A stretch of DNA of 46,919 bases. Origin: a virus. The number at the start of each line of letters is the position of its first letter. Position 1 is the first letter of the stretch. The DNA is taken from the IMG/VR virus record IMGVR_UViG_3300033571_011832, positions 1-46,919 of that record, one strand, 5' to 3'. The position numbers and the translations under genes are program-made. The notes beneath the pieces are model-generated. The model made no database searches. It saw only the letters and a list, made by a program, of their open reading frames with translations, and was not told the DNA's origin. Below, piece after piece: positions 1 to 46,919 of the stretch.

Positions 1-1108
1 CGTCCCAATAGAGATCGCCCTTGTCGTGACGCGCCTGCATGGCGGCGAAGCGGCGTGCGTGTCGGTGCACGGCGCGGTCGCTGTGCCACCAACGGATCAT
101 ATTGGCGAACGCCTCGCAATACTCGTCGGTGTTCCACTCAAGCGAGGGCTTCGTGTATCGGTTCTCGAATTGCTCGATGCGGAAGTCTTCGAGGAAGAAG
201 CCGCATTCACCGAGCGTTTCGGGTAGTGCGCCGACTTCGTTGGTGAGCATCGGAGTGAACGTCTCGATGCACTCACGCGCGAGGATGCACGAGGTTTCTT
301 CGAACATCGTCGGGTACACATACGCGCTGCTCTCAGCGATAGCGTTGCGCATCTGTGACTGCGTGAGCGAGCCGATATACTCTACGTTCGGTAGCGCGGC
401 GATGCGCTGCTGACAGAAGTCGTACAGCGGCTTCATGTGTTCGGGGAAGTGAGCGTACATGCTCACACGCAGCTTGAACTCGGGTAGGCGCTCCATGATG
501 CCGCCTTCGCGCACCAGCGCTTCGAGGCCGCGTTCAGGGCGTGCGGCGAAGATCAGCGTCTTGTCTTTGCGCTCCGGTGCACCGAACGTCGGCGTGACCA
601 CCGTATGGTCGCGGACATCGACGATGCCGTTGCGCATAGCGACGATGCGCTCGCGCGGATAGCCGGTGACGGAATGGATTTGATCGGCGTGCCAGTTAGA
701 GACGGCCCAAATCTCGTCGATGTTGAACGAGAGCGATTGAAGGGCAGGGGCCATGAAGGTGTGGGTGGCGAGATCGTGCGCCCAAAATACGCAGTGCTTC
801 GCTTGGTGCGGCACGCCAGCGTGGCGCATGTCGCGGCTGATAATGAGTAGGTCGTGCGGCGTCGAGCACACAAGACCCTGCCATGCTTCGACCGGGATAT
901 AGCGCACGCCGTCTTCGCCCATCGTACCGGGCGGAATATAGTCGGGCTGACCGGGAGCGGGGAGGTTGGTGAGTTGCAGGACGCGGTGGCCGAGCTTCGC
1001 AAGCTCTTTGCCGAGCATCAACTGCGCGGTTTCTGAACCGCCGAGTGATTTGAATTTGAGGGTATTCGGGCCGAACGGCATAGCCGCGCCGAGAATTATT
1101 ACGTCCAT
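1..1108 (-). CDS. GT4-type glycosyltransferase, partial
   Basis: The frame opens with ATG at 1108 and stays open to base 1 (369 codons), so the C-terminus lies outside the window. The start is preceded by AAGAAAGG. The N-terminus has the FKSLGGSETAQL segment typical of GT-B enzymes that bind a nucleotide sugar. Near residue 290 the segment YPTMFEETSCILARE matches the E-x7-E donor-site motif of family GT4. The enzyme should transfer a sugar from an activated donor to an unknown acceptor. It is the first gene after the capsid terminator, where head-tail connectors would be expected, so a virion protein or phage DNA are possible acceptors. The family call is firm and the acceptor is unknown. Confidence 0.85.
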   Translation of the reverse strand, partial: MDVIILGAAMPFGPNTLKFKSLGGSETAQLMLGKELAKLGHRVLQLTNLPAPGQPDYIPPGTMGEDGVRYIPVEAWQGLVCSTPHDLLIISRDMRHAGVPHQAKHCVFWAHDLATHTFMAPALQSLSFNIDEIWAVSNWHADQIHSVTGYPRERIVAMRNGIVDVRDHTVVTPTFGAPERKDKTLIFAARPERGLEALVREGGIMERLPEFKLRVSMYAHFPEHMKPLYDFCQQRIAALPNVEYIGSLTQSQMRNAIAESSAYVYPTMFEETSCILARECIETFTPMLTNEVGALPETLGECGFFLEDFRIEQFENRYTKPSLEWNTDEYCEAFANMIRWWHSDRAVHRHARRFAAMQARHDKGDLYWD

Positions 1109-1135
1109 AGTTACAGCCTTTCTTCTTTCTGTTGC

Positions 1136-1166
1136 GAAAAGGGCCGGAGTAGTTAGCTCCGGCCCT
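1136..1166 (-). terminator. Rho-independent terminator after the capsid gene
   Basis: On the minus strand GGGCCGGAG pairs perfectly with CTCCGGCCC across a 7-base loop, and TTTT follows. It lies 23 bases beyond the capsid stop codon and upstream of the glycosyltransferase, so it should cut down read-through from the highly expressed head genes. Confidence 0.9.
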
Positions 1167-1188
1167 GATCTTGTAGTTCAGTTCGCGA

Positions 1189-2157
1189 TTAGATCGCGGA
1201 GTTGATGCAGAAGCCGAGGTCGGGCGACACGACCTTCTCGGCTTGGTAGTAGCCGACTTCGATCTCGAACTTCTTCTTCTTCGCGTCAAACGGATACGCT
1301 TGGACGGCGAACGGCGTTTGGAACAGCGGGCTGGTCCAACGGAAGGCGTTCAGCCACGTATCGGTCTGGCGACCGGCGAGCAGTTGCACGCGGGCGAGGT
1401 ACACCTTGTTGTCCCACACGTCGGACAGGGTGCCCGAGCCGAGGAACGTGGCGAACTCGCTGACCGTGTTGACCTGCGCGGCAGGGATCAGGATCGCGCC
1501 TGACGGCATGTCGAGCAGGTTTTCGAGTTGCGCCTTAACAGGAACACCGCCGTTGTTCGAGCCGAAGATACGGCCCTTGAGTTGTTCGCTCAGCTTCAAC
1601 TTGGCCCACACACCCTGCGGGATGATAAGGCGGTTCGGAGACTGGCCGGTGATGCGGCGGAACGCTTCGATGTAGTTCGTCAGGTCGTCGAACGGGCGCG
1701 AGTTCGTGGCGTCGTTCCAATTGGACGCGACGTTCGTGGTCGTGCTGACGTTCGCGGCCTGCGAGACGAGACCGGCGATACGCATTTCGTAGTCGAGCAT
1801 CAGGCGGTCGGTCAGCATTTCTGCGTTCGACTGACGCCATTGCAGCACTTCGTCGGCGTTCACCGCGTCTTCGACGGTCCACTCAGCGCCCAACGCATAG
1901 TTGCGCGCGTAGTAGGTGTCGGACGCGACCGACATGACGACCTTCTTGGCCTCGGTGCCGGGGGCGCGCTCAGACAGACCGGCCTGAAACTGGTAGAACT
2001 CGCGGTGGCGGAACCTCCAATACATATCGGACTGTTTGCCGACCGGCGTTATCGGAAGCAACTGGTCAGCGATGAAGCCTTCGGGACGACGGCTGACGAC
2101 GATGTTCGACAGCGGTCGGTCGATGTGCAGTTCAGCGCCTTGGGAGGGAGCGGGCAT
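1189..2157 (-). CDS. Major capsid protein
   Basis: This 322-residue protein is the likely shell subunit. The N-terminal arm segment (IDRPLSNIVVSRRPEGFIADQLLP) and the C-terminal tract (GRQTDTWLNAFRWTSPLF) resemble the HK97-fold capsid proteins of Mu-like and related phages. An AGGAG box lies nine bases before the ATG. It follows a decoration-protein gene and a protease/scaffold gene in the usual order, and a strong terminator follows it, as expected for the most abundant virion protein. There is no long N-terminal scaffold (delta) domain, which fits a separate scaffold made from the protease gene. Confidence 0.9.
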   Translation of the reverse strand: MPAPSQGAELHIDRPLSNIVVSRRPEGFIADQLLPITPVGKQSDMYWRFRHREFYQFQAGLSERAPGTEAKKVVMSVASDTYYARNYALGAEWTVEDAVNADEVLQWRQSNAEMLTDRLMLDYEMRIAGLVSQAANVSTTTNVASNWNDATNSRPFDDLTNYIEAFRRITGQSPNRLIIPQGVWAKLKLSEQLKGRIFGSNNGGVPVKAQLENLLDMPSGAILIPAAQVNTVSEFATFLGSGTLSDVWDNKVYLARVQLLAGRQTDTWLNAFRWTSPLFQTPFAVQAYPFDAKKKKFEIEVGYYQAEKVVSPDLGFCINSAI

Positions 2158-2184
2158 TTTCGGTGTCTCCTTTCAGGGCGACGA

Positions 2185-2595
2185 TTAGACAGCAGCGCCC
2201 GACGCGGTAACGACGCGGCGGTTGATGTGCAGGTGGAAGATCATGCCCGATGCCGCCGAAGTGAGGGCGTCACCGAGAACATCAACGCGACCCGCGCCAC
2301 CGGAAGTAGCGGTGACGAGGTAGCCGGAAGTAGTGGCGCTGATGCGAGCACCAGCCACGACTGCGGCACCGGCGAGTGCGCGAGTGATGCCGTGCAACAT
2401 CACCGGAACCGACTGGCCGGAGTTGGTATCGCGCTGAGCAACACCGATTGCGCCGATGCCGTTGAGAGAAGAAGGGTTCAGCGGAATTTGCGTCGCGCCG
2501 TATGCGCCGTCAGCAGCTACAGGCGCGACCGCCGATAGCTGTGCGACGGGGTGCGCAGCACGGAACGAAACTTGGAACAGGTCAATGACGGACAT
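2185..2595 (-). CDS. Capsid decoration (cement) protein, DUF2190-like
   Basis: This 136-residue protein is rich in Ala, Gly, Val and Thr, with a short beta-type pattern (GYLVTATSGGAGRVDVLGDAL) seen in DUF2190-like head-stabilising proteins. It sits between the protease/scaffold and the major capsid gene, where Mu-type and lambda-type phages keep their decoration protein. AGGAG is well placed before the ATG. It probably binds the outside of the expanded shell. The family call rests on size, composition and position, since no catalytic motif is expected. Confidence 0.75.
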   Translation of the reverse strand: MSVIDLFQVSFRAAHPVAQLSAVAPVAADGAYGATQIPLNPSSLNGIGAIGVAQRDTNSGQSVPVMLHGITRALAGAAVVAGARISATTSGYLVTATSGGAGRVDVLGDALTSAASGMIFHLHINRRVVTASGAAV

Positions 2596-2636
2596 TTTCT
2601 GCGTCTCCTATCGACGGCTTACTGGTGGTGTGGGCC

Positions 2637-3713
2637 TTACTCGCCGTGCGCGTATGCGTCTTTGAGTTCGGCGTTCGCCGGATCAGCCATGACCGCAGCG
2701 AAAGCTTCGCCGTAGGTCTTTGCCTTGCCCTTTTGTACGAGGTCAGAGGCCATTGCGTCAATACGTTCAGCAGCAGACTTGTCGCCGCCGCCCTTGTCGT
2801 CCTTCGTCACTTTCGTGACGCCCTTTTCGCCGAGTTCGACGATGGCGGCCATACCTTCGACCGTAGCAGCGAAGGCTTCGACGCCTTGCTTCTCGGTGGC
2901 TTTGTCACCTTCACCAAACTTGATCTTCGCTTCGGACGCGGCTTGCGCTTCGCCCAATGCGATGAAGGCGTCGCGCGACTTCGGCGCGATCTTGCCGTCT
3001 TTGATGCCTGCATCAACGATGGCTGTGACGCGCGCGGTGCGCGTGGCCTTCTCGGTGTTGTCGAGGCGCGCGAGCAGCGCGGTGTTCGCGACATTCGCGG
3101 CGGCCAGATCGGTCGTCAGCTTCGCTGCGGCGGCGGTCGCATCAGCGGCGGCCTTTTCGGCGGCGGCGAGGCGAGCTTCAATTGCTTTGTTGTCGGTGTC
3201 CGTTGCGGGCATTTCGGTGAACTCCTGCTTGCCTTGCGCGTCGTTGAAAATCTGAGCTTCTTCTTTGAACAGCGCTTGGGCCAGATCGTTGAGACCCTTC
3301 ACCGCTGGAAGCTCAGCGCCGAGCAGCGCTACCGCCGCCAGCACATTGCGATACTTCACACCCTCATACTCATAGGAGGGATAGATTTCAATACTCAATT
3401 GGGTGTAGCGCCGCTTTTCTATGAGGTCAAGCAGAGCTTCGGGTACGTTCGTGATGTCGGCGTACACGACCTCGCCGTCGCGCCACACGTTCGTGACCTC
3501 ACCGAGAGACGGGAAGCCGTTGCGCTGGCCGAAGAACTTCTGTGCGTCGGTGTGGCCGAGCTTCAAATGCGGACGGAAACCCGTCTTGCTACCGAGCGCG
3601 CCGTAGGAACTGACGAGAGCTTCGAGATCGTCCAACTCGAAGCGGGTCTCTCCCGCGCTGCCGCGCCATGCGCCGACACGTAGGATTTGAAGGTTCTTTA
3701 GCCCGCGAGCCAT
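2637..3713 (-). CDS. Prohead protease with C-terminal scaffold domain (Mu I-like)
   Basis: The N-terminal half (about residues 1-165) resembles Mu gpI-type prohead proteases: it has HLKLGH near residue 50 and LSIEIYPSYEYEG near 106, candidate His and Ser catalytic positions. The C-terminal half is Ala/Lys/Glu-rich and helical (IEARLAAAEKAAADATAAA), like a scaffold. I chose ATG at 3713 because GGAGA lies seven bases upstream and the codon overlaps the previous stop as TGATG; the upstream in-frame TTG at 3716 is less likely. The protein is 358 residues. An internal start at 3212 with its own ribosome site would give a free scaffold. Confidence 0.85.
   Translation of the reverse strand: MARGLKNLQILRVGAWRGSAGETRFELDDLEALVSSYGALGSKTGFRPHLKLGHTDAQKFFGQRNGFPSLGEVTNVWRDGEVVYADITNVPEALLDLIEKRRYTQLSIEIYPSYEYEGVKYRNVLAAVALLGAELPAVKGLNDLAQALFKEEAQIFNDAQGKQEFTEMPATDTDNKAIEARLAAAEKAAADATAAAAKLTTDLAAANVANTALLARLDNTEKATRTARVTAIVDAGIKDGKIAPKSRDAFIALGEAQAASEAKIKFGEGDKATEKQGVEAFAATVEGMAAIVELGEKGVTKVTKDDKGGGDKSAAERIDAMASDLVQKGKAKTYGEAFAAVMADPANAELKDAYAHGE
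3210..3226 (-). promoter_or_regulatory. Internal ribosome site and start for a free scaffold protein
   Basis: Inside the protease gene, AGGAG (complement of 3222-3226) lies nine bases before an in-frame ATG at 3212, codon 168. Initiation here would give a 191-residue protein made only of the helical C-terminal domain. Mu I/Z and lambda C/Nu3 make their scaffolds in the same nested way. Confidence 0.65.
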
Positions 3714-4726
3714 CAAATTATCTCCAACAGAAGGTCATCTTCTGCCCGAACCTGTTCATAGTCCACAACAGTGTTTGTGGCAATAAGCAGCGGACAGACA
3801 AACGCGCTATAGGTTGTGTGGGTGCGTTTTACCCGACGACCGTACTCTCTAATGGATGAAGCCGAGAAGGCAGTCAATACATTAGACGCCGTGGTGAATA
3901 TAACTTCGGCGCGCGCCCGTACACGAACCTCGGGTGGGGCAGGGGGAGGCGCGGTTTCGGGCTTCTCTACCCTAACCGTTGTGGTCCGCTTGGGCCGCCG
4001 CTTGACGTACACAGGGGTATAGCCGCCCCCTGCCGTTGGCACCCTGAACGATGGGGTCTCCGCAACCGAGGCCGGTTGGGTAATCTGTAGCGACCCGATA
4101 ACCGTTGCTTCGCCGCCGAAGATCAGCGCGCCGGTGGGCGTAACTAGCTGGCTGGCTGTCGGATTTTGCGCCGACGATATGCCAGAGCCGCCGAACACCA
4201 GTTGGCCGCTCGCTGCGAACACCGAATTGGCGTAGCGGAGCGACACCGACGATATGCCGTCGCCGCCGAACACCAGTTGGCCGCTCGCTGCGAACACCGA
4301 ATTGGCGTAGCGGAGCGACACCGACGATATGCCGTCGCCGCCGAAGACCAGTTGGCCGCTCGTCGTCAGCAGCGAATTATTGTAGCGGAACGCAGCCGAC
4401 GATATGCCAGAGCCGCCGAAGACCAGTTGGCCGCTCGCGGTGGCAACAAAAGAGTTTGGTTCTGAGCCCGGCGCGGCTGAGGTAATAACGAAGCCGGTGC
4501 CGCCGAAAACCAGCGCGCCGCTCGTCGTGAGCGTTAGTGAGCGCGGCCCGGTATCTTCCGGCGCACCGAACCAGAATTTATCGGCAAGAGAAGGCGTGCC
4601 GACGTAGTGTGGCCGGGTGACGAACGACTGCCAGCGAAATCCTCTACCAACAGCGCCATTGTGATCGTGCGCCGGTTGGTACTTTATAGTCTCGCGACGA
4701 TTGGTCGATTGGACATTAGTGCCCAT
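3713..4726 (-). CDS. Repeat-containing structural protein, function unknown
   Basis: This 337-residue protein is not recognised. About residues 70-210 consist of degenerate tandem repeats of 25 residues with the core SGQLVFGG(D/S)GISS followed by LRYANS. Two units are identical at DNA level. The repeats look beta-rich, as in fibre or spike shafts. A Pro-rich linker (ETAPPPAPPEVRVRARA) precedes a C-terminal domain of about 90 residues. It lies between the portal and the protease, so a head-associated fibre or adhesin is possible. GAGG precedes the ATG, and the stop overlaps the protease start. Confidence 0.7.
   Translation of the reverse strand: MGTNVQSTNRRETIKYQPAHDHNGAVGRGFRWQSFVTRPHYVGTPSLADKFWFGAPEDTGPRSLTLTTSGALVFGGTGFVITSAAPGSEPNSFVATASGQLVFGGSGISSAAFRYNNSLLTTSGQLVFGGDGISSVSLRYANSVFAASGQLVFGGDGISSVSLRYANSVFAASGQLVFGGSGISSAQNPTASQLVTPTGALIFGGEATVIGSLQITQPASVAETPSFRVPTAGGGYTPVYVKRRPKRTTTVRVEKPETAPPPAPPEVRVRARAEVIFTTASNVLTAFSASSIREYGRRVKRTHTTYSAFVCPLLIATNTVVDYEQVRAEDDLLLEII
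4160..4450 (-). repeat. Tandem 75-bp coding repeats
   Basis: Bases 4187-4270 and 4262-4345 are identical over 84 bp with a period of 75 bp. Diverged units lie on both sides. The array encodes the 25-residue repeats of the structural protein and is long and exact enough to recombine and change copy number. Confidence 0.9.
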
Positions 4727-4737
4727 TTCAACCTCGC

Positions 4738-5556
4738 CTACACGCTATTTTGAATGAAGCCCATCGTCGCCGCGAACGAGACGACGGTCGTGCTGATCGG
4801 GCGATAACAAAACTCGATGCAGGCGTCTGGAAGCACCTCTGGCATCGCCAAGTCGAACATATTGTATGTGTACGGTTGGTTCGCGACGAAGACCGGAGCC
4901 TCTGCCATCGGGCGTCGGATAACAATGTCCACCGAAGCTACGGCGGCAGAGTTAGGCGCGGCTACAGTGAGGATGCGCCGGATAGCCGCTGGCGGCCCCG
5001 GCCCCTGCCACACAGGTGGGATTGTAGCATACGCCGACAGCGAAGCCGGGATGTTGAAGTTCGCGGTTCGGACATCGAGGCTCCACGTCTCGACAGTCAG
5101 CGCGATAGAACGAACCGTGGCTGCGGGCGAACGCGCGTCGATAAAAATCTGGTTGCCGCTGGCGTGCGAGCGCGGGACCACACCCATCGAAACGGTCATC
5201 GTCGCGTGGCTGGGGCCAGACGTGTAGGAAGCTTCGTAAAGCCTGTCCCAAATTTCAAACTGTCCACCGGCGACGTTTGCCTGGATGTTGAGGTAAGAGA
5301 TAAAGCCACCGCTTCTTGTGATCGTGCTGTCGAGCGGCTGAAACAAGCTTCCGCTTGAAGCTGCGCCCAGGTTCGCGCCGCCAAGCGAAATGGTCTGCGT
5401 CGCAGGAGCAGACGAGCCAGGAAGCGTACCTGCTCGCCAAGACGATTGCAGTGGGTTGCCGCCCAGCGTTGGATTGCCAACACCAAACGCCTTAGCGACT
5501 TGCGGTCGGTGATTGCCGAGCAGAGCAACGATGTCGTTCAGACTATTGAAGGCCAT
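4738..5556 (-). CDS. Putative virion structural protein
   Basis: The open frame extends upstream to 5724, but the first 56 codons are an Arg/Ser-rich shadow of the neighbouring gene. ATG at 5556 has GGAG upstream and gives 272 residues starting MAFNSLNDIVALLG. The product is beta-rich with many Ala, Ser, Thr and Gly residues and has no membrane segment or recognisable motif. It ends four bases from the stop of the upstream 137-residue gene, so the two are probably co-translated. Its position between portal and protease suggests a virion component, perhaps tied to the repeat protein that follows. Confidence 0.7.
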   Translation of the reverse strand: MAFNSLNDIVALLGNHRPQVAKAFGVGNPTLGGNPLQSSWRAGTLPGSSAPATQTISLGGANLGAASSGSLFQPLDSTITRSGGFISYLNIQANVAGGQFEIWDRLYEASYTSGPSHATMTVSMGVVPRSHASGNQIFIDARSPAATVRSIALTVETWSLDVRTANFNIPASLSAYATIPPVWQGPGPPAAIRRILTVAAPNSAAVASVDIVIRRPMAEAPVFVANQPYTYNMFDLAMPEVLPDACIEFCYRPISTTVVSFAATMGFIQNSV

Positions 5557-5560
5557 TGTG

Positions 5561-5974
5561 TTACTCCGCTTCGATGCGCGGGATGATCGTGATCGCGTCG
5601 CCGCTGCGAAGTACCGTGAAGGGAGCGCCAGTGAAGCGCTCAGCCGCGAACAGCTTGTTGGTGCCAGCTTGAACGTAGTAGTACCCGTAGATTGGGCCGA
5701 GCGACGCTGTGAACGTCCAACCATACGACGCCGTGGCGGTGTTCACCTGCATGGCGCTTGGGGCACCAGCCGTGGTGGTCCAATGGGCAGGGGTGACGGT
5801 GCGAACGTCGTAGCCGCCACCAGGGGCCAGGGCCGCCAGCGAGCCGATGTTCGTGTCTTCCGCAGGCGTGATGTCGCCGGTGTATAGACCAAGCACCAGC
5901 GGCGCGGAAGTCACCTTACCGGCGAGCAGGTCGAGCGCCAGCGTCTCGCCAGAGTTGACATAACTGACAGGCAT
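5561..5974 (-). CDS. Putative small structural protein
   Basis: This 137-residue protein starts MPVSYVNSGETLALDLLAG and contains LVLGLYTGDITPAEDTNIGSL. Short phage proteins of this kind (a helical start, then a beta domain with Thr/Gly loops and a YGYYYV strand) are often found next to fibre or head proteins. GAAGG precedes the ATG, which abuts the portal stop codon. No enzymatic motif is visible. A virion role is inferred from the position only. Confidence 0.65.
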   Translation of the reverse strand: MPVSYVNSGETLALDLLAGKVTSAPLVLGLYTGDITPAEDTNIGSLAALAPGGGYDVRTVTPAHWTTTAGAPSAMQVNTATASYGWTFTASLGPIYGYYYVQAGTNKLFAAERFTGAPFTVLRSGDAITIIPRIEAE

Positions 5975-7642
5975 TTACCCTTCTCCTACTTCTTCGTCGA
6001 TGACGTGAGAGACAAGCTTCGTCTTGTCGTCTCGAACAACTGTGCGCTTGATGCGGCGCGGCTTGTTTAGCTTATTATTCTTCTCGTCGATAGTGTCTTC
6101 AATACGCTTCAACGAGATAGCCATTTCGGTGAAAGCCGTCATGGCCTCCTCCATACGTTTCGGTGCGGCGGCCTTGGCCCCCGAAGACTGGCTACCGGAG
6201 CCGCCAGCGCCACCAGTCTTACCCGTCTCGTTACCCTGTGACGCGCCGCCAGAACCAGCCGAAGTCGGTGGGTTCGCGCCGGTGCCTTGAGGGGCAGGGA
6301 GCGGTCGCAACACTTCATCTTCGTCGTCCTTACGACCACGCACCGGGAGACCGACGATAGAGCGGACGTAGTTCACGTCCTCTTGGTCCATGTCCACGAC
6401 ACCGGCGTTGTGCAGCAACCGGATCACGTCCGCGATCTCGGTGGCTTCGTACTCGCCGTAGCTCTGCCAGATCAAATCGGGATACGCCTCAACGTCGTAG
6501 TTGAGATCGACCATGTACTTGATGATCTTGTCTTGGATCAGTTCGCTGCACTCTTGGCCGATCTCGTCCGTCACCTTGAACAGTGTGCGGAGTTGAAGGC
6601 GCGATTGGCTGTCTGCGCCGCGAGTTTGTTTGTCGCCGAAGCCAAGCAGCGCTGGAACGAGGATACCTTTTGCGATTGCACCATCGTGATAGATAAGCGC
6701 CTCGTTATAGGTGGCCTGACCAGCGCGCGTGCTTTCAAGGACATCAACAACAACTCCTTCTGGAACCAGAATTTCGGCGCGGTTGCCGAGGTCGCTGAGG
6801 ATTTCCTTCAACGTCAGTTGAAGCTTCGAGCTAGCGCCCTTCGGATACTTCATCAGCAACGTGGGCGAACCGAGCCGTTCGAGGTACACGTTCCAGAAGT
6901 TGACGAGGAATTTCTTGGCCCACCAGTTTTTGTAGATCGAGCGCAGATCGCTGACGCCGTACACGTTGCCGAAGTCGGCTTGGTGCGGATAGTGCAGCAC
7001 CTTGCTGTACGGGATCGAGATTTCGTTCGCGTTGAACTGCGTGTCGATCTGCACAACGTCTTGGATGTTGCCGTGGCGGTCGAGATTAAACTCGATGGTC
7101 TCCGGGTCGCGGAACTTCACCGTCTTGAGCGTGATGCACGGCTTGCCCTTGTAGAGCGCGTACTCCCAAATGATTTCACCGAGCGAAAAGCCGTAGTCGA
7201 GCGCCGTCAACATTTCCTTGACGACGCGCTTGATCTTCGCGCGCTTGAACGCCCACGTCACGAAGTCCGCAACGTCCTTGTCCTTCTCGCTGTCGGAGGC
7301 CGGATCGAGATCGTAGGCGCGGCCATAGACGAGGATTTTCTTGAACGAGAGCGCGGCCTTCACCGCGTCGTCGTTCTTCATGCGCTTGTATTCCGTGAAC
7401 CCGCCCTTCTGGCGGATGATCTCATCGACGTTGAGGAAGCGGAACTGGTTGCCGCGCTTCGTGGGGTCGATCCCCATAATCATGTCGCGGCCAGAGGCCA
7501 CGGTAATTTGCTGCTCGATAGCCGACTTGGGACCACGGCGCGACGCGCGCTCAGCGCTGCGCTTCTTCTCGGGGCGCGCTGCATCCGGCGACGGCGCGGC
7601 GGCGGTCTTCGTGGTCTCTGTCTTCTTCGGAGGCTTCGCCAT
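5975..7642 (-). CDS. Portal protein (DUF935, Mu gp29-like)
   Basis: This 555-residue protein forms the portal ring through which DNA enters and leaves the head. The core (about residues 50-430) has features of the Mu gp29/DUF935 family: KMLTALDYGFSLGEIIWEY, LHYPHQADFGNVYGVSDLRSIYKNWW and ERLGSPTLLMKYPKG. The N-terminus is a basic, Lys/Pro-rich tail. The C-terminus has a low-complexity Gly/Ser linker (about 435-480) and a charged end. It overlaps the end of the large terminase gene, as usual for packaging partners. A Mu gpF-like minor head gene would normally follow, but none is seen. Confidence 0.93.
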   Translation of the reverse strand: MAKPPKKTETTKTAAAPSPDAARPEKKRSAERASRRGPKSAIEQQITVASGRDMIMGIDPTKRGNQFRFLNVDEIIRQKGGFTEYKRMKNDDAVKAALSFKKILVYGRAYDLDPASDSEKDKDVADFVTWAFKRAKIKRVVKEMLTALDYGFSLGEIIWEYALYKGKPCITLKTVKFRDPETIEFNLDRHGNIQDVVQIDTQFNANEISIPYSKVLHYPHQADFGNVYGVSDLRSIYKNWWAKKFLVNFWNVYLERLGSPTLLMKYPKGASSKLQLTLKEILSDLGNRAEILVPEGVVVDVLESTRAGQATYNEALIYHDGAIAKGILVPALLGFGDKQTRGADSQSRLQLRTLFKVTDEIGQECSELIQDKIIKYMVDLNYDVEAYPDLIWQSYGEYEATEIADVIRLLHNAGVVDMDQEDVNYVRSIVGLPVRGRKDDEDEVLRPLPAPQGTGANPPTSAGSGGASQGNETGKTGGAGGSGSQSSGAKAAAPKRMEEAMTAFTEMAISLKRIEDTIDEKNNKLNKPRRIKRTVVRDDKTKLVSHVIDEEVGEG

Positions 7643-9261
7643 TACATCACCCTGTCGTCGAGGCGGTCACGTTGGCGACCCTTGATGATCTCGTCTTCCG
7701 TAGTCCCGGCGACGGTCTCGTCGGCCATCGAATAGAAATCGGCAAGCCCGATGACTATCACGTCGATACGGTCGGGGGAAGACCCTACACCGAGCCGCGC
7801 CTTGAGCATCTTCTTACTCTCAACCCGGATTTTCTGGTTTTCCATAACCTCGTACTTGAGCGTAGCGGCCTGGGCCGGTAGCTCCTCGTCCGGTGGGATA
7901 TGGCACAAGCCCTGTTCGAACAGGCGGCGCACCTTCCAGAAGTCCCGCGCGCGGCGGTTCAGGAACATACGGATTTCGTCATCCGGGTCCACCCCTGCCA
8001 CCAGACCCTTACCGCCGTTATAGGCGGTGACGGCGCGGCCAAAGCCGCCCTGGTTCTCGCCTTCCGCTGCGGGGTCCATCCGCAGGATGTCGATCACGCC
8101 GCCGCCGACGCCCGGCTCGTCAACCCGGATGTCGAGCACAGGGATACCCTGCTCCTCCCAATACTGGCACTCCAAGTCGATCAGCGACGCGGTTTCCCAG
8201 GTAGAGGTCTTCGGGTAAGCCTCAAGCTTGATGACGTGGCCCTTGCGGACCACACAGATCGTGGTCTCGTCGTCACCGTAACGGGCAGGGTCGCACGCGA
8301 TGATGACGCCATCCGCGATGGGGTCGAAGTGCGGTAGCTCGACCTGCTGCGCCATGAGCGCCCACGCGAGTGGGATGACGGCGGTGTCGTCGAGCTTCGG
8401 GAAGACGCCGCGCACGCGCACGTCGTAGATCGCGCCCTTGCCGTACTTGCGCGCGATGTTGCGGCGATACTTCTCGGACACGCGGTTTGAGACGTACACC
8501 TTGCCGTCTTCCGCGCCGAACTGCGTCTCTCCGTCGCCGCTGAGCGTGTAGCGCGCGTAGAGGTCTTTGTTCTTGTTGAATGCGTCGTACAGTTCGCCCG
8601 ACGTGAAGTTCGGGTTTCCCATCATTACGAGCTTGCTCTCGCCGCCAGACTTACCGGCGTCGGAGAGCGCACCTTCCATGACCTCGAACACCGGAGCGGG
8701 AACACCCGACGCTTCGTCGATGATAATCATCAGATAGGTGTTGTGGAAACCTTGGACGTTCTCTGGTTTGTTCGAGGTTCGGCCAACGGCGAACCAATCC
8801 ATCGGCGCGGCTTTGCAGCGAATGTGCTCACTCGACAGAGTGAACATATTCTTGAAGCGGTCGTTCATCTTGCCGTGCCACTTCGAGAACTCCGGCCACA
8901 GCACGTCGCGCAACTGAGCTTGCACCGGCGCGGTCGCGAGCACGCGCGACATCGGGCGGGTCATCAAGAAAATCCAGCCCATCCACGAGAGCACGGTGGT
9001 CTTACCCGTACCGTGCGCCGACTTACCGGCGAGGCGGTCTTCGCCGTTGACGAACACGTCGTTGAGCATGTCGCCCTGGTAGTCCTCCGGCGTCGCGCCG
9101 AAGATGTCCTTCACCGCCTGCACAGGGTTCTGGCCCCATTCAAGGAGCGCGAGTTCCAAGTCGCTCAAATCCTTCGGCGTCGCGGCCACGAGCGGTGGCG
9201 GCGGTGGCGCGAGGATCAGCTTCTTCTCGGTCTCGCCTATGATGATCGGCTTACGTGTCAT
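7642..9261 (-). CDS. terL: Terminase large subunit
   Basis: This 539-residue ATPase-nuclease drives DNA into the prohead. The Walker A motif is GKSAHGTGKTT (about residues 79-89). Walker B is YLMIIIDEAS with Asp182 and Glu183. The nuclease domain begins with VIIACDPARYGDDE, whose first Asp is a likely metal ligand, and continues with DEPGVGGGV. Length and domain order are those of a complete terminase. The start overlaps the end of the putative small subunit gene, and the last base is shared with the portal start. Confidence 0.95.
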   Translation of the reverse strand: MTRKPIIIGETEKKLILAPPPPPLVAATPKDLSDLELALLEWGQNPVQAVKDIFGATPEDYQGDMLNDVFVNGEDRLAGKSAHGTGKTTVLSWMGWIFLMTRPMSRVLATAPVQAQLRDVLWPEFSKWHGKMNDRFKNMFTLSSEHIRCKAAPMDWFAVGRTSNKPENVQGFHNTYLMIIIDEASGVPAPVFEVMEGALSDAGKSGGESKLVMMGNPNFTSGELYDAFNKNKDLYARYTLSGDGETQFGAEDGKVYVSNRVSEKYRRNIARKYGKGAIYDVRVRGVFPKLDDTAVIPLAWALMAQQVELPHFDPIADGVIIACDPARYGDDETTICVVRKGHVIKLEAYPKTSTWETASLIDLECQYWEEQGIPVLDIRVDEPGVGGGVIDILRMDPAAEGENQGGFGRAVTAYNGGKGLVAGVDPDDEIRMFLNRRARDFWKVRRLFEQGLCHIPPDEELPAQAATLKYEVMENQKIRVESKKMLKARLGVGSSPDRIDVIVIGLADFYSMADETVAGTTEDEIIKGRQRDRLDDRVM

Positions 9262-9853
9262 CTTCTACCAGAGCGCTTTCTTCGTAACTAGGGCCTCGTG
9301 TCTCGGATTTCGCCTCGATGAAGCGTGCGCCGTCCATGCGTGCGCGCGCGAGTGACGCGGCGCGTTCGACGGCGGCGAGGAAGCCGATAGGGTCGTCCTT
9401 CGACATTTCGTCCGCATCCTTGCCCTTCGCCTTACGCGGCGACGACGGAGGTAGCACGCGGTCCATGAGCTTGTGCAGAATTTTCATCCGCTCGCGCGTC
9501 GAGACTTGGACGTAGGCGACCTTCACACCGCCGCCCGCCTGCGGCACGTACACCGGGATCGACATACCGCTTACGATGGCGTTCGCCATGCCGATGGGAT
9601 CGACCTCTTGCTGGATGCGCAGGATGTCATCCTCGTAGGTCGGGACGCCGCCACCGGCCTTGCGGCACTCCTCCTCGATAATCTCGCGCGCGGTGCGGTT
9701 CTCCGCGAAGTGCATACGCACGCCGGGCGGGACGAAGACGGCAGGGGTGAGCGGTCGAAGCTCGCCGTCGAGCGCGAGTTCGAGCGTCTTGAGCGCGGTG
9801 CCGACCAGCTTCTTCGCTTCGTCGTCGGGGAGTAGGTCTTCTTCGTCGTCCAT
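9251..9853 (-). CDS. Putative terminase small subunit
   Basis: This 200-residue charged protein starts MDDEEDLLPDDEAKKLVGTAL. Its middle (FAENRTAREIIEEECRKAGG) could form a helix-turn-helix, and a Lys-rich linker follows (SSPRKAKGKDADEMSKDD). It overlaps the large terminase start by 11 bases. Position, size and charge suggest the DNA-recognition subunit, but I see no diagnostic family motif. ATG at 9853 is preferred over an in-frame TTG at 9874, which lies inside the repeat element just upstream. That element could be its recognition or control site. Confidence 0.6.
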   Translation of the reverse strand: MDDEEDLLPDDEAKKLVGTALKTLELALDGELRPLTPAVFVPPGVRMHFAENRTAREIIEEECRKAGGGVPTYEDDILRIQQEVDPIGMANAIVSGMSIPVYVPQAGGGVKVAYVQVSTRERMKILHKLMDRVLPPSSPRKAKGKDADEMSKDDPIGFLAAVERAASLARARMDGARFIEAKSETRGPSYEESALVEDDT

Positions 9854-9864
9854 CCGGCATTTTC

Positions 9865-9951
9865 CAAAATACAATAAGAGGGGGCTCAGTCGGGAGTTTT
9901 GAAGTTACACACCGTAACTTCAAAGTCGCGGCCATTAGGCTCTCTTATTGT
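9865..9951. repeat. Palindromic intergenic element, copy A
   Basis: The centre is a perfect 11-bp inverted repeat, TTTGAAGTTAC/GTAACTTCAAA, with a 5-base spacer (9898-9924). It is flanked by inverted copies of ACAATAAGAG (9871-9880) and CTCTTATTGT (9942-9951). Bases 9865-9885 match bases 15392-15412 exactly over 21 bp in inverted orientation. The element fills the gap upstream of the putative small terminase gene. It could be an operator, a packaging signal or a small mobile palindrome. Confidence 0.85.
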
Positions 9952-10727
9952 TCCAGCGCATCGTCCACACTCAAATACCCTGCCGTTGGAGAAAACTTCT
10001 CGTATCCGGCGAGTGTTAATATCGGCCTGACCCTATCAGCATAGCGTGATCGAGGCAACGCGCGACGGTGGCGGTCCATCATCACGAACTCGTCCTTCAC
10101 ATATTCGGTGCCGCAGTCGAGCCATTCGCGGAGAAGCGAGTGGCGAATTTCGAGGACTTCGCACACGTCCGTGCCGAACTCGTGCCCCGCGACGCGCATC
10201 CCGCGTAGCAGGTGCCTGACCCGTTCCGGCCCGAAGACATACGCCTCTCGCTGCGCTACCTGCCACTTCTTCGACGACCGGCGCAGACGCCAGTCGATCT
10301 CAAAATAGTCGGCGTCGGCGGGCGGCGGGCCGTGTAGCTCGTCGCACCTCTCGACGGGACCGAACTGGAACATGAACTTGTCGCTGTCGATTTCGGGGGT
10401 GTATCCACGGAACAGCTTTTCGAGGCCCACCGGCGAGGCTTCGAGGATACAGGATGCGCGGTGGAAGATGTCGCGCACAGTCGTGTGCGTCGGCACCGGG
10501 AAGCGCCACGCGACAGCCTTCTGCCCGAGGTCGGGCACAGAGCGCTTGAACAGTTTGTAGCCCTCGCCGTTCGCCACATACGCAGTGCAGCGAATGCGCT
10601 CCGGGTCGATCTCACCAGCGAGAAGATCGCGGCGCGCGCCTGGGTACTCTGTCAGAAAATTGATGTCTTTTTCTGACACCCAAGCGTGCCACTCAGCCCG
10701 CAAGTGGTCCTTCGTAATCGTATCCAT
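9945..10727 (-). CDS. Hypothetical protein, 260 residues
   Basis: This protein is not recognised. It is soluble, basic and rich in Arg, with a Trp-containing N-terminus (LRAEWHAWVSEKDINFL) and a C-terminal tract FVMMDRHRRALPRSRYADRVRP. There is no membrane segment or clear catalytic motif. The start overlaps the end of the next upstream gene by 35 bases, and the stop codon lies inside the right arm of the palindromic element. Codon usage matches the head genes. Confidence 0.7.
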   Translation of the reverse strand: MDTITKDHLRAEWHAWVSEKDINFLTEYPGARRDLLAGEIDPERIRCTAYVANGEGYKLFKRSVPDLGQKAVAWRFPVPTHTTVRDIFHRASCILEASPVGLEKLFRGYTPEIDSDKFMFQFGPVERCDELHGPPPADADYFEIDWRLRRSSKKWQVAQREAYVFGPERVRHLLRGMRVAGHEFGTDVCEVLEIRHSLLREWLDCGTEYVKDEFVMMDRHRRALPRSRYADRVRPILTLAGYEKFSPTAGYLSVDDALEQ

Positions 10728-11064
10728 AGTGTGTATGTAGCTCCATCACTGCGTAATAGTGTTTTGTGTCGATCTCACCAATCGCAGCAGAATAAAGCTC
10801 ACCACACCTACCGTCTTCAATATACTCGTGTGCCTCTTCCCACGCCTTATTTATGTAATAGACGCGGAGCGTAGCAAGCCAGTAGTTGAAGTAAGCGAAC
10901 TTAATAGCGCGTTCTTGCCGTGGTCTAAACTCCCGCATTTCAGGAGCGACCATTTCTTCCGGCGACGGAAAATCAAAAAGGTATTGATCCGCGCGATCAA
11001 GCCAACAGTGCAACGCCGAAGGAAACTGATCCCTCGACGTTGCCGGAAATGCTACATCTGACAT
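10693..11064 (-). CDS. Hypothetical protein, 123 residues
   Basis: This protein is not recognised. It is rich in aromatic and acidic residues (KFAYFNYWLATLRVYYINKAWEEAHEYI), which suggests a compact helical protein. It ends with a Tyr/Gly tail (HYGYDYEGPLAG). It has no signal or membrane segment. The ATG follows the upstream stop after three bases and has only a weak ribosome site, so translation is probably coupled. Confidence 0.7.
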   Translation of the reverse strand: MSDVAFPATSRDQFPSALHCWLDRADQYLFDFPSPEEMVAPEMREFRPRQERAIKFAYFNYWLATLRVYYINKAWEEAHEYIEDGRCGELYSAAIGEIDTKHYYAVMELHTHYGYDYEGPLAG

Positions 11065-11067
11065 GGC

Positions 11068-11439
11068 TTACACCACGTCGATGTTCGGGGCTCTTTCTTT
11101 GGTTTCAGAAGTGACGACCGTGGTCGCCTCGGCGGCATCGGCACCAGGCAACACGCCGCGAGCGGCGAGGTAGCGCTGGAAGCCACTGAACACCTTCGGG
11201 CCGACGCCGCGCGCGGTGCGGATCGTTTCGAGTTGTTCGGCGCTAAGCGTGAACAGTTGCTCGAAGCTCGTGACGCGAAGTCCGACGAGCGCCTTGCAGG
11301 TGTTCTTGCGACCGAAGCCGAAGCCGTTGTCGAGCATGTCCGGTTCGACGTATTGCGTGACGAAGCGTTCGGACTTCGCCTCTCGGTTCTCGAACTTGGC
11401 CCTGCCAGCTTCGAGCATCTTCTTGAAAATTGCGAGCAT
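11068..11439 (-). CDS. Small protein with a helix-hairpin-helix-like region
   Basis: This 123-residue protein has a basic helical N-terminus. Residues about 55-95 (LRVTSFEQLFTLSAEQLETIRTARGVGPKVFSGFQRYL) resemble a helix-hairpin-helix DNA-binding module, with the GVGPK turn in place of the usual GIGxK. A Thr/Glu-rich tail follows. It might bind DNA non-specifically. The domain call is by eye only. It lies nine bases after the HD phosphohydrolase gene in the same orientation. Confidence 0.65.
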   Translation of the reverse strand: MLAIFKKMLEAGRAKFENREAKSERFVTQYVEPDMLDNGFGFGRKNTCKALVGLRVTSFEQLFTLSAEQLETIRTARGVGPKVFSGFQRYLAARGVLPGADAAEATTVVTSETKERAPNIDVV

Positions 11440-11448
11440 GTCTTTCTC

Positions 11449-12006
11449 CTATAAAACCATCGCCGCGTGGTCGAGAAACAGGATCGCGGCGGCGTCGCGG
11501 TCCAGAATTGTGTCGAGCCACCGGCCTTTCGGCACGGTCCACCTGTCGAGATCGGCAGGGAAGCCGTATTCGGGGTTGATGGCCCACCGCGCGTCGGGAT
11601 GCAAGTGCTCCCGCGCCTCGGTGACGAGCATGAAGGTGTCGGCCTCCTTGACGATCTCCGGCAGCGGCCAGTCGAAGTCGAACTTCGTGGCGATGGCCGA
11701 CATCAGGCTGTGCTCGAACGGGTAGTATTGCGGCATCTGCACCTTGAGCGGTCGCGCCACGTCGCGCAGGATGAACTCGCTCGCATCGTGGAACAGCGCG
11801 GTGCGCTGATCGCGGAGAGTGCCGCCGAGGGCTTCGACAACGAGCTTCACGTTGACGCTGTGCTGCGCCACGCTCATGTCCATCTGCCCCGCGAAGCGCA
11901 GTTCGCACGCGAGACCAAACACGATGTCTTCGAGTAGAATGTGATCCGGGTCGGGGTTCACAAAGTCGAGCAGCTTACCGCTGCGCGTAGCAAGGCACGT
12001 CTTCAT
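11449..12006 (-). CDS. HD-domain phosphohydrolase (YfbR/DatZ-like)
   Basis: This 185-residue protein has the HD metal-binding pattern: His49 in SVAQHSVNV, His73-Asp74 in ALFHDASEFILRDV, and a later Asp in KEADTFML near residue 133. This is the YfbR-type group, which removes phosphate from deoxynucleotides. In phages with 2-aminoadenine DNA the related DatZ destroys dATP. AAGGAG stands before the ATG. Two other nucleotide-pool enzymes occur at 28.9-30.1 kb. The substrate cannot be told from the sequence. Confidence 0.87.
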   Translation of the reverse strand: MKTCLATRSGKLLDFVNPDPDHILLEDIVFGLACELRFAGQMDMSVAQHSVNVKLVVEALGGTLRDQRTALFHDASEFILRDVARPLKVQMPQYYPFEHSLMSAIATKFDFDWPLPEIVKEADTFMLVTEAREHLHPDARWAINPEYGFPADLDRWTVPKGRWLDTILDRDAAAILFLDHAAMVL

Positions 12007-12007
12007 T

Positions 12008-12265
12008 TTAGCTCCTTACCGGATGAACCCGGAAGCCCTTCGTGAAGTGGTAGCGCACGTCGTAGAGCGCACCGTCCACCATATTCTTGAGGATGCGCTT
12101 CGGCACGCCGATACTCGCGAGGAAGGTTTTCGTGCCTCGCATTTCGGGTGTGGAGCGTCTGTTGGCTGTGCCTCGGGCCTCGGTGATCTTGTGCGCGCCG
12201 ACGCGGTTCTTCTTCGTCACGAAGCCGACGCCCTGCTGGCGGATCAATGTGCGTCTCATTCCCAT
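12008..12265 (-). CDS. Small basic hypothetical protein, 85 residues
   Basis: This protein is not recognised. It is strongly basic (MGMRRTLIRQQGVGFVTKKNRVGAHK) and has no membrane segment or Cys clusters. GGGAG lies upstream of the ATG, and the upstream stop lies immediately before it. It sits in a run of closely packed small genes that ends with the HD phosphohydrolase. A nucleic-acid-binding role would fit its charge but is a guess. Confidence 0.65.
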   Translation of the reverse strand: MGMRRTLIRQQGVGFVTKKNRVGAHKITEARGTANRRSTPEMRGTKTFLASIGVPKRILKNMVDGALYDVRYHFTKGFRVHPVRS

Positions 12266-12266
12266 G

Positions 12267-12467
12267 TCAATTCTCCCTTATGCGCTTCATGTACTTCACG
12301 AGGTCTTCCGCCTCTGCCGCCGCGAGGATCAGCGCATCACGCACCGTCTCCATCGTGGCAATACCAATCCTGCGCCGCACGAGCGCGAGCACCAAACACC
12401 CGCTGGCGACGCCTATGTACTTCCAGATCGTCTCGGCTCGCGCCTCGATGTGCTGCGAAGGCGTCAC
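12267..12467 (-). CDS. Small protein with one hydrophobic segment, 66 residues
   Basis: The longest frame begins at 12557, but its first 30 residues are a shadow of the upstream gene. I chose GTG at 12467 because it overlaps the upstream TGA (GTGA) and gives a sensible protein, VTPSQHIEARAETIWKYIG. It has one weak hydrophobic stretch (VASGCLVLALV) and a charged C-terminal helix. Function is unknown; it is probably co-translated with the membrane protein before it. Confidence 0.65.
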   Translation of the reverse strand: MTPSQHIEARAETIWKYIGVASGCLVLALVRRRIGIATMETVRDALILAAAEAEDLVKYMKRIREN

Positions 12468-12643
12468 TGCTTTTCCCAAAACTTCGGGCGGATGACGTTG
12501 TTGCGCGGGCGCTTGAAACGGTTCACCAGCCACGCGAGACCGAGGATCACCCCACACGTTCCGAGGCCGAGGGCCAGGAAGGTAAGAAAAACACCAGCAA
12601 CGATCCCTGCCGTGGCGGCAAGGTAGTCATAGAACACTTCCAT
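12464..12643 (-). CDS. Small membrane protein, 59 residues
   Basis: This gene starts with ATG at 12643 and ends at a TGA that overlaps the next start. Residues about 8-42 (LAATAGIVAGVFLTFLALGL, then GTCGVILGLAWLV) could form one long or two short membrane helices, and a basic tail follows (NRFKRPRNNVIRPKFWEKQ). The positive C-terminus suggests it faces the cytoplasm. No family is recognised, and a role in lysis or exclusion cannot be judged. Confidence 0.7.
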   Translation of the reverse strand: MEVFYDYLAATAGIVAGVFLTFLALGLGTCGVILGLAWLVNRFKRPRNNVIRPKFWEKQ

Positions 12644-12649
12644 CGGTTT

Positions 12650-13084
12650 CTACCCTTTCTTCGCGGTTCGAGACCTTTTAACCGGCTTGGCCGGTTCAAC
12701 ACCAGTGGTCATTTTGTCGCGGTGCGTTTTCCGCTTCATAGAACGCTTATGTGATCGAATGCGGTGGCAATTAGAACAGACGACATCGCACTTCTCGATT
12801 TCCTTGAGCACGCGGGGCAGGGACACGCAGTTACTCAGCATCTTCGATATGTCCTGCGTCTTCTTCCCGCGCTCCTCAATATGGTCAAAATCCATGCAGT
12901 AGTGCGGGAAGCTCTGCTGGCAATCACTGCATGGATGGTTTTCCTTGTACGCATGGACGACGGCGATAACCTCGACGCGATGGCGCTTGGTCTGTTGCCG
13001 ACGCCATTTGACGTACTTCTCCTTGTTCGCCGCATAGAAGCGGCGTGCGGCGGCCCGCTGTTCTTCTTTGCTCGCGTAAGGCAT
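12650..13084 (-). CDS. HNH endonuclease
   Basis: This 144-residue protein has a classic HNH layout with a structural zinc ribbon: Cys52-x2-Cys55 (PCSDCQ), Asp67-His68 in MDFDHIE, and Cys103-x2-Cys106-His107 (CSNCHRIRSHKR). The N-terminus is basic and helical and the tail is Lys/Arg-rich. Such free-standing HNH proteins may act as homing endonucleases or help the terminase. This one is 3.4 kb upstream of the terminase among accessory genes, which favours homing or host-DNA cutting. The enzyme class is clear and its role is inferred. Confidence 0.9.
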   Translation of the reverse strand: MPYASKEEQRAAARRFYAANKEKYVKWRRQQTKRHRVEVIAVVHAYKENHPCSDCQQSFPHYCMDFDHIEERGKKTQDISKMLSNCVSLPRVLKEIEKCDVVCSNCHRIRSHKRSMKRKTHRDKMTTGVEPAKPVKRSRTAKKG

Positions 13085-13110
13085 AGCGGGACACTAGCTG
13101 TAGCGTGCCG

Positions 13111-13347
13111 CTATTTCAACTCGTCGATGACTTGCTGACCGCGAAGGCGAGCGATTTCGAGATCGCGCTCAGCGAGCTTCACCTTCAACTCACCGTGAGC
13201 AATACCGAGTTCGACGAACTCGCGTTTCAGTTCGCGAAGCTCGGTACGCGCGGCAACAAGCTGCTCGAAGATTTCGACGACGCGCGCCTGCTCGTGCAGC
13301 AACTCGTACTTGAGGTTCGTGAGTTGGGTTGGTTTACGCTTTGCCAT
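13111..13347 (-). CDS. Small coiled-coil protein, 78 residues
   Basis: Almost the whole protein from residue 10 on is a heptad-patterned helix (LLHEQARVVEIFEQLVAARTELRELKREF), which predicts a coiled-coil dimer or a partner-binding rod. The start follows the upstream stop by three bases with GGGGTAAG before it. No catalytic residues are visible. Function is unknown. Confidence 0.7.
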   Translation of the reverse strand: MAKRKPTQLTNLKYELLHEQARVVEIFEQLVAARTELRELKREFVELGIAHGELKVKLAERDLEIARLRGQQVIDELK

Positions 13348-13350
13348 GAC

Positions 13351-13698
13351 TTACCCCTGAAACTGGCCGAGGCTACGGCCTTCGTTAACGCTGATCTCGA
13401 CCCCTGCCGCTTCGCTGTCGTAGCGCTGCATCCAGATGGTCTCGCCGTCGTAGCGATAGCCGAACCACATCGACTGCGTAGCCATAGCGAGCAGCGACGC
13501 GATCTGGACGGGGCTCTCCAAGACGGGCAGGGCTTGGCCTGCGTCGTCAACGATGATGCCGTTCGCCCAAGCCGGAAGCTGAGCGCGCGTAACGAGACCG
13601 GGCGGCGGTGCCATGAAGCGAGCTACAGAGCGAGGCGTGAGATAGCACTCCTCGACCTTGCCGTCCTCGTTGCGCATGTGAACGATAAAGCTGCTCAT
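13351..13698 (-). CDS. Hypothetical protein, duplicated family, full-length copy
   Basis: This 115-residue protein starts MSSFIVHMRNEDGKVEECYLTPRSVARFMAPP. The next upstream gene (13700-13978) encodes a clear paralogue of its first 80 residues, and the DNA around both starts is nearly identical. The C-terminus (FGYRYDGETIWMQRYDSEAAGVEI) is present only here. The start overlaps a TGA in another frame as ATGA, a relic of the original junction with the gene at 13975-14193. Function is unknown. Confidence 0.75.
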   Translation of the reverse strand: MSSFIVHMRNEDGKVEECYLTPRSVARFMAPPPGLVTRAQLPAWANGIIVDDAGQALPVLESPVQIASLLAMATQSMWFGYRYDGETIWMQRYDSEAAGVEISVNEGRSLGQFQG

Positions 13699-14015
13699 TT
13701 TACTTTCTCCACTTGCTCATAGCGTTCGATGAAGATGTGCAGAACCACATCGGCTGCGTGGTCATCGCGAGCAGCGCGGCGATCTGGCCGGGGGCCTCCA
13801 AGACGGGCAGGGCTGTGCCGTATGGATCGACGACGATGGTCTTCGCCAACGCCGGGATTTGCCCAGCGGCGACGAGGTTCTTCGGCGGTGCCATAAAGCG
13901 CGCGACCGACTGCGGCGTGAGGAAGCAATCCTCTGGTGTGCCTTCGTCGTTCAACACGTGGACCATAAAGCTGCTCATTTTACTTTCTCCACTTTCTCAT
14001 AGCGCTCGATGAAGA
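13697..14015 (-). repeat. Local tandem duplication, unit about 279 bp
   Basis: Bases 13697-13732 match bases 13976-14011 with two mismatches. They carry the end of one gene (peptide IFIERYEKVEKVK) and the start of the next (MSSF). Between them the encoded proteins are homologous to the adjacent gene, so one unit was copied head to tail. The join near 13731-13733 truncates the upstream MSSF copy. Confidence 0.85.
13700..13978 (-). CDS. Truncated paralogue of the adjacent gene, 92 residues
   Basis: Residues 1-78 (MSSFMVHVLNDEGTPEDCFLTPQSVARFMAPPKNL) parallel the downstream 115-residue protein. Homology stops at PMWF, where the duplication join enters a copy of a neighbouring gene in another frame. 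The last 14 residues (CTSSSNAMSKWRK) are therefore junk sequence. The ATG overlaps the upstream TGA (ATGA). The protein may be partly functional or a decaying duplicate; the paralogues have diverged clearly in sequence, so the event is not recent. Confidence 0.7.
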   Translation of the reverse strand: MSSFMVHVLNDEGTPEDCFLTPQSVARFMAPPKNLVAAGQIPALAKTIVVDPYGTALPVLEAPGQIAALLAMTTQPMWFCTSSSNAMSKWRK

Positions 14016-14193
14016 TGTGGCGCTGCACGTACCGTATCTTCGTCGCGTAGAAGCGTTCTTCAACACCGTTCTCGTCGCACGCGACAACCGCGTACTCTTT
14101 GTCGCTCACCAAGATCACCTTGACGAACTCGACAACCCACTCTTTGCATGGAGAGAGGCGACGATAGACATCGCCAACTTGTGTGCCGTTCAT
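13975..14193 (-). CDS. Small hypothetical protein, 72 residues
   Basis: The sequence MNGTQVGDVYRRLSPCKEWVVEFVKVILVSDKEYAVVACDENGVEERFY suggests a small beta barrel (alternating strands and charged turns). The C-terminal peptide HIFIERYEKVEKVK is repeated in a different frame at 13697-13735 as part of the local duplication. AAAGAGAGA precedes the ATG, and the stop is coupled to the next start. Function is unknown. Confidence 0.7.
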   Translation of the reverse strand: MNGTQVGDVYRRLSPCKEWVVEFVKVILVSDKEYAVVACDENGVEERFYATKIRYVQRHIFIERYEKVEKVK

Positions 14194-14351
14194 CGCGTTC
14201 TCTCTTTCTCTATCCGGGGCGACGGGGTTTCGGCCCGCCGCCAGCCTTTTCCGCAGTGCGCAGCGCGGGCAGGCTTTTCAATCCGTGAGGCGAGACCCTG
14301 CCATAGCTACGCGCGGCGCGCAACTGTGGCGGGATGTCACATACCGCTCGA
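14194..14351. other. Short spacer without a convincing gene
   Basis: A 25-codon minus-strand frame starts at an ATGA overlap with the upstream gene (ATG near 14355) and ends near 14278. It has no supporting features. The rest of this spacer shows no strong hairpin or repeat. Confidence 0.4.
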
Positions 14352-14552
14352 TCATTCGACGCCGCCTTTACCCGTGCGGGGCCGCGACCAGTAGCAACCG
14401 TGCCCGATGTTCGTTCCCCGCATAAAGCGCGGCGGGTAGAACCGAATTTCCCTACGCGGTGCCTCGGGTATCTTCTTCACCTCGACGGGTGGCTTCGGTG
14501 TCTTCTGTGTCTCCACGAGTTCGACCCTAGCAGCGTGGGCAGGGGTGTCCAT
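14352..14552 (-). CDS. Small Pro/Arg-rich hypothetical protein, 66 residues
   Basis: The product starts MDTPAHAARVELVETQKTPKPPVEVKKIPEAPRRE and is basic and Pro-rich, so probably extended. GAGG precedes the ATG and the gene follows a well-supported small gene after six bases. The composition could also arise by chance in GC-rich DNA, so confidence is moderate. Confidence 0.5.
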   Translation of the reverse strand: MDTPAHAARVELVETQKTPKPPVEVKKIPEAPRREIRFYPPRFMRGTNIGHGCYWSRPRTGKGGVE

Positions 14553-14558
14553 GCGACA

Positions 14559-14738
14559 TCACGCCTCATACTCGGGCACGCACCGCGCCGACATGAAAAC
14601 CGCGCCACGCAGGGGAGGCGGTCGAAGGTTCAGGTCACGAGCTACAGCTTCGCACGCCCTGCCGCTCTGGAACTCCTGCCGTATCTCCCTCGGGCCTTCG
14701 GCTGTCATCAGCCAGACGATCACGATCCACACATTCAT
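14559..14738 (-). CDS. Small membrane-associated protein, 59 residues
   Basis: The frame is open from 14813, but AAGGAG lies just before ATG at 14738, and the upstream part overlaps a large inverted repeat. The chosen product starts MNVWIVIVWLMTAEGPREI: a hydrophobic N-terminal segment that could be an anchor or signal, then a charged domain with two Cys residues (GRACEAV, SARCVPE). Secreted or inner-membrane topologies are both possible. No family is recognised. Confidence 0.65.
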   Translation of the reverse strand: MNVWIVIVWLMTAEGPREIRQEFQSGRACEAVARDLNLRPPPLRGAVFMSARCVPEYEA

Positions 14739-14811
14739 GGCCGATCTCCTTCGAGAGCCACGTTGGCGCGGTTTTTCGGGACTTACAACGGGCTGAGTGT
14801 CGCAGGGGTGC

Positions 14812-14879
14812 AAAAACGACCTCTATACGAGGCACGAGACCCGAAATGCGGTGATTTGACCCGTATAAGAGGCGTTTTT
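14812..14879. terminator. Large imperfect inverted repeat, likely bidirectional terminator
   Basis: The left arm 14812-14829 (AAAAACGACCTCTATACG) and right arm 14862-14879 (CGTATAAGAGGCGTTTTT) pair over 17 positions with two single-base bulges. Each arm ends in a run that becomes five Us on the exiting strand. The loop of 32 bases is longer than usual, which lowers confidence. It would end minus-strand transcripts from the island before the 14738 gene. Confidence 0.6.
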
Positions 14880-15259
14880 CGTGGTTCGGGCCTTGGGTTT
14901 CTGGGATTTTTTCTGTGCGATTTTAGAAAACGCAGTCCTCGCTCCTAGATACCTAGGCGGAGACCCACACGGCAAAATTAACCACGCCGCAAAAACCACC
15001 GGCGGCCCATGGTTAACAAGTAAAGGCAAGTAATCCCGAGACACAATACATGAGACACATTGCCACACATCTTGTGTTTCGTGTTTCGTGTCTTGGGGTG
15101 TGCTGCACCTATACTTGAGACACGAGACAAGGGGCGCGGAATACTAGGGGCAGGGCTTGGGATGGCGTGCATCGGGGTTTGGGTCTCGGGTTTCGTGTAT
15201 AGAGAGCGTCTATGGATGAGGGGTGGACCTATAGACGGGGGCAGGGGGAGCGACAAATT

Positions 15260-15412
15260 ACAATAAGGGGGCGGGGAAATTCTGATTTTGAAGTTACGCT
15301 GTGTAACTTAACCATGTGCGCGCGTGCCCCTTTTAAGGGAAAAGCTCAATAACCATAAGTTACACACTGTAACTTCAAACTCGCGCCGTCTGCCCCCTCT
15401 TATTGTATTTTG
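15260..15412. repeat. Palindromic intergenic element, copies B and C
   Basis: Two AAGTTAC-N5-GTAACTT palindromes (15288-15310 and 15356-15379) lie head to head. They are flanked by ACAATAAGGGGG (15260-15271) and the inverted CCCCCTCTTATTGT (15393-15406). The right end matches element A at 9865-9885 exactly over 21 bp in inverted orientation. A further small palindrome (CCCTTTTAAGGG) lies in the middle. Confidence 0.85.
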
Positions 15413-15419
15413 TCACGGC

Positions 15420-15647
15420 TCACCCTGCCCCCAGGATAGCGGCGGGGTGCATCAATGCCCCTGCCCCTATCAGCGCCCCTGCTACCACGCACCCCAAGGC
15501 ACAAAGCCCGAGACACGAAACAAGAGCCAATAGGGCAAGCGCCCCGCGCCCCGCCCTAGCTATGCGCCGCGCATATAGCGAAACGACTAGAACCGCCCCA
15601 GCGGCAAAGCCAAACGCCGCAAGGGTCAGCAATTCGGGGGCGCTCAT
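15420..15647 (-). CDS. Small membrane protein, 75 residues
   Basis: Two hydrophobic segments, about residues 5-26 (ELLTLAAFGFAAGAVLVVSLYA) and 36-68 (ALALLALVSCLGLCALGCVV), are separated by an Arg-rich loop (RRIARAGRG). This predicts two membrane helices with a cytoplasmic loop. The ATG overlaps the upstream stop. Two helices and under 80 residues would fit a holin-like or exclusion protein, but nothing specific is seen. It is the last gene of the island before the palindromic element. Confidence 0.65.
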   Translation of the reverse strand: MSAPELLTLAAFGFAAGAVLVVSLYARRIARAGRGALALLALVSCLGLCALGCVVAGALIGAGALMHPAAILGAG

Positions 15648-15895
15648 GTTAGCCCCTTCAATTCGGATTTCAGGACACGCTTCAATTCAGCTTTCAGCGC
15701 TCGCGCCGCATCGCCCCGGAATGTTGCGGCATTGGACAGGAAATAGAGCACAATCTTGCGCGCGCTATCCGCGCCATAAGCATCGTGTATCGTGTCCAGG
15801 GATTGCATGGCGTCCAGATAGGGAACCGCGCCAAAGTAAGGCTTGGGCCATGCCTTGCGGATGTCCGCTGCGATTGCGTGAATGGGTCTAGGCAT
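15644..15895 (-). CDS. Conserved small phage/plasmid protein, 83 residues
   Basis: The product MPRPIHAIAADIRKAW, with PYLDAMQSLDTIHDAYGADSA and VLYFLSNAATFRGDAAR, matches a widespread small family found in phages and conjugative plasmids, function unknown. It is helical and basic at the C-terminus. I chose ATG at 15895, which has GGAG upstream and overlaps the previous stop as TAATG; an in-frame TTG at 15904 is less likely. Confidence 0.8.
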   Translation of the reverse strand: MPRPIHAIAADIRKAWPKPYFGAVPYLDAMQSLDTIHDAYGADSARKIVLYFLSNAATFRGDAARALKAELKRVLKSELKGLT

Positions 15896-16038
15896 TATCT
15901 CCAATCCTTTGCGAAGCCTAGGGCTAGGCCGCCAGTTATCAGGGCCATAAGCACGGCCCCAGAGAAGCCCGCCCCGATGAAGCCCATAACCCCAAAGAAG
16001 GCGCTAACGCCAAACACGACCTTAAGACCTAGAGACAT
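15895..16038 (-). CDS. Small Gly-rich membrane protein, 47 residues
   Basis: ATG at 16038 to TAA at 15895 encodes a protein that is almost all hydrophobic: MSLGLKVVFGVSAFFGVMGF, then a Gly-rich helix (GAGFSGAVLMALITGGLALG) and FAKDWR. Two close membrane helices or one glycine-zipper hairpin are likely. Start and stop both overlap neighbours, which supports it as a translated gene despite its size. Function is unknown. Confidence 0.65.
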   Translation of the reverse strand: MSLGLKVVFGVSAFFGVMGFIGAGFSGAVLMALITGGLALGFAKDWR

Positions 16039-16220
16039 TGGCCGATGCCTTCCATGTGCCAGCGCCTATTCATGCGCTTACGTTGAGCGTCGACGCTGGC
16101 GCATGCCAGCCAAGCCCTGCGGGCGGGGGAGCCGCGCGGGTTGAGGCGAGCGAGCGAAAGGCTCAATTCCTGCGATTGCGCGGCGCGCGACGCGGCGCGG
16201 GACCAATAAAACGCATCCAT
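16029..16220 (-). CDS. Small basic protein, 63 residues
   Basis: The product starts MDAFYWSRAASRAAQSQELSL and is Arg-rich (RLNPRGSPARRAWLACASVD). GAGGAG lies well placed before the ATG, which overlaps the upstream stop as TAATG. The basic, helical character would suit nucleic-acid binding, but no family is recognised. Confidence 0.65.
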   Translation of the reverse strand: MDAFYWSRAASRAAQSQELSLSLARLNPRGSPARRAWLACASVDAQRKRMNRRWHMEGIGQCL

Positions 16221-16390
16221 TAGGGAAGCTCCTCTATAGGCGTCACAACGAAGTCAGGGCCATACTCTTGCGACCAATCGGACGCCGCGCCCCATGTCTC
16301 GAATTGTTGCGCGTCGGGGTATTCAGTAGAGGCGCGGCCATGCTTGAATGTGGCGTATTCGCCTGTTTGTGAATTAAAGACCACGAACAT
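16220..16390 (-). CDS. Small acidic hypothetical protein, 56 residues
   Basis: ATG at 16390 to TAA at 16220 encodes MFVVFNSQTGEYATFKHGRA, ending DFVVTPIEELP. The beta-hairpin start and compact size suggest a small folded domain. The stop overlaps the next start. It belongs to the tightly packed run of tiny genes in the island, and its function is unknown. Confidence 0.65.
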   Translation of the reverse strand: MFVVFNSQTGEYATFKHGRASTEYPDAQQFETWGAASDWSQEYGPDFVVTPIEELP

Positions 16391-16392
16391 GA

Positions 16393-16569
16393 TTAGCGCA
16401 CCTTCCTACCAAAAGTGAACGCGCGGTCATTGTTGCTCGCGCCTTGGAATTTCGCGGCTTGCGTTTCGCCCGTCCAATCGGCGCGGGCCTCCGCTTCGCT
16501 GACTTGATACGCGCCGCGCTCAAGGAGCTTAGCGAGGCGTTCGGCTTGTGAGGTTGATTGACGTTGCAT
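16393..16569 (-). CDS. Small hypothetical protein, 58 residues
   Basis: ATG at 16569 to TAA at 16393 encodes MQRQSTSQAERLAKLLERGA, continuing YQVSEAEARADWTGETQAA. A helical first half is followed by a basic end (FGRKVR). No family is recognised. The gene is spaced two bases from the next start, like its neighbours. Confidence 0.6.
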   Translation of the reverse strand: MQRQSTSQAERLAKLLERGAYQVSEAEARADWTGETQAAKFQGASNNDRAFTFGRKVR

Positions 16570-16625
16570 GGCGTTATTTCCTTTCTTGATGTAGCGACAC
16601 TAGCGCGAAGGGATTAACAAACCCT

Positions 16626-17009
16626 TTAACGCTGGAAGCTTTCAGCGATTTTTTCAGCGCCGACTAGAAGCGGCTCTAGATCAATCGTGTAATCGCTAAT
16701 CACGTCCGCGTCGTTCCCATAGATCAGGAGAACCCACCCCAGCTTTTTCTTGTCCCTGCCAATATCTCGAAGCACGAAAAGCCGTTCCATATCCGTTGTG
16801 GACATTGCGGCGAATATTTCCGAAGCGTCGCGGCTATAGCCGGTAACGTCTTCCTCGCCATCGTTCACCATGATAGCCGCGCCGCTGGCGAGCACGTCAG
16901 AGACAAGCCGCACGATGATTTGGCGCTCAATCTCGTTTCTGTGGTTGATAAACGGGCGCGGCCCAATGCGTGAGCCGTGCGGCGATGGTTGCGCTTTATC
17001 CAGGCTCAT
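16626..17009 (-). CDS. Conserved phage/plasmid protein, 127 residues
   Basis: The core (PFINHRNEIERQIIVRLVSDVL, IMVNDGEEDVTGYSRDASEIFAAM, GWVLLIYGNDADVISDYTIDLE) resembles a small alpha/beta family of unknown function carried by many phages and plasmids. I chose ATG at 17009, which overlaps the upstream stop as ATGA, over an upstream in-frame start at 17063 lying in the previous gene. The alternating hydrophobic strands suggest a compact enzyme-like or binding fold without an obvious active site. Confidence 0.75.
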   Translation of the reverse strand: MSLDKAQPSPHGSRIGPRPFINHRNEIERQIIVRLVSDVLASGAAIMVNDGEEDVTGYSRDASEIFAAMSTTDMERLFVLRDIGRDKKKLGWVLLIYGNDADVISDYTIDLEPLLVGAEKIAESFQR

Positions 17010-17116
17010 ACTGACACCGGGGCAAACGCGATTAGGAAAAGGGTCAGCCATGCGCCAAACCACAACGCGCCTTGTTCGCGTGGGGTCAGTTTGCGGCGGG
17101 GTGTAGCGTAGCGCAT
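17006..17116 (-). CDS. Very small membrane protein, 36 residues
   Basis: ATG at 17116 is preceded by AGAAAGGA. The product has a basic start (MRYATPRRKLTPREQ) and a single hydrophobic helix (LWFGAWLTLFLIAFAPVSV) running to the C-terminus. The stop overlaps the next start (ATGA), so it is probably co-translated with it. It is a typical single-span phage micropeptide of unknown role. Confidence 0.65.
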   Translation of the reverse strand: MRYATPRRKLTPREQGALWFGAWLTLFLIAFAPVSV

Positions 17117-17179
17117 GGCTTTTCCTTTCTAATGCTCGCGATTATGCACATTTAGCGCGCCGCGTATAATCACGAATTA

Positions 17180-17368
17180 TTACAACGCCAGCACAAGCGC
17201 CGCGATAATGCCGACAATCGGAACCCAAGGCACAAGGCACAAGATACCCCACACAAGCGCCCAGCACATGCGCAGCGTGTAGCCGCACACATACGCCCAC
17301 GCCAGCACGTAGCGCCACGCATCGCCCTTGCGGTTATCCTGAAACGCGGCGCGGTTTTCTTGTGTCAT
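17180..17368 (-). CDS. Small membrane protein, 62 residues
   Basis: After a polar, basic start (MTQENRAAFQDNRKGDAWRY) two hydrophobic segments follow: VLAWAYVCGYTLRMCWALVW and GILCLVPWVPIVGIIAALVL. This gives a cytoplasmic N-terminus with two helices. The ATG overlaps the end of the DUF7227 gene. Function is unknown. Confidence 0.7.
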   Translation of the reverse strand: MTQENRAAFQDNRKGDAWRYVLAWAYVCGYTLRMCWALVWGILCLVPWVPIVGIIAALVLAL

Positions 17369-18204
17369 GCTGCACCCTTTAGCGTCGCTTGCGCTGCGTT
17401 GTATGCCGCGCGGCCTAATTCGAGCGCCGCGCCTTCCGTCAATATCATGCCGCTAGATTGCGGCGTGTGTTTCCTAAGCGAGCCTTTGGGAAGCAGCAGG
17501 CCGACGCTATAGGCAGGGTCTAGAAACCGCACATCATGCGCGCTAGCGTCATGGAAGCGCACACGCGCCTTATCGCCTAGCGCCATTAGCGCCGCGTGCG
17601 TTTCGGGCATGACTACCGCCGCAACATTCCAGCCGCTTGCGAGCGCTTCGAGCGCCGTTGTGTGCGTCTCATGTTGCGCGCTAAACGTAAGCGCATAATT
17701 CGCGGGGAGGTGCGCGGCGCGCTTTGCTGGCGTGTGCTTTGTGTAATCATAGAATTGCACTAGCGGCAATTCATTGATTATAGACGTTGCGCGCGCCGCA
17801 GTGACGGCGCATGGGATGCGTTCCCATACGATGTCAGACGTTCCATTTAGCCGCACGGCTAGGCGCATGGCGTGGCGCTTGGCGACAATGCGCAAGCCTT
17901 CAATTTCGTTCACAAGCTGCGCCATGAATAAATCACGCTCTTGAAAGAAGCGCCGCGTCCGCGCAATGCGTGCGTCTTTCGTGCGTTGCATCGCGCCGCG
18001 CCCGCTTGTGAATAAGCAATCGCGTCGGCAATCGGCGCTCGAAGCGGCGCACACATTCCAGCCGCTTAGCTCATGCGGCGCTAGATACATGATCGCAGTC
18101 AGCACGCCTAGGCTTTCGCCTTTGATCGTTTTTGCGTTGTGGACGCCTAGCAAATCGCCGCGCCGCGTTCGATAGCCTGTTAGCGTGTCCCTGCCTTCTG
18201 ACAT
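17365..18204 (-). CDS. DUF7227-family phage protein
   Basis: This 279-residue protein matches a phage family of unknown function: HNAKTIKGESLGVLTAIMYL, then HELSGWNVCAASSADCRRDC, LFTSGRG, VRLNGTSDIVWE, VQFYDYTKH and ANYALTFS. Three conserved Cys residues could bind a metal or an iron-sulphur cluster, and the C-terminal half has a barrel-like pattern. I chose ATG at 18204; the longer frame from 18261 would run through the stem of the terminator upstream. It begins a new transcription unit after rIIB. Confidence 0.85.
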   Translation of the reverse strand: MSEGRDTLTGYRTRRGDLLGVHNAKTIKGESLGVLTAIMYLAPHELSGWNVCAASSADCRRDCLFTSGRGAMQRTKDARIARTRRFFQERDLFMAQLVNEIEGLRIVAKRHAMRLAVRLNGTSDIVWERIPCAVTAARATSIINELPLVQFYDYTKHTPAKRAAHLPANYALTFSAQHETHTTALEALASGWNVAAVVMPETHAALMALGDKARVRFHDASAHDVRFLDPAYSVGLLLPKGSLRKHTPQSSGMILTEGAALELGRAAYNAAQATLKGAA

Positions 18205-18234
18205 GTTGTGACAATCCCCCGAAACACGAAACAC

Positions 18235-18286
18235 AAAAAGCGGGGCGCGTGCTGATAGCACCTAAGCAATCCACGCACGCGCCCCG
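18235..18286 (-). terminator. Rho-independent terminator after rIIB
   Basis: On the minus strand CGGGGCGCGTGC pairs perfectly over 12 bp with GCACGCGCCCCG across a 22-base loop and is followed by CTTTTT. It lies between the rIIB stop (18340) and the DUF7227 start (18204), so the DUF7227 gene should have its own promoter or rely on read-through. Confidence 0.8.
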
Positions 18287-18339
18287 TAAGTTTGCGCAGC
18301 GTCGCGCGCCATGCAACGCGCCGCGCCTCTCAGGGTGCG

Positions 18340-19197
18340 CTATGCGCGCCCCGTCAAGTCAGTTTCGCCAGCGTCGGCGGCTAGAGCACGCGCGACAAAG
18401 GCGCTTTGCAATCTAACCTTGCCTTCGCTCTTATAGTCGATGGGAAGGCTTGCGATATGTTCCGGCCAGACGTGCAATTCAATCACGGTTCGCCCACCGC
18501 TTCCATTTTTCCAATAGTCGTTTACTTGCGAGAGGGGGCAAGCGTGAATGCCAGCGGCGCAAGTCTGATTTTCATCGCGGCAAACATCGCCCCATGACAT
18601 TTCGACTTGCTGCCCTAGCACGTAGCGGAACTTTGCGTCATGTAGCGCCACATATTCGCCGGGCTTGTCCGTCGCCATGACCGCTTTAACGAGCACAATG
18701 CGCCCGTCTTCCAGGCGCGGAACATGCCAGCGGTCTAGGAAGTCTTCAAAGCTTTCAATGACGCGGGGGTCATCGTGGCGCATGAGGCTTTCGAGCGTCC
18801 GCAATTCGCTTTCGATTGGGAAGCCTTCGCGCATTAGCTCCACAATGCGGCGCGCGCTGGCGTTATTGATCGGGCGATTTTTGAACGTGACAACGCCAGC
18901 GGCGGACACGTTGACAAAGCCGCTCGAAGCGCCCGCGCTGGCGATTGCGCGCGCTGGCGACGCAAGCCGCTTTACCTCAGCCCAATTTTTCTCACGCAAC
19001 GCGGCGGCCAGGAACGTCGTTTTCTCTACCGTGTGCGCGCGGCCTTCGAAAAACACAGTCACAGTCTTAGGGCCGACGTTATACGCTAGCGGCTTTTCAG
19101 GCGCGGGCGCGGGCTTGGCGACGCGGGGCGCTTTCGCCTTCGCGGTTTTCTTTTTCGGCGCGGGCTTTTTCGGCGCGGCCTTCTTTTTCGTGGTCAT
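18340..19197 (-). CDS. rIIB: rIIB-like protein
   Basis: This 285-residue protein has a Lys/Ala/Pro-rich N-terminal tail (MTTKKKAAPKKPAPKKK). Its C-terminal half carries the rIIB pattern: DGRIVLVKAVMATDKPGEYVALHDA, then GQQVEMSWGDV and TCAAGIHACPLSQVNDYW. In T4 the rIIA and rIIB proteins are membrane-associated, act together early in infection and are needed to escape exclusion by lambda Rex; their biochemistry is unresolved. The stop of rIIA overlaps the rIIB start. Length is close to T4 rIIB (about 310 residues). Confidence 0.85.
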   Translation of the reverse strand: MTTKKKAAPKKPAPKKKTAKAKAPRVAKPAPAPEKPLAYNVGPKTVTVFFEGRAHTVEKTTFLAAALREKNWAEVKRLASPARAIASAGASSGFVNVSAAGVVTFKNRPINNASARRIVELMREGFPIESELRTLESLMRHDDPRVIESFEDFLDRWHVPRLEDGRIVLVKAVMATDKPGEYVALHDAKFRYVLGQQVEMSWGDVCRDENQTCAAGIHACPLSQVNDYWKNGSGGRTVIELHVWPEHIASLPIDYKSEGKVRLQSAFVARALAADAGETDLTGRA

Positions 19198-21302
19198 GGC
19201 TTTGCATTCCTTACAATGAGAGCCGCGCGGAAAAACTCAGTCAGCAAGCCCCGCCGCGCGAATTGTTCGGAGCTTGAAAGTATGTGCGCGAACACGGGGC
19301 GCGCGGCTAGATAAGCCTTGCATTCCGCTTCGATGTCCAGGGGCAAGGCGTCATTAAACGCCGCGTCATATCGCGCCTCTAGCTCAGGTGTCAGCACGCC
19401 AGCGGCGCGCACCTCTTGCAACGCCTTCAAGTCATCCGCGCTAATCCGCGCTTGCGGCTTGTGCGATTGAAGGCGCGTTTTCAGATCGCCAAACACAGGG
19501 CAGGCGGGGCGATATTTCAGCAAGAGCGCGAATAGCTCGCGGACCTCATACCATGCCCCTTCCTCTTCGATACGTGACCACACAACGGAGCGTAGGAACG
19601 TGCTAGAGCGTATGAGCCGCGCGGCGCGCTCTTGCGCCTCGCTTTCAGCGTTGCGCCATAAGGCAGGGTCTAGCTGCTTTGTGAGGTGTCGCGGCATCCC
19701 CAGCAACGGCGCACCCCTGAACCACGAAACGCGAGACAAGGAAGGCGCGCGGGGATTGACGGGATTAGAGCCGCTAAACGGGATATACACCCCGCCGCGC
19801 TCTAGCTGCACCTCTACCAATCCCCAGCGCGTGCTAGTGCGTCCGCTATATTTGACGCTCGAATAGGCGCGGGCTTTTCCTTTCAGATACCCCGCACCCT
19901 TCGCGGCTTTCAGCGGCTTAGGCGGCTCGAAGTCAGACGCTAGCAGATAGGCGCTAGGTGGCATTTCGAGCGCTTCAATAAATGCCGCGTCAACAAACGC
20001 GACGCGATGCGCGCGGCTCATGTGCTGAACGCTCGCAGCGTGGCGGCTCGCAAGGTGTGCGCGCTCTAAGAGCTTCTTAGGCTTGCCCGGCTCTAGGTCA
20101 TCTAGGACCCAAACCCAGCAAGGCGGCTCTTGTCGGCGGTTTACATCCGGCTTCCATTCCATGAAATCTTTAGTGAGCGGGCGCGGGCTTTTGTAGCGCT
20201 CTAGATCGCCACGGCTCCACGCAATCGAGGCGCTAGGCGTTTTAATTCCGTCAATGTATGCGCCGCGCTCCGCATTTTGCCACGCCACACGCTTAGGCAG
20301 GAAGCGCGATGCGTCGCCCGCTTCATAATGGGCGCGCGCGAATAGCTGCATAGCTTCCCATTGCGTTGGCGCGGTTTGAATGTGAGCCGTAAACTCGGCG
20401 CGGAAGTCATCAAGCGCGCTTTCTAGTGCGGCTTTCACTGCGTCGCGCGTGCGGTCATCTAACAGCAACGCTTCGCGGTTTGGCGTCACTGATAGCGCGC
20501 CGATGGGAAAGCGCAATTCCATGCCGGTTGACGGCGCGCCTAGCTCTTGCCATGCGTCGCCATAGATCGCCTCTAGGTCCAGGCGATAGGCGATGCACCC
20601 CATGCGCGCATAGGTCGGCGCGCTCGATTGCTTCAACACGGCGTAGCTATCTGCTTCGCGCACGTATTCAGGCGGGGCAACATCCGCGCCGATTAGCTCG
20701 AAACTATCAGCGGGGAATAGCTGCAAAATGCGCGACGCGATGTCTCGAAACTCGCGCCAATCTTTCTCAGGAATAGGAATGCGAATTTCCGTCCCTGTGC
20801 ATTGTTCCGCGCCTTCGAGCGGTTCAATCATAGCCGCGTCAGTTTGCGGGCGCGGCGTGCCGTCCTTGCGGTCAATCACATAAGTCTGTTTGTGGTCGCC
20901 GCGATAGATCACAAGCGAGAATTGTTCTGTTACGCAAAAGGGGGTTTTCATGCCAAGGCCGAAACCGCCGATTGCGTCGTCGTCGTGGTCCTTAGTGCTA
21001 TCGCCTAGGGACATTGCGCGATGCATGACAAACTTGTGTGTCATGCCGCGCCCCCAATCGCGCACAACTAATTCCGGCTGCATCGCATGGGGCAGGCAAA
21101 CAAGAAACGGGCGCGAAGCGTGGCGCATTTCGTCGAATGCGTTGGCGCAAATTTCGCGGAACATGCTTTCACGCGGGCGGCTATAGAAGCCGCTTGTCAG
21201 CATGTAGAATATTTTCGCGTTATTCTTCGCGGCGATTGACGGGGTGGAGCTTTCGCCAAACCCCTCCCCCTCAAAGTCATTTTCTGATATGTGCAGGCGC
21301 AT
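19194..21302 (-). CDS. rIIA: rIIA-like GHKL ATPase
   Basis: This 702-residue protein has a GHKL-type ATP-binding domain: FREICANAFDEM (Glu50, Asn54, Asp57, the N box), VVRDWGRGM (Asp82, Gly84, Gly86, the G1 box) and GGFGLGMKTPF (residues 112-122, the G2 box). This and its length fit T4 rIIA (about 725 residues). The remainder has no motif I recognise. It overlaps rIIB by four bases, so the pair is co-translated. The gene is dense in CTAG tetranucleotides, unlike the head and replication genes. Confidence 0.88.
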   Translation of the reverse strand: MRLHISENDFEGEGFGESSTPSIAAKNNAKIFYMLTSGFYSRPRESMFREICANAFDEMRHASRPFLVCLPHAMQPELVVRDWGRGMTHKFVMHRAMSLGDSTKDHDDDAIGGFGLGMKTPFCVTEQFSLVIYRGDHKQTYVIDRKDGTPRPQTDAAMIEPLEGAEQCTGTEIRIPIPEKDWREFRDIASRILQLFPADSFELIGADVAPPEYVREADSYAVLKQSSAPTYARMGCIAYRLDLEAIYGDAWQELGAPSTGMELRFPIGALSVTPNREALLLDDRTRDAVKAALESALDDFRAEFTAHIQTAPTQWEAMQLFARAHYEAGDASRFLPKRVAWQNAERGAYIDGIKTPSASIAWSRGDLERYKSPRPLTKDFMEWKPDVNRRQEPPCWVWVLDDLEPGKPKKLLERAHLASRHAASVQHMSRAHRVAFVDAAFIEALEMPPSAYLLASDFEPPKPLKAAKGAGYLKGKARAYSSVKYSGRTSTRWGLVEVQLERGGVYIPFSGSNPVNPRAPSLSRVSWFRGAPLLGMPRHLTKQLDPALWRNAESEAQERAARLIRSSTFLRSVVWSRIEEEGAWYEVRELFALLLKYRPACPVFGDLKTRLQSHKPQARISADDLKALQEVRAAGVLTPELEARYDAAFNDALPLDIEAECKAYLAARPVFAHILSSSEQFARRGLLTEFFRAALIVRNAKP

Positions 21303-21332
21303 GGCTTTTTTGCTTTCTGCTAGGCGTGGCGG

Positions 21333-21638
21333 TTAGGCGTCGGCGGCTTCCTTCGCGCGCTTCGAGACGCTGAATGTGGCGTATTGCGTCAACGTCTTAA
21401 ACGGCGCAAGCGCAGCGGCAATCTTGGGGTCAGCCTTCGCGGCTTTCATGTCCAGCCCTTCGCGCTCAACATCGCGGCGCGTGATAGGGCGCATGTCAGA
21501 CGTATAGAACACATCGCGCCCGTCAGCTAGGAACACATCGCGCGACGCTTCCTTGATTTTCTCGGCGGCCTTTATTGCTGCGTCGGCGCTCGCGTAAGCG
21601 TCGGCGGCTTGTGTGAGGTGTGCGGCTTGTTTCGGCAT
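21333..21638 (-). CDS. Hypothetical Ala/Lys-rich protein, 101 residues
   Basis: I chose ATG at 21638, which has GGAAGG upstream; the longer frame from 21773 has an unlikely Cys/Arg/Pro-rich extension. The product is a helical, Ala-rich protein (LTQAADAYASADAAIKAAEKIKEASRDVF) with a short beta segment (DGRDVFYTSDMRPITRRDVE). It is the first gene of the rII transcription unit, downstream of the iteron-bearing region. Function is unknown. Confidence 0.7.
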   Translation of the reverse strand: MPKQAAHLTQAADAYASADAAIKAAEKIKEASRDVFLADGRDVFYTSDMRPITRRDVEREGLDMKAAKADPKIAAALAPFKTLTQYATFSVSKRAKEAADA

Positions 21639-21762
21639 TCCCTGCCCCTTCCGTGTGTGAGACGCGCACAATCGCGCGGCATGGGGGAAGGGTACGCAAG
21701 GCGCGCGCCGCTTGCATATGTGGCAGGGTGACACACCCCGCCGCGCCAACATTACAAAATGT

Positions 21763-21804
21763 TTAGGTGACAATCGCGGCGGCCTTCTTTAGTGTCGTGG
21801 TCAT
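21763..21804 (-). other. Thirteen-codon leader-like ORF resembling the rIIB start
   Basis: ATG at 21804 to TAA at 21763 encodes MTTTLKKAAAIVT. The DNA resembles the first codons of rIIB (ATGACCACGA, then AAGAAGGCCG). It may be a duplicated remnant of that gene start or a leader peptide upstream of the 21638 gene. Confidence 0.4.
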
Positions 21805-21865
21805 GGAAGCCAAGGCGCATACCGCAGGCGGGAGCCGCGACGCGACAGGCGGATGAGAGACGGAT

Positions 21866-21966
21866 CAAAACGGGACACCATAGGAGAGCGATGCAAGAGC
21901 GAGGCCAGTTAACCAGAGCCAAAACGGGACAGTTAATGAAGACGGTTAACAAGAGGTAAGGTTAAC
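21866..21966. repeat. Direct repeats CAAAACGGGACA and GTTAAC cluster
   Basis: CAAAACGGGACA occurs at 21866-21877 and 21920-21931, 54 bp apart. GTTAAC occurs three times within 60 bp. The words lie upstream of the rII transcription unit and could be binding sites for one regulator. Confidence 0.6.
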
Positions 21967-21999
21967 GCCGCCCACCGCCGCCGCGCCGCCCCGGCCCCC

Positions 22000-22100
22000 T
22001 AAATTCGCTCCCGTTGTTATAAAATTCCGCCTCGTTCTTATAAATTCCGGCCCGTACTTATAAATTCCGGCGCGTTCGTCCAAATTTGCGCCGCTTTCAG
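22000..22100. repeat. Five tandem 20-bp iterons
   Basis: Units begin at 22000, 22020, 22041, 22061 and 22081. The consensus is TAAATTCCGGCNCGTTCTTA with an A/T-rich join (TTATAAATT). The last two units are more diverged. There are no spacers, so this is not a CRISPR array. Arrays of this size and period typically bind a replication initiator or a regulator. Confidence 0.8.
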
Positions 22101-22191
22101 TTCACCGCGCGGCACGCTCGATCATCGACGGCGCGGTGGTGGGAGGGTGAGAACATCGCCTCGCGCGCCCCGGATCGCGCAGGCCCATGAC

Positions 22192-22207
22192 ACGAGCGCG
22201 CGCTCGT
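22192..22207. repeat. Perfect 16-bp palindrome
   Basis: ACGAGCGCGCGCTCGT is a perfect palindrome. It is enclosed by a wider inverted repeat, TGGGAGGG (22140-22147) and CCCTCCCA (22214-22221). It lies between the two groups of iterons. Confidence 0.75.
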
Positions 22208-22347
22208 CAGCAGCCCTCCCACAAAATTCCGAAGCACGAGACGCGAGATTTGAGGCCCCAGGCTGGCCGATCTTTTGGCCGATGTCTCGGGGCGCTGGCC
22301 GCTCGCGCCTCTGTACGGGCATTCTAGCGCGATTGCGCGTGTGTACC

Positions 22348-22455
22348 GAATTTAGGCATGTTTGGCCCCACCGACCTAAATTCAGTCGCGTTGCTCCTGC
22401 TCGGGAACATCGGCAAGAAGATCGGCAAAATTCACCCGCGTTGTTCCCGCTCGGG
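22348..22455. repeat. Inverted TAAATTC repeat and two 29-bp direct repeats
   Basis: GAATTTAGG (22348-22356) and CCTAAATTC (22375-22383) form a perfect 9-bp inverted repeat. Bases 22377-22405 and 22427-22455 are 29-bp direct repeats with 24 matches, core AAATTCA then CGCGTTG. They share AAATTC and CGTTG with the 20-bp iterons and are 50 bp apart. Confidence 0.75.
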
Positions 22456-22481
22456 GGGGGCATTTGTAACCTATAGGCCGC

Positions 22482-22567
22482 ATTGCAAATTCCCCATTGC
22501 ATTGCAAACTCGCCGGGGGGGGTATTGCAAACCCGCCAGCACCCCTTATTGCAAACTCGCCGGCCCG
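22482..22567. repeat. Four ATTGCAAA iterons
   Basis: ATTGCAAA begins at 22482, 22501, 22524 and 22548. In three units it is followed by CTCGCCGG or CCCGCCAG. Spacings are 19, 23 and 24 bp. The last copy overlaps the end of the neighbouring gene, and a CCCCTTATTG word there recalls the ends of elements A and C. Confidence 0.75.
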
Positions 22568-22908
22568 CTATTCACCGGCCAATCGACGCCGATGGTGCGC
22601 AGGTCTTGTACGAGGCGCACGAGGTCGGGGTTCTTGTCTATCCACAGGCGCACGCGCTGCGCGGTCGTGATGATCTGCGGCCATGTGTCTGTTTCGACCG
22701 GGCCGAAATCCCAATCGCCGCGCGACACGCGGTCATTCCACACCGCAGCCATCAGCTTGCTGTCGTACTTGGCGATGATGTTGAAGGCGCGCGTCATTTC
22801 CTCGACAGCTTCGGCCATGCCGTCGAGCGTCGCCGCCTCTGGTGGAAGGTTATCCATGTCCAGAGGCGGCGAGGCCCAGCGCCTGAGAAGGTCGAACGGA
22901 TCGTCCAC
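22546..22908 (-). CDS. Hypothetical protein, 120 residues
   Basis: The start is GTG at 22908, three bases after the upstream stop. The product is acidic and helical (TLDGMAEAVEEMTRAFNIIAKYDSKLMAAVW), with a Trp-rich middle and IITTAQRVRLWIDKNPDLVRLVQDLRT. Its C-terminal codons overlap the last ATTGCAAA iteron. It is not recognised; as the last gene of the replication transcript beside the repeats it could be a DNA-binding accessory, but this is only a guess from position. Confidence 0.65.
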   Translation of the reverse strand: MDDPFDLLRRWASPPLDMDNLPPEAATLDGMAEAVEEMTRAFNIIAKYDSKLMAAVWNDRVSRGDWDFGPVETDTWPQIITTAQRVRLWIDKNPDLVRLVQDLRTIGVDWPVNSGPASLQ

Positions 22909-22910
22909 CG

Positions 22911-23132
22911 TTAGCCGATGGCTTGATCTTCGCTGCCGCCGAGTTGTTCGATCAGCGAGCGGTTGAACGCGATGAACGCATCGCGGGTCTCGTTGCCGGT
23001 CGCGGCGCGCGAGGCGTGCTGCGCGGCCTTCGAGACGATGTTCAGTACGTCCGCGCCGCTGAGTTGCGTGAGGCGATCAGGTTGCGCCACGGCGGCGGCG
23101 TTCTCGGTGTAGGGTGTTTCGGCCTTAGCCAT
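22911..23132 (-). CDS. Small hypothetical protein, 73 residues
   Basis: I chose ATG at 23132 because AAGGAG lies just upstream; the longer frame to 23207 is a shadow. The product starts MAKAETPYTENAAAVAQPDR and continues SGADVLNIVSKAAQHASRAA and RDAFIAFNRSLIEQLGGSED, mostly helical. It overlaps the upstream gene end by eight bases. No family is recognised. Confidence 0.65.
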   Translation of the reverse strand: MAKAETPYTENAAAVAQPDRLTQLSGADVLNIVSKAAQHASRAATGNETRDAFIAFNRSLIEQLGGSEDQAIG

Positions 23133-23484
23133 TGGTCTTCTCCTTGAGTGGTTTGTCAGTGCGAACGGCGATGTAGTGATAGCCTGCGCCGCGCTTGCCG
23201 TCTTCACGCCGCACAGGAAGTTGACAGAGAACGAGCACGCCGTCCTCAGCGTATTGGAAAGCCGCCAGCGCTTGCCGGTGGATCATATCGCTGGTCTCGG
23301 TGCGCTTGGGGTGCTTGTCGCCCAATTGCAGCGGCAGATAGTGCTCGCGCGCTTTGGCGAGATCGCCAACGTGGTACGCGATCCGTGCGCCGGGCTTCGT
23401 GTTGCGCACCCACGAGTGCAGCGCGCCGAGGCGCAGCTTCGCCGGTGGAGCCATGCGCGGCCCTGCCTCAATCTCGTGTCTCAT
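23125..23484 (-). CDS. Hypothetical protein, 119 residues
   Basis: This basic protein has a Lys/Arg-rich N-terminus and a central segment GARIAYHVGDLAKAREHYLP, followed by helices and AGYHYIAVRTDKP. GAAGGA precedes the ATG, which overlaps the upstream stop (TATGA). The YHVGDLA motif with a preceding WVRNTKPG recurs in phage small proteins that I cannot assign a function. A nucleic-acid-related role would fit the location in the replication block. Confidence 0.65.
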   Translation of the reverse strand: MRHEIEAGPRMAPPAKLRLGALHSWVRNTKPGARIAYHVGDLAKAREHYLPLQLGDKHPKRTETSDMIHRQALAAFQYAEDGVLVLCQLPVRREDGKRGAGYHYIAVRTDKPLKEKTNG

Positions 23485-24050
23485 AGTCCTTCGCCTCTCA
23501 CTATCAAAATCTTGTTGGGTTGTATTGAAGCATTCCTGCCGTTCGCTGGCTGGAAGGTCATGTGGGCAGGGTTGATGCAGCGCGTGTCCTTACAGGCCAT
23601 CTTGACTTGCCAATGCGAACGCGGGTGCTCGAAGTGGACGCGCGTACCTGTGTCTTCGCGTGTGAAGCCCTCGACGAAGCCCGCTGATGGGTCTTCGAGG
23701 CCGTCCCACTCGTAGAAGATTTCCGCGATCCACGGACGCGCGCGGACGACTTCGTTCTTCCAGCCCTGTCTCTCGTAGAACACCATCACCCGAATAAGGG
23801 GGTTTTCCTTGAACTCGAATTGCTGGTCGCCTTTGGTGCGAACAGACCTCGGGCGCTGGCGCGTGGTCATAAACCAGCAGCCATCGAAACCCAAAGGACG
23901 AGACACGCGCCACTCGATCTCGGCTAGCCATTCAGGCGGCACCTCGGATAAGGGGGTGTGCGCGCCGATCAAGTTGCGTTTTAGTTTCGGCGGTCTTGAC
24001 CAGAGCAGTTTTTGCTCCCGCTCGCTCCACACGCCAATGAGTTGCGACAT
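23481..24050 (-). CDS. Putative HNH-like nuclease
   Basis: The 189-residue product ends with CKDTRCINPAHMTFQPANG, a C-x4-C-x2-P-x-H pattern typical of the core of one HNH-endonuclease group. The fit is suggestive rather than complete, since I do not see a clear upstream DH pair. I chose ATG at 24050, which has GAGGAG upstream, over an in-frame TTG at 24080. It overlaps the upstream nuclease-like gene by 119 bases, which is unusual. Confidence 0.55.
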   Translation of the reverse strand: MSQLIGVWSEREQKLLWSRPPKLKRNLIGAHTPLSEVPPEWLAEIEWRVSRPLGFDGCWFMTTRQRPRSVRTKGDQQFEFKENPLIRVMVFYERQGWKNEVVRARPWIAEIFYEWDGLEDPSAGFVEGFTREDTGTRVHFEHPRSHWQVKMACKDTRCINPAHMTFQPANGRNASIQPNKILIVRGEGL

Positions 24051-24462
24051 GAGATCGTATCTCCTCGATAGGGTCGGCAAACGGTAGGATCAGAGAGTGA
24101 TCGAACCGCTCGTGTTGTCGCGCGGCTAGATACTCGATGGTCTGCACTCGCTTCCCGTACTTCAACCCCATGTCCCAAAAAACCACAACGTAGCAGTTAC
24201 AGCCACGCAAGGACAAATCTCTGAGCATCACTTTCTGTTGCTCGTCGAAGTGTCGCCAAAACGAGATCGAGCGGTCGCTATAAAACTCGATCCACTTGAA
24301 CTCCATCCAGAAGTTCGGCGCGGCGTAGTTATCCGGCCAGCCCTTCTCTATCTTGTGCTCGCACTTACGCATCATCCCGCCGATCTCATTAATGGCGTCG
24401 CGGTAGCGGCGTTCGTAGGGCCGCTCCTGCTTACGCACGTTAATGAGTTTTTTGCGGGGCAT
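23932..24462 (-). CDS. Putative PD-(D/E)XK nuclease (VRR-NUC-like)
   Basis: This 176-residue protein contains KCEHKIEKGWPDNYAAPNFWMEFKWIEF near residues 33-60. A Glu, then PD, then E-x-K spaced in this way is the pattern of VRR-NUC and related resolvase-like nucleases. The C-terminal 40 residues lie in the long overlap with the next gene and look less ordered. The start overlaps the upstream stop as TAATG. It could resolve or trim replication intermediates; the catalytic call is by motif only. Confidence 0.6.
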   Translation of the reverse strand: MPRKKLINVRKQERPYERRYRDAINEIGGMMRKCEHKIEKGWPDNYAAPNFWMEFKWIEFYSDRSISFWRHFDEQQKVMLRDLSLRGCNCYVVVFWDMGLKYGKRVQTIEYLAARQHERFDHSLILPFADPIEEIRSHVATHWRVERAGAKTALVKTAETKTQLDRRAHPLIRGAA

Positions 24463-24761
24463 TAGCCGTTCGCTGCGACCTGCGCAGCGGTCGGCGCACC
24501 GACGAAGCGCATCTGTGTCGGGATCAGCGTCGTGAAGTCGTCGGACGCCGAATAGAGCACCGTGTTGAGGTCGATGCCGTGCTTGATCGCCTGATCTTGC
24601 CAGAACAGACGCATGTCCTGCGCGACGGCGGCGGCACGCTGCTCGTACTGAGCTTGGAAGTCAGCCGTCATCTTTTGCAGCGCGTTCTCACGCGCCACCA
24701 GCGCCGCCAGCTTCGCTTGATCCGCCTTCTCCAACGGGATCGCTTGGGGTAGGTTCGTCAT
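24462..24761 (-). CDS. Hypothetical helical protein, 99 residues
   Basis: The product MTNLPQAIPLEKADQAKLAALVARENALQKMTADFQAQYEQRAAAVAQDM is a long helix with coiled-coil character, then a short domain (DLNTVLYSASDDFTTLIPTQ). GAGGAG precedes the ATG. It overlaps the 3' end of the polymerase gene by 74 bases, so it is translated from the same message. It is not recognised. Confidence 0.7.
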   Translation of the reverse strand: MTNLPQAIPLEKADQAKLAALVARENALQKMTADFQAQYEQRAAAVAQDMRLFWQDQAIKHGIDLNTVLYSASDDFTTLIPTQMRFVGAPTAAQVAANG

Positions 24762-27639
24762 TCTCTTTCTCCTCTAAGAAGTCGCTCACTTCGACAACTC
24801 TATCGACCATGAGCCAACGTCCGCTGTCGTTTATACACGTTCCGCGCACGAGGAACAGCTTACCTTCGCTGTCTTGGTCATGCCAAATCGTCGCACCCAT
24901 GTCCGCGTACTTAAAGCGGTTCACCGTGCAGCCGATCTCGCCGGTGCCGTCGTCGAGGATCATGTTGAGGAAGTGCTGCGGGCCAGCGTTCTTGCCACCG
25001 CCGCGCTTTGCCACGCGCTCGGGATCGTTGCTGTCGCGCAGCGTCTTCTTCTTCAACACGCCGCAGATCAGATACGAACCCCTGCCTACGGGCACCTCGC
25101 AGATGCGATGGGCAGGGCCGGTCACGCCAGCGGGTGTGTTCTTCGTCTTGAAGTCGTCGGGGCTGTCGTAGAGCGGGCGCAGCTTGCGTTGCAGGCGGCC
25201 CACGTCCGCCCACGCCCAATTCTCCGGGTCTTCGATCTTCTTCAACACGCCGGGGCCGATCTTGGCCTTCCACGACGGGCCGGTCTCGTCACGCAGCGCG
25301 ACGATCTTCTCGGCGGTCTTGAGGCCGATGCCCTTCACGTTCAGGAAGCCGCCGATCAGCGCCCCGTCTTCGATGCGCCAGTTGACGCCGCTGCGCTCCG
25401 CGTCGAACGGGATGATCGTCACGTCATCCCTTTCTAGCTCTTGCAGCAGCGCCTTCGAGCCTTCTTCGTCCTTCGCGTTCAGTAGTTGCGCGTGGCCGTA
25501 TTCAAGCGGGAAGTGCGCCTTCAAGTAAGCGGTGATGTAGCTCACCATCGAGTAGGCGACGGCGTGCGAGAAGTTGAAGGCGTAGCTGCCGCTTTCCTCC
25601 ATCTGGTGCCACAGGGACTTGGCGATTTTCTCGCCAACCTTGACCCCTGCGTTTTTCAAAAATTGGTCTTCAAATTTTTTCAATTCCTCGGGCAATTTCT
25701 TTCCTATTGCGCGGCGGAATTTGTTCGTGTCTTCGATGGAGAAGTCCGCGATGTAGCGGACGATGTTCATCATCTGCTCCTGATAGATCACGGTGCCGTA
25801 GGTGTCGCCAAGGTACGGCTCTAGCAGCGGGTGCTCGAAGGACATTTCCTCGTCGCCGCGCCGACGCTTCACCCAATTACCTGCGGCACCACCTTCCAGC
25901 GGGCCAGGGCGAGCGAGAGAGGTGAGGGCGCAGAGATCGGAGAACCGATCAACGGTGATCTGGCGCGTGAGGCCGCGCACCGTGCTGCCTTCAAACTGGA
26001 ACACACCAGTAAGAAGGTCGCGGCGGAAAAGATCGAACGTCTCGTCGTTGTCGAGAGGCAGTTTGTAAAGCTGTTGGACATCAAGCCCGGCCTCTTTGCA
26101 GCAGTCCTCGATCACGCTGAGCGTGCGCAGGCCCAGCGCGTCCATCTTCAACGCGCCGATTTCCTCAGCGTCCTTCAACGTGAGCGCGGCGACGCTTTCC
26201 TCGTCCACCGAGGCGTAGCGCGTGATGTCGTCGGCGGTGACGACGATGCCTGCGGCGTGGACACCATGGTGGCGTGGCTGGCCTTCGAGAAGCGCGGCCT
26301 TCTTGAAGTTGGGGAATTGCTCGACGACCATAGCGATTGCTTTGTCTTCGAACGCTTCCTCAAGCGTCATGTCTTCTCCCATGAGACGCGCCACCAGCCG
26401 AGAGGTTTCGAATGGGACTTTGAGGGCGCGGGCGGTGTCGTTTAGGGCCGACTTGCCCGCGAGTTCAGCAACCGTACCGATCTTAGCGACGCGAGCGGCA
26501 CCATAGGTCGCAATAAGGTGGGTAAGAATCTCTCCCCGCGATCTGTCGGGGAAGTCAACGTCAATGTCGGGCCAGTCATTCCGCGTGATGTCGATAAACC
26601 GCTCGAACAGCGTTCCATGCACGATTGGATCGACCTCAGTAATTCCGAGGAGATAGCAGACGAGACTGCCTCCCGAACTGCCGCGACCTGGGCCGACGAA
26701 CATTCGTTGCTTGGCCCATCCAACAAGCTCTCCGACGAATAGGAAATAATCTGCGAAGTTTTTAGCTCGGATGACTTCAAGTTCGGCGTCCAGCCGCTCT
26801 CGGTACACGCCGGTTCCGACGTTGATTTCTCGGGTGGCGGCTCCGTCAATGCAAAGCTGATGGAGTTTTGTCTGCGCATCTTCGAATGTAATGTTGCGGG
26901 CTTTGGGAACGCGGACGGTTGCTGCCCCAGCAGCCACATATCCTTCGGCAACATCGAAAGCTCGTCCAATAATGTCGTCCGAAACTTTGAATTGGGCGAG
27001 GCCATGTCGATACTCTTTCTCCGACATCATGTGATGCACCGGCAGATCAATGTCACCGATGCGCTGCATGTTCGACGTGGCGCGGACCATATCATAGCCG
27101 TCGCGGTGTTCGATGCGGGGGAATGACGCACCCAACGCAGCGATGGGCGTGCAGTCGCCGCTCTTAATCATACCGATCATGTGGCCGGGCGCGGGGCGCA
27201 GCGCCACCGGGTAGCCCTGTGCAGCGGGGATGTCGCGCGTCTCAATGCGGACGTGCTCTACGATCACGCCGATGCCGCGCGTCTTAAGCTCGCGCACTTG
27301 GTTCCACGTCAGCCGTGGCCGGTAGAACATCTGCGACTTGGCCCTGCCCATCGCCTTGTAGATTTCCTGCAAGCCATCCTGATTGATGGCGACCAGGGTG
27401 ACGAGATCGTGGCGGGGGTCTTTGTCGAGTTGAAGCACGACGGGCAGGGTGATGCCGAACACAGGGAGGATGTCGGCCTTCAAGCATTCCTTCTGGAACT
27501 GGATGTGACCCCAAGTGGAGCAGTAGTCCGCGAGACCCAAGACACGAAGCCCGAGTTCCGAGGCACGCTTCACGATCTGCTTCGGCGTGCCATACGCACG
27601 CAGGAAGCTGTAGCTAGAGCGAGTGTTTAGGTGGATCAT
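24688..27639 (-). CDS. dnaE: DNA polymerase III alpha subunit (DnaE-type)
   Basis: This 983-residue family C polymerase has an N-terminal PHP domain (HLNTRSSYSFLRAYGT and GLADYCSTWGH). The palm carries GPGRGSSGGS (residues 316-325), PDIDVDF (Asp360, Asp362) and KMDALGLRTL (Asp500), so the catalytic triad is complete. A helix-hairpin-helix (NVKGIGLKTAEKI) and an OB-like region (ICGVLKKKT to NDSGRWLMVDRVVEV) follow. It is shorter than E. coli DnaE (about 1,160). The first PHP motif reads HLN where HxH is usual, so PHP nuclease activity is doubtful; a separate DnaQ-type exonuclease is encoded nearby. No clamp gene is seen. Confidence 0.95.
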   Translation of the reverse strand: MIHLNTRSSYSFLRAYGTPKQIVKRASELGLRVLGLADYCSTWGHIQFQKECLKADILPVFGITLPVVLQLDKDPRHDLVTLVAINQDGLQEIYKAMGRAKSQMFYRPRLTWNQVRELKTRGIGVIVEHVRIETRDIPAAQGYPVALRPAPGHMIGMIKSGDCTPIAALGASFPRIEHRDGYDMVRATSNMQRIGDIDLPVHHMMSEKEYRHGLAQFKVSDDIIGRAFDVAEGYVAAGAATVRVPKARNITFEDAQTKLHQLCIDGAATREINVGTGVYRERLDAELEVIRAKNFADYFLFVGELVGWAKQRMFVGPGRGSSGGSLVCYLLGITEVDPIVHGTLFERFIDITRNDWPDIDVDFPDRSRGEILTHLIATYGAARVAKIGTVAELAGKSALNDTARALKVPFETSRLVARLMGEDMTLEEAFEDKAIAMVVEQFPNFKKAALLEGQPRHHGVHAAGIVVTADDITRYASVDEESVAALTLKDAEEIGALKMDALGLRTLSVIEDCCKEAGLDVQQLYKLPLDNDETFDLFRRDLLTGVFQFEGSTVRGLTRQITVDRFSDLCALTSLARPGPLEGGAAGNWVKRRRGDEEMSFEHPLLEPYLGDTYGTVIYQEQMMNIVRYIADFSIEDTNKFRRAIGKKLPEELKKFEDQFLKNAGVKVGEKIAKSLWHQMEESGSYAFNFSHAVAYSMVSYITAYLKAHFPLEYGHAQLLNAKDEEGSKALLQELERDDVTIIPFDAERSGVNWRIEDGALIGGFLNVKGIGLKTAEKIVALRDETGPSWKAKIGPGVLKKIEDPENWAWADVGRLQRKLRPLYDSPDDFKTKNTPAGVTGPAHRICEVPVGRGSYLICGVLKKKTLRDSNDPERVAKRGGGKNAGPQHFLNMILDDGTGEIGCTVNRFKYADMGATIWHDQDSEGKLFLVRGTCINDSGRWLMVDRVVEVSDFLEEKENDEPTPSDPVGEGGSSEAGGAGGA

Positions 27640-27957
27640 TTAGTTTACTTTTGTTGTGTCGAAATCAAACTCGCCGCCGCGAAGCTTCTCCATCATTTTC
27701 CCGATGTCGCACAGTGCGCTTCCCCACGGAAGCATGTTCTTTGGCATGTTATCTCGTTCTTCTGTTGTGAAGAATAGATTGTCGCCAATTATGTGGATGA
27801 TAGAGCCGACCATAACCCGACCCTGGTGGGGGTGTTTTGCAAACACGTCCATAACCAAAATCTTGTCATCGTTGACAGTTCTATTATCGACAAGCTTGAT
27901 GTCGATAGAACCTAGAGCGGCTTCTAAGCCAACAATTTCATAATCAGTTAGGTCCAC
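27640..27957 (-). CDS. Hypothetical protein, 105 residues
   Basis: I chose GTG at 27957 because TAGGAGAG lies six bases before it; the longer frame from a TTG at 28011 runs back into the upstream gene. The product is a mixed alpha/beta protein (VDLTDYEIVGLEAALGSIDI, KILVMDVFAKHPHQGRVMVGS, HIIGDNLFFTTEERD). It abuts the polymerase start. Its function is unknown. Confidence 0.65.
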   Translation of the reverse strand: MDLTDYEIVGLEAALGSIDIKLVDNRTVNDDKILVMDVFAKHPHQGRVMVGSIIHIIGDNLFFTTEERDNMPKNMLPWGSALCDIGKMMEKLRGGEFDFDTTKVN

Positions 27958-27968
27958 TTTATTCTCTC

Positions 27969-28127
27969 CTATAAGTCCCACTCGTATAACGCTTCGCGGG
28001 CCGCGCGCCAAGGCGGCGTGCCCTTCTTAATCTCGCGGTCGTAGTAGTCACGCACCTCGTCTTCGAGGCCGTGCTCCTTGGCGATGTTGATCGCCCACTG
28101 CCGCGCCCTGTCTTCTTCGGCGCTCAC
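27969..28127 (-). CDS. Small acidic protein, 52 residues
   Basis: GTG at 28127 overlaps the upstream TGA (GTGA), and the stop is at 27969. The product (SAEEDRARQWAINIAKEHG, then LEDEVRDYYDREIKKGTPPW) is a charged helical protein ending YEWDL. Repeated phage proteins of this type are often short helical adaptors. No function can be assigned. Confidence 0.65.
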   Translation of the reverse strand: MSAEEDRARQWAINIAKEHGLEDEVRDYYDREIKKGTPPWRAAREALYEWDL

Positions 28128-28372
28128 TCTGGATCGCCTAGCATATCGACAAGCTCCATCGCCTCAGACATTGCCTTTAGCTCATCGGCCAGTAGGCCGC
28201 GAAGAACATCGCCGTTGCCGTTCGTGCCATAGAAGGCGATGCTCTTGCCAGCAGGCTTCATGCAAATGCCGACTTGTCGCTTCTCTTTTTCAAGAGCAAA
28301 AACTTCGAACAGTCTGCAATGCACGCCTTCGACAACGCCGCCCGGCTTCTCTACGATAACAGTGTTTGCCAT
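28124..28372 (-). CDS. Small hypothetical protein, 82 residues
   Basis: The true start is ATG at 28372 (MANTVIVEKPGGVVEGVHC); the long upstream extension is a shadow of the neighbouring gene. Alternating hydrophobic residues (LFEVFALEKEKRQVGICMKP, GKSIAFYGTNGNGDV) suggest a beta domain, and a helical C-terminus follows. Both ends overlap neighbours by one to four bases. Function is unknown. Confidence 0.65.
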   Translation of the reverse strand: MANTVIVEKPGGVVEGVHCRLFEVFALEKEKRQVGICMKPAGKSIAFYGTNGNGDVLRGLLADELKAMSEAMELVDMLGDPE

Positions 28373-28878
28373 TATACTATCTCCAACTCTGACATGGGTC
28401 GTAGCTTTTCCAACGCCACGCGGACGTGTGGGCGACCGCGCCACGCTTTCAGGTCGCATTCCTCGCTGTTGGCGAGTACATCTTTCGAGTTGATCCAGCC
28501 CAGGAACTCGACCTCGTGTGCGCGCTCGTCGTAGCGCGACATCACGAACGTGTCGCAGCGGTCGAGGTTCTTGGTGCCGACCACCATGCCGGTGCAGTTC
28601 GGTGGCCCCGACTTCACGTCGATGCGGCGACCATTCGATAGCTGGTAGTCCCACCCACCGTCGCCTTTGAGTTCGACATCACCCCGGAATTGACCACTCA
28701 GGGTATCCGAAAGTAGGGAGAACGCAAACTCGCAGACGGTCGAGCGCACCTCCATCCGTATCCGCTTCTCCTTGTCTTCGGGGCCGGTCTTAGACCCCTT
28801 CGCCATGTGCCCCTCGGCGCGGGCGTGCGCGATGGCGCGGCAGTAGCGGTACGGGCTAGAGTGGATACGGACTTTCAC
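28372..28878 (-). CDS. Putative PD-(D/E)XK-type nuclease
   Basis: GTG at 28878 overlaps the upstream TGA. The 168-residue product has WDYQLSNGRRIDVKSGP near residues 78-94. An upstream acidic residue, a D and then D-V-K in a strand-turn-strand setting match restriction-endonuclease-like folds. The C-terminus (KAWRGRPHVRVALEKLRPM) is basic. A role in DNA processing or host-DNA degradation is possible. The assignment is motif-based. Confidence 0.6.
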   Translation of the reverse strand: MKVRIHSSPYRYCRAIAHARAEGHMAKGSKTGPEDKEKRIRMEVRSTVCEFAFSLLSDTLSGQFRGDVELKGDGGWDYQLSNGRRIDVKSGPPNCTGMVVGTKNLDRCDTFVMSRYDERAHEVEFLGWINSKDVLANSEECDLKAWRGRPHVRVALEKLRPMSELEIV

Positions 28879-29138
28879 TTGTCGTACTCCACCAACAAGC
28901 TCTCTGTTGCAGCGAGCGCGTCGTTGAGTTCTTCGCGATACAGCTTGAGCGCAGCAACCAGCCTCTCTGTGTTGGTGGGTCCGTCTGCGGGGTAGCGGCT
29001 GTCGTGGCCGAACCGCACGATCTTCGCGATGCACTCGTTGACGTTGAGGGCTTCGCGTATAACCTCCGCGCTTTCCTCGATCACATGCGCCGACTTACCG
29101 GCGCGGTCGCCCGGCTTGGGGAGATATTGCTTGTGCAT
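28875..29138 (-). CDS. MazG-like nucleotide pyrophosphohydrolase
   Basis: The 87-residue product has KSAHVIEESAEVIREALNV and IVRFGHDSRYPADGPTNTERLVAAL, then a helix with EELNDAL. The E-E-x-x-E helix and a later E-x-x-D region are the metal-binding pattern of all-alpha MazG-like hydrolases, which cleave NTPs or dNTPs to monophosphates. It overlaps both neighbours slightly. It is one of three nucleotide-pool genes in this window. Confidence 0.7.
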   Translation of the reverse strand: MHKQYLPKPGDRAGKSAHVIEESAEVIREALNVNECIAKIVRFGHDSRYPADGPTNTERLVAALKLYREELNDALAATESLLVEYDK

Positions 29139-29734
29139 TATTCGTAGCCCAGCCCAGCGAGGCCGCCTTTCTCGATGAAGATTTCCACCGTCGCGGTGAT
29201 GTCAGCGAGTGCGTCGTGTGCGTCCTGTAGCTCGCGACCCATCACCACCTCGTACAACTCACCAAGCGTAGGTCGTTTGATCCCACGCTTCCCTGCCTTC
29301 TCGTACCAGTCGGCGGCCTGCTTCATCAAGTCGATGTGGCAGGGCGGCCAGGGGAACGCGGTGGACAGACCATAGCGCTCTAGCTGGTGCTTGAGGATAA
29401 CGTAGTCGAAATACTCACCGTTGTATGTGAGGCAGTGCGTCGCACCCACGAAGAAGTTAGCGAGTTCGGAGTGCGCCATCAGGAAGTTCGGCGCGTCCTT
29501 CACCGTGTCGGGGCCGATGCCGGTCTTCTCGATAGCCTCCGCGTGCCACCGCTCGTCCGGTAGCTCGGGGTCGATGTAGGTGTTGAGCGCCTTGGTGATG
29601 GCGTACTGGCCGTCACCGATGTACTCGACACACGCGGCACCGATCTGTGTGATGCCCGGTTGATCTTGCCAGCGCGGCGAGCCTTCGCTGAGGCGACCTG
29701 TCGTTTCAATGTCGAGCGCGATAATCTTAATCAT
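29138..29734 (-). CDS. DnaQ-like 3'-5' exonuclease (DEDDh)
   Basis: This 198-residue exonuclease has the three motifs in order: IALDIETTG (Asp8, Glu10), LTYNGEYFDYVIL and DAHDALADITAT. The spacing and the His five residues before the last Asp make it DEDDh class. It is the likely proofreading or repair partner of the DnaE-type polymerase encoded downstream. The start overlaps the upstream gene as GATGATTAA. Confidence 0.9.
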   Translation of the reverse strand: MIKIIALDIETTGRLSEGSPRWQDQPGITQIGAACVEYIGDGQYAITKALNTYIDPELPDERWHAEAIEKTGIGPDTVKDAPNFLMAHSELANFFVGATHCLTYNGEYFDYVILKHQLERYGLSTAFPWPPCHIDLMKQAADWYEKAGKRGIKRPTLGELYEVVMGRELQDAHDALADITATVEIFIEKGGLAGLGYE

Positions 29735-30110
29735 CTTTGGTAACGCCCTTATAGTTCTCGCGGGGATAGTCCTTCTTGCCGACGCCGCGCACCTGCATGG
29801 AGAACAGCACGAGCGCGTTCCACGCCACGCTCACCAGATGGTGCGACTTGGTTTCGTCGTCGTAGTCTTCGCCGCGCTCCCACGCTACGAGGTGGCGCTT
29901 GAGGGACGCCATCGTGTCGGACCACGACAGCCCCTTCTCCCAATTGCGCGGCGCGTACTTGATCGAGCCGAGGGTGAGGAGGTGGGCGAGGGCGTACAGC
30001 CATTCCCAAGGGATCAGGTCGATGCGGATTTTACCGGCGTTGAAGCGCAGCCCTTCTTCTGACTGCTCGTTCGCTGCGGTGTTACCTGGTGCTGGCTTGT
30101 CCTTAGACAT
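29727..30110 (-). CDS. dATP/dGTP diphosphohydrolase-like protein (DUF5664)
   Basis: This 127-residue protein matches the DUF5664 group: GLRFNAGKIRIDLIPWEWLYALAHLLTLGSIKYAPRNWEKG, then SLKRHLVAWERGEDYDDETKSHHLVSVAWNAL. The acidic helix and the His/Asp pattern resemble MazG-type hydrolases acting on purine deoxynucleotides. It lies next to the exonuclease and close to the MazG-like gene. It may balance or purge dNTP pools during replication. Confidence 0.85.
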   Translation of the reverse strand: MSKDKPAPGNTAANEQSEEGLRFNAGKIRIDLIPWEWLYALAHLLTLGSIKYAPRNWEKGLSWSDTMASLKRHLVAWERGEDYDDETKSHHLVSVAWNALVLFSMQVRGVGKKDYPRENYKGVTKDD

Positions 30111-30528
30111 CTTTAGGCTCGTCCTTCTTGGTCGCTTTGAGTGTGGGTTCTTCGCTCACGATCTCGCGCGCCCAATCAGTACCATCTACCGGAACGTGGC
30201 CCCAGGTATAAGGAGACCAATTGTCGCGGCCCTTCGCTGTGCTGATGTGTTCGCTGATAAGGCCGACGTACTGTTGACGCCCGCCGACCTCATAGATTTC
30301 GTCTTCGAGACCGCCCTTACCGACGACGCGGATGCGGATGCGCCGCTCGATGATGCTATCGCCGCCACCCAGCGGGTAGCAGCGCGTGATCTCGAACGTG
30401 CGATCAGCGATAGCTATGCGCGGGTCTTTGGATTTCGATGTTATAGGTGGCTTACGCTTGCGGCGCGGCTTCGCTTGACCAGCCTTCTTCATGAACGCTG
30501 CGCTGGGTTTGAAGATAACATCACCCAT
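30103..30528 (-). CDS. Hypothetical basic protein, 141 residues
   Basis: ATG at 30528 overlaps the helicase stop (TGATG). The N-terminus is very basic (MKKAGQAKPRRKRKPPITSKSKD), the middle is beta-like (RTFEITRCYPLGGGDSIIERRIRIRVV), and a charged tail ends the protein. It could bind DNA or partner with the helicase, which is encoded immediately upstream. No family is recognised. Confidence 0.65.
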   Translation of the reverse strand: MGDVIFKPSAAFMKKAGQAKPRRKRKPPITSKSKDPRIAIADRTFEITRCYPLGGGDSIIERRIRIRVVGKGGLEDEIYEVGGRQQYVGLISEHISTAKGRDNWSPYTWGHVPVDGTDWAREIVSEEPTLKATKKDEPKDV

Positions 30529-32063
30529 CACACAGCCTCCGTCAGCGCGCGCACGAACATATCAGATCGAGGATACAACAGAGTGAGGCGATGCCTCGCT
30601 CGTGTCACCGCAACGTAGGCGACCTTGCGCTCAGTGTCACGCTCTTTTCCGTCCTGTCCTTCCCACACCGAGGTGTAGCAGTCCGGTATGATGATAACGT
30701 GATCGGCCTCGCGCCCCTTCGAGGCGTGGATGGTCATGATATTCACGTCAGGCATTTTCAGAAGTATTCCTGTGCCGAATTTTTCTACGTTCCAGCACAG
30801 CAGCGAGTAGATTTTCATCTGCGTCATCGACACACCGAACTGCGACACCGGGTTGTCGATGAACTTGATGTCGAAGTCGTCCTTCGTGAGCTTCTTACGC
30901 TTCTCGTCGGCGGCAGTCTTACGTTGCCGCGCCCACGCTGCGCTGCGCTCCTTGCCGGGCATCTGTTCGAGCATCGTGATCGCTTCGGCCCACGAAACCT
31001 CCTCGCCCATGCGCAGGCGATGATAGATCGAGAGCGCCTTAGCTTCCTTTTCGAGTAAGTAGCTCTCGCCGTTGTACGCGCACGGCACACCCTCCTCGCG
31101 GATAGCCTTATAGACGGAGCGGCCCTGGATGTTGTGACGCACCAGCACCATCGTGGTCTCCCCTGCCTTGATGGGCAGGGTGTGCTTGTCTGCGAAGACT
31201 TTGGTTACGCTGCCGTCTTCGTCGCGCCAGATCAAATCTTTCTTCTGCCTGTTCTTCACCGGCGCGATGATCTTCTCCGCGACCGCACCCACATTCCGAG
31301 GCACGCGCCACGAGACAGGAAGCACTTCGCTCGTGTCACTTGGGAAGTTGAGGAAGCCATCGGGGTCCGCGCCGAGGAACGAGTAGATCGACTGGTCGTC
31401 GTCGCCACAGATCACGACGCGCTTGGCACCGCCCCACATCTTCTGCACGACCTTCCACTGGAAGACGCTGAGGTCTTGCGCCTCGTCCACTAGCACGAGG
31501 TCGGCGGGGATCGGCGCGGGGCTGTCGTGATACATTTGCAGGATGTCGTCGAAGTCGAACTTGTCGCCGTCCTTCTTGATCTGCTTCATCGCCGCTTCGA
31601 TCATCGCCACGTTTGACGGCGACACCACCTCGTAGCGCTCAAAGTTCTGCATCGCTTCATAGACGGGGATCATGCGCGCCTTGGCGAAGTTGATGCACTG
31701 CACCAGCGGATCACCGATCACGTCGCTGTTCTTCTCGTCGTCGAACTCCGCGCCGACGTTGAAGCGCATCCGCGTCATGGCGGTGAGCGCGGCCCACTCG
31801 CCGCCGCCCCAAATGTGCTCGCGGTTCAAGCCGATCATGCGCCGCGCTGCGGCGTGGATGGTGCAGAAGTATCGCGGGCGCTTACCACCGACGTGCTTGC
31901 GCACACGATCATACGCCTCGTCCGCTGCAGCCTTGGTGTGTGCGATGTAGGCGATGCGCTCGATGGACATGCCGCCCTTCACCGCTTCGAGCACGATGTC
32001 GATCAGGCGCGTCGTCTTGCCGGTGCCGGGTGGCCCGTAGATTTTATGGATGGCGGGCTTCAA
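30528..32063 (-). CDS. SF1 helicase, UvrD/Rep-like
   Basis: The 511-residue protein has the Walker A motif GPPGTGKTT (residues 10-18), motif Ia (IAYIAHTKAAADEA), Walker B LVDEAQD with QDLSVFQ, motif III (GDDDQSIYSFLGAD), NIMTIHASKGREAD and VAYVAVTRARHRLTLL. These are the SF1A signatures. The start is TTG at 32063, supported by GGAGGA nine bases before it and by overlap with the primase stop. It is compact, lacking parts of the 2B domain of E. coli UvrD, and presumably unwinds DNA for replication or recombination. Confidence 0.93.
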   Translation of the reverse strand: MKPAIHKIYGPPGTGKTTRLIDIVLEAVKGGMSIERIAYIAHTKAAADEAYDRVRKHVGGKRPRYFCTIHAAARRMIGLNREHIWGGGEWAALTAMTRMRFNVGAEFDDEKNSDVIGDPLVQCINFAKARMIPVYEAMQNFERYEVVSPSNVAMIEAAMKQIKKDGDKFDFDDILQMYHDSPAPIPADLVLVDEAQDLSVFQWKVVQKMWGGAKRVVICGDDDQSIYSFLGADPDGFLNFPSDTSEVLPVSWRVPRNVGAVAEKIIAPVKNRQKKDLIWRDEDGSVTKVFADKHTLPIKAGETTMVLVRHNIQGRSVYKAIREEGVPCAYNGESYLLEKEAKALSIYHRLRMGEEVSWAEAITMLEQMPGKERSAAWARQRKTAADEKRKKLTKDDFDIKFIDNPVSQFGVSMTQMKIYSLLCWNVEKFGTGILLKMPDVNIMTIHASKGREADHVIIIPDCYTSVWEGQDGKERDTERKVAYVAVTRARHRLTLLYPRSDMFVRALTEAV

Positions 32064-33763
32064 AACGCTTGATCCTCCGGCTCAACGAACCAAACCGTGT
32101 CGCGCTCGGCTTCTTCGTATGTCTGTCCGTCGCCTGGGTGGCGCGGAACGAAGTGCATAAGAGACGAGACGATGCCGTTCTTTTGATATAGCGCCTTCCA
32201 GGGGCGCGTCCCTTTGGCAAGCAACTCGCTCTGGTGAAACATATCCATGACGCGCGTGGTGGTGAGGCCAACTTCTTTTAGCTGGCGTCGCAGTTCGTCC
32301 GCGAACACACCAGCGTCCATAACGAGGCAGCGCTTCTCCTTGTCCCACACGATCTGGCCGCGCTGGAATGCGTCGCTTTGAAGCTCGTCGCCGGTGTGGA
32401 TACGCGAGCGCAGGTAGTCACGCGCGGCGCGTTCGAAGCGCCCTTGCAGCGTCATTTCACGCGGCATCGGTTCCTCGAAGAAGATGTCGCCTTCGCGCCC
32501 CACCAAAGAGTTGATGTATGGGTGCCAGCTTTTAGCTGACATGGGTGGGACGTGGAATTTGTATTGGTGAAACACATCTGCCGCGAACTTCGGAAAGCTC
32601 AGCAAGCTATCTTGGTTCGTGTTGACATAGCCCGGTTGGTTTTCGAGATAGATATGCACCGGGTACTTGTTCTGGTCGTCGCCCTCTGGCGGCTTGAACT
32701 TCACCAGCTTCACAATCTCGAAACCAACAACCTGACTTACGGTGTTGCGCGCCATGATGCCGAAGCGGCGCACCTTACAGACTTCACGATTACAGATCGG
32801 CTGTACGAAGTCGCGCTGGCATAGCAGGCCGTAGCCCTGGTTCTCTTGGCCTCGGATAATCCGGTCGATGTCACTCGCCTTCAACGGCGTCGCCATGCTG
32901 TAGTTCTTATTGTGCAGCATTTCCTTCCAGTCGTCGGGGAACATCATCGGTAGCCGCGCCGAGAGGTGCGTCATCATATCGTCGCGGTGGCCCTCGTGCT
33001 CCGTGCCTTCTTCTTCGAGCATCAATGCCTCGAAGCACGGCGGGCCTTCTTTGGCCTTGTCCTCATAGGAGGCGATGTTGTTGATAAGGGTGTGCGACGA
33101 CTTCGGTGCGCCAAGCTGCGCCGACACCTGCTTACGGAAGCTGGGCCAGTCAACGATGGCGTGCGTGTTGCACCAATCCACGAACTCGTCGCGCGTAAGA
33201 TACACGCCGTCGAGCAGCATGGCGCGCGGCGACGTAGCGCCTGCGATGGCTTCGGTGCCGAAGTACGGAAGCTGGATTTGCGTACCGCTACCGTCGCGCG
33301 AGTGCGACGGACGGATGTCGATGTTCGCGTTGAAGCGCTTCTTGATGTCCAGCTTCTCGACGATGTGGGTCAACATCTTGCTGACCTCAGACGCAAGCTC
33401 CGGGTGATCGAAGAAGATGTATGCGTGCGCGCCGTTGCTCTTGCTCTCGCAGACAGCGAACGGAAGCTCCTTCGAGTGTAGCAACTCGAATAGCTCTTGC
33501 GCGAGCTTCGGCCCGCGATCCGCTTTCTTCACCGGGTCAACGTCGATCACGCCAAACAAGCATGACTTGTCTTGCAGCGTCGGGCTGACGATCAGGGCGC
33601 GCGAGCCGTCGAAGTGTCCCTGCCAATGGGCAGGGATCACGTCGCCGTTCTGGCGCTCTGGCGGTATGGCGGGTAGGAGCTTACCAGCGCCGTTCCAAGT
33701 ACCTGCGGTCCACAGCGAATAGCCGGGACCGCAGGCAAATAGCTCCTCGAAGGAGCGTGGCAT
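32060..33763 (-). CDS. Archaeo-eukaryotic-type primase
   Basis: This 567-residue protein carries the primase-fold pattern: CLFGVIDVDPV (Asp74, Asp76), CESKSNGAHAYIFF (His113) and DIRPSHSRDGSGTQIQLPYF. That layout resembles AEP-superfamily primases of the TOTE-conflict type. A Cys-rich segment CQRDFVQPICNREVCKVRRFG near residue 320 could be a zinc site for template recognition. The C-terminal third is unassigned. It would make primers for the DnaE-type polymerase, and it lies beside the UvrD-like helicase. Confidence 0.85.
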   Translation of the reverse strand: MPRSFEELFACGPGYSLWTAGTWNGAGKLLPAIPPERQNGDVIPAHWQGHFDGSRALIVSPTLQDKSCLFGVIDVDPVKKADRGPKLAQELFELLHSKELPFAVCESKSNGAHAYIFFDHPELASEVSKMLTHIVEKLDIKKRFNANIDIRPSHSRDGSGTQIQLPYFGTEAIAGATSPRAMLLDGVYLTRDEFVDWCNTHAIVDWPSFRKQVSAQLGAPKSSHTLINNIASYEDKAKEGPPCFEALMLEEEGTEHEGHRDDMMTHLSARLPMMFPDDWKEMLHNKNYSMATPLKASDIDRIIRGQENQGYGLLCQRDFVQPICNREVCKVRRFGIMARNTVSQVVGFEIVKLVKFKPPEGDDQNKYPVHIYLENQPGYVNTNQDSLLSFPKFAADVFHQYKFHVPPMSAKSWHPYINSLVGREGDIFFEEPMPREMTLQGRFERAARDYLRSRIHTGDELQSDAFQRGQIVWDKEKRCLVMDAGVFADELRRQLKEVGLTTTRVMDMFHQSELLAKGTRPWKALYQKNGIVSSLMHFVPRHPGDGQTYEEAERDTVWFVEPEDQAF

Positions 33764-34638
33764 TAGAACTTGCCGCCGCCGCTCGATTTGCCACCGGCAG
33801 CTTCGCCATCGTGGTTTTCTTGGTCCACAACGAAGCCTTGCGCGGCGTAGTATTCGTGCTGAGCCTTCGCGAACTTATACAGGTCTTCGTCCTGCACGAC
33901 GCCCGCAGGCTTGAAGCGCACGTTGAAGAACTCTTGGCCCGCGTCGTTCTTCTCAGGCTCGATGGTCGTGCGGATGATACGCGCGTACACCGGAAGCTGG
34001 CTCATTTCGAGCATGGCGTTCAGGTCTTTCGCACGCTTCACCTGCGACTTCGAGAGCGAGAAGGCGACGAGCATGTTGCCGAGGTCGGGCAACATCACGA
34101 GGTAGTTGTAATGCACCGACGCAGCGGGCGGGCTGTCAGCGTCGCCGCTGATCTGCGTGCCCCATTGGTCGAGGCCGTCTTGGTCGATGTATTCTTTGGT
34201 CGTCCACGACGCAGGCACGAGGCCCTTGATCTTCGTGGTGAACGTCTGACCGGGCTTGTCCCACTTATAGCGGACCTTGCCACCTTCGACGACCGCCTTC
34301 GCGCGAGCGAGGAGACCGCCACCGTTGTCCTGCTGGTCGCGCCAGAGGATGTATTCTTTCGACACGACGATGGGGATGACCCGCAACGGCTTGCCGAACT
34401 CGGCCAAGACTTCGCCGGTGACGTTGAGGAACAGAGCGCCGCGCGGCACGTCGCCGTTCTTCACTTCGTTCGACTGGTCTTGGGCGACCTTGATGCGCGG
34501 GATCGTGAGATCGCGCGTGTCGAGGTTCGTCTTGTCTTCGCGCTTCACGCCTTGCAAGAACGCCGGGACGGCGTTGTCGTTCTGCGTGGTGGTCGCGACG
34601 GCGGTGCTTTCGGTTTTCTGTGTTTCTTTCTTCGACAT
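33763..34638 (-). CDS. Putative ssDNA-binding protein
   Basis: This 291-residue protein has a flexible N-terminus and a beta-rich core (FGKPLRVIPIVVSKEYILWRD; NYLVMLPDLGNMLVAFSLSKSQVKRAKDLNAML). It ends in a Gly/Ser tail with Glu/Asp just before and a terminal GGGKF. A disordered tail with a final Phe, size and place beside the primase suggest a phage single-strand binding or annealing protein, as in many phage replication clusters. I see no OB signature, so the assignment is contextual. Confidence 0.6.
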   Translation of the reverse strand: MSKKETQKTESTAVATTTQNDNAVPAFLQGVKREDKTNLDTRDLTIPRIKVAQDQSNEVKNGDVPRGALFLNVTGEVLAEFGKPLRVIPIVVSKEYILWRDQQDNGGGLLARAKAVVEGGKVRYKWDKPGQTFTTKIKGLVPASWTTKEYIDQDGLDQWGTQISGDADSPPAASVHYNYLVMLPDLGNMLVAFSLSKSQVKRAKDLNAMLEMSQLPVYARIIRTTIEPEKNDAGQEFFNVRFKPAGVVQDEDLYKFAKAQHEYYAAQGFVVDQENHDGEAAGGKSSGGGKF

Positions 34639-34644
34639 TTTCGT

Positions 34645-35040
34645 TTAGCTCCTACGGAGTTTCGCTTCTTTGACGTATGTAACCTTTACGACATCAGGAA
34701 CTTCGTTCCCTGCCTCAAGGTTCTCCTTCACCCAGGACTTGAGTGTCTGCGGGTTGACTTGCTCAGTGATGAGGTCGCCGTTACCCGAGGCACGCAGTTC
34801 CGCGTAAAGCTGGGGGCGGTTCTCAGCGAGAACCGAAACGTATGTCTCATTGCGGATCGAGACGGAGCCGATGCCGGGCACCTTGAACGAGGTGATGCCA
34901 GCGCTCTCCATCATTTCAGGGAGCTTCAACGTCTCGATCTGAGAGATTTCAATGTTGATGCGCTTCTCTTCCTCACCAAGCTTTTCTTTCTCGTCCTTCA
35001 ACTCGCGCAGGCGACGGACGACGGTTTCTAACGTGCTCAT
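34645..35040 (-). CDS. Coiled-coil hypothetical protein, 131 residues
   Basis: The first 45 residues (VVRRLRELKDEKEKLGEEEKRINIEISQIETLKLPEMME) form a strong coiled coil; a beta-strand domain follows (SFKVPGIGSVSIRNETYVSVL) and then a charged C-terminus. GGAGGT lies nine bases before the ATG. It precedes the putative ssDNA-binding gene, so it may be an accessory of the replication complex. No family is recognised. Confidence 0.7.
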   Translation of the reverse strand: MSTLETVVRRLRELKDEKEKLGEEEKRINIEISQIETLKLPEMMESAGITSFKVPGIGSVSIRNETYVSVLAENRPQLYAELRASGNGDLITEQVNPQTLKSWVKENLEAGNEVPDVVKVTYVKEAKLRRS

Positions 35041-35342
35041 AGTGATGATACCTCCATGACTTGATATGCTTTCTCGTACTTATCCCACTGCAAGAGGCGC
35101 AGGTTGCCAATTCTTTTCGCCATTTCCACCGCAGCAGTGGCGATGAAGATCGGAGTGCCGACAGGAAGAAGATAGTCGCCGCTCCGTGCGTCAGCCAACT
35201 TAGACTTTAGCTCGGAGAGTGCAATATCATAATCTTGTGGGTTGATATGGCCTTCAACACAAACTGTAATTTCCCCAAACCGTTTAGCTGGGAAAAAATT
35301 TACAGTGAGTGTGTCATGCACAACGAATACACGAGGTTTCAT
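35037..35342 (-). CDS. Hypothetical protein, 101 residues
   Basis: The protein has an alternating beta pattern (KPRVFVVHDTLTVNFFPAKRFGEITVCVEG), a helix (YDIALSELKSKLADA) and more strands (PVGTPIFIATAAVEMAKRIGN). It looks like a compact cytoplasmic alpha/beta domain. Its start has a weak ribosome site; the stop overlaps the next gene (ATGA). It sits between the SNF2 helicase and the coiled-coil gene. Function is unknown. Confidence 0.65.
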   Translation of the reverse strand: MKPRVFVVHDTLTVNFFPAKRFGEITVCVEGHINPQDYDIALSELKSKLADARSGDYLLPVGTPIFIATAAVEMAKRIGNLRLLQWDKYEKAYQVMEVSSL

Positions 35343-35361
35343 GGCGTTTCATCCGGCTCAT

Positions 35362-37140
35362 CTAAATCCATTCTTTCCAAGCGACGCCCATGATCTGATC
35401 GCTTAGTCGTTTGTTGGATCGAAGCACATCGAGCACCTTCTCGTCAACGGTGTCTAGCGCAACGATGTCGTGGTAGTTGATCTTCTTGTGTATCTCAGAG
35501 CCGACGCGGTGGCATCGGTCTTCCGACTGCACACGGTCTTCTGTCTTGAAACTGTTTGAAAGATAGATCGCCGCCTCAGCCGCAGTGAGCGTGAGACCGA
35601 TACCCCCTGCCGCTGGGTTGCCGAGAAACACTTTGCAGGCAGGGTCGTTCTGGAAACGCTCGCGAGCCAGCACGCGGTCGGCGTCGCTCACCGCGCCGGT
35701 GAACGTGACGTGCTCGATCTTCTTCGTCGTCAGCAGCGACGAGAACATATCAAGCTGCGCCGTGTAGTGACCCCAAATGATTAGCTTGCCTTCTGTGTCT
35801 TCGATGATTTCGAGCGCCTGCTTGAACTTTGGGTTCTCGTCGGCGGGCATGAGGGGGATGACATCGACGGCCTTGCCGGTGTCGGGGTCGATACGTGGGA
35901 GGAAGCCAGCCGCGATCTGAGACAGTCGCAGCAGTTGCACCAGTATGATCGTCGCATTGATTTCCGCCTGATGTTCTTGCAGGTAAACGTATGCGCGCTT
36001 GCGCATTTCCTCGTATGCCCGCTCTTGTACCTGCGTCATCGTGACGTGGTACTTCGAGTAGAGCTTCGGCGGTAGGTCGAGGCAGTCCTCTTTCAACACG
36101 CGAAACGAGACACGATTTATGAGGTGCGAAAGCTCGTCGAGATTTTGGTAGCCCTCGATCTTCTCCGGCCCGTTGAAACCGAACGGGCGCGTCGAGAGCA
36201 CGAAGCGCTTCTTGAATGCCGTGACGCTCTCGAACGGCATAGCGTCGGAGCCGAGGAAGCGAAGCTGCGACCATGCGTGCTCCGGCGCTTTGATGACCGG
36301 CGTACCCGACATGATGCGGCGCACCACCGTGTAGCGCGCGAGCGCGAGCATCACCTTCGTGCGGATCGCAGCAGGCGTCTTGATGCGCGTGCTCTCGTCC
36401 ACGATCAGCATCACCTTGTACTTCTCGCATAGCTCTTGGAGATAATCTTGCGCGCGGCTCGTGCCTAGCGCCTCGATGTTCATCACCAGCCAGTGCAGCG
36501 CGTTGTTCTTAGAGATCAACGAGCGCTCGAACGTAAGCTGGCGGCGCTTGTTCTCTTTGTTGCTGGGCGTCATCCAGACGTGCGAGACATACGGCACGTC
36601 GGGCGGCATGTGTGTCTGTAGTTCGCACACGCCCTTCTCGTCGGGGTGACACCAGTTCGTCTTCACGCTGTTCGGACAAACGACGATGGCTAGCTCGATG
36701 CGGTCCTCACGCCACTGGTGCGCGGCGTCTTGGATCGCGGTGAGCGTCTTCCCGGTGCCCTGCTCCATGAAGTACCCGAACTCCGGTAGGTCGCGGGCGA
36801 GCAGGTAGGCTTGCTGTTGGTGGATGTACGGCGCGTACTTGCCGTGCGGCACCCCTGCCATCGGCGCGAGATTGATCTCGTCGCGGTGCGTGGTGAGGTG
36901 TGCGTTGCGTTCGCGCTGTTCGTCGATGACTTGGAGGGCCGCGAATTTATCCCGCACATCAGCATCCCACGCAGTTTGCGGGATAACGTCAGCGAGGATG
37001 CGCAGCGTGCGCAGGATGGCAGGGCTTTGGAAAGCTTCCTTCGGCTTGCTCCACCGCTTCTGTTGCAGCGCGAGCAGCTTGTCCGGTCGGTTGGTTTGGA
37101 TGAAGACGCTATCGCCTTCGAGCCAGATGCGTTCGGTCAT
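35362..37140 (-). CDS. SNF2-family helicase/ATPase
   Basis: The 592-residue protein carries motif I MEQGTGKT (residues 125-132), motif II VMLIVDESTRIKTP with DEST where DExx is usual, motif III (RIMSGTPV), and the helicase C-domain with NPAAGGIGLTLTAAEAAIYLS (motif V) and SEDRCHRVGS (motif VI). It has the length of phage SNF2 proteins, which remodel or translocate along dsDNA and may start replication forks or help recombination. It is the first gene of the replication block and lies directly behind the palindromic operator pair. Confidence 0.92.
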   Translation of the reverse strand: MTERIWLEGDSVFIQTNRPDKLLALQQKRWSKPKEAFQSPAILRTLRILADVIPQTAWDADVRDKFAALQVIDEQRERNAHLTTHRDEINLAPMAGVPHGKYAPYIHQQQAYLLARDLPEFGYFMEQGTGKTLTAIQDAAHQWREDRIELAIVVCPNSVKTNWCHPDEKGVCELQTHMPPDVPYVSHVWMTPSNKENKRRQLTFERSLISKNNALHWLVMNIEALGTSRAQDYLQELCEKYKVMLIVDESTRIKTPAAIRTKVMLALARYTVVRRIMSGTPVIKAPEHAWSQLRFLGSDAMPFESVTAFKKRFVLSTRPFGFNGPEKIEGYQNLDELSHLINRVSFRVLKEDCLDLPPKLYSKYHVTMTQVQERAYEEMRKRAYVYLQEHQAEINATIILVQLLRLSQIAAGFLPRIDPDTGKAVDVIPLMPADENPKFKQALEIIEDTEGKLIIWGHYTAQLDMFSSLLTTKKIEHVTFTGAVSDADRVLARERFQNDPACKVFLGNPAAGGIGLTLTAAEAAIYLSNSFKTEDRVQSEDRCHRVGSEIHKKINYHDIVALDTVDEKVLDVLRSNKRLSDQIMGVAWKEWI

Positions 37141-37160
37141 GCGTTATCCCGTATATACGC

Positions 37161-37211
37161 GATAGGGTATAGCCTATCTTTCAATCCGTCCGCGATAGGC
37201 CATAACCTATC
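37161..37211. promoter_or_regulatory. Two GATAGG-N6-CCTATC palindromes, probable operators
   Basis: GATAGG-N6-CCTATC occurs at 37161-37178 and 37194-37211, 33 bp apart (about three helical turns). The second has longer arms (CGCGATAGG/CCTATCGCG). They lie in the 80-base gap before the SNF2 helicase start, so a dimeric regulator may bind both and control the replication transcript. On the minus strand a TATATA lies close to the start, but I cannot mark a promoter with certainty. Confidence 0.7.
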
Positions 37212-37221
37212 GCGGAGTAGC

Positions 37222-37431
37222 TTAGCCGCCCGAGGCGCGCTGCGCAAGCAGTGCATCGACCTCGTTGAAGCGCTCGTCGTTGCGCTTACGGAGCGCCGCG
37301 AGTTGTGCCTTGAGGGCGGGTTCGTCTGCGCCGTCAATCTCTTTCGCCTCACGAATGAGACGGAGGACGGCGGCTGTCACCTGATCGAGCAGGATGACGG
37401 TCTGGATGATTTCAGATGCTTTGATAGCCAC
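37222..37431 (-). CDS. Small helical protein, 69 residues
   Basis: GTG at 37431 has GGGAG about ten bases upstream. The product is almost all helix (ASEIIQTVILLDQVTAAVLRLIREAKE; LKAQLAALRKRNDERFNEVDALLAQR), with coiled-coil character in the second half. It is the last gene of the lysis-like group, just before the palindromes. The function is unknown. Confidence 0.65.
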   Translation of the reverse strand: MAIKASEIIQTVILLDQVTAAVLRLIREAKEIDGADEPALKAQLAALRKRNDERFNEVDALLAQRASGG

Positions 37432-37437
37432 GGCTGG

Positions 37438-37821
37438 TTACTCCCGCTCAATGAGGCCGAGATCGACGAGTAGGCCAGCAAGAATACTGACGGCGCGCAC
37501 AGCATCGCCGGTGGCGATAGCGGCCTCAGCCTCTTGGTTGGCGTCATACGCGGCACGCGCGGCGAGGATCGCAGCGCGGGCGTTGTTCAATGCGGGGCGG
37601 ATTTGCTCGGCTCGCTCGGCGGTGAGGAGACCGGCTTGGTCGGTGGCGATGATGGCCGAGAGCGCACCGTCGAACGCCAGTTCGGCGGCGATGAGCGCTT
37701 TCTCGTCAGCAACGGCCAGTTCTTGCTGTCCTGTGCGGCCAGCCAGAGACGCACAAGAGGCCAGAGAACCAGCACCAACAAGAACAGCAACGGCAAGTGC
37801 CATCGCGCGAAACATTTTCAT
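37438..37821 (-). CDS. Lipoprotein, 127 residues
   Basis: I chose ATG at 37821 (MKMFRAMALAVAVLVGAGSL), which has GGAG upstream; the longer frame has an Arg-rich shadow. A signal peptide ends in the lipobox LASC, so the mature protein begins at a lipid-modified Cys. The rest is Ala-rich and helical (ADEKALIAAELAFDGALSAII). Position next to a holin-like gene makes an outer-membrane spanin-type role possible, but the long helical domain is unusual for that. Confidence 0.75.
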   Translation of the reverse strand: MKMFRAMALAVAVLVGAGSLASCASLAGRTGQQELAVADEKALIAAELAFDGALSAIIATDQAGLLTAERAEQIRPALNNARAAILAARAAYDANQEAEAAIATGDAVRAVSILAGLLVDLGLIERE

Positions 37822-37846
37822 CGGGTATCTCCGATGCCGGAAGCGC

Positions 37847-38071
37847 TTAGACGCGCTTGCCGACCGGGGTGGTGGTAAGGAAGCGCAGCGCCACGTTAGC
37901 GGCGAGCACGAAGGCCACAACGGCGTCGATAGCCGCGTCAGCGCTGAGGCCAGTTGCAGTGATCGCGTCGATCACATCTTGACCATAGAACGCACCGGCG
38001 ACGCCTACAGCGACGTTGAATGCGATAGTGCGGTAGCCTTTCAGCTTACCGGCGATGTCTTGAATGCTCAC
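37847..38071 (-). CDS. Holin-like small membrane protein, 74 residues
   Basis: GTG at 38071 has GAAGGAGA upstream. The protein MSIQDIAGKLKGYRTIAFNV has a helix at about 16-33 (IAFNVAVGVAGAFYGQ) and another at about 47-63 (AIDAVVAFVLAANVALRF), with a basic C-terminus. The KLKGYRT start and two helices resemble holin-like proteins that open the inner membrane at lysis. An endolysin is not found beside it, so the function is not proven. Confidence 0.65.
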   Translation of the reverse strand: MSIQDIAGKLKGYRTIAFNVAVGVAGAFYGQDVIDAITATGLSADAAIDAVVAFVLAANVALRFLTTTPVGKRV

Positions 38072-38137
38072 GTAGCTTCTCCTTCAACGAAGTTTTTATA
38101 ACGTTTGAGTGACTGCTCGAAGCAGCGCTTGGCCTTC

Positions 38138-38422
38138 TTACGCTCCCTCTCTATCTGCGTCAACGCTTCGCTGGGCTTCTGCGCTTTGGCGACGCGCTGT
38201 TTGAGCTTCGACGTAGCGGTCGAGGGTGTGCGCGAACTCGTGGTAGTCACCGACGATTTCGACGAGCGAGGCGAGGTACTTTTCATAGAGTTCGTCTTTC
38301 GCGATGCTTTCTTTTCGGAAGGCACGCCAGAGGATGATGTTGACGATGACGCTGAATGCCGCGACTGCACCCGGAGTTGTGACTGCCTCGATGATGGGCG
38401 TGAAAATAGAGGAGAAGTCCAT
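38138..38422 (-). CDS. Membrane-anchored coiled-coil protein (i-spanin-like)
   Basis: ATG at 38422 gives 94 residues. The N-terminus has a membrane helix (PGAVAAFSVIVNIILWRAF) and the rest is a charged helix (ESIAKDELYEKYLASLVEIVGDY and DRYVEAQTARRQSAEAQRSVDAD). This is the layout of an inner-membrane spanin. The upstream in-frame extension is a shadow. A different frame remains open over the same bases to 38068 and ends coupled to the holin-like start, noted as a finding. Confidence 0.65.
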   Translation of the reverse strand: MDFSSIFTPIIEAVTTPGAVAAFSVIVNIILWRAFRKESIAKDELYEKYLASLVEIVGDYHEFAHTLDRYVEAQTARRQSAEAQRSVDADREGA

Positions 38423-38432
38423 GCCATAGCCT

Positions 38433-38642
38433 TTAACCTCGGGGTGACTTGCGGAACACGAAAGCCGGATACTTACGGTATAGACCGGCCGGGGTCTTCC
38501 TGTAAACATAGGAACCACCGCCACCGCCGCCGCCGCCACCGCCACCGCCCGGCGAAGACTGTGCTGTGGTGATAGCTCCGCGAATACCGAAGTGCCGGAT
38601 GGTTCCGCCGAGAACCGTGGGTCGAATACCGTACTGTGCCAT
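38433..38642 (-). CDS. Small protein with poly-Gly tract, 69 residues
   Basis: The product MAQYGIRPTVLGGTIRHFGI carries an uninterrupted run of Gly residues at about 32-43, encoded by a near-trinucleotide repeat (38518-38551). The tail repeats the pattern YRKTP/YRKYP/FRKSP. The ATG overlaps the stop of the fibre gene (TAATG), which supports translation. It may be a flexible virion or linker protein; nothing else is recognised. Confidence 0.6.
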   Translation of the reverse strand: MAQYGIRPTVLGGTIRHFGIRGAITTAQSSPGGGGGGGGGGGGSYVYRKTPAGLYRKYPAFVFRKSPRG

Positions 38643-39973
38643 TACACCGTCGCCACCTCAAAGAACGGAGAGACGTGGACGTAGGAGGTCTGCGGGTTCA
38701 CGAACGTGCCCGGCCAGCCGCCGAGGTGGACCGTGCCGGTCTCGAACGCGGTGAACCGAAAGCGCATGAGATACGCAGACCCAGCGCCGATAGACTGACC
38801 CTGCCAACGGGCAGGGGTGCCGGGGATGACGCCAAGGCGTTCGAACTTGGACGCGGCACCAGCGGCTTGCATGAAGCCGTTCTTGAACGCATCGACGCAA
38901 GTTGCGCGCGTGATGTAAACCGGAAGCGTGGCTTCGTAGGTGACACCGGACTGCGCGATCCAAGTGTCCTTGGCCGCGCCGCCGAAGCTATGGCCGAGAC
39001 CAACCATGTCGATCATCGACTGCACACCGGCGTTCATCGACTTGACGATCATGGCCGTTGCGTTTGCGCCTGCGCTGTTTACGCCGCTGTAGCTCGCCGT
39101 CACACTGTTGGCGACGAACGTGGTGTAGCCACCGAGGCCAGCGCTAAGACGGCGCGGGCCAGCGCCGAACCAGTTCTCGATGTGCGCTGGAATGTATTTC
39201 GTGTTCGCGCCCTCAAAGCCCTCAAAACTATCACCAAAGTTGAATGGGTTGCCTCGAACAACGCCAACATTCGCTGGCGCGTTACCAGTGGTGCGCGTGA
39301 ATAGCGCGGCGACTGACGTGCAGTCGTTCCACACCTCACCGACCCACACACCGTTATCGAATAGAGCGGTGGTGATGTTGCATGATTGCGTGACGTGCAA
39401 GCGACCGACGTTCACGATGTCTTGGAAGACGCCGTTAGTTTCATTGGTCGAGGTACACAGAACAATTTCTTCAACGTCAGCCGTGCTAAGGCGGTGGTTC
39501 CACAGAAACAGTTTACCGTAGCTCTGCCCGACTTCTGGCCCAAGGGTTATGCCAGACTGAGCATTAGAAGATACGATAGCGAAGTTCGTGACGTGGAAGC
39601 CGCGATTACCAGCCTGGAACAAGGCGATAGCGCCGGTGCCGCGTGAGTTCGAGAAGTATGGATACGGCACGTTCGTGAACGGCGCAGGATCGCTGTCCCA
39701 GCCAGCGCTAATCGCTTCTATGGGGCGCGCATCGTAGAATGGATCGCCGCTGCTCGGCCAGCCGATGATATTTATTAACGACACGGAGTTCGGGTTCCAG
39801 CCACTACGACCGATAAAGTTGTTGGCGGTGGCGCACCAAGTACGGCGCACCCAAACGTCGTCGCCGGGTACTGGCCCGTTGAACGTCAGTGATCGGATAT
39901 TCCATGCCGCGTTGGCCGGAGAGGTGCCGGAGTTCGTGCCGGTGGCGGCGCTGTCCACATACCAGTTAGCCAT
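38642..39973 (-). CDS. Tail fibre or tailspike-like protein
   Basis: The 443-residue protein starts MANWYVDSAATGTNSGTSPA, a start often seen in phage spike or parallel beta-helix proteins. The middle has many short turns with Asn, Gly and Ser (VSLINIIGW, VGRLHVTQSCNITTALFDNG) as in right-handed beta helices. It follows a second fibre-like gene (275 residues) and the large hub gene. It probably binds or trims a surface polysaccharide; no catalytic residues can be named. Confidence 0.7.
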   Translation of the reverse strand: MANWYVDSAATGTNSGTSPANAAWNIRSLTFNGPVPGDDVWVRRTWCATANNFIGRSGWNPNSVSLINIIGWPSSGDPFYDARPIEAISAGWDSDPAPFTNVPYPYFSNSRGTGAIALFQAGNRGFHVTNFAIVSSNAQSGITLGPEVGQSYGKLFLWNHRLSTADVEEIVLCTSTNETNGVFQDIVNVGRLHVTQSCNITTALFDNGVWVGEVWNDCTSVAALFTRTTGNAPANVGVVRGNPFNFGDSFEGFEGANTKYIPAHIENWFGAGPRRLSAGLGGYTTFVANSVTASYSGVNSAGANATAMIVKSMNAGVQSMIDMVGLGHSFGGAAKDTWIAQSGVTYEATLPVYITRATCVDAFKNGFMQAAGAASKFERLGVIPGTPARWQGQSIGAGSAYLMRFRFTAFETGTVHLGGWPGTFVNPQTSYVHVSPFFEVATV

Positions 39974-40800
39974 TACTTGTGCCTCGTGTAGTCGAACTGA
40001 ACTGAGAACGCGCCGCAGTTGATCGCGGTGGCCGCGCTCGACAGAACTTCGATGGTGCCATAGATGCGACCGAACATATCGCTAGAGCTATAGTCGAGCG
40101 AGTATGACCACAGGGCCGCGTCGATCATCGTGATCGTGCGGACGCTGAGGTTGCCGCTGAGGATCGCGGTGTCGTAGATCGCGTTGAGCTTCGCGCTGTC
40201 TGCGAAGAACGCGACGCGGTAGTTGTCGCACGATAGCGTGGCGACGCGCAGCCGCGTGTTGAAGCCGTTCGCGCCAACCTGCATCGTGAACGAGAACACG
40301 CCGAAGTTCGTGGACGCGCAGTGAGAGATACCGGACACGGTGAGCGTGCCGAAGCGCGCCGGGGCTGCGCCGGGGTTGAAGGTGTAGGTGCCCTGGTCGA
40401 TGACGCGCCCGAGATCGAACATCGTGCCGAAGTCGAGACAGGACGTGACCCAGCCGGGCGTGCGGATCGACGGCACGATGCGGGCCTGCTGCCCCATCGC
40501 CATCTGACCAGACCACGGCGAGAACGAACTGATCGCGCCCCAGCCGAGGAAGTACGCGGTGTTGCCCGGCGATGCAGCGTTGATCGCCACCGCGTCCGGT
40601 GGGCCAAGCGCGGTGAATGGATCGTAAACCGCCGCGAAGCCGCTGGCGTTGAAGGTCACGAGTTGGCCGGAGCTAATCGCAGCGGGGCCACACGCGCGCG
40701 GGATCAGATACCCACGCTCGATGATCGTGAAGTTGGCGTTGACATCACTGTCCCAGCCAGCCGCGTTGCGGTTCGGTTTTGTGAAGCCTTGGTCAGCCAT
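39973..40800 (-). CDS. Tail fibre-like protein, 275 residues
   Basis: The N-terminal segment MADQGFTKPNRNAAGWDSDVNANF and a beta-rich remainder with Gly/Ala turns resemble small phage fibre or tip-attachment proteins. No coiled coil or membrane region is present. It begins two bases after the hub gene and ends one base before the spike gene, so the three form a single unit. Its role is inferred from position. Confidence 0.65.
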   Translation of the reverse strand: MADQGFTKPNRNAAGWDSDVNANFTIIERGYLIPRACGPAAISSGQLVTFNASGFAAVYDPFTALGPPDAVAINAASPGNTAYFLGWGAISSFSPWSGQMAMGQQARIVPSIRTPGWVTSCLDFGTMFDLGRVIDQGTYTFNPGAAPARFGTLTVSGISHCASTNFGVFSFTMQVGANGFNTRLRVATLSCDNYRVAFFADSAKLNAIYDTAILSGNLSVRTITMIDAALWSYSLDYSSSDMFGRIYGTIEVLSSAATAINCGAFSVQFDYTRHK

Positions 40801-40801
40801 A

Positions 40802-43800
40802 TCAGGTTCCGTCGAGTTGCAGGGAAATTACCTCAGAGAACGGGGATTGACCATAGGCGTTGAACGGGCGGATCGCGAACGCCACGTTACCGCGCCACGC
40901 CCCGTTGTCTGCGGCGTTGGTAGGTTCTGGATACAGGAAGCCCGGCGAGGTCACGGTAGTCGTGCGGACGACCGTGTTGCCGCTGCCGATGACGGTGACG
41001 TACCACGACACGGCGTCGAGGTCAGCTTGGAAGTTGCCGTATGGAGCAACGCCGAAGCCTTGCGCTCCGTAGCCGGTCGTCTTGCTGATCTCCGGCCATT
41101 GCAGAACGATGTTGCGCTCAGCGCCCGCGCCGACGAAGCGGCGATAGTACGGGTTGATGTAGTCCAAGCTCGTCCCTGCCAGTACGCCATAGATGTTCGC
41201 GAGCGAGGTGGGCAGGGTGGTGCCGCTGCCGACGAGCACGCGGATGTCGCCAGCGCCCAGCGCGCGCGGAGTGAAGTGGTCGCCAGCGATCTGATAGCGC
41301 TTGTACGGCACCGACGTGGGGTCGTACTCGACGCCATCGAAGCCAACCGGCACGACCTTGTAGAAGAACTCGGTGCCGATCTCGTTCGACGTGTACGGGA
41401 TTTCCCACATGCCGCCGCCCTCAGCGGGGTTGTGCAGCCACCATACATCGCCCGCGCTGTGCGCCGCGATCTGCGTGCCGCCGTAGCCGCGATACACGCG
41501 GTCAAGCTCATAGACGTTCGAGCCGACGAGCGTCGCGCCTTCGTAGGCCAGCATTTCGCTACCGATGCGGAACGTCGAGAGACCCAGCGCGCGGTCGAAC
41601 GAGGAGAAGTCTTCAAGATCACCCTCGAACCAAGTGTCGATGCTCGACACGTTTGATCCGCTCTTGGCGTTGATGACCACGCGCACGTCCGTCATCACGT
41701 CTTCCGTTGGCGGGAAGTACGAGAGGACGCGGCCACCATCGGGATACGGAAGCGATTGCCCGTACAGGCGGAAGTCCGTGGTGGAAGGCGAGGTGTAGAG
41801 ACCGGCCTGCGCAGTCGGGCCGCCCGGCGCGTAGCCGACGTAATACGCGGGTCCGTTCTTCTGGAACTCGAACGGCAATTCGTAGGCCGCGAAGTCGAGC
41901 GCGCGCTCAGTCGTCGTCGGCAAGCCGCGCACACCGGGGCGCGGCGCTTCGCTCAGCGGCTTCGACTTGCCGAGGTAATCTAGTTCTTCGATGAACGTGA
42001 CCTTGAACACGCCGCGCCGAATTTCTTCGCGCTTGACCATGCGCGCCGGGACGGTGGTGTTCGAGAAGCTATCGACGAGCGTAATCAGATCGCCCGGCTC
42101 ATACTTGCTGCCCTTCCAGCCGAGCAGCACGTCGCTGTAGATGTTGCGGGCATACATATTACCCCACAGCATCCGCTCGCACAGACGATACGCGGTGCCG
42201 CGCCCCATGATGAAGCCGGTGACGAGTTGCTTGTGCCGCACGCCGTTGAGGTCTTGATCGACTTCATCGCCAAGCGTGATCTCGTTCTGGCGATACGCGA
42301 GCAGGCGGTCGTAGAACTTGACGGTGATTTTGTTCGACGTGTCCTGCAAAGCCTGACGCCGCCCGGTGAACGGCGGCTTCGGATCGTCGGGGTTCTCTTG
42401 ATAATAGAAGTCGTTGTCGATTACGCCGACCGGAGAGAACGTCTCAGTCGGTTTACCGAAGCGCAGCTTGTATCCGTCCCACGCGACCCAGCCACCATAG
42501 ACGTTGACCAGCGCCTCGAAGATCGAGATACGCTCCGCGCTCGCGGGATACACAACGCTGATCTTGATGCCGTTGAGATTGCAATACTCTACGGCGGCGT
42601 CATACGTCGCAGTGTCTATCAGCGTCTCAGACTTACCGAAGCCGATCACAGGGTTGCAGAAGATTTCCTTGATGATCTCTGGTGGCGTGAGATCAACGAT
42701 ACCGGCGCGCACGCGACCTACGCGGACGACAACATCGAACGCGCGAGAGGCGCTGCTTTTCTGCACGGCGCGAAACAACTCGCCGGAGAGCGGAGCAAAC
42801 AGCACACTCGCGTCAGTATAGACGAGACCGGCGTATCGGTTAAGCGCGGTCTGATCGAACGCCTGAACCGTGTCTTCCATTTCGTATCCGACCTGCGCGC
42901 CGATCTGCGTGAAGCTCGCGGTGTCACGGTCAAACTCGAAGGTGCGATAGCTTGCGTAAGAACCAGTCGCGCTGTTGGAAGACCCGGTGGACACGTCACG
43001 CATAAAGCAGACGACCCACTTGCTATCTTTCTCAGCGATGTTGGCAGGGCCAGCGTACATCAGATCGGAGTAGCCCTGCCCCTGATTAGTGGCGATAGCG
43101 GTGCCATCGTTGTTTTCGCTGTCGTCGTCGAACGGCGGGCCGTTCTGGTTGAACGCGGAGTTGCATAGCGTGGGGCCGGAGACGTAAGCACCCGTAGAAG
43201 AAAACGAGATAAAGAACATCGCGCCGTTCGGGTTCGCGGCGGCCAATGGCTCCAACAGATCGTCGCCCGGCGTGGTGTCGTTCAAATACGCAGCACGCAC
43301 CTTCGTCAACAGGAAGTAGAAGCGAACCGAGCCATCTTGCATCGGAACCAAGAAACCAGCGGTGTCGTTGTTGGCGTTGCGCGCTTGATAGGTCGTTCCT
43401 TCCAACAGGAAGAAGTCGAGAAGGTTCGCCTCCATGTTGATGCGCGTGATCTGATCCTCAACAGCGTAGCCGTTGGTGCGCGGGTACGGCGACACAAACA
43501 TCGCCGTGTCACCGAGGTTGGCGATTGAACCGAACGCATAGATCGTGTCTTGATCGTCGTTCAAGCACATCGAGTGGATGCCGCCGATCCATTGGATCGG
43601 AAGGTTGAAGCGATCATACGAGTAGCCAGCGGCAGACACCGTTGCGTCTTCACCGATCTCGAACACCGAGAACATAATGAACTGCTCGTTCGACGGGCCG
43701 AGTGGTTCGAGACCGGCGTGGACCATGACGAGATCGTTCGTGCCCGGCAGCATCCAGCAGCCGATGTATTCGAGATCGTTCATGCGCTCAGTGTGCGTGT

Positions 43801-44800
43801 TGCCGCGCGCGGCTTGCAGCGCGACAGCTTGCGTCTTCGTGAACGCGACCTCGCCAGAGTTGCGGGTGCTCTTGATGTAGAACAGCGTGTCGGTGTCCAC
43901 CGTAGTGAACACAACCTGATTACCACCAACAGTTACACCGCATGGCGTGCGTGAGCGCGCATTGCTGGGCGTGGAGTTCGTGGCGTTCCACTCTTGCGAG
44001 ATCGCGGAGCCATCGTATGCGGTGTTGATGTCCGGTTCTTGATCTGGTGCGACCTCGAAGTTGAACTGCGGGATGCGCGGCTGTTCGCCAAGCTGCAATT
44101 GCTTGAAGCCGATCCACACCGAATGCGGCCAGCGAACATTAGGGGCGGAGACTTGGTTTTGGAAATACGTCCAGCCGTTCTCTGCGTCGCTCGTTGCGTG
44201 AGCGCCGTAGAAATATGCCTCAGCCCATTCGAGAGACTTAGCGGCCTGCGTGGATTGCAATTGGCGGAAGCGCCGCGCGCCGATGGCGAACCTCCAAAAG
44301 CCACTTCCGACAATACCCAGCAAGTTCTCTTGCTGATCGACCTTCACACCGGGGCGGAACGTCGAGCCGTCTGCGAACGTGATGTTGTCGAGAGCGTCGT
44401 CTTGGATGCGCTCGCTGCCTTCCCAAATACCGATCACTCGATACGGGACGGTGGCGTGGCCCATGTGGAACATGAAGTCCCACGAGTACGAATAGTATTC
44501 CTGCTTCGACTTCTTCTTGCCGCTGCCGACCTTGCGCGTGTTCTTCGTACTCTTGAAGTTAGCTTGCCACACAAGGTAGCCGCTGCATCGAACGGTGCCG
44601 AAGATAACGGGGAGGTTCTGGCCGCGAATGTCCGAACCGACAGAAGGCGCGGTGGACGGGTTACCCGCGCTCATGGTCGGTGCGGGTTGCGCAGCGCTGT
44701 AGATCATCGAGCCGACCATCCAGCCGACTTGCGCCCACATAGCCGTACCGCCAGCCAACCAGCCGACAGCCGCACCGACAAATGGAATTGCTACGGACAT
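40802..44800 (-). CDS. Tail tip hub / host-specificity protein (gpJ/GTA-like)
   Basis: This 1,332-residue protein starts with a hydrophobic segment (PFVGAAVGWLAGGTAMW...GSMIYSA) followed by GSDIRGQNLPVIFGTVRCSGYLVW, typical of the tail-tip proteins of GTA-type phages. The C-terminal half has repeated beta domains (RQALQDTSNKITVKFYDRLLAYRQNEI; RGTAYRLCERMLWGNMYARN; ITLVDSFSNTTVPARMV) like the hub of gpJ. It follows the DUF2460, DUF2163 and NlpC/P60 genes in the canonical order. It should form the central tip and bind the receptor. Confidence 0.85.
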   Translation of the reverse strand: MSVAIPFVGAAVGWLAGGTAMWAQVGWMVGSMIYSAAQPAPTMSAGNPSTAPSVGSDIRGQNLPVIFGTVRCSGYLVWQANFKSTKNTRKVGSGKKKSKQEYYSYSWDFMFHMGHATVPYRVIGIWEGSERIQDDALDNITFADGSTFRPGVKVDQQENLLGIVGSGFWRFAIGARRFRQLQSTQAAKSLEWAEAYFYGAHATSDAENGWTYFQNQVSAPNVRWPHSVWIGFKQLQLGEQPRIPQFNFEVAPDQEPDINTAYDGSAISQEWNATNSTPSNARSRTPCGVTVGGNQVVFTTVDTDTLFYIKSTRNSGEVAFTKTQAVALQAARGNTHTERMNDLEYIGCWMLPGTNDLVMVHAGLEPLGPSNEQFIMFSVFEIGEDATVSAAGYSYDRFNLPIQWIGGIHSMCLNDDQDTIYAFGSIANLGDTAMFVSPYPRTNGYAVEDQITRINMEANLLDFFLLEGTTYQARNANNDTAGFLVPMQDGSVRFYFLLTKVRAAYLNDTTPGDDLLEPLAAANPNGAMFFISFSSTGAYVSGPTLCNSAFNQNGPPFDDDSENNDGTAIATNQGQGYSDLMYAGPANIAEKDSKWVVCFMRDVSTGSSNSATGSYASYRTFEFDRDTASFTQIGAQVGYEMEDTVQAFDQTALNRYAGLVYTDASVLFAPLSGELFRAVQKSSASRAFDVVVRVGRVRAGIVDLTPPEIIKEIFCNPVIGFGKSETLIDTATYDAAVEYCNLNGIKISVVYPASAERISIFEALVNVYGGWVAWDGYKLRFGKPTETFSPVGVIDNDFYYQENPDDPKPPFTGRRQALQDTSNKITVKFYDRLLAYRQNEITLGDEVDQDLNGVRHKQLVTGFIMGRGTAYRLCERMLWGNMYARNIYSDVLLGWKGSKYEPGDLITLVDSFSNTTVPARMVKREEIRRGVFKVTFIEELDYLGKSKPLSEAPRPGVRGLPTTTERALDFAAYELPFEFQKNGPAYYVGYAPGGPTAQAGLYTSPSTTDFRLYGQSLPYPDGGRVLSYFPPTEDVMTDVRVVINAKSGSNVSSIDTWFEGDLEDFSSFDRALGLSTFRIGSEMLAYEGATLVGSNVYELDRVYRGYGGTQIAAHSAGDVWWLHNPAEGGGMWEIPYTSNEIGTEFFYKVVPVGFDGVEYDPTSVPYKRYQIAGDHFTPRALGAGDIRVLVGSGTTLPTSLANIYGVLAGTSLDYINPYYRRFVGAGAERNIVLQWPEISKTTGYGAQGFGVAPYGNFQADLDAVSWYVTVIGSGNTVVRTTTVTSPGFLYPEPTNAADNGAWRGNVAFAIRPFNAYGQSPFSEVISLQLDGT

Positions 44801-45240
44801 TGCGCCCTCAAGAACTCGTCGCGGATGCGCCAGAACTTGTGATCGCGCATGATGCCACGATCACGGAAGAAGGTAATCGGAGAGCGCGTTACGCCCGCGA
44901 AGCCCTTTCTACCGTAGCAGTGCCAGACGTGTCCAGTCTCGTCGATCACGCCGCCGTGCGTAAAGTTGCGACCATACTTCACGAGGATGCAGTCGCCCGG
45001 CTCTGGCGTGTCGATCCATTCGACTACCGGCGTGAGCCAATCGAGCCAGTACGTTCCGTCTTCCTCAGTGATCCAGTTCTCGCGGTATCCCTCCGGCATC
45101 GGCGGGATGTCGTAGAATTGCAGCATCACCTCATGGAGATAGGTTCCGCAGTCAGCGCCCAAGCCTTTGATGCGGCAGCGCCAACGATACGGTGTACCTT
45201 CCCAGGAGCGAGCTTCGTCGAGGATTTTACTCCCCAACAT
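44791..45240 (-). CDS. NlpC/P60-type tail peptidase
   Basis: ATG at 45240 has GAGGAG upstream; the longer frame from 45363 runs through the neighbouring gene. The 149-residue product contains GLGADCGTYLHEVML (catalytic Cys31) and, later, NFTHGGVIDETGHVWH with the likely catalytic His. This is the GTA gp14/phage gp15-type hydrolase that opens peptidoglycan during entry. It is between the DUF2163 gene and the hub gene, as expected. Confidence 0.88.
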   Translation of the reverse strand: MLGSKILDEARSWEGTPYRWRCRIKGLGADCGTYLHEVMLQFYDIPPMPEGYRENWITEEDGTYWLDWLTPVVEWIDTPEPGDCILVKYGRNFTHGGVIDETGHVWHCYGRKGFAGVTRSPITFFRDRGIMRDHKFWRIRDEFLRAQCP

Positions 45241-46093
45241 TGATCTCCTCGGGGATGGGGATAGTCCAGAACCCACTCCAATTCCTCGCATTATTATACT
45301 TGCTGGTGCAGTCCTCAACTCGGCGCTTACGACAACCGGGAAAGATCGAGAAGCTATCGCCACTCACCGGCTGGAATGGCAGGGCGTGGGATAGCTTGAT
45401 GATGTTGCCATCGTGGTCACGGATCGCGCGCACCTGTCCACTGTTTGCGCCTTGTAGGAATGTTACGCGCCCAAACGTGAAGTAGTCTTCGGCGTATGAG
45501 GCGAGCGATTGTGTGAGGAAGGCGACGCGCGAGCACGAAGCGACTTCGATGTTCGCTGGCGACACGGTGACGGTCACGCTCTGCGTGTTGAAGCCGCAGC
45601 CAGCGCTACCGAAGCGCCAGATGCATCCGTCGCTGTAGGTGTGATACGGCCAGTTCGTGTCGAAGCTATCCCACACGTTGCGGCCCTGCGCCATCGCAGC
45701 TTGGCGGTTCCACGAAATGTCACCGACGCGCCCGCGATACACAGGGAAGCGACCGAGGTCTGGTGTGTCAGCGAACACGCGGACGATCTCGATCTCCGCT
45801 GCGTCGATCTGGTTTGCGTCGAGCAAGCGCAGCAGCGCGTTGCTTCCGCTCGACGAGAGCACGAAGTTCATCGTCGCCACGGTGAGGTCCGTCGCGCTTT
45901 GGATCGTACCAGTAGCTTCGCCGGGCAGCGGGCGATACTCGCGCAGCGTTCCGCTGAGCGTGGCGTAAATCTCTTGGTTGCAGGTCGTGTAGTATTCGTT
46001 GAAGCCGCGACCTTCGAGCGAGATCAGTTCGACAAAGGTGCCGACATCCTCTCGATCCAAGCGCTCCATGAACGCACTGTTTATGAAGATCAT
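45227..46093 (-). CDS. DUF2163/BR0599-family tail protein
   Basis: ATG at 46093 (MIFINSAFMERLDREDVGTF) has GAGG upstream; the longer frame to 46198 is a shadow. The 288-residue protein ends in FPGCRKRRVEDCTSKYNNARNWSGFWTIP, the Cys-rich C-terminal signature of this family. It sits between DUF2460 and NlpC/P60 genes. The family builds part of the tail tip. Four Cys residues near the C-terminus and GCIWRFGSAGCGF could bind a metal. Confidence 0.88.
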   Translation of the reverse strand: MIFINSAFMERLDREDVGTFVELISLEGRGFNEYYTTCNQEIYATLSGTLREYRPLPGEATGTIQSATDLTVATMNFVLSSSGSNALLRLLDANQIDAAEIEIVRVFADTPDLGRFPVYRGRVGDISWNRQAAMAQGRNVWDSFDTNWPYHTYSDGCIWRFGSAGCGFNTQSVTVTVSPANIEVASCSRVAFLTQSLASYAEDYFTFGRVTFLQGANSGQVRAIRDHDGNIIKLSHALPFQPVSGDSFSIFPGCRKRRVEDCTSKYNNARNWSGFWTIPIPEEINVGE

Positions 46094-46671
46094 GGAAGCA
46101 CCTCGAAGAACTCTACCACGAAGTTGTAGTTGCCCCACAACTGCGACGTTGGCTTGAACGCGCGGTCGAAGTGAACCTTCTTGCCGTAGGTGCCCCACCA
46201 GCGATACGTGTCGCCGCTGTTGAGCGCGGTGGTGAACACGGCGAACGTGCCGTTGTCCTGCGAGAACGCATAGTGGATGCCGTTCGTCAGCGCGCCGCTC
46301 AGCGTGGAGAACAACGTGAAGCTACCGCTCAGCGGGATCACGCGCCACGAGTTCGTATCGTAGAACCGCCCTGCCCGCGATGTGACGAAGAAGCCGGTGT
46401 TGATGCTTCCGACGAAGTGATGCTCAGTCTTCGGGTCCGTGAACAGGAAGGGCAGGGTGCTGCCCTTGCGGTCGTTCCAGAAGTCCTCGATCAGCTTACG
46501 GCGACCGTCCTGCGCGTTCTGATATGTGATGCGATAGTCGTACAGCGGACGCCAGAACGTCGTGCTGAATTGCGCAGCGCCAGTTTCATAGCGTTGCTTC
46601 TCGGTGTTCCATCGCGGCTCGCGGTCGTAGTTCGCGGGCGGGGGAGAGTGAGGCCAGACAGGATACGCCAT
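46090..46671 (-). CDS. DUF2460-family tail protein
   Basis: The 193-residue protein starts MAYPVWPHSPPPANYDREPRW and contains YETGAAQFSTTFWRPLYDYRITYQNA and FWNDRKGSTLPFLFTDPKTEHHF, features of the DUF2460 distal-tail family of GTA-like phages. AGGTAAC precedes the ATG, and the stop overlaps the next start. It is the first full gene downstream of the tape measure, probably forming the ring to which the tip attaches. Confidence 0.85.
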   Translation of the reverse strand: MAYPVWPHSPPPANYDREPRWNTEKQRYETGAAQFSTTFWRPLYDYRITYQNAQDGRRKLIEDFWNDRKGSTLPFLFTDPKTEHHFVGSINTGFFVTSRAGRFYDTNSWRVIPLSGSFTLFSTLSGALTNGIHYAFSQDNGTFAVFTTALNSGDTYRWWGTYGKKVHFDRAFKPTSQLWGNYNFVVEFFEVLP

Positions 46672-46673
46672 TG

Positions 46674-46919
46674 TTACCTACGATAATTGCCGAGCATCAT
46701 TTGCGATTGAAGCTGACCGACGATCTGCTCCGCGTTTTGTTTGATGAACATCGCGCCCGTCTGCGTGTCGATAGCTTGGATCACGATGGTCGCGTTCATA
46801 CCGCCGCCACCCGTCGCGTTCACGCCGAGCTTGCCGCCGATACGTTCGAGAGGAAGGATACCTTCCTTCCCTTTCTCACCGGCCATACCGAACAGCGTCG
46901 GGCCGCCAGTGACGCCGCC
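46674..46919 (-). CDS. Tape-measure protein, C-terminal end
   Basis: Only the last 81 codons are in the window. The sequence GGVTGGPTLFGMAGEKGKEGILPLERIGGKLGV is the characteristic C-terminal segment of phage tail tape-measure proteins, ending in VNATGGGGMNATIVIQAID and a short helix. The frame stays open to the right edge, so the ATG at 46886 should not be taken as a start. The rest of the gene lies beyond the window. Confidence 0.85.
   Translation of the reverse strand, partial: GGVTGGPTLFGMAGEKGKEGILPLERIGGKLGVNATGGGGMNATIVIQAIDTQTGAMFIKQNAEQIVGQLQSQMMLGNYRR

Follow-up and report, generated by a model that had tools for sequence, protein, structure and literature searches.

Two palindromic elements, located 5.4 kb apart, were recognized in the window, which was a 46,919-base IMG/VR virus record analysed over its whole length: element 1 (9871 to 9951) lay between the 9945–10727 ORF and the small-terminase candidate, and element 2 (15260 to 15406) lay within a noncoding tract. 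All four half-elements followed a single formula, ACAATAAG–N19–TTTGAAGTTAC–N5–GTAACTT, with 26 of 26 fixed bases and exact spacing, and paired elements recurred in related phages. Judged from sequence comparison, there is about an even chance that these elements represent a control site that is bound by a protein and specific to each phage, probably late promoters (bidirectional and dependent on an activator) or operators.

All genes identified in the window (from the ORF list and family matches) were on the minus strand, and in gene direction they displayed the following order: tail genes (44800 to 40802), replication genes (SNF2 helicase, AEP primase, UvrD helicase, and Pol III alpha), rIIA/rIIB/Gp88 homologs (21302 to 17365), the noncoding tract (14814 to 15643) containing element 2, a small-gene cluster (14813 to 9945), the small-terminase candidate (9251 to 9853, with its ATG at 9853), the terminase large subunit gene TerL (7642 to 9261; phrog_2), a Mu-type portal gene, and the capsid gene. 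The small-terminase candidate was assigned by position only: its product had no Pfam or PHROG match, and its AlphaFold model was uninterpretable (mean pLDDT 47.9); homologs of this product directly preceded TerL in L004, L035, L036, L037, and L043. The region from 24688 to 37140 encoded Pol III alpha, AEP primase, and the UvrD and SNF2 helicases, plus proteins resembling gp32–gp34 of phage Pam3. A glycosyltransferase-like ORF (2 to 1108, judged by sequence) directly followed the capsid gene and was cut by the contig end, and an adjacent duplicated gene pair (13351–13698 plus 13700–13978, together 13351–13978) corresponded to DNA repeat families D3 and D5 (82–85%). The preliminary description had placed element 2 at the edge of an island, but there is no such island: the 15.6–21.3-kb region was an ordinary early module carrying homologs of rIIA, rIIB, and Gp88, all on the same strand, and the position of Gp88 was the same in the relatives L035 and G005. 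The other edge of the early module (22476 to 22562) carried short GGCGAGTTTGCAAT-type direct repeats with C-runs, which accounted for the CCCCTTATTG word at 22542; the words at 22542, previously listed as related to the palindrome, were unrelated to it, being a one-mismatch box without dyad inside a short TTTGCAAT direct repeat.

Element 1 was symmetric (81 bp) and consisted of one central dyad TTTGAAGTTAC–ACACC–GTAACTTCAAA (9898 to 9924) and two outward-facing ends: (i) the left box CTTATTGT on the minus strand (ACAATAAG on the plus strand; 9871 to 9878), located 18 bp before the start codon of the small-terminase candidate, and (ii) the right box CTTATTGT on the plus strand (9944 to 9951). 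Element 2 (147 bp) had two dyads at a distance of 66 bp and, again, two outward ends: (i) a left half composed of a minus-strand outward box (15260 to 15267) and the dyad TTTGAAGTTAC–GCTGT–GTAACTT (15287 to 15309) and (ii) a right half composed of the dyad AAGTTAC–ACACT–GTAACTTCAAA (15357 to 15379) and the plus-strand outward box CTTATTGT (15399 to 15406). The palindrome and its double version, as initially described, were real: the dyad AAGTTAC–N5–GTAACTT was exact at three places (9902–9920, 15291–15309, and 15357–15375), while 0.46 matches at three or fewer mismatches were expected in the window and none of 100 shuffles reached 3. Likewise borne out was the 21-bp block CAAAATACAATAAGAGGGGGC, since 9865–9885 (plus strand) was the exact inverse of 15392–15412 (minus strand). 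The regularity found here was stronger than that reported earlier, with ACAATAAG standing at all four ends, 19 nt from TTTGAAGTTAC. The statement that both elements lay outside genes held for element 2, but the right end of element 1 (9944–9951) overlapped the stop codon of the 9945–10727 ORF. The next-best window match to the half-element had eight mismatches and fell on the left dyad of element 2 itself, on the other strand; the best match in 20 first-order Markov shuffles had nine. The 19-nt spacer was constant in length and variable in sequence except for a few bases beside the box, as is usual for protein-binding sites made of two parts. A direct BLAST search of phages with the region gave nothing useful, and no paper on the element was found in the literature searched.

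The comparison was extended to relatives found through portal and TerL searches, which formed a clade at ~47–84% identity and whose records were classed as linear, without end repeats. The relatives carried paired elements, each phage having its own sequence, one element standing in the noncoding tract ahead of the terminase genes, the other directly ahead of the portal operon. In a self-comparison of the terminase region of L037, the noncoding tract yielded a double element and the TerL–portal gap a second copy, with no other repeats returned; G005 (L043/L048) had the layout of L037 with a different sequence (a repeat of 60 bp at 87%, E 2e-13); L035 harbored a double element upstream of its terminase genes plus another copy in the TerL–portal gap, again with its own sequence; L065, whose TerL was 51% identical to the query, had a symmetric element following TerL, together with an incomplete copy upstream; and L064 displayed a 37-nt inverted match between the upstream noncoding tract and the gap after TerL. 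Comparison of site 1 with site 2 within each phage gave scores of 60 for the window, 60 for L037, 78 for G005, 36 for L035, and 38 for L065, each reached in 0 of 300 shuffles. The strong cases of pairing were the window, L037, and G005, while those of L035, L065, and L064 were modest, because unrelated gap pairs (L057 and L062) scored 32–33 in the same test; this test found no pair in the clade members L053, L054, L056, L058, L059, and L066. When every site 2 was compared with every site 1, within-phage similarity was significant in five of six phages, window included, the sixth (L036) lacking an upstream site because its contig ends there; between-phage similarity was mostly not significant, the exceptions being the related G005 and L035 and a G005/L036 pair.

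The dyads and boxes differed in sequence among phages despite near-constant spacing. The dyad centre was 33.5 bp from the outer TATAG/TTATTG box in all four halves of the window and 30.5–34.5 bp from it in 12 halves of L037, G005, L035, and L065 (one L036 half with a mis-set dyad being left out of the range), an agreement that was partly selected because in the relatives the dyads and boxes were chosen by eye once the repeats had been found. The -10-like box took the form TTATTG/TATTGT in the window and TATAGG, TATATA, or TACATA in the relatives. The preliminary description had named a lack of motif conservation between relatives among the points that would refute its reading; the letters were not conserved, but the layout and the geometry were. 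In L035, L036, L037, and G005, a reading of the gaps by eye placed a right-hand box some tens of bases upstream of the portal start codon, with an SD-like sequence between the two.

These features suggest how a control site might operate. A dimeric protein would bind the dyad of the paired, phage-specific cis-acting DNA site, and each outward end would carry a -10-like box ~33.5 bp from the dyad centre. If the box serves as a -10 element, the dyad centre would lie near -46, from where an activator could work on a weak promoter; this is not the P2 position, the dyad centre of P2 late promoters being at about -55. The most likely role of the site would be to switch on late transcription at the junctions that precede the terminase and structural genes, where the promoters would be weak and dependent on an activator, and one dyad might also serve a divergent promoter, by a logic like that of the P2 PP/PO pair. 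Activation, rather than repression, would be the probable outcome. In each case the element directly preceded the structural operon, and the 9–23-kb region contained no sigma-70-like promoter (5.3 expected), as would be expected if the promoters need an activator. Against a promoter, the box was a poor sigma-70 -10, half of the outward ends were antisense to the genes, and in the window a leader starting at the left box of element 1 would be only ~11 nt long. No recognizable activator or DNA-binding regulator was found among the window proteins scanned with Pfam, nor was an Ogr/Delta-type zinc-finger activator matched among them, the record being incomplete.

The closest known logic, by analogy, may be P2 late control. 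Among the TGT–N12–ACA late promoter sites of P2-like phages are two divergent promoters that share one site (PMC3931495). P2-type late promoters (Ogr/Delta; PP/PO) resembled the window elements in having few sites per genome at the starts of the terminase/portal and capsid operons, in placing an interrupted dyad ahead of a weak promoter (a putative one in the window), and in the possible use of one dyad for divergent promoters (PMC3931495). The window differed from P2 in its dyad sequence and in additionally having a doubled version with two dyads.

Because of the position of the elements, packaging or replication was the main rival to a control site, and it is a possible though on the whole unlikely explanation that they are recognition sites for binding by the terminase or an initiator and for this reason flank the terminase genes and the noncoding tract. 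The elements did lie next to the terminase genes, as cos/cosB or pac regions do, and in the noncoding tract, and this tract carried dense GAGACAC/GAAACAC-type tandem heptads (14829 to 15521), possible iterons; GAGACACGARAC at two or fewer mismatches matched 29 times in the window (9.4 expected), nine of the 29 matches lying in 14829–15521. The relatives moreover had a conserved noncoding block (CACCCCTTACCC..AAGTACCTAATTCC, also written as GGCCGGTGTTTTTGG..CACCCCTTACCCGTCTCGC..AAGTACCTAATTCC) situated before the small-terminase candidate, with site 1 on one side and the terminase genes on the other (L035:2221-2342, L036:253-373, L037:774-890, and L043:7844-7969), which could be cos; however, this candidate cos was separate from the elements, and its profile had no significant match in the window, where only GCCGGTGGTTTTTG near 15.0 kb was found. 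Unlike cos or pac, the elements formed two sites; in the window these were 5.4 kb apart, and in the relatives they flanked the terminase genes, the second one lying between TerL and portal, unusual for a second packaging site. The cumulative GC skew had its turns near 6.5 and 31 kb and none at 9.9 or 15.3 kb, and an origin at the elements was rejected on this ground. Two TTAACCAT words (15009–15016 and 15308–15315; 0.33 expected in the tract) resemble the alphaproteobacterial CtrA half-site, and control by host CtrA was rejected, as the full TTAA–N7–TTAA site was absent from the tract. GTTAAC/GGTTAA palindromes were numerous in the same tract of L036, L058, and L065.

It is improbable that the elements act instead at the RNA level, as bidirectional hairpins for termination or processing between operons, even though the window elements gave very good folds on either strand (z -4.5 to -7.2; -4.5 and -6.6 for element 1), and the same was true of site 1 in L035 and in G005 and of the L065 copy on the TerL side. 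The second copies of L037, G005, and L035 and the upstream copy of L065 folded about as shuffles did (z -0.5, -0.7, -1.2, and -1.7), and this loss of folding in most second copies of the relatives argues that DNA, not RNA, is recognized. The stems were, moreover, not like those of intrinsic terminators, and no such terminator (GC-rich stem followed by a T run) was called at either element. A small non-autonomous palindrome (MITE or REPIN-like) inserted twice is very improbable: its ends would be inverted and outward-facing and single and double versions would exist, as seen here, but neither copy had a target-site duplication (flanks AAAAT/TCCAG and AAATT/ATTTT), and the relatives carried non-homologous elements at similar positions. 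A search for AAGTTAC–N5–GTAACTT, which the preliminary description had proposed for related phages and the host genome, recovered unrelated places only, whether in 2.9 million virus contigs or in the genomes of 84,980 species (one genome each), and that the element was absent from these sets likewise speaks against a mobile repeat. No virus contig searched had the dyad plus box; the searches may leave out the records nearest the window, so close relatives may exist unseen. A looser dyad occurred in 10 virus contigs and in 12 contigs of bacteria or archaea, all without boxes and mostly of low GC content. One of these, the unrelated AT-rich phage G001 (L011), contained AAGTTACAGNCTGTAACTT-like palindromes, the repeated AAGTTACAGNCTGTAACTT being like the AAGTTAC–N5–GTAACTT dyad of the window; unlike the window, it had them at 15 places (two or fewer mismatches) and without outer boxes, and several stood directly before start codons in the part of L011 that was read. 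Promoters of T7-type or P23-45-type phage RNA polymerases were rejected, since no D.DGD-type polymerase motif in a plausible setting was found in the window and relatives examined and the variable 19 nt beside the box also disfavoured them, and so was a lox/dif-like or protelomerase site, which the elements resemble: the arm order was unlike lox, the dyads were short, and the spacer was asymmetric.

Among the roles originally suggested for the palindrome, the mobile one is therefore disfavoured and a control site, of operator or promoter type, is best supported, because of the within-phage pairing, the between-phage co-divergence, and the conserved dyad-to-box geometry. A more specific form of the control-site reading is tentative and, taken as a whole, rather unlikely: a paired dyad-plus-box switch would flank the terminase module, its position and geometry being kept across the clade while its letters co-diverge with a phage-encoded regulator of a new family, and it would drive divergent late transcription or couple it to packaging. 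If the control-site reading is right, it would provide a sequence-level handle on the switch-on of late genes in a poorly known phage clade with related TerL and a Mu-type portal; the paired sites would predict the regulon, their co-divergence would offer a route to the regulator, and the function of a cis-element would be visible through its geometry although its letters are not conserved.

Follow-up and report, generated by a model that had tools for sequence, protein, structure and literature searches.

A GTAC-free, CTAG-rich rII-type operon in a phage record, most likely an early-gene module from another phage, and early regions as a frequent odd stretch of their own genome in unrelated phages

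Tailed phages are modular mosaics in which linked gene blocks are swapped between lineages with joints in non-coding DNA, and the RIIA and RIIB proteins of T4 have roles in host take-over or counter-defence. The rIIA/rIIB genes of Caulobacter phage Seuss, the closest named RIIA relative, and of Roseobacter phage DSS3P8 resemble those described here in that RIIB directly follows RIIA on the same strand and the N-terminal half of RIIA is 30-34% identical, and in Seuss GP88 furthermore lies downstream of rII on the same strand, but the rII surroundings of both phages are CTAG-poor and the Seuss region is unshifted in composition. In large DNA viruses some genes are compositionally atypical, which according to PMC2211322 is sometimes tied to function or expression, although those viruses exceed 150 kb, whereas here a single contiguous operon within a record of 47 kb is concerned. 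Phages are also described as under-representing palindromic tetranucleotides such as GATC in PMC6286503, in the main text of which the word "early" is absent; those values are however genome-wide, whereas here the avoidance of GTAC, CCGG and GGCC, and of ACTC too, peaks in one region. Judged by titles and the beginnings of abstracts, no description of this regional composition pattern was found in the literature searched.

The window, by which we mean the whole stretch of 46,919 nt that was analysed, is one virus record (IMGVR_UViG_3300033571_011832), itself a phage, a point absent from the initial annotation, and the features relevant to the argument are the following.

5975-9261, minus strand: genes for the portal (5975-7642) and the large terminase subunit (7642-9261), serving as flank markers
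9865-9955: third copy (B) of a palindromic element, between two left-flank genes
14829-15529: dispersed CACGAGACACGAAACA-type repeats of the left border, with related copies at 17221, 18220, 19713 and 22225
14890-22032, no strand: maximal segment with deviating tetranucleotide signature (the island including its borders)
15252-15414: two palindromic elements (A and A') in inverted orientation, with 59-nt arms, at the left operon edge
15420-21638, minus strand: packed leftward operon forming the island core, its ORFs overlapping or closely spaced
15420-16569, minus strand: six consecutive small ORFs, 47-83 aa in length (15420-15647, 15644-15895, 15895-16038, 16029-16220, 16220-16390 and 16393-16569)
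16626-17063, minus strand: phrog_4158-like protein, 145 aa as longest ORF, function unknown (E 9.8e-15)
17006-17116 and 17180-17368, minus strand: two further small ORFs
17365-18261, minus strand: GP88 family protein, 298 aa (PF17338, 120.8 bits, curated cut-off 24.4)
18340-19197, minus strand: RIIB-like protein, 285 aa (phrog_609 in the C-terminal part, E 2.6e-26)
19194-21302, minus strand: RIIA-like protein, 702 aa (phrog_612, E 1.5e-70, residues 1-345)
21333-21638, minus strand: operon gene 1, 101 aa from its ATG
22001-22081: 20-bp AAATTCCG-type repeat, present in four tandem copies within the non-coding border on the right
24688-27639, minus strand: DnaE-type (DNA polymerase III alpha) polymerase, the flank marker defining the recipient lineage

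The operon is ordered small gene, RIIA, RIIB, GP88 and small genes, ORFs below 100 aa being taken from a scripted listing that demanded an ATG and a Shine-Dalgarno-like sequence. The RIIA-like protein belongs with the PHROG RIIA family (phrog_612), its C-terminal half being unmatched by the RIIA profile, and the GHKL-type ATPase domain expected of this family gives a sub-threshold signal in Pfam/NCBIfam (HATPase_c_3 at 21.7 bits with a cut-off of 25, P_loop_sacsin at 29.3 bits with a cut-off of 50). The assignment of RIIB follows from matches to phrog_609, phrog_11221 and others and from its position directly after RIIA, the stop of which its start overlaps by 4 nt. A longer, 146-aa reading of operon gene 1 weakly matches a RecE-like exonuclease PHROG (E 0.0044). 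A promoter scan of 14-23 kb found none where 3.6 were expected.

The initial annotation had counted by eye about 4, 45 and 15 CTAG sites in the left flank, the island and the right flank, against a random expectation of about 3.6 per kb, and had proposed tetranucleotide and codon-usage profiling as a check. Exact counting bears this out, with 5 sites in 1-14819, 43 in 14820-21640 and 16 in 21641-46919 (64 in total), that is 0.34, 6.30 and 0.63 per kb, and base composition indeed gives an expectation of about 3.6. Thus 14.5% of the sequence holds 43 of the 64 sites (binomial p 1.6e-21), and any 6821-bp window wholly inside a flank, taken in 100-base steps, holds at most 9. When synonymous codons were permuted within genes and observed and shuffled tetranucleotide counts compared, ten island genes carried 36 CTAG where 23.4 +- 3.3 were expected, a number reached by none of 300 shuffles, whereas 16 flank genes carried 12 where 23.3 +- 4.2 were expected, which was as low in 2 of 300. 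The earlier description of the flanks as CTAG-depleted and the island as not was therefore even understated, since the island is enriched and more than merely undepleted.

The density of CTAG is hence not uniform, and both profiles switch at the island: the change covers the whole tetranucleotide signature as well as codon usage. The two flanks correlate at 0.93 and belong to one genome, whereas the island correlates with the left flank at 0.36. The best-scoring segment is 14890-22032, with breakpoints placed only to within the non-coding borders (14.75-15.42 and 21.64-22.55 kb), which resemble either side poorly. Held-out halves of the island score +192 and +203 under the island model, as opposed to -575 to -650 for the four flank blocks tested, and the deviating signature is uniform across about 6.2 kb. 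The island uses CTA for 30% of leucines (7% in the flanks) and TAT for 72% of tyrosines (33%), and its GC3 is 0.65 as opposed to 0.76, while overall GC is equal at 0.59. After codon shuffling, observed and expected counts in the island are 0 and 7.7 for GTAC, 9 and 22 for CCGG and 15 and 38 for GGCC, compared with 59 and 77, 125 and 149, and 124 and 162 in the flanks; non-palindromic ACTC is likewise avoided in the island. This stronger avoidance of GTAC, CCGG and GGCC is not what relaxed selection gives. The adjacent small genes keep the flank signature (0.88 for 9.9-14.75 kb and 0.80 for 22.55-24.7 kb).

The island is of the kind expected from mosaicism in that it is a functionally linked block with joints in non-coding DNA, the exchange being in this case read from composition and gene distribution, but it stands out by a GTAC-free stretch of 7.6 kb and a CTAG density tenfold to nineteenfold that of the flanks, although such deviant blocks are not rare in phages.

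Repeats do lie in the gene-free stretches at both island borders, as had been claimed, and are of the AAATTCCG and CACGAGACACGAAACA types. Considered as attachment sites, the border repeats were discarded, with scores of 30 for direct and 26 for inverted repeats where 100 shuffles reached up to 35. The palindromic DNA at the left edge (15240-15426) folds as single-stranded DNA with a z-score of -7.0, and copy B shares 21 identical nt with A' in inverted orientation. That the palindromic element is common to flank and island edge also fits long residence. As a family marker the element was of no use, since it had no match in viral contigs and one, judged to be chance, in genome contigs, which lies inside a coding ORF of an Ignavibacteriae contig of 35% GC that shares nothing else; Rfam gave no matches.

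An insertion of a mobile element or satellite by its own machinery would account for the uniform block, for the palindromes and repeats found along its edges and for a 20-nt direct pair at 14828 and 22230 that is 85% alike. It is nonetheless highly improbable, since no terminal repeats exceed the shuffles and since a protein scan, covering all but five of the smallest ORFs, recognised no gene for a transposase, an integrase or replication. An assembly chimera, in which a piece of another virus has been joined into the contig, is suggested by the metagenomic, linear nature of the record and by the fact that no close relative confirms the junctions, but is very unlikely, since it would need two independent false joins within one genome. 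Furthermore, the sole exact repeat of at least 21 nt outside two internal arrays is the inverted pair 9865/15392, no exact repeat of at least 16 nt joining the two borders was found, and copies of one palindromic element link the flank to the island edge.

Among records bearing this polymerase type rII was found in none of 36 (36 of 82 polymerase loci, searched with one rII profile), although these relatives are distant, 32-41% identical and partly fragments, so that the absence tells little about timing. Conversely, the phrog_405 polymerase occurs in 2 of 39 rII-bearing records, one of them a fragment (37 of 80 loci and two named phages); the other locus sets compared comprised 46 of 80 and 41 of 80 loci. 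RIIA, RIIB and GP88 lie close together in locus L247, in the same order and on one strand, and are separated by a few kb in Seuss and in the records of L180 and L181. Single-protein scans of IMG/VR returned no relatives for RIIA or the phrog_4158 protein, two for the polymerase at 34-35% identity and 327 for GP88, the best 80 of which are 34-46% identical, while profile scans gave at least 80 matches each for the polymerase and RIIA; identity to the relatives found does not exceed 47%. DNA similarity searches returned nothing usable from 50,697 phage records or from the 72,556 plasmid records, and among 254 loci of at least 4 kb no whole-length correlation to the island exceeds 0.58. The island families had been called common on phages and plasmids, which holds for phages but hardly for plasmids, GP88 (the only island protein searched there) matching 1 of 72,556 plasmid records.

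Taken together, the island is somewhat more probably than otherwise an early-type phage module imported as one block. This reading is favoured by the switch in whole signature and codon usage, by the flank signature of the small genes on both sides, and by rII not being found in the sampled polymerase relatives. The proposal that the module came from another lineage thus stands as the best single explanation, though searches for a donor, an empty site in a relative or an integration scar found none, and no border repeats exceed the shuffles. The early-type operon (small gene, RIIA, RIIB, GP88, phrog_4158 protein and small genes) would have come into the lineage in one piece, donated by a phage of different DNA signature through non-homologous recombination whose two joints both fell in non-coding DNA, and recently enough for the signature to be still unameliorated, making it one case of early-module turnover among phages. 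RIIA and RIIB may serve in host take-over or counter-defence as for T4, and GP88 may carry out a putative radical-SAM reaction. We infer the single event, its direction, early expression and the functions of the operon.

Early and GP88 regions are however the most deviant in many unrelated phages and partly in the same direction, and foreign composition is therefore weaker evidence of transfer than was initially assumed. When 6.2-kb windows were compared with their own genome, the island not being used as reference, the GP88 window was the most deviant (equalled only by overlapping windows) for 13 of the 17 named phages. Its deviation equals or exceeds that of the present record (0.60) in 7 of the 17. 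In T7, LUZ19, SP6, HTVC019P and phiKMV, T7-like phages without GP88, the leading end is the most deviant in all five, and in all but HTVC019P it shifts toward the island signature. These leading regions differ from the island in deviating by 0.22-0.34 rather than 0.60 and in lacking a GTAC gap (in T7, 15% of the genome holds 23 of 168 GTAC sites). Of 12 other long contigs, 5 contain a 6.2-kb window that reaches or exceeds the best of this record (0.63), GP88 not always lying inside. Across 29 records, and after removal of the GP88 gene and of CTAG, GTAC and GATC, windows centred on GP88 are more island-like than the remaining windows of their genome (Fisher 7.5e-8; the null windows overlap, which makes the p-values rough), with p 0.06 or less in 12 of 17 named phages, 4.5e-6 for the island correlation alone and 0.002 with Markov correction; this scale inflates the shift of the present record, as its island is its own reference, and the sizes of deviation given here are therefore those of the own-genome comparison. 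In codon-shuffled tetranucleotide vectors, the island resembles the GP88 islands of seven other records more than the rests of those records (7 of 7), albeit with bounds picked on CTAG peaks and records that may be mutually related.

These observations, together with the occasional ties to function or expression in PMC2211322, speak for an old resident, in which early regions would be under their own regime of expression timing, codon preference and site avoidance and the island would be a strong case. We regard this as a serious contender, though the lesser one. Sansa, CRP-143, XacN1 and CM1 are exceptions among the 17 phages, and Seuss is unshifted at both its GP88 and RIIA regions. At GP88 the deviation is 0.06-0.29 in the five named phages whose GC exceeds 0.5, compared with 0.60 here, the strong cases being AT-rich or of medium GC, and the small genes touching the island follow the flanks. 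CTAG at GP88 is not above the median in 7 of the 17, and the early timing of the operon in this phage is itself something we infer. RIIA was rejected as carrier of the signature, since RIIA-centred regions shift the opposite way, being CTAG-poorer (0.40 compared with 0.53 in their surroundings; higher in 22 of 71 loci).

The neighbourhoods of GP88 elsewhere likewise give a divided picture. Those of G099, G117, G113, G121, G089 and L207 show a CTAG peak and a GTAC trough as here, but with other adjoining genes, and in 5 of 12 long contigs (G083, G090, G087, G119 and G031) GP88 does not lie in a CTAG peak. Of 9 island sets, 6 including this one have GTAC at less than half of the codon-shuffle expectation, the others being G113, L215 and L197, and as a general mark of GP88 neighbourhoods GTAC depletion gave mixed results, being unsupported around 61 IMG/VR loci (p 0.87) and supported in the named phages (below median in 14 of 17, p 0.013); the GATC result of the 17-phage test was set aside, as some of the genomes have no GATC at all. 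Around IMG/VR GP88 loci the island correlation alone is no different from that of the rest (higher in 31 of 60, p 0.45), and only the island-minus-flank difference sets the two apart (52 of 60). A single signature common to all phage outlier windows was rejected as well, those of G119, G117, G089, G083 and G084 correlating at 0.09-0.22 with the island.

GP88 itself, for which no functional description was found in the literature searched, looks radical-SAM-like from three invariant cysteines and a weak predicted-fold match. The cysteines (Cys71, Cys78 and Cys82 in the numbering of the window protein) are invariant in 46 sequences with CX6CX3C spacing, which departs from the canonical radical SAM iron-sulphur motif, CX3CX2C. 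As to the (beta/alpha) partial barrel of that superfamily, comparison of the predicted fold gave Z-scores of 4.5-6.1 for the top 15 of 50 matches, every Z being below 8, and these 15 are radical SAM enzymes, led by PFL activase (Z 6.1, rmsd 4.5, 163 aligned), a viperin-like protein (5.7) and QueE (5.5). In Foldseek the best E was 0.03 and the first match was not radical SAM.

The most likely reading is thus an early-gene module from another phage, with the proviso that early regions are often the odd stretch of their own genome in unrelated phages. If the transfer is true, the island shows cleanly, in a natural case, how an rII operon, GP88 included, changes phage lineage as a block. GP88, which is present in very different phages, gains a testable chemical hypothesis. 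It is conceivable, though less likely than not, that phage genomes are compartmented in DNA dialect, with early regions under their own, partly shared rules unlike those of late genes, for example because early DNA is the first to face restriction by the host or its still unmodified translation apparatus; the GTAC-free, CTAG-rich island with its other codon preferences would then stand out as an instance. If early regions deviate as a rule, as is suggested by 13 of the 17 GP88 phages and all five T7-like phages, horizontal transfer in phages could be called from signatures only after correction for gene timing, and regional site avoidance would become a trace by which restriction at the entry of the DNA can be tested.

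The island at 14820-21640 makes up 14.5% of the sequence and holds 43 of its 64 CTAG sites (binomial p 1.6e-21), with 5 in the left flank, 16 in the right and no more than 9 in any island-sized window within a flank. The by-eye counts of the initial annotation (about 4, 45 and 15) were thus near the exact values, and its CTAG island is confirmed in stronger form than first stated. Codon shuffling furthermore bears out the proposed depletion of the flanks, whose genes carry 12 CTAG against 23.3 expected, and goes beyond the proposal that the island is merely not depleted, since its genes hold 36 where their codons require 23.4 and are enriched. Nor is the difference limited to CTAG, as both tetranucleotide and codon usage separate island from flanks. 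Observed/expected ratios in island and flanks are 0 and 0.69 for GTAC, 0.10 and 0.60-0.76 for ACTC, 0.36 and 1.5-2.0 for GATC, 0.21 and about 0.65 for CCGG, and 4.0 and 1.9-2.0 for GCGC; the GTAC-free stretch at 14092-21692 spans 7.6 kb, the second longest in the window 1.7 kb. The CTA share of Leu is 30% in the island and 7% in the flanks, the TAT share of Tyr 72% and 33%, and GC is equal in both despite this differing codon usage. The 4-mer correlation is 0.93 between the two flanks and 0.36 between the island and the left flank, and in a held-out test both island halves and the four tested flank blocks were each assigned to the correct side. The small genes adjoining the island on both sides retain the flank signature, and gene size alone therefore does not produce the island.

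The window (all 46,919 bases) is a single virus record, classed as linear, of a tailed phage whose recognised genes lie on the minus strand:

Left part of the window, minus strand: terminase, portal
9865-9955, left flank, between two genes: third copy of the palindromic element, 21 nt identical
15252-15414, left island edge, non-coding: inverted pair of 59-nt palindromic elements
Right island edge, non-coding: four 20-bp tandem repeats
22500-22564, non-coding, right of the island and close to AAATTCR repeats: TATTGCAAACYCGCCGG-type repeat, present three times
Right part of the window, minus strand: DnaE-type polymerase, helicase, primase-like protein, tail protein

No close relative of this phage was found, the polymerase relatives among the matches listed being 32-41% identical. 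The primase-like gene (32060-33763) matches a TOTE-type archaeo-eukaryotic primase domain (PF22548, E 1e-9). A 280-bp unit, tandemly duplicated at 13462-14019 with copies 77% alike, spans two consecutive small genes with nearly identical upstream sequences, and a 75-bp tandem array of 3.6 copies lies at 4171-4438 within ORF 3713-4726.

The island core is a packed leftward operon running from 21638 to 15420 on the minus strand, in the order 101-aa protein, RIIA, RIIB and GP88 (a PF17338 family protein), followed by a pair of small ORFs, the phrog_4158 protein and a run of six ORFs 47-83 aa long, and the RIIB start and RIIA stop overlap by 4 nt. Both operon edges are non-coding, and the gene-free repeat regions said to bound the island are indeed present as the palindromic pair on the left and the tandem repeats on the right. 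The three palindromic copies follow the pattern ACAATAAG..GGGGGC..TTTGAAGTTAC-N5-GTAACTT, for which a search of viral contigs gave no match and one of genome contigs a single match that we judged to be chance. No flanking repeat at the island borders rose above shuffles. The TATTGCAAACYCGCCGG-type repeat region is a possible origin or regulatory region.

RIIA and RIIB guard T4 against prophage-encoded exclusion. The best relatives of the RIIA found here are 34-36% identical, Caulobacter phage Seuss among them, those of RIIB about 29% and those of GP88 up to 47%. The three genes together are an already known neighbourhood, found close by on one strand in the order of the window in one fetched locus (L247) and in the order GP88-RIIA-RIIB in others (L185, L189, L201, L204, L205, L245), and in Seuss and the records of the closest RIIA relatives among the matches listed (L180, L181) rII is followed by GP88 at a distance of a few kb. 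GP88 occurs in 17 of the 41 rII-bearing records examined, from 80 RIIA loci fetched among the matches listed, and rII, by one profile, in 2/46 GP88-bearing records from the best 80 of 327 GP88 loci. Among the matches listed, rII was found in none of 36 records with a window-type polymerase, and 39 rII-bearing records include two with such a polymerase, of which one is a fragment. The combination of both in one genome is rare in this sample and import of the operon is therefore favoured, although the polymerase relatives compared are so distant that many genes differ anyway.

We infer that GP88 is an early gene. Six of 17 named genomes (HTVC134P, HTVC120P, CRP-143, Lo5R7ANS, HTVC035P and HMO-2011, the last a circular record in which the position has little meaning) carry it in their first 2.6 kb, four of these phages being Autographiviridae, and XacN1 has it twice. 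Its predicted structure is a confident model (pLDDT 86, from 46 sequences), and the top 15 of 50 rows of a structural search, radical SAM enzymes throughout, score Z 4.5-6.1, under the range of trustworthy matches. Three invariant cysteines follow the first strand with the spacing CX6CX3C, not CX3CX2C, and we would call GP88 radical-SAM-like and not a member of radical SAM.

The CTAG and GTAC pattern recurs around GP88 or the rII cassette in other phages. CTAG is more frequent within 3 kb of GP88 than elsewhere at 41 of 61 loci (p 5e-5), taken from the best 80 of 327 GP88 matches, whereas RIIA regions behave oppositely (above the rest in only 22/71) and polymerase regions are neutral (35/61), both among the matches listed. 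A CTAG peak with a GTAC trough surrounds GP88 or the rII cassette in the contigs G099, G117, G113, G121 and G089 and the fetched locus L207, and a GTAC trough alone in G090; GP88 is within the top 12% of CTAG windows in 7/12 long contigs. Of the 17 named phages, 10 have CTAG at GP88 above the median, a number short of significance, and 14 have GTAC below it (p 0.013). With GP88, CTAG, GTAC and GATC excluded, windows centred on GP88 resemble the island more than the remaining windows of their own genome do (Fisher 7.5e-8, 29 records; 2e-4 for the 15 with GC of at least 0.5).

Such recurrence may also reflect a special regime of early regions. The island does not enter as a reference into the deviance used here, which measures how far a 6.2-kb window departs from the remainder of its own genome, a window being most deviant if equalled only by overlapping windows. 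By this measure 13 of the 17 named phages have their most deviant window at GP88 (not Sansa, CRP-143, XacN1 and CM1), and all five T7-like phages, which are without GP88, have theirs at the leading end (bases 501-6500). Four of these leading ends (T7, LUZ19, SP6, phiKMV) are shifted in the island's direction and that of HTVC019P is not; when the correlation with the island is taken by itself, p 0.04 is attained in T7 and SP6 only. CTAG is likewise raised in the same four (13/60 in T7, 10/25 in LUZ19, 19/78 in SP6, 10/27 in phiKMV, in 15% of the stretch read) and not in HTVC019P (17/112). The leading ends differ from the island in degree, with deviances of 0.22-0.34 against 0.60. Deviance at GP88 is at least 0.60 in 7/17 named phages, all of them AT-rich or of medium GC (0.32-0.47), and 0.06-0.29 in the five with GC above 0.5. 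Some window equals or exceeds the best of our phage (0.63) in 5/12 other long contigs, with GP88 inside it in G113 and G121 and outside in G119, G117 and G089. Blocks of odd dialect are therefore common in phage genomes, where they often coincide with the early region, and the island is a strong yet not unique case.

The 13/17 and 5/5 counts weaken the case for acquisition and strengthen that for the early-region regime, a strong rival that is still less likely than not. Acquisition as one block, the module from another lineage first proposed, stands as the best single explanation and is on balance probable; neither a donor of the island nor a relative with an empty site was found, and we therefore infer transfer from composition and gene distribution. 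Both processes may be at work.
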